Source: Siphonodentalium dalli (lineage: Eukaryota; Mollusca; Scaphopoda; Gadilida; Siphonodentaliidae). From it: a DNA stretch of 64,000 bases. The notes below the pieces were generated by a model. The model was not told the DNA's origin, did no database searches, and saw only the letters and a program-made list of their open reading frames with translations. The stretch lies in contig CP136062.1 in NCBI GenBank assembly GCA_032622095.1, positions 154,996,875-155,060,874 on the forward strand, read 5' to 3'. Positions 1 to 64,000 of the stretch are shown here, in pieces. The stretch's first letter is position 1; every line of letters starts with the position of its first letter. The translations under genes were made by a program, and so were the position numbers.

Positions 1-1019
1 GTATACAACTACGACTAATAGAGTCGAGTAGCCAACCAATCGGAAAGCTTGATTTCAATAACAAAGTCACGTGAGATACAATATTAGCAGTTATTGCACT
101 TAAGTGCAATAATAATAATACTCCTTTTTAATTAGATATACCTCTTTATGCTTGAATGCAACAAAATATTCATTATTGCGCTTAAGGGCAATTCGATATT
201 TCCGTATTATGTTTGCTCAATTATAAGTGCAATTACAGATTCCTTATTGCGCTTAAAGATGCATAATCTGATTTAACAAGTGTGAATTACTATTTCCTTG
301 GCATCGGTGGAATCATCTGGTTCGAATTTAGGAACCCGCTCATCAAAATTCGGAGTTATATTTGGAATGTATTATTGTTCACCACCAATCATTTTTAGTG
401 GCCCAGTAAATGGTGGACGAGAAGAATGTCTCCGGCCAAATTACGGATGAATATGGATAGCTCAGAAATCAAGTTGCTTTTTGTGTCAAATAATTGACAA
501 ACCGGCAAAATTGTTATTGGAGAAAATATTAATAAAAACAGGTTCTGGGCAATTTTGTATACTGTAGTTGACTGGTTAGCATTATTTTGCCAATTAATCG
601 AAAATGTCAATTTGGATTCCCACATACATCATACATGTACACGTATGTTTGTGGTTTCCAATAAAGTGCCTCAAGATGTTATAGGAAAATATAAAAACAT
701 CTCATCAAAATGAACACCATTGACGTTGAAGATCTGTTGTAGGAGAAGATACTAATTCGCTGTACATTAGGACAATTTACCGTCACGTAGAACGGTGGTG
801 AAACCAGCAGAATGGAGCGACTAACTGGATTACAGTGAACAATTATCCACGTCAGGAAACGGAACGCTGAAAATGTGCGCGTCGTGAATCGGAACACTCC
901 GAAAACAGAATCGGGACGTATGGTAGTGTTATACTTTGAAGACATGATGTCAAGTTTAAATATCGTATTTTAATCAACAATTTTTCTTCCCCGAAATTTT
1001 TTTAGGGAGGACTATTAAA
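1..1019. other. No gene seen; short recurring motif
   Basis: I see no convincing gene. The motif TTATTGC(A/G)CTTAA recurs near 91, 173 and 244; the first copy is part of a small palindrome. The rest is AT-rich and has no recognisable features. Confidence 0.4.
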
Positions 1020-1475
1020 ATAGCCGACGTATGTCCGCCAATGCGTCCGTCCATCCGTATTGACGTCCGTCCGTGCGTCCGGAAATTGTTTCATGATCAT
1101 CACGAGCGGATGATAAATTTAGTTCAATAGATCAAAAGCAAATTATATAGGCCAGTTTATGAGACCAAAATACTGGTCAAGTTCGAATATGGGTTTGCTT
1201 CCCATTTTTTCGAGAGTTATGGCCCTTTTTCGACTTAGAATCTTTTAATTTTCTGGTTTGAGGAAGACAACTTTAGTTTGTTTAACTATATCTGAACCAA
1301 AGTATGTGTGTTTCTCAGGCCTGTATACATATATAAGTTGGAATATCGGTTTGCTACGCCCATTTCTGGGAGAGTTATGGCATTTTTTCCGACACAGAAT
1401 CCTGTCAACTTCTCGTTTCCGGATGACAATTTTAGTTTGTGTGATCATATCTGAATCAAATTTAGTATGATAGTT
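1020..1475. repeat. CGTC-rich tract plus two diverged tandem units
   Basis: A CGTC/CCGT-rich tract (about 1040-1085) leads into two diverged direct copies of a unit of about 135-160 bp (about 1180-1310 and 1337-1472). Both units contain GAGAGTTATGGC, then ACAA(C/T)TTTAGTTTGT and ATATCTGAA(C/T)CAAA. Repeats of this style are common in molluscan genomes (from memory). No reading frame runs through both units. Confidence 0.55.
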
Positions 1476-1623
1476 TATCCACCATTCCACCGGACAATGG
1501 TTGGATTGTTCTGAAATTTAGTATTGGATGTTTGGTCCTTGTTATTTTTTTTTTCTCAGAAAAGCTGTTGCCCTCAATGAAGCCACTTTTTCGGGGAACA
1601 TTGGTCGGACGGCCTTTTATTAA

Positions 1624-2093
1624 AGGTACTCAATCCGATCAGAGGGTCCTATATTACTATTTCTTTGGCTTTGGGTGTAAAAAATAATTGATTCGAGTCG
1701 AGGAACCCATCAATCAACGCTCGGGGTGATCAGATATCGATATTTGAAGTTTCGTTATTTCTATTCTTTCTGGCCCAAAACACAGTCAAAATTGCGTTAT
1801 TATTACCACTTGATTATAGAGTTATCCATCCTTGTCTGTTTGAATAGTGTTTTGGTGTACACATCTCGAGCAGATTACAAAGTTAAGGGCAATTATTAGT
1901 ACTCATCTCGAGAAAATAACAAATTTCAAAAATCAATATCTTATAACTCTGAGCTTTGTTTGATGGGTTCCTCGACTCGAATCAAATATTTTTTACCCCC
2001 AAAGCCAAAGAAATAGTAAAATAGGACCCTCTGATCGGATTGTTGTTGTTGGAATCTGTTGAGATGGGGACCCTCTGATCGGATTGAGTACCT
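1624..2093. mobile_element. TTAA-flanked miniature inverted-repeat element
   Basis: The 470-bp element starts AGGTACTCAATCCGATCAGA and ends in its inverted complement, with arms of roughly 110 bp (1624-1740 against 1950-2093). It is flanked by TTAA at 1620-1623 and 2094-2097. TTAA duplications are made by piggyBac and Kolobok transposases. The right end has a small internal duplication of CCCTCTGATCGGATT. The interior has no coding capacity, so it would be non-autonomous. Its subterminal core GATTCGAGTCGAGGAAC is shared with the element at 2296-2700. Confidence 0.8.
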
Positions 2094-2295
2094 TTAAAGT
2101 AACGATGGGTGGTTTGTGGATACACATACAAAATTTGTTCTACGAAACATCTTTTTCGATTCGAAATTCATATTTGTACACGATACTCTCCTCTGTGGTT
2201 TGAGTGAACAAACCCTTGTAATTTGGTTCAGCGTGCTAGATGTGGGGGAAAATGAGTGAAGAGTATCCCAGAAACAAGTCCTACTAGTAATTTAA

Positions 2296-2700
2296 AGGAA
2301 CTCAATCAGATTAAAAACCCATAAATAATATTTCTTTCGCTTCGGGGGGTAAAGCATTTGATTCGAGTCGAGGAACCCACCCTTCGAGGGTCAGATTGAT
2401 CAGATATCTAATATCTGATCATTTGCGTGCTCAAACGGACAAATTACGGACATATTACAGTGTAAGATGGATAACACTAAAATCAAGTGGTTATTACTAA
2501 CAATAGTAACCAATCGATTTTAGAGTTATCCACATTACACCCGCAATTTGCCCGTTTGAGCAAACAAGTGGACCAGATATCAAATTATCAAATTTAAAAA
2601 ATCGCTCTGTTCTTTGAAGGGCGTGTTCCTCGCCTCGAATCAAATTGTCTTTTACCCCCGAAGCCAAAAAATTAGTAATTGATGGGTGCTTAATCGGATT
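2296..2700. mobile_element. Hairpin miniature element, TTAA family, left-arm copy
   Basis: A foldback of about 400 bp. Its left terminus AGGAACTCAATCAGATT follows TTAA at 2292-2295, and an inverted arm ends near 2700. The subterminal block (TTTCTTT.GCTTCGGGGG.TAAA, then GATTCGAGTCGAGGAAC) matches the element at 1624-2093, so they are one family. The central part is itself an inverted repeat around GTTATCCA. The right terminus has been replaced by a 31-bp tandem array. The partner copy is at about 13737-14135. Confidence 0.65.
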
Positions 2701-2790
2701 ACCTGTAAATGTATCATCTCATGTGTTGATTACCTGTAAATGTTTCATCTCATGTGTTGATTACCTGTAAATGTATCATCTCATGAGTTG
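2698..2790. repeat. 31-bp tandem array, three units
   Basis: Three copies of a 31-bp unit containing ACCTGTAAATGTATCATCTC start at 2698, 2729 and 2760. In the partner arm (about 13667-13760) the same end is expanded differently, as two copies of a longer unit of about 47 bp that includes the terminal bases of the hairpin element. The two arms therefore changed independently here. Confidence 0.8.
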
Positions 2791-4681
2791 CTCCCTCGGT
2801 ATTTGTTTGGGCGGAAGGAGAATTCGAGGAGGAAATCCCCCAAAGTGATTTTATTGATAAGCGCGATCATAGCACTTTTCGCTTCAAGACATCTGCCATT
2901 TCTGTTTCTCGCAAACGATCCGTTTTTTTATGAAAGAGGGTTCCCGAGTAATTGTAGCCATTTGCTGGTTTAAGTTTGTTATCTGCAATTATTATATAGA
3001 TTCCCTGGTATTCCCTCCAAATAAGATTCACATGCTGAGGCTATATGGGTTCGTCGAATGAGTGGACCCCGATCATAACATAAGAGTAAAAATTAGGAAA
3101 ATAAATCGTACTTCAGAGTAGTCTTGATCGACATCTTGCATATTCATGGTTATAAACTATCAGAGACGTGGCGAGAGGGGGTGGGGATAGGGGGGGGGGG
3201 GGGGGGGTTACTCACATCCTAACTTTGGTCAAAATTTTCAACAGTTGGAAATTTCATGCCTTCGAAAACATTAGTTGGAAATTTCACTTCAACGATAGAT
3301 TGAGAATGTTCTTGTGGTTTGATTTTCAAACAATTTATTGGGAGGGAATTGATTGGGCCAATATTTGGCGTGTCAACATTGTCATTAGAATTGTCATCAG
3401 TTAGAAATTTTCCAACCTAAGTTGGGGTGTCAGGTTTTAAATTTCGAAATATGAGAAGACTTGAGGCTAGTCTAGATGGAACGATTTTGTGATTTTATTG
3501 TTTAGAATTTTGCCACACCGGGCCCAACTATGGTCGTCCTTATGTGTCATTGTCCCTCCTCAACTGCCAATACAATATATATTATATAGGAGATATATAG
3601 CACAGTAGCAATGTTATATATTTTATGCCTCCGGAAACATTCAAATTTGCTGCTAGTTATAGTTTAACAAAACAATAATTTACTATTTTTGGTCAAACCT
3701 GTGGACTAAAATGGTAATCAGTTCGATAATTTTACGACCTGAAGGGGAGTAGGAGATTTGAAACATAGGAAAGCTTCAGCTGAGGCCAGTCTATGCGTTT
3801 TTCTTGTATATAGTCTTTGAATAACCATGGTCGCCCGATGTCTTCGGTTCTCTTGTCCGTAGCTGTGCGTATTTGTCTAGAGCTAGAGTACTAGCTGTAG
3901 AATATATGCAATTATCAGGTTAGGGCCTGAACACTGGGGTGGGGGGTGCAAGTCGAATTATTAAAAACTTGTACGGTCTGATTTTTATTCAAAGGGGGTG
4001 AAGTTTCCTAAAATTCGACACCCCCAACGGAGACCCTGTAGCCACGTCCCTGTAAACTACTAGTACCAACGTCACGTGAAAATAGTTATTATACCTTGTC
4101 GAGAGGGGAACGGAAACGTATAGCAGTCATAGGTTACGGGAAATTCCATAGTTACAGTATTACGCGGACTGACACCGCTAAAAGATTTTAACAGACGTGG
4201 CGAAAGTGTTTGTTGCATGGTGGGGGGGGGGGGGGGTCCTCATTGGGATATTCCAACTGTACCCCGTTGAATCAGAATCAGACCAAACACAAGTTTTGCA
4301 TAATTCCACTTTCACCCCCCTCCCCGTTGCAGTTCCGTGCTGATGCCTAATATCCTATATATTGATATTCCATGGTTCTATATTCCCGTTATGAGAACAA
4401 TAAAATGTTTTAACCTGAAAAAAATGCATAAATACCATCATCTAGTGGTCTAACTCCAGACAAATGCACACGGCTACGGACAAGAGCCCAGGTCACACCC
4501 TGCTGACCATGGTTCAGCCAGATGTGCAAAAATTGAAATCTGAACAAGACAATCGCAAAATCCTAACATCGTGAGTATAGCCTCAAGCCTTCCTAGAGTT
4601 GGAAAAGATTGGAAAATTTCCAATTGATAACAATTCCAATGAGAAATGTTGATCAAATGTTTGCCGATACTATTGTCCTAA

Positions 4682-5650
4682 GGGCTTTGTGGACCCAATT
4701 TTCCCAAAATTTTATAGAGTCCAAATAAAGGATTCTGTTCATGTATATTAGTAATAACAGAAACCATGCCCATTGACGTAACATTTTGAGAGTATACTTC
4801 ATGGTGGATTATGTTAGAAATACAAAATGTGAACTTTATTGAGATTTAAAAAAATAAAATTTACAGGCAATGGGCCAAGAAAAACAAAGTCCATATCTAA
4901 GAATCAAATATGGGAATATGTACTGAACACTGTGATGAATGATGTACTACAAAAATAATATTATATTTCTTGAGTGTTCTTTGATAAAATTACTTTGAAC
5001 CGGTTGTTGACAAATGATTATATACTTGCTTAAACAATGACTATGTGGGTGGTAGCAGGCACGGGTTAACAGCTGGCCATTGTAACTGCTCTGGACTCTG
5101 TTGACAATAGAATGCTAATCGTCAATCAAACTCCCACCATATCACCACACTAATTCTAGTAAGTAGGTCACCACTCACTCAGGGTAATCACTCATGTGGA
5201 AGTTTGACACTGGTAAAAAGCCATTCACACTAGACTGGACATCAGCCATGAAAGGTTGACCCATGAACTGCTGCCTCTCAGTCAACCATATTATGAAGTT
5301 AGTATATCATTTGTCAACAACCGGTTCAAAGTAATTTTATCAAAGAACACATAAGAAATATAATATTATTTTTGTAGTACATCATTCATCACAGTGTTCA
5401 GTACATATTCCCATATTTGATTCTTAGATATGGACTTGTTTTTCTTGGACCATTGCCAGTAAATTATTTTTTTTTAAATCTCAATAAAGTTCACATTTGT
5501 ATTTCTAACATAATCCACCATGAAGTGTACTCTCAAAATGTTGCATCAATGGGCATGGTTTCTATTATTACTAATATACATGAACAGAATCCTTTATTTG
5601 AACTCAATAACAGTTTGGGAAATTTTGGAAAAATTGGTTCCACAAACCCC
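4682..5650. mobile_element. 969-bp foldback element inserted at TTAA
   Basis: The termini GGGCTTTGTGGA and TCCACAAACCCC belong to inverted arms of about 340-350 bp (4682-5018 and 5303-5650) around a loop of about 285 bp. The right flank is TTAA (5651-5654); the left flank is CTAA (4678-4681), apparently a mutated copy. The other arm of the large inverted repeat preserves the empty site, a single TTAA at 7087-7090, which proves insertion. It has no coding capacity and was presumably mobilised by a piggyBac- or Kolobok-type transposase. Confidence 0.85.
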
Positions 5651-5731
5651 TTAAATTTACAGGCAGTTTTTGTTTGACTGGCCATGGGAGAGGGACCAGG
5701 ACACAAGCTTTCCAAGTGTTGAAAATTTCCA

Positions 5732-7008
5732 GAGCCAGACATAGAAGACGTGGACATAGTGGCAGAAGCCAGCGTCCACTAACAGCATAAGGTATCATAA
5801 GGTAAGGTATTTCGAAACAGTTTGCTTGTAAAGGCGACACGTTTGTCACATAATAATGATGTGCAGCATTACCTTTGGCAAAATGTAAGTTGGTTGTTGG
5901 TTACATGTCAAAATTCCATGTCACCATTCTGGCAGACAGACTTCTTCGGAATTCATGATCCACTTATACAATGTATATAATATAATAGTAAGACACAACC
6001 ATGCGACTGTCGCATTTGACTTTCCAAACACACGTGCGAGTTACTTGGTTTGTGAAAACGGGTCACCCGTTAATCACGTGCATGGTTAATCTATGGAATA
6101 CTGCTAGGTGTCGCGAACGGGCTATTGTGTTGAATCTCGGCCAGCGCACGGATTTCGCGTCGTGGTCAACACACGCTCAGCGGCTCATTTCCAATTAATC
6201 GCATTATATCGTGTTAATTCTGCTCTAATTCGGACAGAGCACGCGAATAGTTCTTTACCAGATTCAATCTCGTCTCCGACTAGAGTGATTCTGGTAAAGA
6301 ACTATTCTTGTGCTCTAACCATTACTCACACATCCAAGTTCCTATAGTAGCAGCACCACTTCCAATGTGATTGAAATTTCCGACGTGGCAGTCACGAGTA
6401 GTTCTTTTTATTTATCTTAGTTTCACCACCTGGGAAGGAAGAAAATTGTTAAATCATACCATCTGGACTGCCATCACAACGGTTAGAAAACTCCAACATG
6501 ACCCCACCCCCTAAAATTTCAACTGGGTACATAGAATTTCAGTTCCAACATTTGTACCAAATGTGACCACACCAGTTAAACTGATGGCATTGATTTGTTT
6601 TAATCGCACCCACCCCTCCAAAGCCTGTCCTATCCCATGACATATATAGTAAAGGAACATATATAGACCAATATCATGCCCCCATGCATGACTGCGACTC
6701 CAAGAACATATGTACTATATTTTGTTGCTGTAAAGACCGCTGTTTAAATCGCGATACTTGGGCGAAATCACAATTACACTATTAGTCGTTTTCGTTCGAG
6801 TAAACGTCAATTCAGAAACATGGCGACACTGGGGCAGGGTTAAGTGGGTAGAGGTCAAAATTTCAAAAAATTTCATACCTCGCCAAAATATTAGTTGGAA
6901 ATTTCACATTACAATACGTTGAAAATATTCTGGTAGTTGAATTTTCAAACAATTTATTGGAGGCATATTTCCTATTTTTTCAAAATTTTGGATTCAAATG
7001 GTCATTAG
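5732..7008. other. Loop of the large inverted repeat, no gene
   Basis: Unique sequence between the arms. It contains a short hairpin at 6234-6318 and, from about 6826, a diverged direct copy of the repeat seen at 3168-3340 (shared blocks around TTAGTTGGAAATTTCAC and TTTTCAAACAATTTATTGG). No reading frame looks like a real gene. Confidence 0.5.
6234..6318. repeat. Short imperfect hairpin
   Basis: Two inverted copies of about 34 bp, each containing AATAGTTCTTTACCAGA or its complement, surround a loop of about 16 bp. The stem has a few mismatches. It could be a tiny miniature element or a simple cruciform; no target duplication is obvious. Confidence 0.6.
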
Positions 7009-8884
7009 TTGGAAATTTCCAACACTTGGAAAGCTTGTGTCCTGGTCCCTCTCCCATGGCCAGTCAAACAAAAACTGCCTGTAAATTTAAGACAATAGTA
7101 TCGGCAAACACTTGATCAACATTTCTCATTGGAATTGTTATCAATTGGAAATTTTCCAATCTTTTCCAACTCTAGGAAGGCTTGAGGCTATACTCACGAT
7201 GTTAGGATTTTGCGATTGTCTTGTTCAGATTTCAATTTTTGCACATCGGGCTGAACCATGGTCAGCAGGGTGTGTCCTGGGCTCTTGTCCGTAGCCATGT
7301 GCATTTGTCTGGAGTTAGACCACTAGATGATGGTATTTATGCATTTTTTCAGGTTAAAACATTTTATTGATCTCATAACGGGAATATAGAACCATGGAAT
7401 ATCAATATATAGGATATTAGGCATCAGCACGGAACTGCAACGGGGAGGGGGGTGAAAGTGGAATTATGCAAAACTTGTGTTGGGTCTGATTCTGATTCAA
7501 CGGGGTACAGTTGGAATATCCCAATGTGGAACCCCCCCCCACCATGCAACAAACACTTTCGCCACGTCTGTAGTCCGCATTGGCAACTCATAGCACATGT
7601 ATTATCAATTTCAAACAGTTAAAATCTTTTAGTGGTGTCAGTCCGCGCAATACTGTAACTATGGAATTTCCCGTAACCTATGACTGCTATACGTTTCCGT
7701 TCCCCTCTCGACAAGGTATAATAACTATTTTCACGTGACGTTGGTACTAGTAGTTTACAGGGACGTGGCTACAGGGTCTCCGTTGGGGGTGTCGAATTTT
7801 AGGAAACTTCACCCTTTGAATAAAAATCAGACCGTACATGTTTTTAATAATTCGACTTGCACCCCCCCCCCTTGTACCCCAGTGTTCAGGCCCTAACCTG
7901 ATAATTGCATATATCCTACAGCTAGTAGTCTAGCTCTAGACAAATACGCACAGCTACGGATAAGAGAACCGAATACATGGGGCTGACCATGGTTATTCAA
8001 AGACTATATACAAGAAAAACGCATAGACTGGCCTCAGCTGAAGCTTTCCTATGTTCAAATCTCCTACTCCCCTTCAGGTCGTAAAATTATCGAACTGATT
8101 ACCATTTTAGTCCACAGGTTTGACCAAAAATAGTAAATTATTGTTTTGTTAAACTATAATTAGCAGCAAATTTGAATGTTTCCGGAGGCATAAAATATAT
8201 AACATTGCTACTGTGCTATATATCTCCTATATAATATATATTGTATTGGCAGTTGAGGAGGGACAATGACACACAAGGCCGACCATAGTTGGGCCCGGTG
8301 TGGCAAAATTCTAAACAATAAAATCACAAAATCGTTCCATCTAGACTAGCCTCAAGTCTTCCCATATTTCGAAATTTAAAACCTGACATCCCAACTTAGG
8401 TTGGAAAATTTCTAACTGATGACAATTCTAATGACAATGTTGACACGCCAAATATTGGCCCAATCAATTCCCTCCCAAGAACATTCTCAATCTATTGTTG
8501 AAGTGAAATTTCCAACTAATGTTTTCGAAGGCATGAAATTTCCAACTGTTGAAAATTTTGACCAAAGTTAGGATATGAGTACCCCCCCCCATATCCCCAC
8601 CCCCTGTCGCCACGTCTCTGGTAGTTTATAACCATGAATATGCAAGATGTCGATCAAGACTACTCTGAAGTACGATTTATTTTCCTAATTTTTACTCTAT
8701 GTTATGATCGGGGTCCACTCATTCGACGAACCCATATAGCCTCAGCATGTGAATCTTATTTGGAAGGAATACCAGGGAATCTATATAATAATTGCAGATA
8801 ACAAACTTAACCAGCAAATGGCTACAATTACTCGGGTACCCTCTTTCATTAAAAAACGGATCGTTTGCGAGAAACAGAAATGGT

Positions 8885-8888
8885 AGAT
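8885..8888. repeat. Left AGAT target-site duplication
   Basis: AGAT directly precedes the left LTR and is repeated at 13553-13556 after the right LTR. The undisturbed partner arm has a single copy (ATCT at 2891-2894), confirming a 4-bp duplication. Confidence 0.85.
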
Positions 8889-9346
8889 TGTAATACTTTC
8901 AGACGACGTCGACGTATGTATGTAGGGTTAATCGTAGCTGAAAGTTCAATGTCTTTAGCTGAAATGCCGGTGTCCTAATCTTCTGGGAATTATAACTCTG
9001 AGTGGATGACCTATAATTATGGGTCATTGACTTTTAGAGTTAAATGCTTTGTCAAAGCGGATTATTAATTGTCCATCTGGTTTGATGTAAGCGACACGTG
9101 TCCCAGTCAGATCACGACATTTGGCGGCTAAGGGCGTTGTCCTTTTCGGCGGATATATACTAGGAGAGCCAAGCTCTCGGAGACTCTTGCTCGGACTCTC
9201 GATTCGAACGCATTAGCGAGAAACCATGTTATTACACTTTTCTCCATGGCCACCTGATGTGACTATTGTAAATATTTGTACAATAAAATTCATCAACGTG
9301 TTTCCGAGAATTCCAACTTAATGGTTAGAACCTGGGGAGTGCTACA
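8889..9346 (+). repeat. 5' LTR
   Basis: 458 bp, TGTAATACTTTC...GAGTGCTACA. It holds a TATATA box at 9154-9159, a short stem GAGAGC/GCTCTC at 9164-9178 near the likely transcript start, and AATAAA at 9282-9287. This gives a normal U3-R-U5 layout read on the plus strand. Confidence 0.88.
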
Positions 9347-12300
9347 TTCCCGAGATGATGCCGTGAGCTAGGACATTTCTTGGAATTCTTGGACAGGTGG
9401 TCACGGAAGAAAAATATGGAGGAAATTAAATGGACGAAATAAGGTATATATGAGGCAATTTGCAATTCATTGGCTGGTTCACAACCCGTATAGGTTTTAG
9501 GTCATTTATCTTTGATTTAAAATTGTTAAGCCAATTTTGTCATATATAGTATACTTAGAAACTACTGTTGGCCAGTATGTTCATTTCAAGTTGTTTCAAT
9601 AATCGTTGCGCCGATTAGAATAAATGATATCTAGTCTTAATTTTTGTGTAAATTGGCTGAACTCTTCATGAGTCGAGTTATCATGGTTTAAAAATAAGGT
9701 ATACTTAGAAACTACTGTTGCTTCAGTAAGTTTATTTTGAGTTGTTGTTGTTTCAAAAATCGTTGTGCCGATTTGAATTAAAGGTTGGTTTTTATTTTCG
9801 AAGTATTTTTATTACATGTATGCTCGGTGTGAGTGGATTAAATCTGACACATGTTACTAGACATAATAATGGTTGCTGGGATAATTTTTGTGTCCAGGCT
9901 ATGGTATCCAAGAATTGGATAAGAATTGATGTCACATTCTACACAGATCAGTCCCAGTGAATTATTAAATTATGCATGATAGAGATTTTTTTCTCTATAC
10001 AAGGTATGCTAGGAAATTACCGTTATGGTTGGCGTTTTTCTATGTCGATTTGTTATTTATCAACTATATAGGAAATAATCGCTGGAATATAATGTGTGTC
10101 CATCGTTATATGGTATCCAAATTGGTAAGATTGATTTTACAGTCTACACGTGAAGATTCCAGTGAATTATTCGATGATGCATATATATACAGAGTGAATA
10201 CGCCGCAGTTGTGTGTCTGTTTGATTTTAAACAAGTGAGTTTGGTTGAACATTTTTAGAGCGAAGAAATCTGTCACAAGGTTATGGTTAGATAGTTTAAA
10301 CAGTGTCCTTGATGCCTATTATGGTCTATATAGTATGAGTTTGTCAAAATACAAAAGTAGTCTGGTTTGACATAGGTCTTGGTTTTGGAAAAGAACTTTA
10401 GAGATAATTAAGTTGTTTTGAGCAAACTGAAGGCGTATATATTATTAACGCACCTTTTGGTAAACTTGGTTGAGGTTGAATAACTTATTTTTGAACTGAA
10501 CAAAAATGTTCTAGGAAATTCAGGTTATGCAGGTACTAAATTGTCACACCTTATCCAGGTTATATAGGTATTAAATTTACTGATGATTTTAGGTTGTTGT
10601 CAATCAGTATGATTTTAGTGAGTTCTGGTTTTGAACGAATTGTGGGTACAATTTCTGTTAAGGCTGTTCTGTCGGTCAATTGAGCGTATAATATTAGTTT
10701 TATTGTGCTCAGATTATCCATTTGAAAACATTAGTCATTTATGACAGTTTGTCAAGAAAACTGGTTGCGTCCAGCAAGATATATCTTTAAATAAAAGAAA
10801 CTAGTTGAAGTAATTCGGAAAATTTTAAATTACGGACATTATAGTCACTTGAAGTTTGAAGTATGGTTTGGGAATGTTCAATTTAGCCAAATGATTCCAA
10901 TGTTTTGCAAGAATATCTACACAGATGCTCAGTGGTATTTTGTGTTATGACACACCCGGATTGGGTTAAAATGTCGATTTTAAAAATAGATAGATCGCTG
11001 TACATGTATCGCCATTGTATATAGGCGTTATCAAAATGGTTTTAATGTGTTCAAGTTTCGAACAAACCAAAGTTGATCAGAGTTGACAAGTCGGAAAGTC
11101 AGAAATGTAACTGAATAATCAATTATGGTATGCCCATACACAAAAAGAATGGCTAGACAATTGATTATGCCATAGTAAAATCTGTTCCGGGTATTCTGAG
11201 AGTGTCTGTAAGTAATAAACCAGACTAACATGCTACCAGCATGTCTAAAATGTTTGTTGACGGCACCGAATACACGGAATAGAATAGAAACAAAGAAGGA
11301 ACTTACCTTTAACGGAATTTAAATGGATCTGAAAATAGTCCTATTAATTCCATGGAAGATACACGGACTAAAGACACAAATTGAACCATAACTATGTTTA
11401 AAACTTGGTCATTAAGAAATATATCCGTTCCCACAGAAAATTTGTATACAACAGCTGTACAGCACCAACGAGACACTATTAGGAACGTATAGTCCATGTG
11501 AATGATCTGGTGATTTTGAGAAAATTCAACATCCAATTGTTGTGGTCAAAATTAATGAATGCCGCATTCAGGTGCTCTATTCAAAACACTGGAGTTAAAT
11601 CTTGCCTTAGGGCATCAATTATTGAGGCTAGCTATCGAACAGGGGACTGAGTTGACCTTTGAAGATTATTCATGCGTGCTGAATTAATTATGGGGTTTGT
11701 GTTGTAGTCTGAATTAAAGTGGTAAAAATTGTCGTTAGCAATGGTCAGAAAAGCTATCGATTTTTGTTAAAGGGACATGTGGATGAAAATTAGCTTACGC
11801 ATATCGTTTAAGAGTTGTCGGAGGTCATGAAAACAAAAGTTGTATAGTGAACCATTGCATGGTTTTAAAGGGACATTAAATGATAATAATGTAATGTAGG
11901 TTGTATTAAAAACCCATATATAATTAGCTATGTGAACCAATTAGCCAAGCAAATTGTCTCAGGGGTTGTACATTTTATTCCGTTGTTTCACAAGGAATAA
12001 CTATATATGAAATATTTGACATTTATGTAAAATGTCCGTAATTGGTGTGGGTGTTACATGATAGTTGTTAGAATTACTAGCTGACAAGCTATAGATTACT
12101 CGACGCGTATGCCCAAATACGGGCACCGTGATATTTGATTTGGCGTTCCAAGTTTATGGAATCGTGCTTTGACACAAATGACGAGATTTGACTTGTCGGC
12201 GCTAATGATGTTGTAAAACGTTTATGTAATAGAGCATTAAGTTACATGCTGGTATACATGGAGATGTTTAGTTTGGCATTCCAGGTTAATGGATGGCGAT

Positions 12301-13094
12301 TTTTACGTGACATGCGTGATTCGAAACGCAGTGCCAAAGATTTCTAAAATCTCAGTTGATAGAGCATTTGTGCAAGATCGTTTTGTACCATGCTCGTATT
12401 TGTAGAAGCTTGGAGCCAAATTAAAATGTGAATTTGTTAGATTGTCATTTCAAGGTTGAAATCGTGTTCTACACGTATAAGCGTGTTGTAACGCTATTGA
12501 CATTACCCAGATAATTCATTTCAGTTCTTACACAACGTATATGAAGTCCTTTCCACTAGACAGTATTGAACCTTTATTTATGCCCAAATTCAAGATCGAG
12601 TTGAACTTTATTCATCTTTCGTATTGAAACAAGGCAAATATAACCCTCCACAGGAAGTCAAATTCTGGATATTAAACCATATTGATCCTTTGTCAAATGT
12701 CGCCCGAATTCAAGGTCAGATTGAAATTCATTCCAATTTTCGTACCGACACAAGGCGGTTATTTGAACATAGCTATCACGATGGGATCGACGCCTCTATC
12801 GTTTGGATCTGGATCCGCTGGGTATTCGGAATGGAGCCAGGACGAACGGAGTTAATAGGGAGGCCACTATTAACTCCCAACACGGAATGAGAAGCTAATA
12901 TTCCAGGATGGTGCCATTCTCCTGTTCGGAACAATTCCTGCTATCGACGATTCGGATTATGACATTCATGTGTTAAAACTTATGTTTTACTGTGTTACAT
13001 GTATATTCCAAATGGGATAGTTTGGATCTCCACTCACGGAATTATCAAGTTTTTTGTCTTAGGACAAAAATCTTGAAAAAGGTGATGAGAGTTA
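9347..13094 (+). other. Interior of LTR element: diverged tandem units, no ORFs
   Basis: The interior appears built from decayed repeated blocks. GTATACTTAGAAACTACTGTT occurs at about 9548 and 9700, with a weaker copy near 10000, each followed by a TCGTTG.GCCGATT-like block. A second set near 12140-12480 repeats a block around GGC(G/A)TTCCA(A/G)GTT.ATGGA. A third pair lies near 12590-12760. The longest open frames are under 90 codons and look random. Confidence 0.55.
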
Positions 13095-13552
13095 TGTAAT
13101 ACTTTCAGACGACGTCGACGTATGTAAGTAGGGTTAATCGTAGCTGAAAGTTCAATGTCTTTAGCTGAAATGCCGGTGTCCTAATCTTCTGGGAATTATA
13201 ACTCTGAGTGGATGACCTATAATTATGGGTCATTGACTTTTAGAGTTAAATGCTTTGTCAAAGCGGATTATTAATTGTCCATCTGGTTTGATGTAAGCGA
13301 CACGTGTCCCAGTCAGATCACGACATTTGGCGGCTAAGGGCGTTGTCCTTTTCGGCGGATATATACTAGGAGAGCCAAGCTCTCGGAGACTCTTGCTCGG
13401 ACTCTCGATTCGAACGCATTAGCGAGAAACAATGTTATTACACTTTTCTCCGTGGCCACCTGATGTGACTATTGTAAATATTTGTACAATAAAATTCATC
13501 AACGTGTTTCCGAGAATTCCAACTTAATGGTTAGAACCTGGGGAGTGCTACA
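13095..13552 (+). repeat. 3' LTR
   Basis: 458 bp, nearly identical to the left LTR. The differences I noticed are GTATGTA/GTAAGTA, AACCATG/AACAATG and TCCATGG/TCCGTGG. It is followed by AGAT (13553-13556). Confidence 0.88.
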
Positions 13553-13736
13553 AGATGTCTTGAAGCGAAAAGTGCTATGATCGCGCTTATCAATAAAATC
13601 ACTTTGGGGGATTTCCTCCTCGAATTCTCTTTCCGCCCGAACAAATACCAAGGGAGCAACTCATGAGATGATACATTTACAGGTAATCCGATTAAGCACC
13701 CATCAACTCATGAGATGATACATTTACAGGTAATCC

Positions 13737-14135
13737 GATTAAGCACCCATCAATTACTAATTCTTTGGCTTCGGGGGTAAAAGACAATTTGATTCGAGGC
13801 GAGGAACACGCCCTTCAAAGAACAGAGCGACTTTTTAAATTTGATAATTTGATATCTGGTCCACTTGTTTGCTCAAACGGGCAAATTGCGGGTGTAATGT
13901 GGATAACTCTAAAATCGATTGGTTACTATTGTTAGTAATAACCAATTGATTTTAGTGTTATCCATCTTACACTGCAATATGTCCGTAATGTGTCCGTTTG
14001 AGCACGCAAATTATCAGATATTAGATATCTGATCAATCTGACCCTCGAAGGGTAAGTTCATCGACTCGAATCAAATGCTTTACCCCCAAAGCGAAAGAAA
14101 TATTATTTATGGGTTTTTAATCTGATTGAGTTCCT
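13737..14135. mobile_element. Hairpin miniature element, TTAA family, right-arm copy
   Basis: Inverted partner of 2296-2700. It ends at its outer side with AATCTGATTGAGTTCCT followed by TTAA at 14136-14139. The subterminal block GATTCGA..CGA.GAAC is present in both stems. It belongs to the duplicated arm and is not an independent insertion. Confidence 0.6.
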
Positions 14136-14396
14136 TTAAATTACTAGTAGGACTTGTTTCTGGGATACTCTTCACTTATTTTCCCCCACATCTAGCACGC
14201 TGAACCAAATTACAAGGGTTTGTTCGCTCAAACCACAGAGGAGCGGACCGCTAGATAAATACCTGTTGTTTCTAATACCACATCAAGTCACACTCAGAAG
14301 TATGTGCAACTCTGTAATGTTTGCTCCGCATATTTGCATGGAAATCCCCATTCAAAATTGGTCATTTGACCTCCCCTGAATTATTTCACGCTGTTT

Positions 14397-15812
14397 ATGC
14401 ATTGTCATATTTATCCACGCTATCAACATTCTTCATTCCAGGACAGTTGTTTACAAATTAACTGCAAACCAGGACACGTACCACTGAATGGAATGTGTGT
14501 TACACCTTATATATCCACATCGCGTATTCCAGTCGACATAAGAATATACAGTCCCTGTGGAGTAACCTATCTGGATGTAAACAGTACAGAAATGGAATTC
14601 GTTGGACAGTTTATTTCTCAACATTTATTGTCATTATATGGTGGATCCAACAGCTGTATTCATCGAACAACTAAAATACATTTATCGAACCAGGTGTCGG
14701 TTACTGGAGATATCCGCCGGTTTGCATGTCGTGCGTTTGGTTTAGCTGATATACCCACAATCAAGTTGATAGAAATGAATACCTGGCTTGAAACAAATGC
14801 TTTTGAAATCAGCACGAACGGAAGCGTTTCTGTCATACACAATAAGAGCCAGTTATCAAATGAGACATGCCATGTGTCCAATAACTCTCAGCAATCAACC
14901 CCCTTCGATTGCTCGACTGTTATTATCACCAAGGAACAGAAAAATTTCCTTGATGCCTTTGGAGGAATCAGTTCCGTACTGAAGAACATTTCCAAAGAAT
15001 CACAAGACGCGACTTCAATAAACGTATGCATTGATGATTTCAAAAGTCTAGAGCGTTTGATTAGAGATCGCAAACAAACAATGGTTTATAACTATTTCCA
15101 CGAGTCTCAAATTCTTACATGCCGACTTTTATCCGTCTCAATTACATGTTTGGGATTAACTATCGTTGTATATGCTCTTAATCCTGACCTCCACAATCTT
15201 CAAGGTCGCCTGGTTCTGAACACGGTCGTATCCCTATTGACTTCTTGCATCATTACGTTTGTAGCCAACATATTCGGATGGAACAAAAGGATTTGCTATT
15301 TCACAGGTGGCTTGTCACACTATTCGTGGCTTGCATCCCTCTGTTGGTCGACAGCAATTGGAATACAGCTGTTGCAAGATTTCGCGCCATTACAGATTCC
15401 GGAGAGCCGAAGCTTCAGCTCATTATGGAACACACTTTGGATATACAGTTGTATTTGCTATAGCTTACCTCATGTTATCGTCGCCATTTCGATGGCGCTG
15501 GACGAATCGAACACATTTGATATGCAATATGGAACAAACCAATGCTTCTTGAACAACAAGATGGCAATTGCCTTCGCATTTGCGCTGCCAGTTGTATGTG
15601 GACTGCTCGTAAACTGCGTATCTTTGGTGTACGTTGTAACTACTTACTTCATCAGATCATCGGCGATTCGCTGCAATCATTCCACATGGCCGACATTGCT
15701 GGCAGTTACTGCGAAACTATTTGTCGTCCTCAGTCTGACATGGCTGTTTGGTTTCGCTGCTACTTGGTCTGACGACACTCTGCGTTTTGTACACGTGGTC
15801 CTCAACAGCCTG
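14397..15812 (+). pseudogene. Class-B-like 7TM receptor, 5' portion, interrupted in TM7
   Basis: 472 codons of a secretin/adhesion/Methuselah-like receptor. A Cys-rich N-terminal segment (CKPGHVPLNGMC, residues 23-34) leads a likely extracellular domain with several N-x-S/T sites. Hydrophobic segments follow at about 239-261, 270-291, 302-327, 344-367, 388-418 and 433-456, and TM7 begins near 461. TM6 holds the family signature TWLFGF. No GPS cleavage motif is seen, which favours a Methuselah-like type. The frame ends with S-L, encoded by AGCCTG, where the 17.7-kb element enters. The rest of TM7 and the tail are at 33563-33742. Reading through the junction gives a chimera with 47 element-encoded residues, ending at 15956. 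The first exon boundary may be 14442 (acceptor TTCTTCATTCCAG, phase 0), with signal-peptide exons lying further upstream, so the ATG at 14397 is uncertain. Confidence 0.85.
15807..15812. repeat. Left 6-bp target-site duplication AGCCTG
   Basis: AGCCTG ends the receptor frame and directly precedes TGCTGCATAGACGCTGG. The same six bases follow the inverted terminus at 33557-33562. Confidence 0.92.
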
Positions 15813-15925
15813 TGCTGCATAGACGCTGGTTTGGGGACAAAAAGGTACATTATAGAAGTACATTGGAAGTACGGGTACATATTATACTGCCCTATTGTCT
15901 ACCGACATCAAAGGAGATCAAAGGA

Positions 15926-16011
15926 AAGTACCCCGCCCCCGCACCGTATGACGTAATGACGTTGTATGTAAACAAAGATCAAAGTACCACCGCCCCCGCA
16001 CCGTATGACGT
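15926..16011 (+). repeat. Subterminal GC-rich direct repeats with TGACGT, left end
   Basis: Two copies of a block of about 30 bp (15926-15954 and 15981-16011) share CGCCCCCGCACCGTATGACG. GATCAAAG precedes the second copy, and GATCAAAGG also occurs just before the first. Each ends in the CRE half-site TGACGT, and a further TGACGT-type half-site lies between them. Repeated subterminal motifs are typical transposase-binding sites, though enhancer or origin function is also possible. The mirror pair is at about 33358-33443. Confidence 0.7.
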
Positions 16012-16269
16012 GGCGACGCGTGGGTGTTTGAGTATACGCGTGTGTGTATTTGTATACGTCACGGTTGTGGGGGGTCCTTCGGTATATGGATGTGTACTTC
16101 GTGGGTGTGGCTATTTGACAATGGTTGTATACGCTTTCGGGCCCTTGAGAACTGTACAATGGGCAATCGTATACTTCCGTCATCGAAGTACGTCGTGTAT
16201 ACTGTTCATCAGGTACAAAGTATATTTGACAATGATGGTGTAATGAGTCATTACAATCTAACGCAATCC

Positions 16270-17079
16270 CTTACTTCCGGCGCAACGCCTGAGTCATTGG
16301 AATCTGATGCAATACTTCCGGATGAACCCTACCGGCTGACTCCACGCTTATTGGCCCAGCAGTTCTGGAACCTTCTCCGATATATCCACTTTTCTGGACC
16401 CTATTAAAAATCCCTTCATAATTGCAAAGGCATAGTACATGATCCCTTTACGTTTCATACCTGTGTCGTATGTGTTTCTTTAATTTGATACCTGTAATCG
16501 AATTCTCAGGAATAAATCAAAATGCACCGGGGGATAAAACACGTGTCAATATCCAATAAACTAAATCACAGCGATTTGTTTCCGCACACAACACAACAGG
16601 CAGACAGATTCTCGAAGCTTCGTAATTAAACACACGTTTAAGTCATTAACTGCCACGATACAGATCAACATGTCTGTTATTGAAAAATGCATGTTCCTAA
16701 CGGCTTCTGTGCAAGGGGTTTGTGAATAGAGTGGGGGGGATGAGTGTATGAGACCATCACTTCATAGATTTTCCTGGCAATCCAACTTAAAGCATTTATG
16801 AAGTATGTAGGGACACCGATCATTATACATTTTCACAAACAGATACACACTAATCGGTTCAGACTGGCGGTACACTATTCTCTTGAATTCCACATCTGTT
16901 AATAATATTTATTAAAATATATCTCTTCTGGTGCTCTATATGCTTTCTTTAATCGTTCTGCCTTACAAATCTTTACATATTACGTATCATTACGTATCAA
17001 CTCAACTCAATTATGCAATACTTCTCACAACTACCCCCTCTCCCAGCATCTCATCCCCTTTATCTCTCTCTTCTCACTC

Positions 17080-17118
<39 letters not shown>

Positions 17119-18512
17119 ATCTCTATGTCTCTCTCTCTCTGGTGTATCCCTGTAAACAAATTCTCAGAAATCATTTAGCGCATCGACCATATATATATTT
17201 CAAAATATCTAATAATACATATGCAGATTACCTCTAGGAAACAAGAATTTTCTAGAATGTGAAAAAACAATAACAGAGGGTATCTCCTATAATATAATAT
17301 TCTCAAAGTCGTCACGTGACCTGACAGTTGGGCAGTAAACTCATTAGAATCGACAACGCACTGTCTGTTTATCAAAAGCACTTGTATCACATGCTCTGCC
17401 AATGCATTTGGAATGTTCGCCATATAAGCTTCAGTTTGAATCGCTCAAGTCCATGGTCCCCATAACATGTTCTCATTTGAAGACATTTGAAGAGCGTCTG
17501 GTTTAATCTCATGGTAAAGTATTGCACAATCATTCACAGAATAGATTAATGGAATCATTCTGCAATTTTCGAAGCTTCACATTCTCCAGCCATTGCTCTG
17601 CTGTTTGAATCCACATTATTAAAAAGATTAACATCTCTCGCCCGATGCGCTATAACCTTCATCACAAACACATGTCATTAAGTGTGCTGACAGAGGCAAC
17701 AAAGCTAAGGTCTCGTCTTTCTCGCAATATATTAAACCCTCGAGTTATCTACCTTCTTGAATATTCCCCTTTAGTAAAGTAAATGATCTGTATACAGGTA
17801 ATATTACTTTCATGGTCGTATGTAACCAAACGAGGCCCCTCTCATACTCTAGCAAACATAAAAGAGTAGCGGAAGAAAGAGAGAGGGGCAGAGAGAGAGA
17901 GAGAGCCAGGCGTAGAGGTGTGTTGTTTTATGGCTATATATTTCATGCACATAGATCACATACAGTAATGCCCTAATTAATCGACCCCTTATCCACAACA
18001 GAATTATTGGTATTTTCAGGATTTAGTCGGAAATATGGCTTGCTGTCATTAATCGGAAAGCTCTCACGGGGTTATGTGTGTTTCATAACCTTGGAGACGT
18101 TCGTATCGATGTTTGGTGCTGCTAGTAAATAACCAATACTTACTTCAGGCGCAACACCTGAGTCATTGGAATTTCAATGCAATCTTTGTGTGAACCCTAA
18201 CGACTCACTCCCCGCTCATTGGACACATGTAATCTTCAACCACGCAATTTTTCTGGAACATTCTACATGTGGAAATTCCACAACATTCTATTTGACTAGT
18301 ATTGAAAATTCCTTCATAATTTCATAATGGCATCGTATATGGTCCGTTTAAAATACCTGTATGTGGCCCCTTTAAGCTATGTATCCCGACTAATGGTACA
18401 CTGTTATTTCAATGGCAAACTTGATTAAATCATCTCTAACATTCGTTATACTTTTTCTCTAACTACCACTTTACAATATGGTGTATATAATCGAACTATC
18501 AGGAATCAATCA
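16270..18512 (+). repeat. Diverged duplicated block inside left arm
   Basis: About 16270-16520 and 18146-18512 are diverged direct copies. Both start CGCAAC(G/A)CCTGAGTCATTGGAAT, then share GAACCCTA, CCTTCATAAT, a TACCTGT block and TCGAA.T.TCAGGAAT. The second copy has extra sequence. The stretch between them holds a CT microsatellite (about 17063-17145) and an unremarkable interval. The mirror pair is in the right arm. Confidence 0.55.
17063..17145. repeat. CT/TC microsatellite, left arm
   Basis: A nearly pure CT run with interruptions. The corresponding GA run in the right arm (about 32231-32305) differs in length and interruptions, an expected fast-evolving difference between arms. Confidence 0.85.
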
Positions 18513-19414
18513 ACGCCTTACCCATAGATATTTGAACATACAACTGAACGCATTTAGGGTCACATACATTAAATGTGTTTTGGGCGGGTCAAATCGTGAC
18601 CCCGACATGACGTTCACCTTTAAAATGGTAAATTCAAGGTTAAATCGCGCAATTCTCCGAAAATCAGAGGGAAACATCCCGGACGAAGTAGGGTCCACCA
18701 GCTACTATTATATATTTCTAGATTTAGTTACAAACTAAATACCTGTATATTGTACAAAGAAATGTTTGACAAATATATCTGTATCAATATTACCATACGG
18801 GTCATTAAAATAGATATGACGAAACAAATTTTGAAGGGTGCATGTATCAGGTAAATTTTTATATTTCAAATGATGACAGGAATGCGGAAAGTTGAAGTAC
18901 CTACGTAATACTGGCTATCCGAATGAAGAGATATACATGTATATAAAAACCAAAATAGAAGATGACTGCTGGCGACAATGTTTTCCAAAAAATTTCAAAG
19001 CATTCGATAGCTCCCATCTAGTTGTCAGCCCGAAGATCAATATAAAGTGTGGTGACTATCAGATGAGGGATATGTCTGTACAGTTGCTAAACAATTCAGT
19101 CATGCAAAAGAGGATCAAACAGTAAGATACCAAATTGCTGCCTGTGGTAATGTTTTTTAACGAAATTCGGGAAAATTAGATTACCCTCACCCTGGTTATC
19201 CAGAAGATCGTTGTGGAATCTGGTGACGATCGGACAGGGGGTGTCGTCTGTAGGATCAACCAAATTATTTAGCCATAAAATAGTAAAATTCAAGAACACC
19301 GCTGGCAGTGATGTCGCAAATCTATGTTAAACGACAGTAGCATTATAACAGAGTGGTCACTTACCTTCAAGTAAAAAAAAGTACCATTATGTTCTCATTT
19401 TCTATCTTATCATT

Positions 19415-19790
19415 ATGAAATTTGTCACGTGCGTGCCAGACGTCACTTAGAGGTCAGCACCATATTTTGGTTCGAATATTTTTCAATAACATGGCTGCCA
19501 GACTATTTCGAATTTTAGATATTTAAAATAAAATGTCAGGCTTAATTCACGCCGAACCACGGGTTCTCGGTTGAGAAACTTGGCCTCCAGTTGTCATCTT
19601 TTATTTAAGTCATAAATGCACTTCGAATTTTAAAGTGTCATAGTGGGCTTATGTTTCCACCAATCATTATGCAATTTGGCGAGTACGTGCCCGACGTCAC
19701 TCAGATGTTATCACGAGATTTTAGTTCGAATCATACGAAAAACATGGCCGCTATTTTGTTTTTAAGTGATAAAACTACAGAACGAGGTGC
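19415..19790 (+). repeat. Two diverged copies of a ~120-bp unit, left arm
   Basis: About 19415-19520 and 19660-19770 share ATCATTATG.AATTTG, CGTGCC.GACGTCACT, TTCGAAT and AACATGGC.GC in the same order. The mirror pair is at about 29600-29950. No coding frame spans both copies. Confidence 0.55.
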
Positions 19791-20019
19791 AGAGTTTGGT
19801 CGTGTCGTGGTATTTCTCAAGTCATTCTCATTCTGTAGTGTTATTACAAAAATCACAAGATAATCGAAGAAGGTCATGCCAGAGAATAATTTCGACATGG
19901 TTTTCTACACGTGGGTCGGCTTTTCCATAGCAGTAAAACTGAACGCATCTTTTAATAATTTACACATTTTATTATTTATCAAACACAATCCATTTATTAC
20001 ATTACATAATAATTACAGT

Positions 20020-20541
20020 TTAAAACGAATCAGGTGTATATGTTTTGCATAATTCCGGTGAACAGAAACTACACATTAAAAAGCCAAGCTGATTTTTTTT
20101 ATGATCCTCTTGCATGTAGCAGGGTACTAAAGTTTGTAGTTCCGGTACAGCCACAGTGACGTCATTAATGGTGGACATCAACTGTTCAAATTCTGAGTGG
20201 TTGAGAGTTACACCTGTCTTCGTAGGGCAAAGTGTCTCACTGTCTTTCGGGTAAAAGAATTTTCGGATATGTACAACACGGTGTTCATGATCATAAGTCA
20301 CGTGTTCATTATGTCCGATATGTATCCTTTCCAAAGAAGATCTGCTTTGTAAATGTTCATACACTTTCTGTGCGTTATCAGCTAATTCCAGCCACTGTTG
20401 TAATCGCAGGCAGGCGCCGAATTTAGTAGGGAACTTCCCATCGTTCCATATTCTGATGTCTATATTTTTTATGCTTTTATATTCACCGACGGTAAGGTAT
20501 CTATCCCGTCCTAAGTGTTTTGTGAAAATTTTAGAATTCAT
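20020..20541 (-). CDS. Double PC4-like domain protein, left-arm copy
   Basis: 173 residues, identical in translation to the right-arm copy at 28827-29348. Residues 11-60 (GRDRYLTVGEYKSIKNIDIR, then PTKFG, then a W-containing segment) match the ssDNA-binding fold of the transcription coactivator PC4/p15. Residues 75-128 repeat the pattern (VHIRKFFYPKDS, then PTKTGVTLN), giving a second module. The C-terminal part (about 129-173) is unassigned and has a Cys-x2-Cys pair. It presumably binds single-stranded DNA and acts in transcription or replication. It lies 326 bp downstream of the BIR-RING gene on the same strand, with its own CRE/TATA promoter and AATAAA signals. No introns are seen. Confidence 0.75.
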   Translation of the reverse strand: MNSKIFTKHLGRDRYLTVGEYKSIKNIDIRIWNDGKFPTKFGACLRLQQWLELADNAQKVYEHLQSRSSLERIHIGHNEHVTYDHEHRVVHIRKFFYPKDSETLCPTKTGVTLNHSEFEQLMSTINDVTVAVPELQTLVPCYMQEDHKKNQLGFLMCSFCSPELCKTYTPDSF

Positions 20542-20599
20542 GGTGTCGTTTCGATGAACGCTGAACTGAAAATGTCGGAGGCGCGTGGATGTATTACGT

Positions 20600-20619
20600 T
20601 TATACCCTATATGACGTCA
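20600..20619 (-). promoter_or_regulatory. CRE plus TATA promoter of PC4-like gene, left arm
   Basis: Read on the minus strand, TGACGTCA (20612-20619) stands just upstream of TATAAA (20600-20605). The PC4-like start codon is about 60 bp downstream. It is the exact mirror of the right-arm promoter. Confidence 0.6.
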
Positions 20620-20867
20620 TTGGGCGGTCCCATCACAACCGTTTCAAAGTATATAATCAATCAGATTGCCCCCCGGAATCGTATTAGTCAAATATGGAAG
20701 GGCCAATCATGTTTCGATCAGAGGGAACTCTCAGACAGTGGCTCGGAAGTACATTAGCTAAATACAGAATAAAGGGGTTTCGTGGTAAACTGTCTCGGCC
20801 TATAGGAAAGGGCCGGAAATGACACGCAACCGTGATTCAGGGTATTCATAACGCAGGTATGAATCAT

Positions 20868-21593
20868 TTAACCAAAAGTTTTGGCATAGGCACGCACTAC
20901 GCTTCTGCACAAGGGACAAGTCTCAGAACCGAGCGCGCACATGCCACACATTGCTACGTGTCCACATGGTAAAATCACACAGTTTTTATTCTTCTCTAGA
21001 CAAATGATACATTTGCATTCTTCAGAATCGTCTACTGCCGTATCAGGCCAGTCATCTTCATAGGAACCAGACAGTCTCTCATCGTTTATTTCAGTCATTT
21101 CTTCGAAATTAACGGTAAGGTCATCTACTGAAAATGTATTCATGTCTTGAACAGAGGCACTATCCACGGGACGTTGCAATGAAACATTTGCTGGTACATC
21201 GGGGATTTCCATTAAATATCTCGGTCTGTTCCACTGTTTATACCTATCTTCAGGCAGGAAACGTTGCAAATAATTGAGATAGCTACAATTTGGAAAGAAA
21301 CGGTAATGTTCAGTTCGAGGATCATCTCTCTTTTCCCATTGCCACAACCTACATCCGCAACTATAACATATGGTTTTATCAGCGGTCTTTGTGAAAAAGA
21401 AACCAGCTCCAGCTATTTTAGCAGCCTCCACGGGCGAGGTCCAGTTTACGAAAGAAGCTAATCTCGAGTGAAAATTTCGATACTCTGGGTATGACGGTTT
21501 CCAAGCCACAGTAAGACCATACACGTTTAAAAGTTCTGGTATCGTGCTTACACTATTATCGCTCGAATCAGCGGCGTGCGGCGGGATATCCAT
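20868..21593 (-). CDS. BIR-RING inhibitor-of-apoptosis protein, left-arm copy
   Basis: 241 residues with one BIR domain (about 41-109) and a C-terminal RING. BIR zinc ligands are C76, C79, H96 and C103 with canonical spacing (C-x2-C-x16-H-x6-C). RING ligands are C195, C198, C210, H212, C216, C219, C226 and C229, and it ends AYAKTFG. The family binds caspases or IAP-antagonist proteins through BIR and acts as a ubiquitin ligase through RING. Residue 207 is Ile here and Leu in the right-arm copy, the only protein difference I see. An in-frame GTG precedes the ATG; I use the ATG. It is intronless and followed at 326 bp by the PC4-like gene. Similar proteins occur in expanded mollusc families and in some large DNA viruses. 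Confidence 0.9.
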   Translation of the reverse strand: MDIPPHAADSSDNSVSTIPELLNVYGLTVAWKPSYPEYRNFHSRLASFVNWTSPVEAAKIAGAGFFFTKTADKTICYSCGCRLWQWEKRDDPRTEHYRFFPNCSYLNYLQRFLPEDRYKQWNRPRYLMEIPDVPANVSLQRPVDSASVQDMNTFSVDDLTVNFEEMTEINDERLSGSYEDDWPDTAVDDSEECKCIICLEKNKNCVILPCGHVAMCGMCALGSETCPLCRSVVRAYAKTFG

Positions 21594-21599
21594 CACCTG

Positions 21600-24181
21600 T
21601 TATTTCTCCCCCACCCTGACAATCAGTATGAACCTGTAAATGTTAGTTCAAGCCTTATAACAATGGTAATATATAGAAACACGTTCATTGGCTGCTGTAT
21701 TAACATTATTATTATTGTTTATATAGATGTACTTATTTTTCTTTTTACAGATGGAAAATTTCCAGGCTGAACAATTTCATCGCAATGCGTGGATTCGAAA
21801 GTAGTGACCTTATGAGGGGAATTAATGCGAGAAGACAACGAATGACTCATTAAATAGGTCACTATACAACAGACTGGTTGAGTTGGAACCATAATTCCCA
21901 ATTTACAAAACCCTCTGTTTATTCGAGGAAATCCGCTAACTGAGACACGAGTTTCACGTCATGATGCAAAATCACGCAATCTGTGGCCCTAAATTTGCAC
22001 GTACCTAGTGAGCATTTGATATCTAATAGCGATCAATGAAGTATTTAGTTCTTATCATAATATTTATAACAGCCAATCAAAATCCGTTGATGGATTTAAC
22101 TATATAATACAAGGACAAACGGAATGAAAACATCTGTGCACCAACTTTATGTATTCCAGCCATAGTTCATTCATATTATTACTCTAAAATCTCCATTACA
22201 TGGCAAAACCAAAGGACCCATTTGATGTAGACTAGTATATAAATACTTACTTCATGTATTCTTTTCATCAATGATATGTATTGTAACACCTATAAATATA
22301 GTCTGTTATACAGAGGAAACATTACCCACAGCCTCATGCCACAAAAGGCCTACTATGTGAACACATGTGTATATTAATTCCATATTTTCTTGTCAAAACG
22401 CTCTATTATATAACGATGTATTCGTTAATCGTTCCTTTATCTTTATTGTTGTTAATTTATAGCATTGTTAGTAGAAATTTAATCTAAACTCGATAATATA
22501 TTGAAAATAATTCGTCAATACTGCTTTATTGGTGGTAACTGAACTTATTACATCATGTATGCAACTAAAACAAGCGAGACAACTCATAAATTTGTAATAG
22601 TTCTCATGTCTATGGCGGTTCACACAGTGTACATTTTCATTACCATTTAATGCGCACATTACTGATTTATGCATATGAACGCGTTTCCATGTTTCTTGAA
22701 GCAAATCCGTTACATATAAATACGTTATGACGTAAATTAAGTGTCATTTTCACTGTTAAATCACGTACAATATTAGCAAACGTGGTATTTCACACAAAAC
22801 TATATCGAAACGGCCATTTATCAAACGAAATGACATGTCTGGGATCAAACGTGCTAATCAGGCCTGTGTTTTCGCCAACAAGGGAGTTTGATTTTGGTTG
22901 TATATGATGGTTCAGTCATTATATGATACCTAATCGGTTGCACATGGTGCTGTCTAGGGTATATACTGTGCATGTATATTAAATGCTCCATTGATGTTAG
23001 GAGTGTTTCTTAATTATGCACTCTCTTTACTATGACTCAATTTTATTGTGTACATATCATAACTGGCATTATATGTATTTTTTATCATTTAATGTAATAA
23101 TTATTTTAAAAATACCGTGTATATCACAATACTTTACTATAGCCGATGTGTGTCTAGAAGCTTATTCATGCTATCATCACATACACTTGAATTAGATACT
23201 AACTATCGAGTTATGATTTTCCCTGTATTTTCATGCAATATTCGTGAATGGCAACAATCAGCAGTTCTTTTCTGATGAATGTCAAACGAGATTTCTCACT
23301 CCAATGCCCCCCTCTAACTGACATTTCGATAACCTTTATTGAATCTTAAACACTGTAATTTCTCTAATTTCTCCACGTTACTTCTCCTATACACGTAGTT
23401 CGATCAGCTGTCAATGTCATGTCTGGTGTTGCTGTTGTGTTCTTAATGGACCATCTGCTAACTAACGATGCGTGTCAGGTATGCATACTATTTGTTTTAA
23501 TATGCCTGGTATACATGTATTCTCAGACACTCACTCTCAGATGTATCTCTTCGGTAAAACACATAGATATGATATAGCTGTGCAGTAAGGTTCGTCCATG
23601 ACATTACTTCATTCCGACATTCTGATACATAGACCAATCACATAAAAGTAAAGAATGTACTCCCAATACGTTAGGCATATCTTTTAATCTGAGTGATGTC
23701 ACCACAAAACGCGAGGTTCAAAAACTTCAAAAATAGTTAAAAGTACACATTTTTTTATTTCGAATATCATTATTTATGGTCAATTTCGTGTTATGAAATG
23801 GACCATTTTATAAACGCGTAATATGTGATTAAAAAAACGGCTATTTGATAAAAATTTTAAACGCTATTATCACTATATTTGGAATATAAAAAACGTTGTA
23901 TTTGACGAAGTATGACAATGCAAAATGACTACTTTTATAAACGCGAATTTGAAAACACTAATATCGGAACGAATTTTAAACTAATTTCGTGTTATGAAAT
24001 GACTCATTTTATAATCGCGGTCTAGTCAAACGGGGAAACTAGTATGTATGTGTAAGTCGACTTAACGCGGACCTCATTAAACCCCACCCCTAAACACCTC
24101 CCCCTGTCCGGATGAAACCCTGACCAAAAAAAGGGGGATGGGGGGAGGGGGGCGCGCCGTTTTTTATGACAAAAAAATATG
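21600..24181. other. Inner part of left arm, no convincing gene
   Basis: AT-rich sequence upstream of the BIR-RING gene. A TTTATA (21718-21723) would be a TATA box for that gene on the minus strand. Short open frames of under 90 codons exist but show no known domain. The last 60 bp form a G-rich strand ending GGCGCGCC next to the unique centre. Confidence 0.45.
24124..24181 (+). other. G-rich inner arm boundary, left
   Basis: AGGGGGATGGGGGGAGGGGG followed by GCGCGCC and a short AT stretch lies at the inner end of the left arm. The plus strand has enough G runs for a quadruplex. The mirror tract is at 25178-25240. Confidence 0.6.
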
Positions 24182-25177
24182 ATGTAAGGGTGACTAAATA
24201 TAATATTGTATACAATATGTATGAAAAATGGTAAATATGGTATATTTGCCTATACCCAGGATGATATTGGAACCATAACTATGGATGTAAAACTGACTAA
24301 GGTATTGAATTATAGCTATATATTTATTCAGCCATAGAACCGCAACATTTTGTACACTTGAAGTACGATTCTTGATACTCCTTATGTTTATAGAATTTTC
24401 CTATTCGTATTGTCCAATATTTATTACAGTAGCACAGAAACCAGTCACTCCCAATATGCTATTTCACAGAACGTTTCTCTAATATCGCTTTTTTGATGTC
24501 ATCACCATATGAAGACATATTGTACCATAGATCCTTGTCCATATAAATTCCATATTTAATTGGCAAAATACCATCTTATAATTGCCATATGTTTATTTTC
24601 ACCCTTTTCTTCAGTAACTGTTAGGTATCTCTGTTGGCCATACATTGGTTTCACAATCTTCTGGTGATATAGCTCCATGCTTCGCAATGGTTTCTCAGCA
24701 AGTGATGGGGAGTATGTGATTTGGGGTGTGGGGGTGGCTACCCCGGGATGGTCGATAGCCCCTTTCCTTCACCCCAGTGACTGTGATGTCAAATGCACCT
24801 CATTTATATATCTTAATATTAACCAATGGCAAACACTTATATGTGACATGTTTGGACAAGTCCAGTAATACTTCTCTGACTCTTTCCAGGAATATAAACA
24901 CACCTTCTCAAACCTAATGTTTTAGTACAATGTTCCAAAGTATTAGTGTATAACTCATCTTAACCTTTGATATAAGGTAGTCCACCTCCTCAAGTTGCTA
25001 GTGTGTAAATGTATGTTCCAAATTGTGCCGCTGCCATTACAGCAACTAAAATAAGAAAAACAACGACAACAACCAAACTAACATCAACAACAGCATCAAA
25101 AAGCAACCACAGCAACAACAATTACAACAATATGGTGAACGATTTGGTATGAAACTGGTTGCATGAAAAATATCTGG
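24182..25177. other. Unique centre of the palindrome (996 bp)
   Basis: The only non-duplicated part of the 17.7-kb element. It is AT-rich, with a CAA/ACA-rich low-complexity stretch at about 25040-25135. The longest open frame (24677-24868) has no recognisable motif and looks random. I see no gene, tRNA or inverted symmetry within it. Confidence 0.6.
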
Positions 25178-27770
25178 CATATTTTTTTGTCATAAAAAAC
25201 GGCGCGCCCCCCTCCCCCCATCCCCCTTTTTTTGGTCAGGGTTTCATCCGGACAGGGGGAGGTGTTTAGGGGTGGGGTTTAATGAGGTCCGCGTTAAGTC
25301 GACTTACACATACATACTAGTTTCCCCGTTTGACTAGACCGCGATTATAAAATGAGTCATTTCATAACACGAAATTAGTTTAAAATTCGTTCCGATATTA
25401 GTGTTTTCAAATTCGCGTTTATAAAAGTAGTCATTTTGCATTGTCATACTTCGTCAAATATAACGTTTTTTATATTCCAAATATAGTGATAATAGCGTTT
25501 AAAATTTTATCAAATAGCCGTTTTTTTAATCACATATTACGCGTTTGTAAAATGGTCCATTTCATAACACGAAATTGACCATAAATAATGATATTCGAAA
25601 TAAAAAAATGTGTACTTTTAACTATTTTTGAAGTTTTTGAACCTCGCGTTTTGTGGTGACATCACTCAGATTAAAAGATATGCCTAACGTATTGGGAGTA
25701 CATTCTTTACTTTTATGTGATTGGTCTATGTATCAGAATGTCGGAATGAAGTAATGTCATGGACGAACCTTACTGCACAGCTATATCATATCTATGTGTT
25801 TTACCGAAGAGATACATCTGAGAGTGAGTGTCTGAGAATACATGTATACCAGGCATATTAAAACAAATAGTATGCATACCTGACACGCATCGTTAGTTAG
25901 CAGATGGTCCATTAAGAACACAACAGCAACACCAGACATGACATTGACAGCTGATCGAACTACGTGTATAGGAGAAGTAACGTGGAGAAATTAGAGAAAT
26001 TACAGTGTTTAAGATTCAATAAAGGTTATCGAAATGTCAGTTAGAGGGGGGCATTGGGGTGAGAAATCTCGTTTGACATTCATCAGAAAAGAACTGCTGA
26101 TTGTTGCCATTCACGAATATTGCATGAAAATACAGGGAAAATCATAACTCGATAGTTAGTATCTAATTCAAGTGTATGTGATGATAGCATGAATAAGCTT
26201 CTAGACACACATCGGCTATAGTAAAGTATTGTGATATACACGGTATTTTTAAAATAATTATTACATTAAATGATAAAAAATACATGTAATGCCAGTTATG
26301 ATATGTACACAATAAAATTGAGTCATAGTAAAGAGAGTGCATAATTAAGAAACACTCCTAACATCAATGGAGCATTTAATATACATGCACAGTATATACC
26401 CTAGACAGCACCATGTGCAACCGATTAGGTATCATATAATGACTGAACCATCATATACAACCAAAATCAAACTCCCTTGTTGGCGAAAACACAGGCCTGA
26501 TTAGCACGTTTGATCCCAGACATGTCATTTCGTTTGATAAATGGCCGTTTCGATATAGTTTTGTGTGAAATACCACGTTTGCTAACATTGTACGTGATTT
26601 AACAGTGAAAATGACACTTAATTTACGTCATAACGTATTTATATGTAACGGATTTGCTTCAAGAAACATGGAAACGCGTTCATATGCATAAATCAGTAAT
26701 GTGCGCATTAAATGGTAATGAAAATGTACACTGTGTGAACCGCCATAGACATGAGAACTATTACAAATTTATGAGTTGTCTCGCTTGTTTTAGTTGCATA
26801 CATGATGTAATAAGTTCAGTTACCACCAATAAAGCAGTATTGACGAATTATTTTCAATATATTATCGAGTTTAGATTAAATTTCTACTAACAATGCTATA
26901 AATTAACAACAATAAAGATAAAGGAACGATTAACGAATACATCGTTATATAATAGAGCGTTTTGACAAGAAAATATGGAATTAATATACACATGTGTTCA
27001 CATAGTAGGCCTTTTGTGGCATGAGGCTGTGGGTAATGTTTCCTCTGTATAACAGACTATATTTATAGGTGTTACAATACATATCATTGATGAAAAGAAT
27101 ACATGAAGTAAGTATTTATATACTAGTCTACATCAAATGGGTCCTTTGGTTTTGCCATGTAATGGAGATTTTAGAGTAATAATATGAATGAACTATGGCT
27201 GGAATACATAAAGTTGGTGCACAGATGTTTTCATTCCGGTTGTCCTTGTATTATATAGTTAAATCCATCAACGGATTTTGATTGGCTGTTATAAATATTA
27301 TGATAAGAACTAAATACTTCATTGATCGCTATTAGATATCAAATGCTCACTAGGTACGTGCAAATTTAGGGCCACAGATTGCGTGATTTTGCATCATGAC
27401 GTGAAACTCGTGTCCAAGGACCTGTCAGTTAGCGGATTTCCTCGAATAAACAGAGGGTTTTGTAAATTGGGAATTATGGTTCCAACTCAACCAGTCTGTT
27501 GTATAGTGACCTATTTAATGAGTCATTCGTTGTCTTCTCGCATTAATTCCCCTCATAAGGTCACTACTTTCGAATCCACGCATTGCGATGAAATTGTTCA
27601 GCCTGGAAATTTTCCATCTGTAAAAAGAAAAATAAGTACATCTATATAAACAATAATAATAATGTTAATACAGCAGCCAATGAACGTGTTTCTATATATT
27701 ACCATTGTTATAAGGCTTGAACTAACATTTACAGGTTCATACTGATTGTCAGGGTGGGGGAGAAATAACA
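25178..27770. other. Inner part of right arm, no convincing gene
   Basis: Mirror of 21600-24181. Short frames at 26654-26890 and 27383-27649 match no domain I know. The second overlaps the 10-bp arm-specific insertion, which changes its length between arms, arguing against a conserved protein. Confidence 0.45.
27645..27650 (+). promoter_or_regulatory. Candidate TATA box of BIR-RING gene, right arm
   Basis: TATAAA 125 bp upstream of the BIR-RING start codon, within AT-rich sequence. It is plausible but could be chance. The mirror is at 21718-21723. Confidence 0.3.
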
Positions 27771-27774
27771 GGTG

Positions 27775-28500
27775 ATGGATATCCCGCCGCACGCCGCTGA
27801 TTCGAGCGATAATAGTGTAAGCACGATACCAGAACTTTTAAACGTGTATGGTCTTACTGTGGCTTGGAAACCGTCATACCCAGAGTATCGAAATTTTCAC
27901 TCGAGATTAGCTTCTTTCGTAAACTGGACCTCGCCCGTGGAGGCTGCTAAAATAGCTGGAGCTGGTTTCTTTTTCACAAAGACCGCTGATAAAACCATAT
28001 GTTATAGTTGCGGATGTAGGTTGTGGCAATGGGAAAAGAGAGATGATCCTCGAACTGAACATTACCGTTTCTTTCCAAATTGTAGCTATCTCAATTATTT
28101 GCAACGTTTCCTGCCTGAAGATAGGTATAAACAGTGGAACAGACCGAGATATTTAATGGAAATCCCCGATGTACCAGCAAATGTTTCATTGCAACGTCCC
28201 GTGGATAGTGCCTCTGTTCAAGACATGAATACATTTTCAGTAGATGACCTTACCGTTAATTTCGAAGAAATGACTGAAATAAACGATGAGAGACTGTCTG
28301 GTTCCTATGAAGATGACTGGCCTGATACGGCAGTAGACGATTCTGAAGAATGCAAATGTATCATTTGTCTAGAGAAAAATAAAAACTGTGTGCTTTTACC
28401 ATGTGGACACGTAGCAATGTGTGGCATGTGCGCGCTCGGTTCTGAGACTTGTCCCTTGTGCAGAAGCGTAGTGCGTGCCTATGCCAAAACTTTTGGTTAA
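27775..28500 (+). CDS. BIR-RING inhibitor-of-apoptosis protein, right-arm copy
   Basis: 241 residues, same as the left-arm copy except Leu at residue 207 inside the RING. BIR ligands C76, C79, H96, C103 and all eight RING ligands are intact. The linker (about 110-190) is acidic and low in structure. As a single-BIR protein of 241 residues it is compact, like short invertebrate and viral IAPs. The start chosen is the ATG directly after an in-frame GTG. No AATAAA follows within the 326 bp before the PC4-like gene, so the two may share a transcript end. The absence of introns suggests retroposed or viral ancestry; this is inference. Confidence 0.9.
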   Translation: MDIPPHAADSSDNSVSTIPELLNVYGLTVAWKPSYPEYRNFHSRLASFVNWTSPVEAAKIAGAGFFFTKTADKTICYSCGCRLWQWEKRDDPRTEHYRFFPNCSYLNYLQRFLPEDRYKQWNRPRYLMEIPDVPANVSLQRPVDSASVQDMNTFSVDDLTVNFEEMTEINDERLSGSYEDDWPDTAVDDSEECKCIICLEKNKNCVLLPCGHVAMCGMCALGSETCPLCRSVVRAYAKTFG

Positions 28501-28748
28501 ATGATTCATACCTGCGTTATGAATACCCTGAATCACGGTTGCGTGTCATTTCCGGCCCTTTCCTATAGGCCGAGACAGTTTACCACGAAACCCCTTTATT
28601 CTGTATTTAGCTAATGTACTTCCGAGCCACTGTCTGAGAGTTCCCTCTGATCGAAACATGATTGGCCCTTCCATATTTGACTAATACGATTCCGGGGGGC
28701 AATCTGATTGATTATATACTTTGAAACGGTTGTGATGGGACCGCCCAA

Positions 28749-28769
28749 TGACGTCATATAGGGTATAAA
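28749..28769 (+). promoter_or_regulatory. CRE plus TATA promoter of PC4-like gene, right arm
   Basis: A full palindromic CRE, TGACGTCA (28749-28756), is followed by TATAAA (28764-28769). A possible initiator TCAGTT lies at 28799-28804, just before the PC4-like ATG at 28827. The compact layout resembles viral or stress-inducible promoters; binding by CREB/ATF factors is inferred from the motif only. Confidence 0.6.
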
Positions 28770-28826
28770 CGTAATACATCCACGCGCCTCCGACATTTTC
28801 AGTTCAGCGTTCATCGAAACGACACC

Positions 28827-29348
28827 ATGAATTCTAAAATTTTCACAAAACACTTAGGACGGGATAGATACCTTACCGTCGGTGAATATAAAAGCATCAA
28901 AAATATAGACATCAGAATATGGAACGATGGGAAGTTTCCTACTAAATTCGGCGCCTGCCTGCGATTACAACAGTGGCTGGAATTAGCTGATAACGCACAG
29001 AAAGTGTATGAACATTTACAAAGCAGATCTTCTTTGGAAAGGATACATATCGGACATAATGAACACGTGACTTATGATCATGAACACCGTGTTGTACATA
29101 TCCGAAAATTCTTTTACCCGAAAGACAGTGAGACACTTTGCCCTACGAAGACAGGTGTAACTCTCAACCACTCAGAATTTGAACAGTTGATGTCCACCAT
29201 TAATGACGTCACTGTGGCTGTACCGGAACTACAAACTTTAGTACCCTGCTACATGCAAGAGGATCATAAAAAAAATCAGCTTGGCTTTTTAATGTGTAGT
29301 TTCTGTTCACCGGAATTATGCAAAACATATACACCTGATTCGTTTTAA
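28827..29348 (+). CDS. Double PC4-like domain protein, right-arm copy
   Basis: 173 residues, identical to the left-arm protein. Two PC4/p15-like modules (about 11-60 and 75-128) each have a basic beta-strand segment (NIDIRIW; VHIRKFF), a P-T-K turn and a following helix (LRLQQWLELA; LNHSEFEQLM). Human PC4 has one such domain and dimerises to bind ssDNA; two modules in one chain could mimic the dimer. AATAAA signals at 29370-29375 and 29395-29400 follow the stop codon closely. Assignment rests on pattern recognition, not a search. Confidence 0.75.
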   Translation: MNSKIFTKHLGRDRYLTVGEYKSIKNIDIRIWNDGKFPTKFGACLRLQQWLELADNAQKVYEHLQSRSSLERIHIGHNEHVTYDHEHRVVHIRKFFYPKDSETLCPTKTGVTLNHSEFEQLMSTINDVTVAVPELQTLVPCYMQEDHKKNQLGFLMCSFCSPELCKTYTPDSF

Positions 29349-29369
29349 ACTGTAATTATTATGTAATGT

Positions 29370-29400
29370 AATAAATGGATTGTGTTTGATAAATAATAAA
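29370..29400 (+). terminator. Polyadenylation signals of PC4-like gene
   Basis: Two AATAAA hexamers (29370-29375 and 29395-29400), 22 and 47 bp after the stop codon. The mirrored pair follows the left-arm gene at about 19968-19998. Confidence 0.6.
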
Positions 29401-30068
29401 ATGTGTAAATTATTAAAAGATGCGTTCAGTTTTACTGCTATGGAAAAGCCGACCCACGTGTAGAAAACCATGTCGAAATTATTCTCTGGCATGACCTTCT
29501 TCGATTATCTTGTGATTTTTGTAATAACACTACAGAATGAGAATGACTTGAGAAATACCACGACACGACCAAACTCTGCACCTCGTTCTGTAGTTTTATC
29601 ACTTAAAAACAAAATAGCGGCCATGTTTTTCGTATGATTCGAACTAAAATCTCGTGATAACATCTGAGTGACGTCGGGCACGTACTCGCCAAATTGCATA
29701 ATGATTGGTGGAAACATGAGCCCACTATGACACTTTAAAATTCGAAGTGCATTTATGACTTAAATAAAAGATGACAACTGGAGGCCAAGTTTCTCAACCG
29801 AGAACCCGTGGTTCGGCGTGAATTAAGCCTGACATTTTATTTTAAATATCTAAAATTCGAAATAGTCTGGCAGCCATGTTATTGAAAAATATTCGAACCA
29901 AAATATGGTGCTGACCTCTAAGTGACGTCTGGCACGCACGTGACAAATTTCATAATGATAAGATAGAAAATGAGAACATAATGGTACTTTTTTTTACTTG
30001 AAGGTAAGTGACCACTCTGTTATAATGCTACTGTCGTTTAACATAGATTTGCGACATCACTGCCAGCG

Positions 30069-30480
30069 GTGTTCTTGAATTTTACTATTTTATGGCTAAA
30101 TAATTTGGTTGATCATACAGACGACACCCCCTGTCCGATCGTCACCAGATTCCACAACGATCTTCTGGATAACCAGGGTGAGGGTAATCTAATTTTCCCG
30201 AATTTCGTTAAAAAACATTACCACAGGCAGCAATTTGGTATCTTACTGTTTGATCCTATTTTGCATGACTGAATTGTTTAGCAACTGTACAGACATATCC
30301 CTCATCTGATAGTCACCACACTTTATATTGATCTTCGGGCTGACAACTAGATGGGAGCTATCGAATGCTTTGAAATTTTTTGGAAAACATTGTCGCCAGC
30401 AGTCATCTTCTATTTTGGTTTTTATATACATGTATATCTCTTCATTCGGATAGCCAGTATTACGTAGGTACTTCAACTTT
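30069..30480 (+). repeat. Two diverged copies of a ~110-bp unit, right arm
   Basis: About 30130-30235 and 30300-30420 share GAT.GTCACCA, GATCTTC.GG and AAAACATT with a following CAG, in order. One copy sits in an open frame (30069-30272), but the second copy has stops in the same phase, so coding is doubtful. The left-arm mirror is at about 18890-19300. Confidence 0.45.
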
Positions 30481-31946
30481 CCGCATTCCTGTCATCATTT
30501 GAAATATAAAAATTTACCTGATACATGCACCCTTCAAAATTTGTTTCGTCATATCTATTTTAATGACCCGTATGGTAATATTGATACAGATATATTTGTC
30601 AAACATTTCTTTGTACAATATACAGGTATTTAGTTTGTAACTAAATCTAGAAATATATAATAGTAGCTGGTGGACCCTACTTCGTCCGGGATGTTTCCCT
30701 CTGATTTTCGGAGAATTGCGCGATTTAACCTTGAATTTACCATTTTAAAGGTGAACGTCATGTCGGGGTCACGATTTGACCCGCCCAAAACACATTTAAT
30801 GTATGTGACCCTAAATGCGTTCAGTTGTATGTTCAAATATCTATGGGTAAGGCGTTGATTGATTCCTGATAGTTCGATTATATACACCATATTGTAAAGT
30901 GGTAGTTAGAGAAAAAGTATAACGAATGTTAGAGATGATTTAATCAAGTTTGCCATTGAAATAACAGTGTACCATTAGTCGGGATACATAGCTTAAAGGG
31001 GCCACATACAGGTATTTTAAACGGACCATATACGATGCCATTATGAAATTATGAAGGAATTTTCAATACTAGTCAAATAGAATGTTGTGGAATTTCCACA
31101 TGTAGAATGTTCCAGAAAAATTGCGTGGTTGAAGATTACATGTGTCCAATGAGCGGGGAGTGAGTCGTTAGGGTTCACACAAAGATTGCATTGAAATTCC
31201 AATGACTCAGGTGTTGCACCTGAAGTAAGTATTGGTTATTTACTAGCAGCACCAAACATCGATACGAACGTCTCCAAGGTTATGAAACACACATAACCCC
31301 GTGAGAGCTTTCCGATTAATGACAGCAAGCCATATTTCCGACTAAATCCTGAAAATACCAATAATTCTGTTGTGGATAAGGGGTCGATTAATTAGGGCAT
31401 TACTGTATGTGATCTATGTGCATGAAATATATAGCCATAAAACAACACACCTCTACGCCTGGCTCTCTCTCTCTCTCTCTGCCCCTCTCTCTTTCTTCCG
31501 CTACTCTTTTATGTTTGCTAGAGTATGAGAGGGGCCTCGTTTGGTTACATACGACCATGAAAGTAATATTACCTGTATACAGATCATTTACTTTACTAAA
31601 GGGGAATATTCAAGAAGGTAGATAACTCGAGGGTTTAATATATTGCGAGAAAGACGAGACCTTAGCTTTGTTGCCTCTGTCAGCACACTTAATGACATGT
31701 GTTTGTGATGAAGGTTATAGCGCATCGGGCGAGAGATGTTAATCTTTTTAATAATGTGGATTCAAACAGCAGAGCAATGGCTGGAGAATGTGAAGCTTCG
31801 AAATTTGCAGAATGATTCCATTAATCTATTCTGTGAATGATTGTGCAATACTTTACCATGAGATTAAACCAGACGCTCTTCAAATGTCTTCAAATGAGAA
31901 CATGTTATGGGGACCATGGACTTGAGCGATTCAAACTGAAGCTTAT

Positions 31947-32142
31947 ATGGCGAACATTCCAAATGCATTGGCAGAGCATGTGATACAAGTGCTTTTGATA
32001 AACAGACAGTGCGTTGTCGATTCTAATGAGTTTACTGCCCAACTGTCAGGTCACGTGACGACTTTGAGAATATTATATTATAGGAGATACCCTCTGTTAT
32101 TGTTTTTTCACATTCTAGAAAATTCTTGTTTCCTAGAGGTAA
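31947..32142 (+). other. Possible small exon, unassigned (also left arm 17227-17423)
   Basis: An ATG opens a frame of about 65 codons (MANIPNALAEHVIQVLLINR at its start) ending at a good splice-donor-like CTAGAG|GTAATC near 32139. I recognise no domain, and no downstream exon is evident before the element terminus. It could be a short exon of an element gene or a chance frame. Confidence 0.2.
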
Positions 32143-32230
32143 TCTGCATATGTATTATTAGATATTTTGAAATATATATATGGTCGATGCGCTAAATGAT
32201 TTCTGAGAATTTGTTTACAGGGATACACCA

Positions 32231-32251
32231 GAGAGAGAGAGACATAGAGAT

Positions 32252-32294
<43 letters not shown>

Positions 32295-32305
32295 GAAGAG
32301 AGAGA
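32231..32305. repeat. GA microsatellite, right arm
   Basis: Mirror of the CT run at 17063-17145, with different length and interruptions. Confidence 0.85.
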
Positions 32306-33357
32306 TAAAGGGGATGAGATGCTGGGAGAGGGGGTAGTTGTGAGAAGTATTCCATAATTGAGTTGAGTTGATACGTAATGATACGTAATATGTAAAGATT
32401 TGTAAGGCAGAACGATTAAAGAAAGCATATAGAGCACCAGAAGAGATATATTTTAATAAATATTATTAACAGATGTGGAATTCAAGAGAATAGTGTACCG
32501 CCAGTCTGAACCGATTAGTGTGTATCTGTTTGTGAAAATGTATAATGATCGGTGTCCCTACATACTTCATAAATGCTTTAAGTTGGATTGCCAGGAAAAT
32601 CTATGAAGTGATGGTCTCATACACTCATCCCCCCCACTCTATTCACAAACCCCTTGCACAGAAGCCGTTAGGAACATGCATTTTTCAATAACAGACATGT
32701 TGATCTGTATCGTGGCAGTTAATGACTTAAACGTGTGTTTAATTACGAAGCTTCGAGAATCTGTCTGCCTGTTGTGTTGTGTGCGGAAACAAATCGCTGT
32801 GATTTAGTTTATTGGATATTGACAGGTGTTTTATCCCCCGGTGCATTTTGATTTATTCCTGAGAATTCGATTACAGGTATCAAATTAAAGGAAACACATA
32901 CGACACAGGTATGAAACGTAAAGGGATCATGTACTATGCCTTTGCAATTATGAAGGGATTTTTAATAGGGTCCAGAAAAGTGGATATATCGGAGAAGGTT
33001 CCAGAACTGCTGGGCCAATAAGCGTGGAGTCAGCCGGTAGGGTTCATCCGGAAGTATTGCATCAGATTCCAATGACTCAGGCGTTGCGCCGGAAGTAAGG
33101 GATTGCGTTAGATTGTAATGACTCATTACACCATCATTGTCAAATATACTTCGTACCTGATGAACAGTATACACGACGTACTTCGATGACGGAAGTATAC
33201 GATTGCCCATTGTACAGTTCTCAAGGGCCCGAAAGCGTATACAACCATTGTCAAATAGCCACACCCACGAAGTACACATCCATATACCGAAGGACCCCCC
33301 ACAACCGTGACGTATACAAATACACACACGCGTATACTCAAACACCCACGCATCGCC

Positions 33358-33443
33358 ACGTCATACGGTGCGGGGGCGGTGGTACTTTGATCTTTGTTTA
33401 CATACAACGTCATTACGTCATACGGTGCGGGGGCGGGGTACCT
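33358..33443 (-). repeat. Subterminal GC-rich direct repeats with TGACGT, right end
   Basis: Mirror of 15926-16011: two ACGTCATACGGTGCGGGGGC blocks about 110 bp inside the right terminus, ending in GTAC and separated by a CRE half-site. Confidence 0.7.
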
Positions 33444-33556
33444 TCCTTTGATCTCCTTTGATGTCGGTAGACAATAGGGCAGTATAATATGTACCCGTAC
33501 TTCCAATGTACTTCTATAATGTACCTTTTTGTCCCCAAACCAGCGTCTATGCAGCA

Positions 33557-33562
33557 AGCCTG
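33557..33562. repeat. Right 6-bp target-site duplication AGCCTG
   Basis: Follows the terminal GCAGCA of the element directly and matches 15807-15812. Confidence 0.92.
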
Positions 33563-33742
33563 CAAGGGGCCTTGGTTTTCGTTGATATGGTTGTTGGGAG
33601 CAGCTCTGTGAGGAAGTGCATGTTGGATAAGATATCGCGAAAGAACGCATCCACCACACCTCAAAGAAAGCAAAGTGACCGACCGCTAGACAACTTATAT
33701 CGACACGCACCACACCACACATGGAGTGGAAATTACGTCTGA
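33563..33742 (+). pseudogene. 7TM receptor, 3' portion (rest of TM7 and tail)
   Basis: 59 codons and a stop that continue the receptor frame exactly where it stops at 15812. The sequence QGALVFVDMVVGSSSVRKC completes TM7, whose family pattern is LN-x-LQG. A basic, Ser/Thr-containing cytoplasmic tail follows. Without the insert the receptor frame would be 531 codons with no internal stop. In the present sequence this piece is open from an ATG inside the element (33506), which would add 17 element-encoded residues. AATAAA at 33956-33961 is the likely polyadenylation signal. Confidence 0.88.
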
Positions 33743-33754
33743 CCAGATGAACGG

Positions 33755-33924
33755 GAATCAATCCGAGACCGAGGATACTACATTGTGAATCAATCCGAGA
33801 CCGAGAATACTACATTATGAATCAATCCGAGACCGAGAATACTACATTGTGAATCAATCCGAGACCGAGAATACTACATTATGAATCAATCCGAGACCGA
33901 GAATACTACATTGTGAATCAATCC
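33755..33924. repeat. 32-bp tandem array in receptor 3' UTR
   Basis: Five full 32-bp units starting GAATCAATCCGAGACCGAG (33755, 33787, 33819, 33851, 33883) plus a 10-bp partial unit. Units end alternately ATTGT and ATTAT, so the real period is 64 bp for part of the array. Confidence 0.92.
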
Positions 33925-33955
33925 TATTCATAAATTTGCCCGTCAGTTGTCCTTG

Positions 33956-33961
33956 AATAAA
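33956..33961 (+). terminator. Polyadenylation signal of receptor gene
   Basis: AATAAA about 215 bp after the receptor stop codon, just beyond the tandem array. Confidence 0.5.
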
Positions 33962-34454
33962 ATAAGACATTATCCCTTTTCTGTGTCAGCTACCATAAAC
34001 ATATGTCGCAATGCTTTTTATATATACATGTACTGTATTTGATTTCACATAATGTTGTTAGGAGAAACTTGTGCAATTAAATCGTCTAGTCCAATAAATT
34101 ATTTGTATTTGTATGTTGTAACGAGACACCATAGATTCAATAGATTAGCGCCCCATCTCACCAGATCAAAGAGACTGCACATCGAACATTTTAAGTAAGA
34201 CTAATTTTCATGCTGCTGCCAAACCGGTTTCTTAGTAGACACTTTTATTCAAATTACTTCAGTCGGCAATTTACGGCATATATTCTCACTTTGCCGACGA
34301 GCCTGCAGAAATATCGCCGGGAAGGTTTGAGCGTCGCGCCTATAGTCTGTATTAATTAAATAACAGTTTGCCCCGGACGCAGTGTGTTTTTAGCATGCCG
34401 GCAGAATGCGTTTCAAATGAGTCATCGTCAGATGAGTGATTTTCATGTTCACTC
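33962..34454. other. No gene seen
   Basis: Sequence downstream of the receptor polyadenylation signal. No reading frame or repeat stands out. Confidence 0.4.
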
Positions 34455-34667
34455 GGTAAAATAGTAGTAAACTGTTTTGTGACGGGATTTTTGGGGATCT
34501 CTCATTCACCATATCTAGTCCATTATTCTGGAACCATCTGCCAGGTAACTGATCCATTTATACCATTTGATGAATTTAAATCTGGATTAAAGTCTCATTT
34601 ATTTGAAAGAGTTTTTAAACACTTAAATTGTAACTGTAAAGATAAACGAAAATGCAAATATAAATAG
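34455..34667 (+). pseudogene. Possible C-terminal tail of a LINE reverse transcriptase
   Basis: A frame ending FDEFKSGLKSHLFER followed by a basic Cys-containing tail and TAG resembles the final segment of many non-LTR reverse transcriptases (pattern: F-K-x-x-L-K-x-x-L-F). The upstream part does not hold a recognisable domain in one frame. A likely 5'-truncated relic. Confidence 0.4.
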
Positions 34668-34890
34668 TTTGGAAATAAGGACAATATTTATTTATCTGTG
34701 CACGTAGAAGCTCACATGCATGCACGTGTTTATAGTAAGGCCAGTGGGCACAATTTTGTAGAAACCTGGCTCTAAACTATATTATTATTAACGGCGATTC
34801 GTATTGAGCTACAAAACCCCTATGTCTCTCCAAAGTTGATCATATTAAATGTCATATCTTCGTCATGGTAAGTTCTTGAGTAAATGCATT

Positions 34891-35040
34891 CTTCACCCCA
34901 AAGGTCGAGGAGGCAAGCACCTGGTTTCAACGACTTCAAATTCCGCATTAACTCACGTCAATCAGAAAATGTCCACTGGGTGTACGACATAGATTGTTCT
35001 GCAAAGATTCATCACAATCATCTAGCTGAGTCCGACCAGA
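34891..35040 (+). pseudogene. FLYWCH zinc-finger relic, frameshifted
   Basis: The segment RGGKHL in one frame, followed in another by FNDFKFRINSRQSENVHWV and CSAKIHHNH, matches the FLYWCH finger pattern (G-K-x-x-L, Y/F-x-F-R, W-x-C, C-x-A-R-I-H). There is a frameshift near 34924. The first zinc Cys appears replaced by Tyr (WVY where W-x-C is expected). FLYWCH fingers occur in host factors and in Mutator-like transposases; nothing nearby decides which. Confidence 0.5.
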
Positions 35041-37069
35041 TACGACTCATGCACTTTCCTGTATTACCTGTACCTGCAGGTATCATACACACATGCTTAT
35101 AAAGAGCGTCGATTATTCGGAAAAAATAACAACTCCAGACCATAAAGAGCGTTCCATTTGATAATATTAATTATTCAGTCTTTGATATCCATATGATATC
35201 CAAACATGATCCACCACATTAAGAAAGAGCAGGCATACACAGAATCGACCACAACTTACTGCTGGCGACAGGGTTCAACCACAGAGGAGATAAATCTGGC
35301 GGTGAACGCGTCTCTTCGACAATTCAAGAGAGTACTCAGTGAGAACCAAATTAGCATTCTAGAATAATTGGCTGAATTAGTTCGCCATTGAGCTTTTTGT
35401 TAAACTATTGTTGTGTATTCGTTATGTATGTTATCTCCTTGTATATATTTTATTAATTATTTTGCAAAAATAAATAAATAAATAAATAAATAAAACATGA
35501 CACAGATTATTTCCTAATCTCAACATTGAATCAGCGCCAAAGTTTCAAAACCCCAAATGTGACAAATCATTAAAACCCCAAAAGCAAAGATGACAAACCA
35601 TTAAATCACCAAAAGAAATGAGGAATAGACTATAAGCGGCAAACAATTGAACTGAGGGATTATCGACAATTTACAACTGCAATATGCTACCATTCAGTGC
35701 ACAATATTAGTGTTCAGTATGTTATTGTTTGAACATATACTACCGATACCACTCATGTACGTGTCTAAATATCAGATGATCAGCCTTAAAGTGGTTATTT
35801 CAGCGTTGACAATTCACTCAATGTTGCTATTTGTGGGTTTTTTTGTGCAGCGGATATGTACTCCTTTGTGTTTTGATAAATTGTGTTCATATTACACAAC
35901 CATACATGTTTTGTGACAAAGGTGAAATATTCGTGTTTCATCACTTAATCGGAGGCAAGTATCACTATTTTAAGACACGGACAACAGGATCTACACATTT
36001 TGACCAGTGCTAGCATCTTGTTATACAGCAGTGAATGTTGAAAAACAATTTGATGTAGTGACTCGGTGTAAACCCCGTATAAATATTATAAAACACAATT
36101 TGTGTTCAATGGAGCAAGTAGTTGAATTAAAACAAAAATCAAAAATAATTCAGTCACTAATTCAGCCTGTTCTCTCGTAAATCCGCACAGTATCTGCTTA
36201 TAAAGAACATATTTTAGGTAGATAATCTGCTTAGAACCGCTTAAACTGCTTAGAATCGCCTCATTTTGAGTCGGTAATGTGCTGACAATGAGATAAAATA
36301 ACAGGTATGACTCCATTATCTGCTTATTTCAGAATCAAATAAGCACATCATGTACATATTTCACATTATAGGTCGATTATGTGCGTATTTTGGCGAGGAC
36401 AAATGATTTTCATGCATAGGGAGTGAGGAACCAAAGTCCATTATTCCGATCCGATGAATTTATTTTTCGTTTGTGCTGGATACATGTGATATCTTGTGAA
36501 GAACATTTAGGACAATGCAGAGCATGAACACATGAACAGTAATGTAATAACCATGACAACATATATGGACAACATTAGTCAGGGCAATCATCATGTGTAA
36601 TACACGTGAAAACATAGAACATCGGTTAGAGCAAGTGCCAAATGTATGAATGATTATGTGAATCATGATCGCGAGTCAGCACAATGACAATTGAAAGTGA
36701 AAGGAAAATTCACAAAACATGATCATCAATAATAAATTAGACAACGCCATAAAAAAATTAAATTGAAATTAAAGTGCACTTTCACGCCACATTTGAATCC
36801 GCTCTTAGCTAAATGTCGGTTGTGGGGTAACAACGTTACAAAAGACTGAAATTAAATGAATTTTCAAAAAATCCAAACAAATGTAACCAGTAGATATTCC
36901 AGAATGCAAAACAAGGCGGATATCCGTGGAAAAGCTATGAATACATATGGCGAGAGATACGTCGTATAAACAAACAACTTTATAAATGATAAATAATGTA
37001 TACAACGAAAACATTAATCATATGTAATAAGTCTCATCACTGAGTCGCGGCCCTATTCTTCCTTCCATC
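35041..37069. other. No gene seen; AAAT microsatellite
   Basis: A short AAAT repeat lies at about 35466-35495. Otherwise AT-rich sequence with short random frames and no domain I recognise. Confidence 0.4.
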
Positions 37070-37200
37070 CCGTTGAGTTATTTTGGTGCTACAGGTAAAA
37101 GTTCTGAAGTGGCATTCCATATATGGATCTTTTCAAGATTAACGAATTCCATATATGGAATGCTACTTCATAACTTTGACATGTGGCACTAAAACAACGG
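37070..37200. repeat. 131-bp imperfect palindrome
   Basis: Ends CCGTTG and CAACGG enclose nested inverted blocks, including a strong centre, GGCATTCCATATATGGA against TCCATATATGGAATGC. It is a likely miniature foldback element. I could not define a target duplication. Confidence 0.7.
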
Positions 37201-37238
37201 AACGGGGCCAAGCCTCGAAATAGTGTGTCTGTCATTTG

Positions 37239-37405
37239 CGGTTGGAGTTAGTGTTAACGTCCCGTCCCGGTTGGAGTTAGGGTTAAAGTCCCGTCCCGGT
37301 TGGAGTTAGGGTTAACGTCCCGTCCCGGTTGGAGTTAGGTTTAACGTGCCGGTTGGAGTTAGGGTTAACGTCTCGTCCCGGTTGGAGTTAGGATCCGTCC
37401 CGGTT
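37239..37405. repeat. ~29-bp tandem array, about six units
   Basis: Units of GGTTGGAGTTAGGGTTAACG followed by TCCCGTCCC, six copies with drift and shortened fourth and last units. The GTTAGGGTTAACG core resembles, but is not, a telomeric repeat. Confidence 0.9.
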
Positions 37406-38191
37406 AATTTAGCTTATTTCTGACTCATGATTTAGATCCCTTTGCATTTCAACAGTACATACTCTTCATGAGCGATGTAATAGACTAAAGTATTGTAATA
37501 TTCACTCATACATGACTCAAATTCAATAATTTGTTGCATATTTTCTACTAAAGAGAGTTAGAGGTGGCCCCATACATAGCTGGATCTAGGTACAGTCTCC
37601 ATTTAAGTGATCTCGGCTTCCAGTGAGTATATTTAAAGATATTGAGCCATAGCTAGAACATTTTCAATAATATCTGTAATAAACTTTCATGTTCCATGAA
37701 GATGTTAACCATGTCATCATAAAATAGTTTCGCTCATCAATTATAACAGTATATATTGGAATGGCATTTTATGAGCAGACGACAGACGGACACATAATAG
37801 TGACCTTTCGCAAAATCACGAATACGATTACGGATATGGAAATGTCCTGCCAGTATACGGCCAAAGTTCGATCTTTATGCATGGGGGTTCTTATGTGAGA
37901 GAAATATACCCAACGCAGTTTAATTATGTGTAGATGTGTCAAGGATGTGCCATTGGTACTGCTTGGGGACGCTCTAACAGTATCTGTGTAGTGTATTACA
38001 CACGGATAAGAACATGGGATCTGTAAGAGACACACATTACTTTGTCCATCAAATATATGTGTAACTGAATATAGTGGGGCATATGCCGTCTCACCAATTA
38101 GCCATTGTAGGTAAATTGTGATGGTATCCAACCTTACTAGGACAATAAATCCTATCCGTAATCGTAATAGTGATTTTTGCGAAAGGTCTCT

Positions 38192-38814
38192 TATACAAGC
38201 AGGGTCCGGGCTGCCAGTTTCCAAATTTGCCAATGGAAAAAATAATACGCATTTGGCAAAAAATATTTTCATTTGGCAAAAGTTTTGGCAAGTCACTTTT
38301 TAATTCACCAAGACAGTTGACAAGTATTGGTCAATCGACACCTTTCATTTCAGAAAACTGTTACCATATAATTATATTAGTTGTGTTTTATAAGGTTTAG
38401 AAAAGTGAACAACTCGATTACGATACAGTTAATCTCATAGAATTAGTACCGATGGTTGAAGGGATTACTAGTATTTAGAGTGGCGGTGGTGTTTGCATAT
38501 GTAATCCTCCTGTGGTGTGCCCTTCTGATGAAGCAACCCTTCTACCATTGTATTGTTCGATGATAGGCTTATTGTTATATGATACACCACAATAGAGATG
38601 CGAGTATAATTAATTATTAACTAACTGCTTTTCGATCGATATCAAAAGTCGTTCAAACCACGAGTGCCGAAACATAAAGATTTAAGGTTGCAGAAAATTA
38701 TACTATCAGGGATAGCATTTGGCAAATGCTAAAATAATTTGGCAAAAATTATTTTCATTTGACAAATTATTTGGCAAAAGTTAATTTTTGTCCAGCGCGG
38801 ACCCTGAATACAAG
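38192..38814. mobile_element. hAT-type miniature element with 8-bp target duplication
   Basis: The 607-bp element (38200-38806) starts CAGGGTCCGGGCTG and ends CAGCGCGGACCCTG, typical hAT termini. The flanks TATACAAG (38192-38199) and AATACAAG (38807-38814) match at seven of eight bases. Both ends carry clusters of subterminal TTTGGCAAA-type motifs, plausible transposase-binding sites. No transposase frame is present. Confidence 0.85.
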
Positions 38815-38943
38815 CAAATACGGAGTCATATTTATAGATAGACAATGTTCAGATAATAAATTCCACACTGGCCGTTTGTAGAACTTATTGCCTGAACATT
38901 TCCTACGGAAACTACTAGTGTTTGGTAAAGAAAGGGTACTCAC

Positions 38944-39127
38944 CACCGGCCGCTGTGACTTTTGTCCGAACCAGATCGCACTTGTTCTCCACCAAAATAA
39001 TGGGTTTGGTGACTTTGTTCACTCGGCGCAAATGGAACAGGATGTCAATTGCGTGGCTGAAGGACTTCCGGTCTCCTCTCTAGTAGACAACTACGTATAT
39101 TTCGCAGTCATGGGTCAGAACCATAAT
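38944..39127 (-). pseudogene. Orphan small-GTPase exon, RGK-like, with stop codon
   Basis: A 184-bp exon on the minus strand, bounded by a strong acceptor (CTGCTCTCCCTTTTACAG) and donor (GGTG|GTGAGTACC). It encodes EIYVVVY, a TAG stop, then RGDRKSFSHAIDILFHLRRV and PIILVENKCDLVRT, the beta-4 to G4 (N-K-x-D) region of a Ras-superfamily GTPase. It is closest to my memory of Rad/Gem/Rem (RGK) proteins. The TAG replaces what is usually Ser. I find no neighbouring exons with G1-G3 or G5. It is either a captured/duplicated exon or one exon of a dead gene; an assembly error at the stop is possible. Confidence 0.6.
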
Positions 39128-39900
39128 CTGTAAAAGGGAGAGCAGCCAGGTAAGCGTAAACTCTTAAAGTCGTAGGCGTCCTCATTGAGTAACCTGATTT
39201 TCCAGTGAATTTACATTATTGTTACAGTGTGTAATAAGTTAAAAACGCAACATCGTGGGGACTTGTTTTGAGTGATTTGCTTACATCAAACTAGAACTGT
39301 ATTTAATCCAGAATTGGTATTTATCTTTGTAATCTGATATAGCTACCAGAAATGATATAGACATAAAAAACCCAAGTGAACAAACTAACCAACCATAATT
39401 GCGTTACACGAATGAAAAAACATTACATGAAACACTATCGAACTGGTGCAATAAACTTAGATAGTGTACTATATATTCGAGCTAGTCGCATACACAACTT
39501 ACCTAACGAGCTTGTGAATGATTGCGCAAACCATAAATAGTAAGGTTTTGATTCAATGTTCCTGTGCATGGAATATATTAGAGGGATCAGTTCGAATTGT
39601 GTGTGGTAGTTAGATGATAATTATTCGCCTTCTTAAATATAATTCATAGAAATAACATTTGAGAAGAAATTTCAATATAAGTCATCATTAATTAATAGAT
39701 TAAATCTTACCTGAGTACAGGATAACACCTCGCTGTCAATATTCCCATGTGTTACCTTGTCCATATTCCTTTATTTTCCGGATTCAGTGATTTATCATGT
39801 TGATTTATGTTGACACCAATTGAAGTAGCCACCTCAACTAGTAGCCATGACTGTTCTGGATATCTCTTTTGAACGTATATATCCGTATCATGTTACGTAT

Positions 39901-40186
39901 TACAACTCGTGACACCCAAACTATTCAGTGACATGCTCGTATGTTAATATGAAATCGTCACGACAGCAGCTATAGTTAATCCACTTTCTACACACCCACT
40001 ATTTAACTAAATTGGTTTTACTGGTCGTCGGACGAGTCGATTATACAACTCGTGACACCCAAACTATTCAGTGACATGCTCGTATGTTAATATGAAATCG
40101 TCACGACAGCAGCTATAGTTAATCCACTTTCTACACACCCACTGTTTAACTAAATTGGTTTTACTGGTCGTCGGACTAGTCGATTT
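39901..40186. repeat. 143-bp tandem duplication
   Basis: Two nearly identical 143-bp copies starting TACAACTCGTGACACCC at 39901 and 40044. A few base differences (for example CACTATT/CACTGTT) indicate a recent duplication. There is no coding frame. Confidence 0.92.
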
Positions 40187-41255
40187 ACACCATCTTGTGC
40201 ATATCGTATACAGTAGATATCCAGATTGTTTAAATTTGAGTTGCATGTCGTAGATCACTGATGACAGTGGATACCCAGGTTGTTCAAGTTGAGTTTTACA
40301 TCGACGGTGGATATCCAAATTCTAAAATGTTAGTAAACATTAACTTTTCTTGTGACAGTATTTCCACCATCTTTGCTTATCTCATGTTCATTGCATGGTG
40401 TCTGAGAAACAATGCCATACATATGTTGTTTCGATGCTTGGCATATCTCTCGTTGACAGTCAGTGTTGGTAAATTTATAACAATATGATATTCAATGCCA
40501 CTAGTCTAGATAATATTTATAGGAGGAGGCAACTCCAATCAAAATCCTTGATTCTTTTGTACTCTGTTTGTGGTATATAGGTAAATGCTTAGACTACAAT
40601 TTAGTCGGTACGGTGGGGCATGTGAAGAGTGTTTTGGACGTGTGTTATATTCAATTGATTGGTCAAGCACTAGTCATGGCGTAAGCCATACACCGCCAGC
40701 TTGTATATAATATGAGACCCCTTAGTCGATTATAAGTGTTTTGTTTAGTTGGGAATTACTGTAGTGTCAGCCACAAGAGACGATATTGGAAAAGGAATGA
40801 AAGTGGCAAAACAATATCTCCAAAAAGACAACAATATTATTTGGATTATGTATATAATTCTGACTAGCTTCTTGATCAATTAACAGATGAAACGTGTCCG
40901 TCCTTTGACTAATAACATTCTCCCACATTGTTTGTACCATATATTGACAAACCAAAACGTCTGTATAGTCGTGTAACATTTACTATCTTAGGCAATATGT
41001 TAGGTGCTTCTTGTCTGGCACGATAAATAACAATATGTGGAAATACTTCGCTAGCTGGTCTGCGTTGGGGTCTCCATCTGGGAATTCCAACTTCGCCCTT
41101 GGAATAGAGCCAAATTTCCAAGATCGATTCCATTGGGCTTTAAATGTCCATTGGCACCACAAACCTTTCAATTTTTTGAGGTATCCGACTAGGCACCCCC
41201 TGATGTATGTTTGAAAATTTGCTACTGTTTGCCATTCCATTTGAGTCCAAACAAT
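40187..41255. other. No gene assigned; two weakly protein-like minus-strand frames
   Basis: Minus-strand frames at 40983-41240 and 40909-41133 overlap. Neither shows a known domain and neither has convincing splice sites on both sides. A short diverged duplication around GTGGATA.CCA lies at 40205-40320. Confidence 0.35.
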
Positions 41256-41582
41256 TTAAAGGGGTACTGTACACTCAATCCGGCCATTTGTGGGACCATC
41301 TCCTTTTATATTCAGCAGAATATATGCAACAATGAATTAATTTGAGCCATAGTTTAGTGCAAAATACACTCATGTGCTCTATGATTGATGAATACAACAT
41401 GGTAATTATAATGAAAATGAATAAATGGCTGGAGTCATAAATTCATTTTCATTATAATTACCATGTTGCAACGTTCACATATCACTCGAGTGTATTTTGC
41501 ACTAATTCATTTGTTGCATATATTCTGTATAAAAGGAGACGGTCCCATAATTTGTCGGATTTAGTGTACAGTACCCATTTAA
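41256..41582. mobile_element. TTAA-flanked foldback miniature element
   Basis: The 319-bp element (41260-41578), AGGGGTACTGTACAC...GTGTACAGTACCCAT, between TTAA at 41256-41259 and 41579-41582. It is an almost complete hairpin, with a central inverted pair around AATTCATTTTCATTATAATT. The terminus resembles AGGTACTC of the element at 1624-2093, so a related transposase may move both. Confidence 0.85.
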
Positions 41583-42124
41583 GCGAAAATACTGCAAAAG
41601 AGCTAGCCTTAATAAATTAATCTGGTTCAAGTCATAAATGTTTTATGTTACATTGCATCGTGATATTCATTATCGGCATAATTTATCTTCCATACATTGC
41701 CGCTTGATTTGTAATTACCTCATGTCATCATGATACATATTCATACATTTATTAGCTTAAGTTCATCCAACAATTTCATCAAAATATTAACTTCAAAGGC
41801 GCAGAAATATTGTCTACGTCATGGAGCATAATCGCTTATTGACATTTCCGGTTTTACGTAGTTTGCTCTTTAATTTTGAATTGTTCCTTTACAAACTATA
41901 AAATATTCCATATAAATATGATTACATTATCTACATGTGACCATACATATGAAATATATATGAATAAGTGCTTAATCCATGCAGACGATGGTACTATTCT
42001 GCTCTGCATTGAAGAAGTACCTTCATTAGTTTGCATCTCTGCTAGCGTTGTATGATGAAGCGTTCTCGTGTCCACAGTAATGAACTTGGATAGCAGACAC
42101 TGTGTAGTTTATTTAAATTAAAAT

Positions 42125-42317
42125 ATAGACTAATATGGAATCCTATACGTTCCGGATACACGGACGTTACATACAGAATGATTCTATGAAATTTGCAAAT
42201 CTAACCTACCACAGAACGTGGCAAAGACTAATATGGAATCCTATGCATTCCGGATACACATACAGAATGATTACATGTATTTTGCAAATCCAACACTCCA
42301 CATAACGTGGCAAAAAC
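42125..42317. repeat. ~107-bp tandem duplication
   Basis: Two diverged copies share AGACTAATATGGAATCCTAT, TTCCGGATACAC, ATACAGAATGATT and AACGTGGCAAA. The second copy is shorter. Confidence 0.8.
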
Positions 42318-44394
42318 TACCACCCGTGTCAAGAAGTAAACACAACATGGACGTGTAATAGACATCGGTTATAGAAGATTATTACCACAGTAATCTTACA
42401 GATTGTATCACAACTGAGTACTCAGCAATAACGTTGATTCACAAAATAAAGATGATTGGGTCCATTAGTGGGAGGTTTCGATGGTCAGATGTCGACTTCA
42501 ATTTCTGTCGACTGAGCAATATTCCAGCGATCTCTGTTAAAGAGTGTCTCTGATAAAGAGAAGCTATGATTCCGTTGCCCAAACATGGAATATAATACAC
42601 AGCATTTCTAATTATGATATTGTATACGCGTAAACCTGGTGTATATGCCTTTGTCAATTGTCGCGACGCTCGTGCCATAGAACAGATGATAATTGAATTC
42701 AGTTTTCCTTTTTCATTGTCCCGGTAAGCTGGTAATTATCTAAAATAATTCGGTCATCTGGTGTTAAATCGGACTGTAGATCTTTTAAAACTAACCAAAC
42801 ATTTTGATATCGGTAACTCCGTCTTTATCAATTTAATGCATCAACTCCACCCCAATTCAGAAAATCTTTATCTTCAAGCCGTACGATTAGTATCATGTTG
42901 ATGCCTATAATAAATGCTGTTGTTTTCTAGCTCCTCATACCCAACGGCGCCTATCTGCCCACTTTGAAACACCTAACTAGCCATATAGCGATTCTGTATC
43001 TATCGGCGACTCTTATGAGTATGAAAACTATAATTTAAAACGAATACATCATATCACGGAGATGACTATATAAGTTTAGTTAATTGTGCGACACTTTATA
43101 GAGATGTTGCTCTTATCTATTTAAGACATAAATACACTGCGCATCGGCCACAAAGAAACTGATTGTAGGACGACGCGAAGCGGGCTAGTACAATCAGTTT
43201 ATGTGGTCAAATTCTACTATACACGTCGATGCGCGGTGTATTTATTTCTTTTGTAATTCGACTGTATGTTTTGGTCGAAATTGTAGTGACATATGTTCAA
43301 ACTGTTATATAATAGCCCAGTTTCTAGCTCTGCGTGGTAAGATTTTCCACCAAACAATTCTTCTCTTAGACCTGATAGTGAAACATAGCGTCACTATTGA
43401 ACGACGACCCCTTTCCATTATTTTTGTGGCAAACAGATTCATTTAAGACTTATTTTTGTTCTAACTTAAATAAAAATCAGTATAATACAGTAGTTAGTCA
43501 TTATATGTCTCTTTCTTCAGTCTTTAGCATGACATTAGCCAATGGCCGTATGGCTTGACTTCTGAAATTTCGAGGCGTTGGCAGCATTTCACTGATTGTA
43601 CCACATTGTTTGTGGTACAATTCAAAATATCTATAATTGTACTACAAAAGGACGGTCCGCGTCTGCATGGGAATACATGATACTGACCAATCAGGACGAG
43701 CCGTGTGTGTAGGTTTAGGCAAGGTCGTATTACAATATGGTTTATCCGACTTCGATTCCTGATTTAGAACGCACCATGTGTTTAGTATGTTAAACGGACA
43801 TGGCTCATTCGAGCTTCCAAATATTTGTCTGTCTAATTTAGTAGGAGGTATAATATAGATTGACAGATACACGAACTATTTATATTCCGGCATCATATAT
43901 ATGCTCTGATAAATAATTGCCATGGTCACAGACATCTTCCAGCTGTTTTCAATTTTTCGCACAGAAGTGAAACAAACGCTCTTTATTTCTACAATATCGG
44001 GAATAGCGTAACACAGAATTATCTTTAATGTGCCATGCCGTGACATGGCTGTTGTTTGTTTAGCACCCAAACACCGTCTTCAAAGTTATATTTTGTATGA
44101 GTTCAATGCGTCTGTCTGGGACTATACTGCCGTAAAATGGAAGTATATCTCGACGTATTTCGATACCGGGAAAAATCTACAGCGAATATTATTAGGTGTA
44201 TTTCGGAGCGCATACCGCCATGTGACTTTAAAGTACACCATGTAGGGCAGTATATCATATAGACGCATACATATACATTTCCAGCACACTCTCGTACAAA
44301 TAGGTTCATGTCTGACTTAAATATCCACATATGTTCATATTGGACTTATTTGGTTCTGAAATAGTGAGGGTGTAACCTTTATACAATTGAATGG
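42318..44394. other. No gene seen; one hairpin
   Basis: No recognisable protein. The only clear structure is an inverted repeat at 43129-43262. Confidence 0.4.
43129..43262. repeat. ~134-bp inverted repeat
   Basis: AAATACACTGCGCATCG at one end and CGATGCGCGGTGTATTT at the other, with an inner stem CTGATTGTA/TACAATCAG around a GC-rich loop. It is a candidate miniature element. Confidence 0.7.
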
Positions 44395-44880
44395 TTCGGG
44401 CCCCAGTGAAAACACATTATAAAGAGCTTCGGGTCCATCATTCACTTCGACGGTGCACTTTGCCAACTTTAAATCATACCCTAAATGCCATGTACAATCT
44501 AAATTCCATTATGTATTCGTCTGGTGGCAATCGATGACAAAGAAGTTTGTATCATGTTCCTTCCTTGGTCCCCAACCATGACATCGACTGACGTATGGTT
44601 AAACTAAACCATTAGACTCCCTATAGCATGGCGTTGAGAACATTTTATACAAGGTTGATGGAGATGTACGACAGAAGTCCATAGTATACCATGGAGACGA
44701 ATAAAGACTCATCCGCGTAGCATTTCAATCAGCCCTCAAGGCAAGTTCGGATGACTCACATTGAATGTCCATAGACTTGAAGGAAAGCGAAAGAAAGAAA
44801 AATAATGTATTCCACTGGACCCGCGCCTCAAACGTTTGAATACATTATACATTATAAATATATCATACAAGTTTAGTGGA
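44395..44880 (+). repeat. Interspersed repeat family, copy 1
   Basis: Diverged from, and inverted relative to, 57600-58060. Shared anchors are AGACTCCCTATA, GCATTTCAAT.A.CCCTCAAGGCAAGT-like text, AATGTCCA.A.A.TTGAAGG and TTTAAATCATACC. A partial direct copy is at about 45660-45790. The family has no coding frame and its type is unknown. Confidence 0.6.
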
Positions 44881-46412
44881 ATTCTACAATATAGTTGTTG
44901 TCATTATGTGTGACCCCCCCCCCCGCCCTGACACCAATGGCGTCGATCCGTCACTCATGTATCTATAAACCACACCATTAAAGTACTTATATCAAGGATA
45001 TAACTATAAATGTGGCGGGAATTTGCTAAATAGTGGTGCCCAATTTGGTGCTAACAAATCGGAATGTCGAGTTGTATCATATTTGCTTGTTTTATTTAGG
45101 GCTATTTAACTTTAAACAGTAATTTCCCTTTGCGATTCCAGTATGAATTATTATTGGAAGCATGTGTTAATTTCAAGCATCAACTCTTGCCGTTCCTCGG
45201 TTAGATAATCAAGACGTAACAAATGATACTTTCCATTATGAGATTGGTATTATATACCATATGTTTAAGCAAATATACCGCGATAATTTGTATAATTATC
45301 TACTACGTTAATGTGACTTAATTCACTTCGGCGATGCGGGCGTGCATGGTGCACAGGCTGTCGAAACTCTCTCACAAGAGACGTATTTTTATAATTTGGT
45401 AGGTTTCTACACCATTCAGAGACATGTAGGCAATAGTCCTCCAGAATGCATTATAATATTCACTGTCTCTTGGTTTTATGAAATGTGGGATCCCACATTC
45501 AGCGCAGCTATGCTAGTAAGATGTCTGGTCACTCGGTGTGGATCACCTTTTTAAATCAGACTTGCCAACTTTTTACAAGAAATGTTTGTGTAATATTTAT
45601 TTATTTAATGGCTATTCCTAAAGTTATTTATCAGCATTGGTATTCTTAAACTACTCACTAGAGTAGCATTTCAATAAGCCCTCAAGGCAAGTACGCAAGG
45701 ATGGCTAACATTGAATGTCCACAAACTTGAAGGGCAGTGGAAGAATGAAGTGATATATTCCACGGATCGCGTGTTTCATACCAATGAATATATGCTAGGA
45801 TAGTTCCCCGTCGTATATACAGAATTATGTCTGCTACAGGTAGCCAATGTAATTCTTGCAGATTGCATCTGTCTTCAGATCTTCTACGACAGAGAACTAT
45901 CCTTGCAACAGTTTTCTGCAGACGCTGAGATACCTGATTATATAGTACACCAATTAAAATAGAATTGTTGTAGTCAGGTCTACTGATACTTAGAGATGAC
46001 TAACGTTTTTAAAAAATTGAGTCGTTTTGAATGTATTTTCTCATTTTCCAATGTCGCCGAAGTTCAGTGTATATTGCCTTGCATATGTGGCTTGTAGGAG
46101 TGTGAACTTGAGTGTCATCAAAAGTCATAACATATATGCTAACTTTCTTTACGTATGCCAGATTAGACACTCACATTTCTTCAGTTTTGTCACTAATTAG
46201 TTTCAGTTTATTGGCCACCATCCACGATTTCACAAAATAATTGCACTGTTCCATTATAGTTGTAAAGCAATAGGGGTTGTCACCAGAAATGTACAGCTAA
46301 TTATCATCAGCAGACATGTGCACAGAGATACTGTGTCCCCTGATTATCGCACTGAGCAGTTTGGTGTGGATTATATACAAGACCGTCACAAGACTATCCA
46401 CATGTGTACACA
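44881..46412. other. No gene; partial repeat copy at 45660-45790
   Basis: The block GTAGCATTTCAATAAGCCCT with TTGAATGTCCACAAACTTGA repeats part of the family at 44395-44880. The rest shows nothing I can name. Confidence 0.4.
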
Positions 46413-48940
46413 ATTTGGTACTTTGTTGTGAAAAACGGGGTGGAACCTTGTACTGATAAGTTAATATTCTGCATTTCAGCTAACATACATAATACGAACG
46501 CGTTGTCTAAGCCGAAAATATATAGAGGTTATTAATATACATGTACTGACATATAGTTATATGCCCGCATTTCAGCTGTAAATCATACACCGGATTCCAA
46601 TACCACATGTACCTCACCCATCTGTTTAGCATGTTTTGTTGCTGACTGCATAACAGGGACACAAGTTCGAACATTATATATATATAATTTAAAGGAAAAC
46701 ACTAATTGTGAAACTTAAGAGAGCAATTTGATGAATTATTTCTACTTTCAAATATCGTGCAATTAAATCTTCTCACCAAACGCTCTTGGTTCTAAAAGAC
46801 TGAACACTTAAGAGAGGACTCCAAACCTTAGACGTGAACTGCGATCCTCTCTTATGTTATCATCAAACAATTCACTATGCTTTGTCAATTTCTTGTGTAC
46901 TTTACAATGATGCCACAGTAATGACGCCGATTAACATGCCGCCATGCATAATCCACATAGCAATGTCAACTATGGTTCTTTATATCTATAGTCGCGTAAG
47001 TGTGATCGATGGAAACCGAGGGCAACACGAGACGTGTTTGGGAAAATATGCAAGTACAGTATGCCGTTATCGCCGGTGCTTGAGAGCAACGCGGATATGT
47101 GTCGCCCTACCCAGAACGGACTGCAACCCGAGGCTCTTGGGGTGACATTCCTGTCCATATCAGTGACATATCATACATAGTTCCATGAGCTCTGATATTT
47201 CAGACATCTATCCATGACTTGTCTTTAATTTCACATGTGACTTTCAAACTTGCCTTGTTGTACAAAACCCATTTCACTTTAAGCTATTCGGGTGATTTAT
47301 TGAGGAATCGCCATCAGGAGTGCATAGATATTCACCATGCGAACTCGATCAACACTTACTTGTCTCCATATATACCACTGTTTTTTTTCTAATGCTTGCT
47401 GCTAATTGATCATAATAAAGAATCCCTAAAGTTGCCCACTTTTGCAGAGGGGTACATCCATTGATGTGTGGTGCAGGAGTTATGGGGATACTAGGGCAGC
47501 TGTGTCAAGTGAGACATCGACCTGTGGTAACGGCTTAGCTCATGGTCCTCTTTGGTCCCACATCTCTTCAAGACGGGTGGTTGAGTTGACCCGGCTCAAT
47601 CAATCGGCTAGTCACGTCCCTCGCAGTGTTTCAGATTACATTTCTGCCGTCTGCTGTATTTTGTTTCCGGTGTCTAGTAGTGTGTTGTTGTTCGTGTGTG
47701 TTGTGCCATTAATTTCGTCTTCGTGACTTAAATGTTTCAATACTATACTGTTAACGCCTGTCTCATTATGGCGAGGTACCGATAGGCTGATATGTGAAGT
47801 ATCTAAACCGGTCACAATTCAGCTATGTACCAATCTTTGACCCGACCTTAATTCGGTGGGTAGTCCGAGGCGGCTGCGAGGATAGTTGTCGATCATCCGC
47901 TTTTCATATGGCAACTAAAAAAAAACGTAAAATTGACCTTCCACCAAGTTCCACTGATGCTGAGGTATTTCCTTAGTACTTGGTTTTGATCAAATGTCAA
48001 GAAACCTTCTGCATTTGTTATTGATAAAACGCTACAAAGCATAGCCGGACAATCAAAATCTGTCAAACCGATCAGGACTGGCCACTAAGTGGATCTCTTC
48101 TGATCAAATGTTCAAGAAAAATTCAAGCAAACGCTCTTATTCAATTAACATCCATTGCACAAACACCAATATTGCTCACACATCTCAAGTCATTGAACAG
48201 TAGTAGAGCTGTGTTGAGAATTCGCGATATAGCTGATTCCTTTGAATCAGAGATATTGGCTGAGAACACCACAGGGAGTTCCAGAAGTCCGTAGATTTAC
48301 TAAGACAGTTGATGGTCAAAACGTTCCGTTGAATAATTATCTTTTGACCTTCAGTCGTTGCGACCATCCACCGACATTGAAGGTTCGGTATATGAAGACG
48401 GATATAAGCACATATGTTCCAAACCCATTGCAATGTTTTAAATGTCAAGGCTATGACCATGAACATTGTAAAAGTGAAGAAACCAGGTGCGCACACTGTT
48501 CCATTCCTGGTCATAAGGATTGTACGAATATTAAGCAATGTTCAAACTCTCAAGGTTAACATGCTTCAATGGATCATCCATGTCCCAATTTGGAGTATGA
48601 ATTCAAGATTCAATGATATATTGCTGAGACGAATATGTCATATATAGATGCTAAGAAAATAGTTTGTCCTCGGCCACAGATTACGTACTCAACAATAGGG
48701 TCTACAAAACGTGTGATGACGACAGCACTCAAACACAGAGTCAAACTAAACTCGTCAGTGTATCACTAGCAACGCACGTGCAGGAATAGTGATACTATTC
48801 CTGTTCCAGAACCAGTAGCGCAAGTAATGGATTACGTCTCCTCTGTCGAGACAGATCATCCGAAACAATCTATGCAAGTTGATCATATTGTTCAAAAACA
48901 AAAATCTCAAAAATCTGTCAAATCTTTGACTCTCGGAAAC
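46413..48940 (+). pseudogene. Jockey/I-like LINE, 5' region and ORF1, no ORF2
   Basis: A 5' leader of about 1.5 kb (to 47907) precedes a broken ORF1 starting at the ATG at 47908 (MATKKKRKIDLPPSS, then frameshifts and stops). The best-preserved part, 48242-48559, has NNYLLTFSR, then YVPNPLQCFKCQGY and a CCHC-like zinc-knuckle pair (CFKCQGYDHEHC; CAHCSIPGHKDC), typical of the nucleic-acid-binding ORF1 of Jockey/I-group LINEs. The His-Cys spacing is shortened, another sign of decay. No endonuclease or reverse transcriptase follows. The leader is repeated at 54219-55880. Confidence 0.7.
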
Positions 48941-49690
48941 AGCGTTTGATCTTTGAGTTTTTAATGTTCGATGCTATGCTTCGAGAGAACATGTTAACAT
49001 GGAGGGAAGTGGATACCATGTATGCTATGTGGAGGGAGGCTGGCTGTTGGGCGAGGGATCAACTACTGAGTCAACTAACCAATTATCAACTTGTTGAATT
49101 GACCCCATATTCAACAGATTATAAATATATTATCAACCATTCATGAGGTTTATTTGCCAGCTACTTCAAATGTTATAAGCCGGAGCCTTGTTAAATTAAA
49201 TTAAATTTTGCTGTCTAATTTTATACAGGTTTTATATCTTGGCTGTTCTCAAAGCAGTATTGTTGTCTATTTTGATATTATGTGTTATCTGTGTTTACAC
49301 AATGGTCAGTTTCTTAATGGTTCCGACCGCAATCGAGCACTCTCGCTCTGGTTTCTGTGTTTTTATTTGTATGTATTTTGTTTAATTTTGGTATAATTCA
49401 TGGCTTTGTCTAAACACAGTTGCTGCGTTTAGATACCCACATTAGTTCAGTTTTGTTTCTAGTTTATTGAGCAATATCCACAATTTCACAGAATTTTTAA
49501 GGCATATCGAAGTGTCAGCCACTGGTTATCGAAGTCACGATTCATATTACATTTTGCGCTGTATCTCTCGCATTCATATCTAAATTTGACATCACAAAGG
49601 AACAAGCGAGACAACTGCATGGGCGTGAATTTTGTTCTATACATATATTGTTTCAAAACCAGCAGGAAAATATAACTTTTTTGTGTTCAT
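48941..49690. other. No clear gene; junk between two LINE relics
   Basis: Short frames only. The stretch around 49140-49200 could be a decayed LINE end, but I cannot support that. Confidence 0.35.
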
Positions 49691-49693
49691 GAA

Positions 49694-51213
49694 CTAGACC
49701 GAAAATGATATTATTTTTTGTAGATCAACGGGGAATTGGTTGTTTCTTGTCCATGTTAAAATTTCGTTTATAAAAGTTTGGACATGGGGACAATCCCAGC
49801 AAATATTAGTATTTGTTTCTTGTATGTTTTGACAGCGATTACAAAAACCATCGACTCGAATGTTAGCCACCTTCAGAAATGTATTGGTACTAATAATTCG
49901 TGTATTGATTCTGAATTGGAGCCACTGTAATTTCGTACCGATTTTAAAGGGAATGCTCAAATAATCTTCTCAATTTTCTATCTATTCGCCTATTTCGGAT
50001 TCCCATTTTTGGCATGCATTCGGCATAGTGTTCCCACTTGCAAGAATTGTGTAAAATAATGTCCGCCTTTTAAGTCACGGAGTATCGGAGGAAGATTATT
50101 GTGTGGGCATGTGCAGGGTACACGAATTAAGGGTTGATTAAGAGAACTTGCCAATGACAGTATATGACGTATTGTGTTGCTGATTGTTATGAAATCGACA
50201 CGATGTTGAAAGTTGAATATAATGTATATGGGGTATGGCATTTACTATCTGGTTGGAATTGATCATTTATAAAATATATCCCCGCATCTCTCCAAGATTT
50301 AAAGTTGATCGACGAACCTCCGATTTTTATATTCGGATTATTCCAGATATTTGAGGCCATAATATTATTATTTGAATTATTTGATCGCATAAGTTTACAC
50401 CATGGGCCGAAATCATCTCTCTAGAATGGATTTGCGAACTTGTTTGTTTGCTTTACAATATAATTTGCATGGTAAGTGAGAGATAGTGGGTCGTTTAAGA
50501 AAGGGGTGGTATTGCACAATGAAGCCCATTTCGATTGTTTGCAAATCAAGCGTCGTATCCAGTTAATTTTCATGGCGCTCTCAAAGTTTTCAACATTAAT
50601 CATCTTCAAACCTCCGCGCATATGGTCGGCACATAGTTGTTTGCTTTTTATTCTATCACGTTTGGAATTCGAAATGAAATTGTATAAACAGGTATTTAGG
50701 GCTTTCAAAAAAGCTGTATCTGGACGTGGAAGAGTTATAAATAAGTGGGTCGATTTTGGTAAGATGAGGGATTTGACAACTGTTATTCTACCTAAAGGGG
50801 TCAGGAGTCTGTGTTTCCAAATGTTTGTGATCTTTTCTATATCTTCGAGTCTATCATTGTATTTTACATTCATGATTATTAAATTAGTGTCGAAATGTAT
50901 CCCTAATTTTTTTTAAATGCTTACAGTAGACAGGTTTAGTTCCGTAATAGCTTGTCGTATTTTATTTTGTGACCCTATCCCTATCCATGACTGCTTGATA
51001 TTTTTCAGGATTTATGCGCAGACCCGATATCCGAGCAAATTCGTCCAGTGTTAAGTACGATTCACGTAGACTATTTTCAGAACCAACAAGTACGAGCGTC
51101 GTGTCGTCCGTTTTCTCTATAGTTGGGAATTTGGTGGGATGCAGATTGGAATTAGAAGATGAAATCCTCCACCACAACAAAAACCATATAGTCACCCCAT
51201 GTATGAGTCTCAC
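49694..51213 (-). pseudogene. L1-like LINE ORF2, C-terminal half, decayed
   Basis: Minus-strand fragments in order match L1-type ORF2. DDTTLVLVGSENSL and LDEFARISGLRINPEK (50962-51213) cover the reverse-transcriptase DD motif region, with the usual YADD reduced to TDD. WKHRLLTPLGRITVVKSLIL and GGLKMINVENFESAMKINWI lie in 50421-50873, and IWNNPNIKIGG in 50187-50390. A C-terminal Cys segment, CNRCQNIQETNTNICWDCPH, lies in 49694-49960. The frames are broken by shifts and stops. The N-terminal endonuclease is absent, so this is a 5'-truncated dead copy. Confidence 0.8.
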
Positions 51214-51732
51214 ATGTGGCCACTCACCTGTTCTGAGACTATTGATATCCGTTCGGTGACGAATGAAATTGTGAAATCCATGTCAATTGCTGAGCATTCA
51301 CCGTTATATTTAGACTGGATATCAAGTTTAAAACAAACGGGTTGTTTTAAAGTTGGAACTCGGGTTTCACAAACTTGTATTTGGTGTCTCACCTGCAACC
51401 TTGGTAAAACGTTTAGCAGTTGGAAATGTCATCCATGCCTGGTAAGTTAGTTGGAGGAACATGACAAAAATGGTGGGGGTGACCGGTGATATGTTCAACT
51501 TGTTTTGTAGTCAAGTTGGTTTGCTATTACTAATTATATATTTATCAGTGATATGGGAGATGGGTACCCATAAGTGATTTAGCACCTGTCCTCCAATTCC
51601 ACAATATATGTGTTATATGTCATGGGTTATATAGATTAGACAAATAAATATGTTTAAACTAAAAATGGTTGAAATTGTTTTAATTCTTCTATTTTTGGAC
51701 CAAAATTGGAATGATATCCTAATTTCGGTCAA
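51214..51732. other. No gene seen
   Basis: Could contain further decayed LINE sequence next to the L1-like relic. Nothing recognisable. Confidence 0.35.
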
Positions 51733-51975
51733 CTGTTTGGATTGAATTGTCATCAGCTGAAAACCTTTCGAACCTTTATTATAGGGGTGTCAGTTGGGGA
51801 GTTTTCAACATCTGGACAGAATGGTCATCAGCTGGAAACCATTCGAACCTTTATTATTGGGGTATTTGTTGAGGTTTCCAACATCTGGACAGAATGGTCA
51901 TCATTTGGAAACCATTCGAACCTTTATTATAGGGGTGTCAATTTGGGAGTTTCCATCAGCTGGACGGAATGAAGT
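51733..51975. repeat. ~74-bp tandem array, three units
   Basis: Three copies contain CATCAGCTG or CATCATTTG followed by GAACCTTTATTAT and GGGGT (anchors near 51751, 51826 and 51898), then AACATCTGGACAGAATGGT. Copies differ by a few per cent by eye. Confidence 0.85.
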
Positions 51976-53609
51976 ACTAGTTGGAAAATTTTAATCCATT
52001 GGAGAGTGGCGATGATAGGTACATGGGCCTACAATATATCTAACTTAGCGGACTTGGGATAAGTTGGGAATTTCCAGTAAGTTAATTCAATTATTATCCA
52101 CCCAATTTAATGGTCTCATTTAAGAAATTGTCCAGTCATTTTTATCGGACATTTCCTTATTTTGCACCACAATTGTTTTGTTTTGTCTTAATATAATGTT
52201 GAGTGATTTTGCTGTTATACTCTTTCTTATGCATATTATTATTCTTTTTTTTTGGTTCTGTATTTTGTTTTAGTATTTTTTTTTTTTTTTTAAATTAGTA
52301 TTTTATCAAATAATTTATTCCCAAATGATGAATTAGTGGTTTTCCTTGATACGAATTGTGTATCGGAGAGGGGCGCTGATAGAACATTTTGGTATCGGCG
52401 ATTGTCGTACTTAATTATGCATGTATACGCTTCTCCGTTATACGCGAGCACTCTCATGACGTGGCATAATAGTGGTACTTCTCAAATCAGAAAATTGGGA
52501 GCTAGGGTGACGGGGGCTGGCAGAATGGACACTAACATTGTCGCCAACTTCACCAAACGTAAGATTTATGGAGGCAATAACTCAGTATGGGTATTCGTTG
52601 TTTCAAATGTGCTTAATTCAATGAGCTTGAACAGTTTCTCATTTATTATCGAAATGGCAATGTATCGATCGGAATGGCACATTGAGAGGTGCAGATTTTC
52701 GAATATGTTTGGGTTAGAACCCGGGCGAACATAGTCTAGCGATTATCTTAAACACTGCATTGATGTAATAAAGTTGTGTTGAAAATTTCTTTTGTCATGG
52801 TGGGGGTCTTGACAGCAGTGGCAATGGTTATTCTTTGACATTGATACATCAATCATATATACATATGTATACATATATACACCTATGCAGTAAATTATTG
52901 TGTGTAGGCTATGATTATGTAAATTTAGTACTCAAATAAAGCATATCAAAAATACATTCTAACTCGCATGGACAACGCCGGATAGCCCAATTAGTTACTA
53001 TATATGAACATACTCAAGTATTTTTATAAACCTATATTTCAATCAATGCAATACTTACCACCAGGGACATGTGTCAGGGTGGATTTCCAAGAGTACAACA
53101 GTTTGACATTTAATGCCTGACACAACATTAATTGGAAATTTCCGACGAAACTATTTTGAATTTTGTGCTGATAATTTGATATAACAAAGAGTATTATTGT
53201 GTATTTAGACTGAAGGACCGAATTTTTGACTGAAATGCAGCAATCAGTTGAGACTTCTCAACCATTGGTTGTGTTACGATGGGAATGTCCAATAGTTGGA
53301 AAGTTTGATAATACAGATTCAGATTAAATAGTGTATGTATGTTACAAGGGTGACTTACACTGCGATTTATCGAAGGTCAGAAAGTCGCCGCATTTCTTCG
53401 TTGAGCCAAGTGCGGGCGCACCATCTCATCTCTATGTAACATTTATGGTACTCGTATATATATATCAGCAGCATCCCATCGATGGCGCTGGCCGTGTCGA
53501 TCTCACATTCCAACATATCAAGTGACATTATTTTGACCGGCATAAGAATACCAACACGCACTGTATTCTTAATATAATTGTAAATAGCTCAGCGATATCA
53601 GCAATCACG
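51976..53609. other. No gene assigned; one 132-codon frame
   Basis: A plus-strand frame at 52336-52734 is open for 132 codons but shows no domain, no signal peptide and no splice context. Around 53080-53310 lies a diverged copy of the TTGGAAATTTCC-containing repeat seen near 3.2 and 6.9 kb. I support no gene here. Confidence 0.35.
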
Positions 53610-53915
53610 CGGGTGTATCGATGGCTCAGTCGGATAGGGGTACAACTCCAAGCCGACTCGCCCTCCAGCGCTGGCGATGAGGGTTCAAATCCAGATATTT
53701 CCATCATGGACATTCTAACTTGAAATCGTTATCTGGTGGAGTTGCCAATCACTCGCCGATGGCCAGTGGTTTGCCGCACATGGCCGACGAGAGTTTAGAT
53801 TAGCCGTAAATGTGCGGATTTCATCCACCACTAAAACTGGCAATGTCGTATTATGGTCTTGGCTGCTGAAAGTGACCTTAAACCCAAACCAATCAATCAG
53901 CAATCATGCAAAAAA
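53610..53915 (+). mobile_element. tRNA-derived SINE
   Basis: The head has an A box TGGCTCAGTCGG (53622-53633) and a B box GGTTCAAATCC (53682-53692), the internal promoter of RNA polymerase III. A tRNA-unrelated body follows, ending near AAAGTGACCTTAAACCCAAA and a short CAAT-type tail. The body resembles widely shared molluscan SINEs from memory. A functional tRNA is unlikely because the head does not fold into a full cloverleaf with an acceptor stem by eye. Confidence 0.75.
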
Positions 53916-54218
53916 TCGCAGTTCTACATGATCATTGTTAAAGCTTATTGGTTGACAACTGTCACAAAATCCGTTTTGACTATTTTACAGCTGGCATTTC
54001 TGCAGTTTTCAGTGCAATATTGCAAGCGTATGAATGTACCATAACGGCAGTGTGATATCAAACAATGTGAGAATAATATAAATAAATAGTTGTAAAATCA
54101 ACCTAACGTGCGAATGATGAACAATCAAAGAAATAACCTGTGTCGTTACTGCGAAACCAGAAATCGGTATTCTCGTATCACGAGTCTCCGTCCCAAGAAC
54201 ATCCTCAAGCGTACACTA
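53916..54218. other. No feature seen
   Basis: Short AT-rich interval between the SINE and the second LINE leader copy. Confidence 0.4.
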
Positions 54219-55880
54219 CTGGTACTTTGTTCTGGGAAATAGGGTGTAACGGACTGTAACCTTGTACTGGTGAGTTAATATTCTGCATTACTGAAGTATA
54301 GTTATATGCCCGCATTTCAGCTGTACATCATACACCGGATGCCAATGTCACATGTCACCCCTCGGTTTAGCAGGTTGTTGCTGACTGCATACCAGAGAAG
54401 GGACACAAGTTAGTTCATTATATATGTACGTTAAAGGACAAAATAATTGTAAAATTTAAAAGAGCAATGTGATGAATTATTTCTACTTTCAAATATCGTG
54501 CAATGGAATCTTCCCACCAAACGCTCTTGGTTCTAGAAGACTGAAAAACTTAGAGGAGAGGACTTAAAATACTCAGACTTGTGCTATCCTCTCTTATGTT
54601 ATCATCTCACACCTCAGTATGCTTTATCAAGTCCTTATGTATAACCAATTGTAAGATGGGTATTGGAGGAATAATTATTGCCACATTCATGCCGCCGATG
54701 GATACATCGTTAATATGCCATCATGCATAAGTCGCATACCAATGTCGAATATGGTTCTTTATATCTATAGTCGCGTAGGTGTGATCGATGGAAACGAGAG
54801 CAAGACGAGACGTGTTTGGGCAAATATGTAAGTACAGTATACAGTTGTCGCTAGTGCTTGAGTGCAACGCGGATGTGTATCGCCCGATCGAGAACGGAAT
54901 ACCACCCGAGGCTATTGGGTGACATTCCTGTCCATATCAGTGTCATATCATACATAGTTCCACGAGCTCTGATATTTCAGACATCTATGCATAGTTTGTC
55001 TTTAGTTTCACATGTGACTTTCAAAATTGCCTTGTTATAATTATGTTGAACAGCTATTGCAATCCGACAAGTTAACATAATCGTAGACGCATTTCAGCAT
55101 CTGATACAAAACCCATTTCACTTTAAGCTATTCGGGTGATTTATTGAGGAATCGCCATTAGGAGTGCATGGATATTCACCATGTGATCTCTATCAACACT
55201 TATTTGGCTCTACATATACCACTATTTTTGAATTGCTTGCTGCCAATTGATCATAATAAAGAAATCATCCCCGTATGGACCCGGGTAGAATAGGTTCACT
55301 TATTAAGAATCCCGTAAAGATTTACCCTAAAGTGGTCCACTTTTGCCGAGGGGTGCATCCCTTGATGTGTGGTGCAGGAGTTCTGTGAATACTAGGGCAG
55401 CCATGTCAAGTGAGACATCGACCTGTGGTAATGGCTTAGCTCATGGTCCTCTTTGGTTCTACATCTCTTCAATACGGGTGGTTGAGTTGATCCGGCTCAA
55501 TCAATCGGCTAGTCACGACACTCACATTGTTTCAGATTAAATTTCTGCCACCTGTTATTTTTTTTTTCTGGTATCTAGTTGTGTGTTCTGTGTATCATGT
55601 ATGTTGTGCCGTTAATTTCGTCTTCATGACTTATAAATGTTTCAACAGTGTACTGCTAACGCCTGTCTCATTGTGGTGATGTACCAAGAGGCTGGTATAA
55701 GCAATGACTAACGGGTCACCGCTCCGGCTATGTACCAGTCTTTGGCCCGACCATAATTCGATGAGTAGTCCGAGGTGTCTGCTGGAATAGTTGTCGATCA
55801 TCTGCTTTTATTTTCATTTGGCAACTAAAAAAACGAAAGATTGACCATCCGCCAAATTTTACTGATACCTAACATCGTAG
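54219..55880 (+). repeat. Second copy of LINE 5' leader
   Basis: Collinear with 46413-47940. Shared anchors include AATATTCTGCATT, GAAACC or GAAACG followed by GAG.GCAA.ACGAGACGTG, ATCGACCTGTGGTAA and the first ORF1 codons (GGCAACTAAAAAAA.CG). It has two extra segments, about 70 bp near 55035-55104 and about 50 bp near 55266-55325. It breaks off just after the ORF1 start, so only the front of the element remains. Confidence 0.75.
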
Positions 55881-57599
55881 TTCTCTGGACGATATTCCTC
55901 GCTTCCGTGCAATAGACAGTATATAAACTAAGTATCCGGGAAAACGGAATACAACTGCAGACCCACAAGGTAAAATGAGTAATAATATGATATACAGTTC
56001 AATTACAACAAAAAGAAAGGACATTTCGTCACTTGACTTGGTCAGACGGCCTCCCAAATCTCGATCGACCGAGGACCTACTACTCATTTGCGATCGACGG
56101 CTATGGAAGTGGCCAGATGTTCACAAATCCGGGATGACGCCGGCGACACAAACAATATGCTATGTCATCCGAAACGTACAAACTATGGCTGTCAATACAT
56201 CTATGCATTCATAAGGTTTTCTTTAAATCAGCTATGCAATCTACTACAGAGTGCGCAAATCACCTCAAAGTAGAGATGAACAACGTGAAACCCATGCACA
56301 CAAAACTATTAAGAAGAATACCAAAACATCAGCAAACAAAAATGACAAACAATACATGATTGATTACGCCGAGCACCAATGTAGGCAAACGAGCCGACAC
56401 TTCATAAAAATTTTAATTTATGAGAAAGTGAATAACCTCATGGATACTCCAACCAACGACCGTACCATATAATCCAGGAAGAAGATCCCTAACCAAACTA
56501 TTCCCCCCAGATCAATTGCAAATACCACCCTCTTGGAAAAGATCGATAGTTCACGTTGCTGCGAAGGCTCAAAGTTTCTCCGATGACAAGGAAACCGGGT
56601 GGGAACAAAATGATGTCCGGCAAGCCTCTGATACCCCAACAAGCTTTCAAATAACAAATGTTTAGACCCGACAGGCCAATTCCCCCAAGCCTCGACGTTC
56701 GGCTCCGCTGCCTTCAATTCCCTCAACAATAGACCTATGGAATAATCTCGACCACAACGAAACAAGTTATGCATCCCTGGCATAATTTACAGAGTTCCTA
56801 AATGGGGACCAGGGAGTTAACCAACATTATTATGAAGCTAATACCAGGCAAACACATATTAACCACACCCGCCCAGACTCAACTGTAGTGATTTAAATGA
56901 TCACACATACACACATTTCATCGCCGACCACCACCCGTACTGATTATATGGACACATAGAGGACAACGACCATTACCTCATGATCAGCGACATCCGAAAG
57001 GAATTCGCCTCTCCAGTCATTAAATGATACCTGCAACTTGACAACCCACAAGTGTCTTTGTGGATCCCCTGATATAACACCCGAACCCACTGTACAAAGT
57101 TGCAGAAGTACATATATACATATCTAGGACAAAGCATTTCGCCAACTAAGTTTGTAAATTGCCACGTTGAATGATCCAATGTTGTCAGACTAACAAGAGC
57201 AATGGATATATAGCAATAACTCGCGCAAGTACCAACGGCCTTCAGCCCGTTGGTGCGAGTACACCGAGTCATTCAAAAATACGAACAGCTCATTCTAAAC
57301 AAAACTATAAACTCTACCTGTGATAACCGATATGACTACTCTAAGCCCATTCCAATCTTATTCTTAACTCAGACTTGTACCATATCGTTATCATTACTGA
57401 TGGTCTATCACTCCCCATGAACATTTTCAGCAGCAACAACAACCCACAATTCTATGAATCTCTTTCGAACGTGTTGCATTATTAGTATTTCCATAAAATA
57501 TAGAATCAAACGACCCTGTTATTAAGATACCACCATTAGATATATGAACGCGGTATATATGGTTAACTGTTTAAAGTAAAATAGACCTCCCAAAACACA
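55881..57599. other. No gene assigned
   Basis: A minus-strand frame of 121 codons (56418-56783) and several short plus-strand frames (55975-56472) show no known domain. They may be decayed transposon coding sequence, which I cannot place. Confidence 0.35.
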
Positions 57600-58060
57600 T
57601 TTATCATACAATTCAATGGTATAAGAAACGGGCTCGGTGGAATAAATCATTTCTTTCGTTCGCTGTCCTTCAAATTTGTGGACATTAAATGCGAGTCATC
57701 CTTGCATACTTGCCTTGGGGGTTATTGAAATGCTAAGTTGACGAGTCGTTAGCCAGCTCCATCATAGTGGCATTAATGGTGTAGTTTAAAGGTCCCCAAA
57801 TGACACAGACCACACATTTATGAAAAAAATATTCTATAATCGATTATAGGGAGTCTAATGGTTTGGTTTAAGGATAAGAAAGTCGATGTCACAGTTATGC
57901 ATCAGTGAAAGAGCTCAAACATGATACACGCTTTGCTGATGTCAATTTAGATTTCCACCAAACCTATATATAGTCATGTCCATTGTACATGGAATTTAAG
58001 GTATGATTTAAAGTTGCAAAAGTTCCACCGCCGAAGTCAATGATGGGGCGAACCACCAAG
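57600..58060 (-). repeat. Interspersed repeat family, inverted copy
   Basis: Reverse-complement relative of 44395-44880, with anchors in the same order when read on the minus strand (the TTTAAATCATACC block, AGACTCCCTATA, then GCATTTCAATAACCCCCAAG and TTGAAGGACAGCGAACGAAAG). Confidence 0.6.
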
Positions 58061-58746
58061 ATTGACAACACATTTGTATCCTGGATGTCCCCAAACGTAT
58101 ATGTAGATATATGTGCTATACGAACACTAATGACGTAGCATAAATGTTCCGGATGGCTTCCATTTTGGGTCAGGAATTGATATCACGGACGAGGAGCAAC
58201 ACAATTGATAAAACTAATTCAACGATTTTCATAGAAACTGATATGTAGACGTCTACATGATATACTGAACGGGAATTGGTGTCGGTTAATTGGATTAAGA
58301 CCATAATAGATAAGACAAACGTTTCTAAAAAGTGTCGCTGATGCACAACATAATTAATTATGTGGTGGATAATTTGGCCACAAATGGGGGCAAAATTGAC
58401 ATCAATACACTTTTTTGCGTTTGTTTCAGTGTTCGGCTCGGAAGTTTCATCTAGAACGAACCGCGTATATGTACCTCTGTAGAACGATATGCGCATTATT
58501 CAATTATACAGTTTAATTATAATAGCATGGGGCTCTCAACACAGCAGTTTTTTTTATATTATATATTATGTGGGGTACATATCTGAACGAAGAGAATAAC
58601 CATGCGTCTAGAACCACCGGAGCCTTTGATTTGTCTTCTGGTGGGCACCACGCCCGAATCGAAACATTTTCTGAATAACATTCAACTATAATATCGCAGT
58701 TCAGATAACATCGATAGGACCCAATATCAACGGGGAAGGAGGGTGT
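58061..58746. other. No gene seen
   Basis: Interval upstream of the Helitron relic. Two minus-strand frames of about 100 codons have no recognisable motif. Confidence 0.35.
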
Positions 58747-61076
58747 ATGCCTATATATAAAGTCCAAGGGCAGGTTTACCACATATTCGGATCCCTCCAG
58801 CCGCTGCCTGACGAACAACCTCGATATCTACAACTTTACTTTGTGCGAGATCATCAGAGCCAGACGCAGAGTAGATACAACGGAAACCAAGGAACACGAT
58901 TTGATATCATTGTGAAATTACAGAACATGCCACATTCAACCAATAGCGTTCAAAGGTCTAAGTACACCTTGGAATGTGCACATAGACAAGAACAAGAAGT
59001 CGTCATTGATGCTGACAATGTTCAATCTGGAGAGCATGCTCGCCGTTTTAATGCACCGTAATGCAACGAAGTAGCTGTGATCGTGACTAGTTCGGTATAT
59101 GAAACCAGGGATATTGTTTTAAAATGCAGATATAATAATCTCAGACGCAACATCGAAACACAGATAGCATGATGTCCTATTGTATCCTCTGTTGTTTGTG
59201 AATGGGGAAGAGGGTTATCACTTTGGAATTCCACAGGCAGGTGAAACTATAGAAAGACCGTCTCTTGTATGGACTTTTATGCCTGTCATTTCATGCCATG
59301 ACCTTTGTTCGGCATTACGACCGATCCGATCTACTTATAACAATCACATGTAATTCAAAATGGAAGGAAACACAATGTGAGCTTCTTCTTGGTCAAACTT
59401 ACGTCCACAGACATTATCTCACTGACATTCCACCTAGTACTGAAAGTAATGGACCTCATGACAAAGTCCCAAATTGCCGGACCAGTGCGGTGCCAAAAGT
59501 CCACCATATAATTCGTTGCCGCATGCGCATATTTTGATTTGGCTCATCACCAAAATTCAATCCAACCAGCTTGAAACCATCATATCGGCAGAGCTTCCAT
59601 ATCCTGCAACAGACAGATGGCTCTTCGACATTGTCGAGACACAAAATAATGGTACACGGTCCATTCAATTCCAATAAACACAAATCACCGTGCATGAAAG
59701 ACAATAAGTGCAAGAAACGGTACCGCGAATCGTTTATTCTGGAGACTAAAACAGCCGAGGATGAGTATCCTTCTTACATGCGAAGGAGACCTGGAGACGG
59801 TGGTTTAAAAGCAATCAGATATATACACAACAATGAAGGTTTTATGGGATATTTGAAATTTTAGTCCACTAACAACATCATGGCATCTAACAGTTTGCTG
59901 TCCATTTGGAAAATGGTCAGCGGGTTTATTTTACCGCCGATAATGCTGCAAATCAGGCAATAGCACTGTGTCAGGAAGATTCCTTGGCACAAACGTTGTT
60001 TTATCACCAGGTACAATCCTATTGCACGTAGCGTAACAACAGATGGAATAGAAGAAAACGAGGTTCTGTTGTAGAATGCAATGCTCTAATTAGACACGAC
60101 ACTGCTATAGGGAGATTATACACCGTCCATTCCAGCCAACATGAATGTTTCCTTTTAAGACTACTACATGAAGTCAAGGGTCCCACCTCCCACGTTTTTG
60201 CAGATCACCGGACTGTGGATGGCATCGTCTGTGTTACTTATCGAGAAACATGTGTTAAGCGCGAATTGCTCGAAGGCGACAACAAAACATCGGATGCTGC
60301 TATGCATGCACTTCAGCAAGATGTCCACGATGAAGTTACCCAATACCCGATGGGCCGATATATAAGCAGCAATGAAGCTTTGTGGAGGATATCTGGATTT
60401 CCAATCCACGAACGACATCCTGCCATCCAACAACTTGCTGTCCAGTTGGAAAATGGTCAGCGGGTTTATTCTACCCACCGATAACGCAGCAATATCACCG
60501 TGAGATACTATACTGACGGGTTTCTTTCAACTGTGTCAAGAAGATTCCTTTGCACAAACGTTGTTTTATAACCCAATACCACCCAACTACACGTGGTGTA
60601 ACAACAGATGAACTTGAAGAAACTGAGGTGCTCTAGACAATCATGCTGATATTAGACTTGATACTGCTTTATGGAGTACACACCGTCCATCCCAACCAAC
60701 ATTCATGTTTTTTTTAAAGACTACTCCTACGTGAAGTCAGTTGTCCAACTTCGTTTGCAGATCTCCGGATTGAGGATGGCGACGTATGCGCTACTTACCG
60801 AGAAGCATGCGTTAAGCGCGAACTGCTCGAAGACGATACCAAATGGGATGCAACTTTAATGAAAGCTTCGGCATCGCATTCAGCAACAAGCCTCCGAATT
60901 CTCTGCAATTATCCTCAAAACATGTGAAGTTTGTGATCCTTTAATACTATACCAATAACGGGATGATTTTTCTGAAGATTTTAAACACCAGGTTCAATTA
61001 AGATACCCGGAAATGGAAAGTGCCTACAGTGATGAGGTCTTCATTGTCGCATTAATAGATATAGAAGACAGGGTTA
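58747..61076 (+). pseudogene. Helitron Rep/helicase relic with internal duplication
   Basis: Plus-strand fragments in Helitron order. The N-terminal domain shows QGQVYHIFGSLQPLPDEQPR (58747-59061), followed by a decayed VYETRDIVLKCRYNNLRR (about 59095-59150). The HUH nuclease motif HAHILIWL lies in 59522-59545, followed by RYRESF...TAEDEYPSYMRR. The Rep tyrosine motif is missing. From about 59880 come helicase-proximal segments (LENGQRVY, CQEDS.AQTLFYHQV, YTVHSSQHECF, TYRETCVKRELLE). These recur at about 60415-60950 after QYPMGRYISSNEALWRISGF, so part of the gene is duplicated or two copies are fused. It ends near DEVFIVALIDIED. Many stops and shifts mean it is not functional. Confidence 0.85.
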
Positions 61077-61169
61077 TTTTGTGTATTTTGTGTATTTTGT
61101 CACATTAGGTGTATTTTGTATTTTATAAAATTTGGGCATCTTTAACTCACAGGTCGCCAGAACAAAAAC

Positions 61170-63435
61170 AAAAATGCCCCGCCCCTATATTCTTCCTATA
61201 ATAGAAAGGTATCGAACGCGGACGGCCCTAATTTGTTATAACTTTTTCAAAGTCCACAAACAGGTTCAAAACACACAAAAATAATGTTAGCAACATAAAT
61301 GCTTCATATATAGGTAGAAAGATATTTTATTACTCTTCAATTTTAAGTATGCCGTGTAAAATTGGTTCAGAAAAACTCCGGATATGAGCACAGGTCTGGA
61401 GCAAACCGACTGCTAAAATCACTCGTTCTAGATGGTGCCCGCTAAACTGGGTCAGCGAGTCGGATTTTTACACCGACTTGCGCTTCAAAAACTCTCAACG
61501 TTAAGTAAAATATATATATTATACATCATTAAAAGCGGAATTAATTACTGACACACCCAAACCAATCTGGCCACATCACGTCATCGTATCTCTCGTATTT
61601 ATTGAAAAAAATCAGATTCATGAATTCGGAAGCAAATATAAATTTTCCAAAACCAGCCATTTTATGCGAGTCTGCCGTGAGTACTATTTATAATTCTATG
61701 CAACACAATATGTATTTATAACAGTGTTCACGCTGGACCGAAAAAATCTTTAGCCAAAAGTTTAGCCAAATGAAAATTTTATTAGCCAAATGAAAAAAAC
61801 TTTAGCCAAATGTTTTTTGGCCAAATTAAAAAAAACTTTGGCCAAATTAAATCATCGTTTTCTGGTCGGAAATCTAACAGACACAGGTAAAATACACAAT
61901 AATTTAAATAATTTTTATGAACTAGAAGTATTTTTATATATATCATTTATTAAAAATTTATTAATCATTATGTGAAAGAGTGATTGGGGGGGGGGGGGGC
62001 GTAACCCGGGATTGTCCTTCTTAATGTCATTATTTTTTTGTTTTATATCAATATCTTTTTTTAAATCATTAAATATTTATCCTTGCGAAAATATCTAAGT
62101 GACATCTGGAAACTAATAACTTAATATTGTTACGCCATTATCAAATTACAATCCGTCATAAAAGCATTCATATTATTTTGTCCGTATCGGTATTGACGAC
62201 AAATAGCCACAAAATATCTGTCGTGATTCACATTTGGCTGATTAAGCTATTGTCTTACACTTGGTGCTCATAAACCTCGACCGACATAAATACAATGTCA
62301 TCATAAACATGCATTGTGCGGGAGTCCCGTGAGTGACCAGACAGACAATGGGGGATTAGGGGATTAAATGTAAAATAATAACCTTTTGCTGTTTCGTGCA
62401 GAATGACGTAATTTTTCTCCAGATTAAAACAGCCTGTTACGAACAAATTGGTTATATACCAGCATCAATGCACACTTTATAAAATATTGCTTTCTTCACA
62501 TTGTCATGATTCAACCACGGCCCATGCGTCTTTGAATGTCCGTCTTGTGAAAACTGAAGATGATTGCATATCACTGTGTGATCGCTTGGTTGATAGAGTT
62601 GTCGATCGGGTTTCCCTTTGTACTGTCGATCTATTGAGCGCTTTTATGAATTAGCTTTCTGACTCCATGCTTTCAGTCTCCATTTGCGGTAAAAAAAAGT
62701 TTAGCCAAATGAAATTTTTATTAGCCAAATTCGAAAAAGATTAGCCATTGGCTAATTTGGCTACCGACAGCGTGAACGCTGATTTATAACAAATGAAAAG
62801 AATAGATAAAGATTGAATTAACACGAATGCCGATTTGAAAACATACACATGGACAAGAATATAACTTCGTAAATATTTAGAGCGTATGTACATTACTTCT
62901 TCGTTATATATTTGATTTATATTGGGCCAATGACAAATTAGTGTTACGTCATATCAGCTTACTTACAAAATGGCTTGTTTTGGACAATTTAAATTTGCTT
63001 CCGGTTTTATGAAACTGATTATTTCAATAAATACGAGAGATATGATGCCGTGATTCCGCTTCTAATTATGTATAATATATATATTCTACTTACCGTTTAG
63101 TGCGTTTTTGAAGCACAAGTCGGTGTGGTCAAAATCCGGCTCTTTGACCGAGTTGAGCGGACTCCATCTCGATCGAGGGATTTCAACAGCCGGTTTCCGT
63201 CAGACCTGTGCTCATAACAGGAGTTTTTCTGGACCATGTTTTTACACGGGATACATCAAATTGATGGGTAAGAAAATATATGTCTACGTATATATGAGGC
63301 CTTTATGTAACAAAAATATTTGTTTTCTATTTTGAAACTGTTTTTTTTACTGAAAAAAATAAATAAAAATTAGGCCCCGCCAAGTTGAATACATTTCTAT
63401 GGGATTAAGTATTATTGGGGGTGGAGTAAATCTTT
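61170..63435. mobile_element. Diverged foldback element (~2.3 kb)
   Basis: Inverted arms at about 61170-61690 and 62930-63435 share, among others, CTCGTATTTATTGAAA (with its complement near 63025), CTTGTGCTTCAAAAACGCAC-like text and ACCTGTGCTCAT. The arms differ by perhaps a quarter of bases by eye, so the element is old. The loop contains the hAT element at 61722-62781. I could not fix exact ends or a target duplication. Confidence 0.6.
61714..62789. mobile_element. 1,060-bp hAT-type element, perfect 8-bp duplication
   Basis: The element 61722-62781 starts CAGTGTTCACGCTG and ends CAGCGTGAACGCTG, with ATTTATAA on both sides (61714-61721 and 62782-62789). The ends hold clusters of TTAGCCAAAT-type motifs in opposite orientation, like the smaller hAT element at 38200-38806. 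It carries a poly-G run near 61986-62000. No transposase frame is present. Confidence 0.88.
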
Positions 63436-64000
63436 GATCTGGGGACCTGTGCTTCAACTGTCCCACTTATTCTCAAATATGAATGTTGTATATTTGTCAA
63501 ATGACGAAAAAATTAGGCAGTTCGTTTGTCAGATAGTTAGATATTACGATTATTCGATAGTCCGAAAGTCGCGAATATGTAAATATACATGTAGGTCGCG
63601 CTAGCTTTCAGAATAGCATGTAGTTTCCTCACATACGGAAGCTGGCATCCGTTTCAGCATCGCGTTAAATTATTACACGTGTATGTGTCGCTCACGCACG
63701 TGCATGTACGTGAATCTTTATATAGAGCACCAATAAGTCACATATGTTGTAACATACATGTATAAGACACGACAAAGACGAACATTTGGATATCTGTGTA
63801 TCATTTACGCAATTATATATACGCGTGTGTTAATTGTCTGTTCCCAAATGTATGTATGGTGTTTAAATTTGATACCGGTGGGATTCTTTTGCGCATGGTG
63901 ATGCCTCAGGGAACATTTATTTTATGTTGATGAGGCCCGACTGTTATTCATGTCCACGTCGCTGTAAATTCTTAAGTATCGAACTCTCGGAATATCGAAC
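63436..64000. other. No feature seen
   Basis: AT-rich end of the window without recognisable genes or repeats. Confidence 0.4.

What the first reader, a model, noticed from the sequence alone, without database searches (positions are those of the whole stretch)
15807..33562. A 17.7-kb, almost fully palindromic mobile element that carries genes in both arms
The sequence shows 8.37-kb inverted arms, a 996-bp centre, clean TGCTGCA.../...TGCAGCA ends and a perfect 6-bp duplication. The insertion lies inside coding sequence, and its removal restores the frame, so the outer boundaries are exact. Terminal repeats making up about 94% of an element this size are outside anything I can name. The genes sit inside the repeats, so each insertion delivers two copies.
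Basis: partly seen in the sequence, partly recalled or inferred. Interest (0 to 1): 0.95.

Follow-up and report, generated by a model that had tools for sequence, protein, structure and literature searches.

The report
Palindromic virus-like element with heat-shock sites
A 17.7-kb piece of mobile DNA, almost a perfect mirror image of itself, has inserted into an animal gene; it carries two copies of an apoptosis-inhibitor-type gene and of a virus-type DNA-binding-protein gene, and holds many heat-shock control motifs.

Summary
Window 15813-33556 is a 17,744-bp insertion with inverted arms of 8,369 and 8,379 bp (99.76% identical, 20 substitutions, 5 indels), a 996-bp centre and a perfect 6-bp duplication (AGCCTG). 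Joining the flanks restores a 531-aa receptor frame.

Each arm has two recognisable genes: a BIR-RING inhibitor of apoptosis (IAP) and a tandem-PC4 protein, whose predicted fold best matches MOSUB of a lancelet adintovirus (E 5.9e-7; Polintoviricetes). The 6-bp duplication, length and doubled-trinucleotide ends (TGC)2//(GCA)2 fit Polintons. No polymerase, integrase or capsid domain was found in one arm plus centre, so it is at most a non-autonomous derivative, and 8.4-kb repeats lie far outside the range reported for vertebrate Mavericks.

Unexpectedly, all ten perfect three-unit heat-shock elements of the 64-kb window lie in this element (five per arm; about 0.1 expected per arm), none in 46 kb of flanks.

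Untested: copy number. The own-genome search did not complete (20 tries), so "each insertion delivers two copies" rests on one copy. Host not identified. Verdict: real; new variant of a known kind; helper-dependent mobility is inferred.

The parts
15807..15812 (.). target-site duplication AGCCTG, left copy
15813..24181 (+). left inverted arm, 8,369 bp; starts TGCTGC = (TGC)2
15813..16460 (+). terminal region: higher G+C (46.7% in the first 600 bp), several TGACGT motifs, one heat-shock element; promoter-like by eye, no transcript tested
16363..18263 (+). five perfect three-unit heat-shock elements of the left arm, starting at 16363, 16609, 17245, 17754, 18251
20020..20541 (-). tandem-PC4 (MOSUB-like) gene, 173 aa, left copy; TATAAA about 58 bp and TGACGTCA about 71 bp upstream of the ATG
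20868..21596 (-). BIR-RING inhibitor-of-apoptosis gene, 242 aa from a GTG (241 from the first ATG), left copy; BIR-RING part uninterrupted, a spliced 5' exon is not excluded
24182..25177 (.). unique 996-bp centre, CpG observed/expected 0.35, no recognisable protein domain
25178..33556 (-). right inverted arm, 8,379 bp; ends ...GCAGCA
27772..28500 (+). BIR-RING gene, right copy; one synonymous difference and one Ile/Leu from the left copy
28827..29348 (+). tandem-PC4 gene, right copy; two synonymous differences, same protein
31105..33006 (-). five mirrored heat-shock elements of the right arm, starting at 31105, 31604, 32113, 32747, 32994
33557..33562 (.). target-site duplication AGCCTG, right copy
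14397..15812 (+). interrupted host gene, 7-TM receptor of the secretin family (Pfam 7tm_2), part before the insertion
33563..33742 (+). remaining 3' part of the interrupted receptor frame, stop codon included

Best explanation
It is a non-autonomous, palindromic derivative of a Polinton/adintovirus-type linear DNA element. Shown: outer ends, 6-bp duplication, two recognisable genes per arm, no recognisable core gene in one arm plus centre, fold link of the PC4 protein to adintovirus MOSUB, cluster of heat-shock motifs. Inferred: one end of a linear parent genome was copied in inverted orientation, for instance by template switching or snap-back of a displaced strand during protein-primed replication, giving a mirror-image genome with the same replication/integration signal at both ends and a total length near that of a normal Polinton. 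It would then move only when a helper element supplies polymerase and integrase that recognise the ends. The IAP would keep the cell alive during replication, the PC4 protein would bind single-stranded DNA or act on transcription, and the heat-shock elements would couple transcription to stress. Genes point away from the centre, so their read-through would not make a hairpin RNA across the palindrome.
For: 6-bp duplication, as for Polintons and for GingerRoot/IS3EU. Fold search of the PC4 model (mean pLDDT 87.8): the only viral hit with E up to 0.001 (744 hits with E up to 10, best 50 seen) is MOSUB of Branchiostoma lancelet adintovirus (E 5.9e-7, TMq 0.64, 20% identity over 174 columns); a second adintovirus MOSUB is rank 6 (E 0.022); the lancelet virus is filed in Polintoviricetes. 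Length 17,744 bp against 12,723-24,620 bp (mean 16,862) for intact vertebrate Mavericks; their ends are short repeated units (AGT)2, (AG)3, (AC)3A, here (TGC)2. Both genes are open in both arms; 3 of 4 coding differences are synonymous. Heat-shock elements 5 per arm, 0 in 46,244 bp of flanks; these bear on regulation, not on the Polinton link.
Against: No polymerase, integrase, ATPase or capsid domain in six Pfam-scanned frames of the left arm plus centre (diverged or broken genes can be missed, and the right arm was scanned only as its two ORFs). Vertebrate Maverick repeats are 46-1,447 bp, here 8.4 kb. The end letters are none of the published motifs, and a doubled trinucleotide arises by chance once in 64. 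About 7.1 of 8.4 kb per arm has no recognised gene, so the parent would need a very large non-core end region. The centre is CpG-depleted (0.35) while the arms are not (0.97-0.98), which suggests another history than a simple loop. The link to MOSUB is by predicted fold; sequence searches found no named virus. One copy only; no autonomous partner seen.
Confidence: 0.5

Rival explanations
1. A normal Polinton-like element inserted here, and later one half was copied over the other in place (break-induced replication or gene conversion starting in the short terminal repeats), so the palindrome is a local accident, not a mobile form.
For: Outer ends and duplication would look the same; only one copy was seen (20 unanswered genome searches). 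The 996-bp centre with different CpG content could be a remnant of the original body.
Against: The surviving half would have to lack all recognisable core genes, although intact vertebrate Mavericks carry eight of them in two modules. The same point weighs, less directly, on my best reading.
Confidence: 0.2
2. A foldback-like cut-and-paste DNA transposon (GingerRoot/IS3EU-type or an undescribed family with 6-bp duplications and TG..CA ends) that captured a MOSUB gene and an IAP gene as cargo.
For: GingerRoot makes 6-bp duplications and occasionally has TG..CA ends (PMC10045372, passages). Very long inverted repeats are typical of foldback elements (recalled).
Against: No transposase domain. 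IS3EU ends are always TA..TA. Capture of a viral MOSUB gene then needs an extra step.
Confidence: 0.2
3. Assembly artefact: a fold-back or collapsed read duplicated one arm.
For: Long palindromes are hard to assemble (general knowledge) and no reads could be checked.
Against: Arms differ by 20 substitutions and 5 indels spread along them; both outer junctions carry the same 6-bp duplication inside one reading frame; the centre is unique.
Confidence: 0.05
4. An unrelated integrated DNA virus with large terminal repeats (for example herpes-like or pox-like) of which only an end-to-end deletion form remains.
For: IAP genes occur in several large DNA viruses (recalled); an entomopoxvirus with 8.4-kb inverted terminal repeats exists (PMC8363768, passage).
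Against: A precise 6-bp duplication implies an integrase or transposase; the best viral fold match is an adintovirus; the second, a pandoravirus protein, has E 0.0037.
Confidence: 0.05

Closest known systems
Polinton/Maverick elements and adintoviruses (Polintoviricetes)
   Same: 6-bp duplication, total length, short repeated unit at the very ends, a MOSUB-like gene by predicted fold
   Different: 8.4-kb instead of 46-1,447-bp terminal repeats (range reported for vertebrates), different end letters, no core gene found, genes duplicated within the repeats
GingerRoot / IS3EU DNA transposons
   Same: 6-bp duplication; TG..CA ends occur occasionally in GingerRoot
   Different: no transposase found; IS3EU ends are TA..TA
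Foldback-type elements such as Galileo or Drosophila FB (recalled; Galileo seen only in a search listing)
   Same: inverted repeats make up most of the element
   Different: target duplications of 7-9 bp (recalled), arms much shorter (recalled), no full-length genes in both arms that I know of
Heat-shock-element-carrying transposons: Helitrons of Caenorhabditis (PMC6927752, abstract) and ONSEN of Arabidopsis (PMC3907296, abstract and author summary)
   Same: heat-shock elements embedded in mobile DNA
   Different: other transposon classes; response to heat shown by experiment there, only by motif here
Expanded, partly intronless IAP genes of bivalves (hard clam PMC7831173; oysters PMC8917759; passages)
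   Same: uninterrupted BIR-RING coding sequence next to a PC4-domain gene; the clam paper reports a BIR plus PC4 'G3' type in hard clam and mussels and DNA transposons enriched around IAP genes
   Different: those papers infer retroposition and tandem duplication; no such carrier element is described in the passages seen; the host here is unknown

Membership tests
Polinton/Maverick/adintovirus | 6-bp target-site duplication | tested here: met
   AGCCTG on both sides, frame restored
Polinton/Maverick/adintovirus | protein-primed polymerase B, integrase, ATPase, capsid and protease genes | tested here: not met
   six-frame Pfam scan of left arm plus centre gives, above curated cut-offs, only BIR, RING and PC4
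Polinton/Maverick/adintovirus | terminal inverted repeats of 46-1,447 bp (vertebrate range) | tested here: not met
   8,369 and 8,379 bp; range from PMC8097293
Polinton/Maverick/adintovirus | end motif of a short repeated unit | tested here: inconclusive
   (TGC)2//(GCA)2 fits the pattern but is none of the three motifs in PMC8097293; 1 in 64 by chance
Polinton/Maverick/adintovirus | element length 12.7-24.6 kb (vertebrate range) | tested here: met
   17,744 bp (range)
Polinton/Maverick/adintovirus | accessory gene of the group (MOSUB); supportive, not defining | tested here: met
   predicted-fold match E 5.9e-7 to an adintovirus MOSUB; no sequence-level match to a named virus
GingerRoot / IS3EU | 6-bp duplication | tested here: met
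   family features
GingerRoot / IS3EU | TA..TA ends (IS3EU), mostly TA..TA or occasionally TG..CA (GingerRoot) | tested here: inconclusive
   ends TG..CA
GingerRoot / IS3EU | integrase-like transposase gene | tested here: not met
Dada | no terminal inverted repeats, insertion in small-RNA genes | tested here: not met
   8.4-kb repeats; target is a receptor coding sequence; family features from PMC3706591 (passages)
Family of mobile elements in this host | further copies with the same ends and own duplications | not tested
   own-genome search unanswered in 20 tries; none elsewhere in the window with up to 2 substitutions in 14 bases
Heat-inducible element | transcription rises on heat shock | not testable with these tools
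   only motif evidence

The most novel reading that the evidence does not exclude
A heat-stress-inducible, helper-dependent 'defective virus' form of a Polinton that persists as a mobile palindrome in an animal genome, delivers paired IAP and MOSUB genes at each insertion, and is one of the vehicles behind the scattered intronless IAP genes and BIR-plus-PC4 genes of bivalves, where intronless copies have been put down to retroposition.
Probability: 0.18. Interest if true: 0.87.

Novelty: new variant of a known kind. Interest (0 to 1): 0.62.

Why it matters
If the palindrome itself moves, it would be a symmetric satellite of a Polinton-type virus fixed in an animal genome, comparable to mirror-image defective genomes of other linear DNA viruses (recalled). 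It would offer a concrete, testable carrier for the spread of apoptosis inhibitors in invertebrate genomes, now attributed to retroposition and tandem duplication (PMC7831173, PMC8917759; passages), and a direct link between heat stress and the activity of such an element.

Tried and rejected
Rejected: chance inverted repeat (8.4 kb at 99.76%). Rejected: composite of two complete elements, because no inner end is seen: the first 14 bases of the end, with up to 2 substitutions and on both strands, occur in the window only at the two outer ends (the count had looked at one strand of the left arm plus centre only). Rejected: known structured RNA (0 of 4227 Rfam families at gathering score in the window).

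The heat-shock motif was noticed by eye in one promoter-like block and then counted, so the test is after the fact. Two of the five sites (16363, 18251) lie in internally repeated blocks of one arm and may share an origin; the three others alone still exceed the expectation of about 0.1 per arm. The two arms are copies of each other, so their counts are not independent.

Full report
What is there. The window holds an insertion at 15813-33556 with inverted arms 15813-24181 and 25178-33556 and a unique 996-bp centre. The arms are 99.76% identical outside gaps, with 20 substitutions and 5 indel events spread along them, among them a 10-bp indel at 21943. The ends are TGCTGCATAGACGCTGG and its complement, flanked by AGCCTG on both sides. 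The insertion cuts an open frame of the secretin-family receptor type (Pfam 7tm_2, E 9.3e-14). With the element and one AGCCTG left out, the frame continues to 531 aa.

Genes. Six-frame Pfam scans of the left arm plus centre give, above curated cut-offs, only a BIR domain, a RING domain and PC4 domains. The right-arm copies of both ORFs give the same domains; the rest of the right arm was not scanned, being a 99.76% copy. Two ORFs account for the domains: a 242-aa BIR-RING protein, counted from a GTG directly before an ATG (20868-21596, minus; 27772-28500, plus), and a 173-aa protein with two PC4 stretches (20020-20541, minus; 28827-29348, plus). The zinc-binding residues of BIR and RING look intact by eye. 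Between the two copies of each gene there are 4 differences in 1,251 bp: 3 synonymous and 1 Ile/Leu. This leans towards selection on the proteins but is only four changes. The PC4 gene has a TATAAA about 58 bp and a TGACGTCA site about 71 bp before its ATG; TGACGTCA occurs four times in the window, twice in each arm and not in the flanks. The BIR-RING part is uninterrupted; a splice-acceptor-like TTTACAG 37 bp before the ORF (by eye) and a 79-aa ORF further upstream (no Pfam domain) mean that a 5' exon is not excluded.

Which enzyme moved it. A 6-bp duplication with TG..CA ends points to a retroviral-type integrase: Polintons make 6-bp duplications, GingerRoot and usually IS3EU too, IS3EU with TA..TA ends and GingerRoot occasionally with TG..CA (PMC10045372, passages). 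Vertebrate Mavericks have short repeated units at their ends, (AGT)2, (AG)3 or (AC)3A, lengths of 12,723-24,620 bp and repeats of 46-1,447 bp (PMC8097293, section 7 and passages). The present ends read (TGC)2//(GCA)2 and the length is 17,744 bp, which fits; the repeat length does not. Repeated end units are what the sliding-back start of protein-primed replication would leave (recalled). No enzyme was recognised, so whatever moved it probably came from elsewhere.

Heat-shock elements. Perfect three-unit heat-shock elements (TTCnnGAAnnTTC or the alternate phase) occur ten times in the 64-kb window, five in each arm, all in the outer 2.5 kb of the arms; none lies in the 46,244 bp of flanks. Expected per arm: 0.095 from first-order resampling (200 runs) and 0.14 from second-order resampling (400 runs, maximum 2). 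As controls, the same pattern was counted for all 32 pairs of a triplet and its complement: GAA/TTC gives 5 in the left arm, the next best 1; in the flanks ATA/TAT gives 9 and AAA/TTT 6, GAA/TTC 0. With spacings 0 to 6, only spacing 2 gives any GAA/TTC site in the arm; the flanks give 1, 0, 0, 1, 0, 0 and 4. The motif was noticed first by eye, and two of the five lie in repeated blocks. Heat-shock elements inside mobile DNA are reported to work in Caenorhabditis Helitrons (PMC6927752, abstract) and ONSEN (PMC3907296, abstract). Whether they work here is untested.

The centre. CpG observed/expected is 0.35 (11 against 31.4) in the centre; the lowest of the 996-bp windows of the left arm is 0.60, and in the flanks 8 of 443 overlapping windows, starting at 4301 to 5001, are as low. 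The centre therefore seems to have another history than the arms, perhaps captured or older methylated DNA. I have no good explanation.

How it most likely works. My best reading is a mirror-image, helper-dependent derivative of a Polinton-type element. Formation by inverted copying of one end would place the signals for replication and integration at both ends and keep the length near the normal genome size. This step is inferred. The strongest rivals are that a normal element inserted and was made symmetric in place, and that an unknown cut-and-paste transposon captured the genes. The test is a second copy and a helper; the own-genome search was asked 20 times and never answered.

Link to known puzzles. 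In hard clam, 51 of 159 IAP genes are reported intronless and read as retroposed, DNA transposons are enriched around IAP genes, and a BIR-plus-PC4 gene type is called an innovation of hard clam and mussels (PMC7831173, passages). Here an uninterrupted BIR-RING gene lies 326 bp upstream of a PC4 gene on the same strand inside a mobile element. A gene predictor could fuse the two. That such elements explain part of the bivalve IAP spread is a hypothesis; the host of this window was not identified, and no bivalve genome could be searched.

Verdict. The feature is real and well bounded. It is not filed as a Polinton, because core genes and repeat length fail; by one gene, duplication, length and end pattern it looks derived from one. 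New variant of a known kind, interest 0.62.

Noticed in passing
2188-14243: A second inverted-repeat structure: arms of about 2.5 kb (2188-4681 against 7087-8888 plus 13553-14243; 92.7 and 94.6% identical in the two pieces), no matching duplication seen at its ends; no Pfam domain in the three forward frames of 2188-8888.
   Followed up: partly
8889-13552: LTR-like element inside that structure: 458-bp direct repeats 99.3% identical, TGTAAT...CTACA ends, flanked by AGAT on both sides; no Pfam domain in the one frame scanned.
   Followed up: partly
4301-5996: Strongly CpG-depleted stretch (observed/expected down to 0.18), the only one in the flank windows as low as the centre of the palindrome.
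   Followed up: no
46528-47958 and 54274-55866: Two diverged direct copies (pieces 80-90% identical) of an unidentified dispersed repeat.
   Followed up: no
50962-51282: Weak match to reverse transcriptase (RVT_1, E 0.0031, below the curated cut-off), perhaps a decayed retroelement.
   Followed up: no
33755-33924: Tandem array of a 32-bp unit, 5.3 copies at 96% match, about 12 bp after the end of the interrupted receptor frame.
   Followed up: no
16270-16450 and 18139-18360: Promoter-like block present twice within each arm (82.6% over the best 86 bp), each with a heat-shock element and an ATTGG box, but no long ORF seen downstream.
   Followed up: partly
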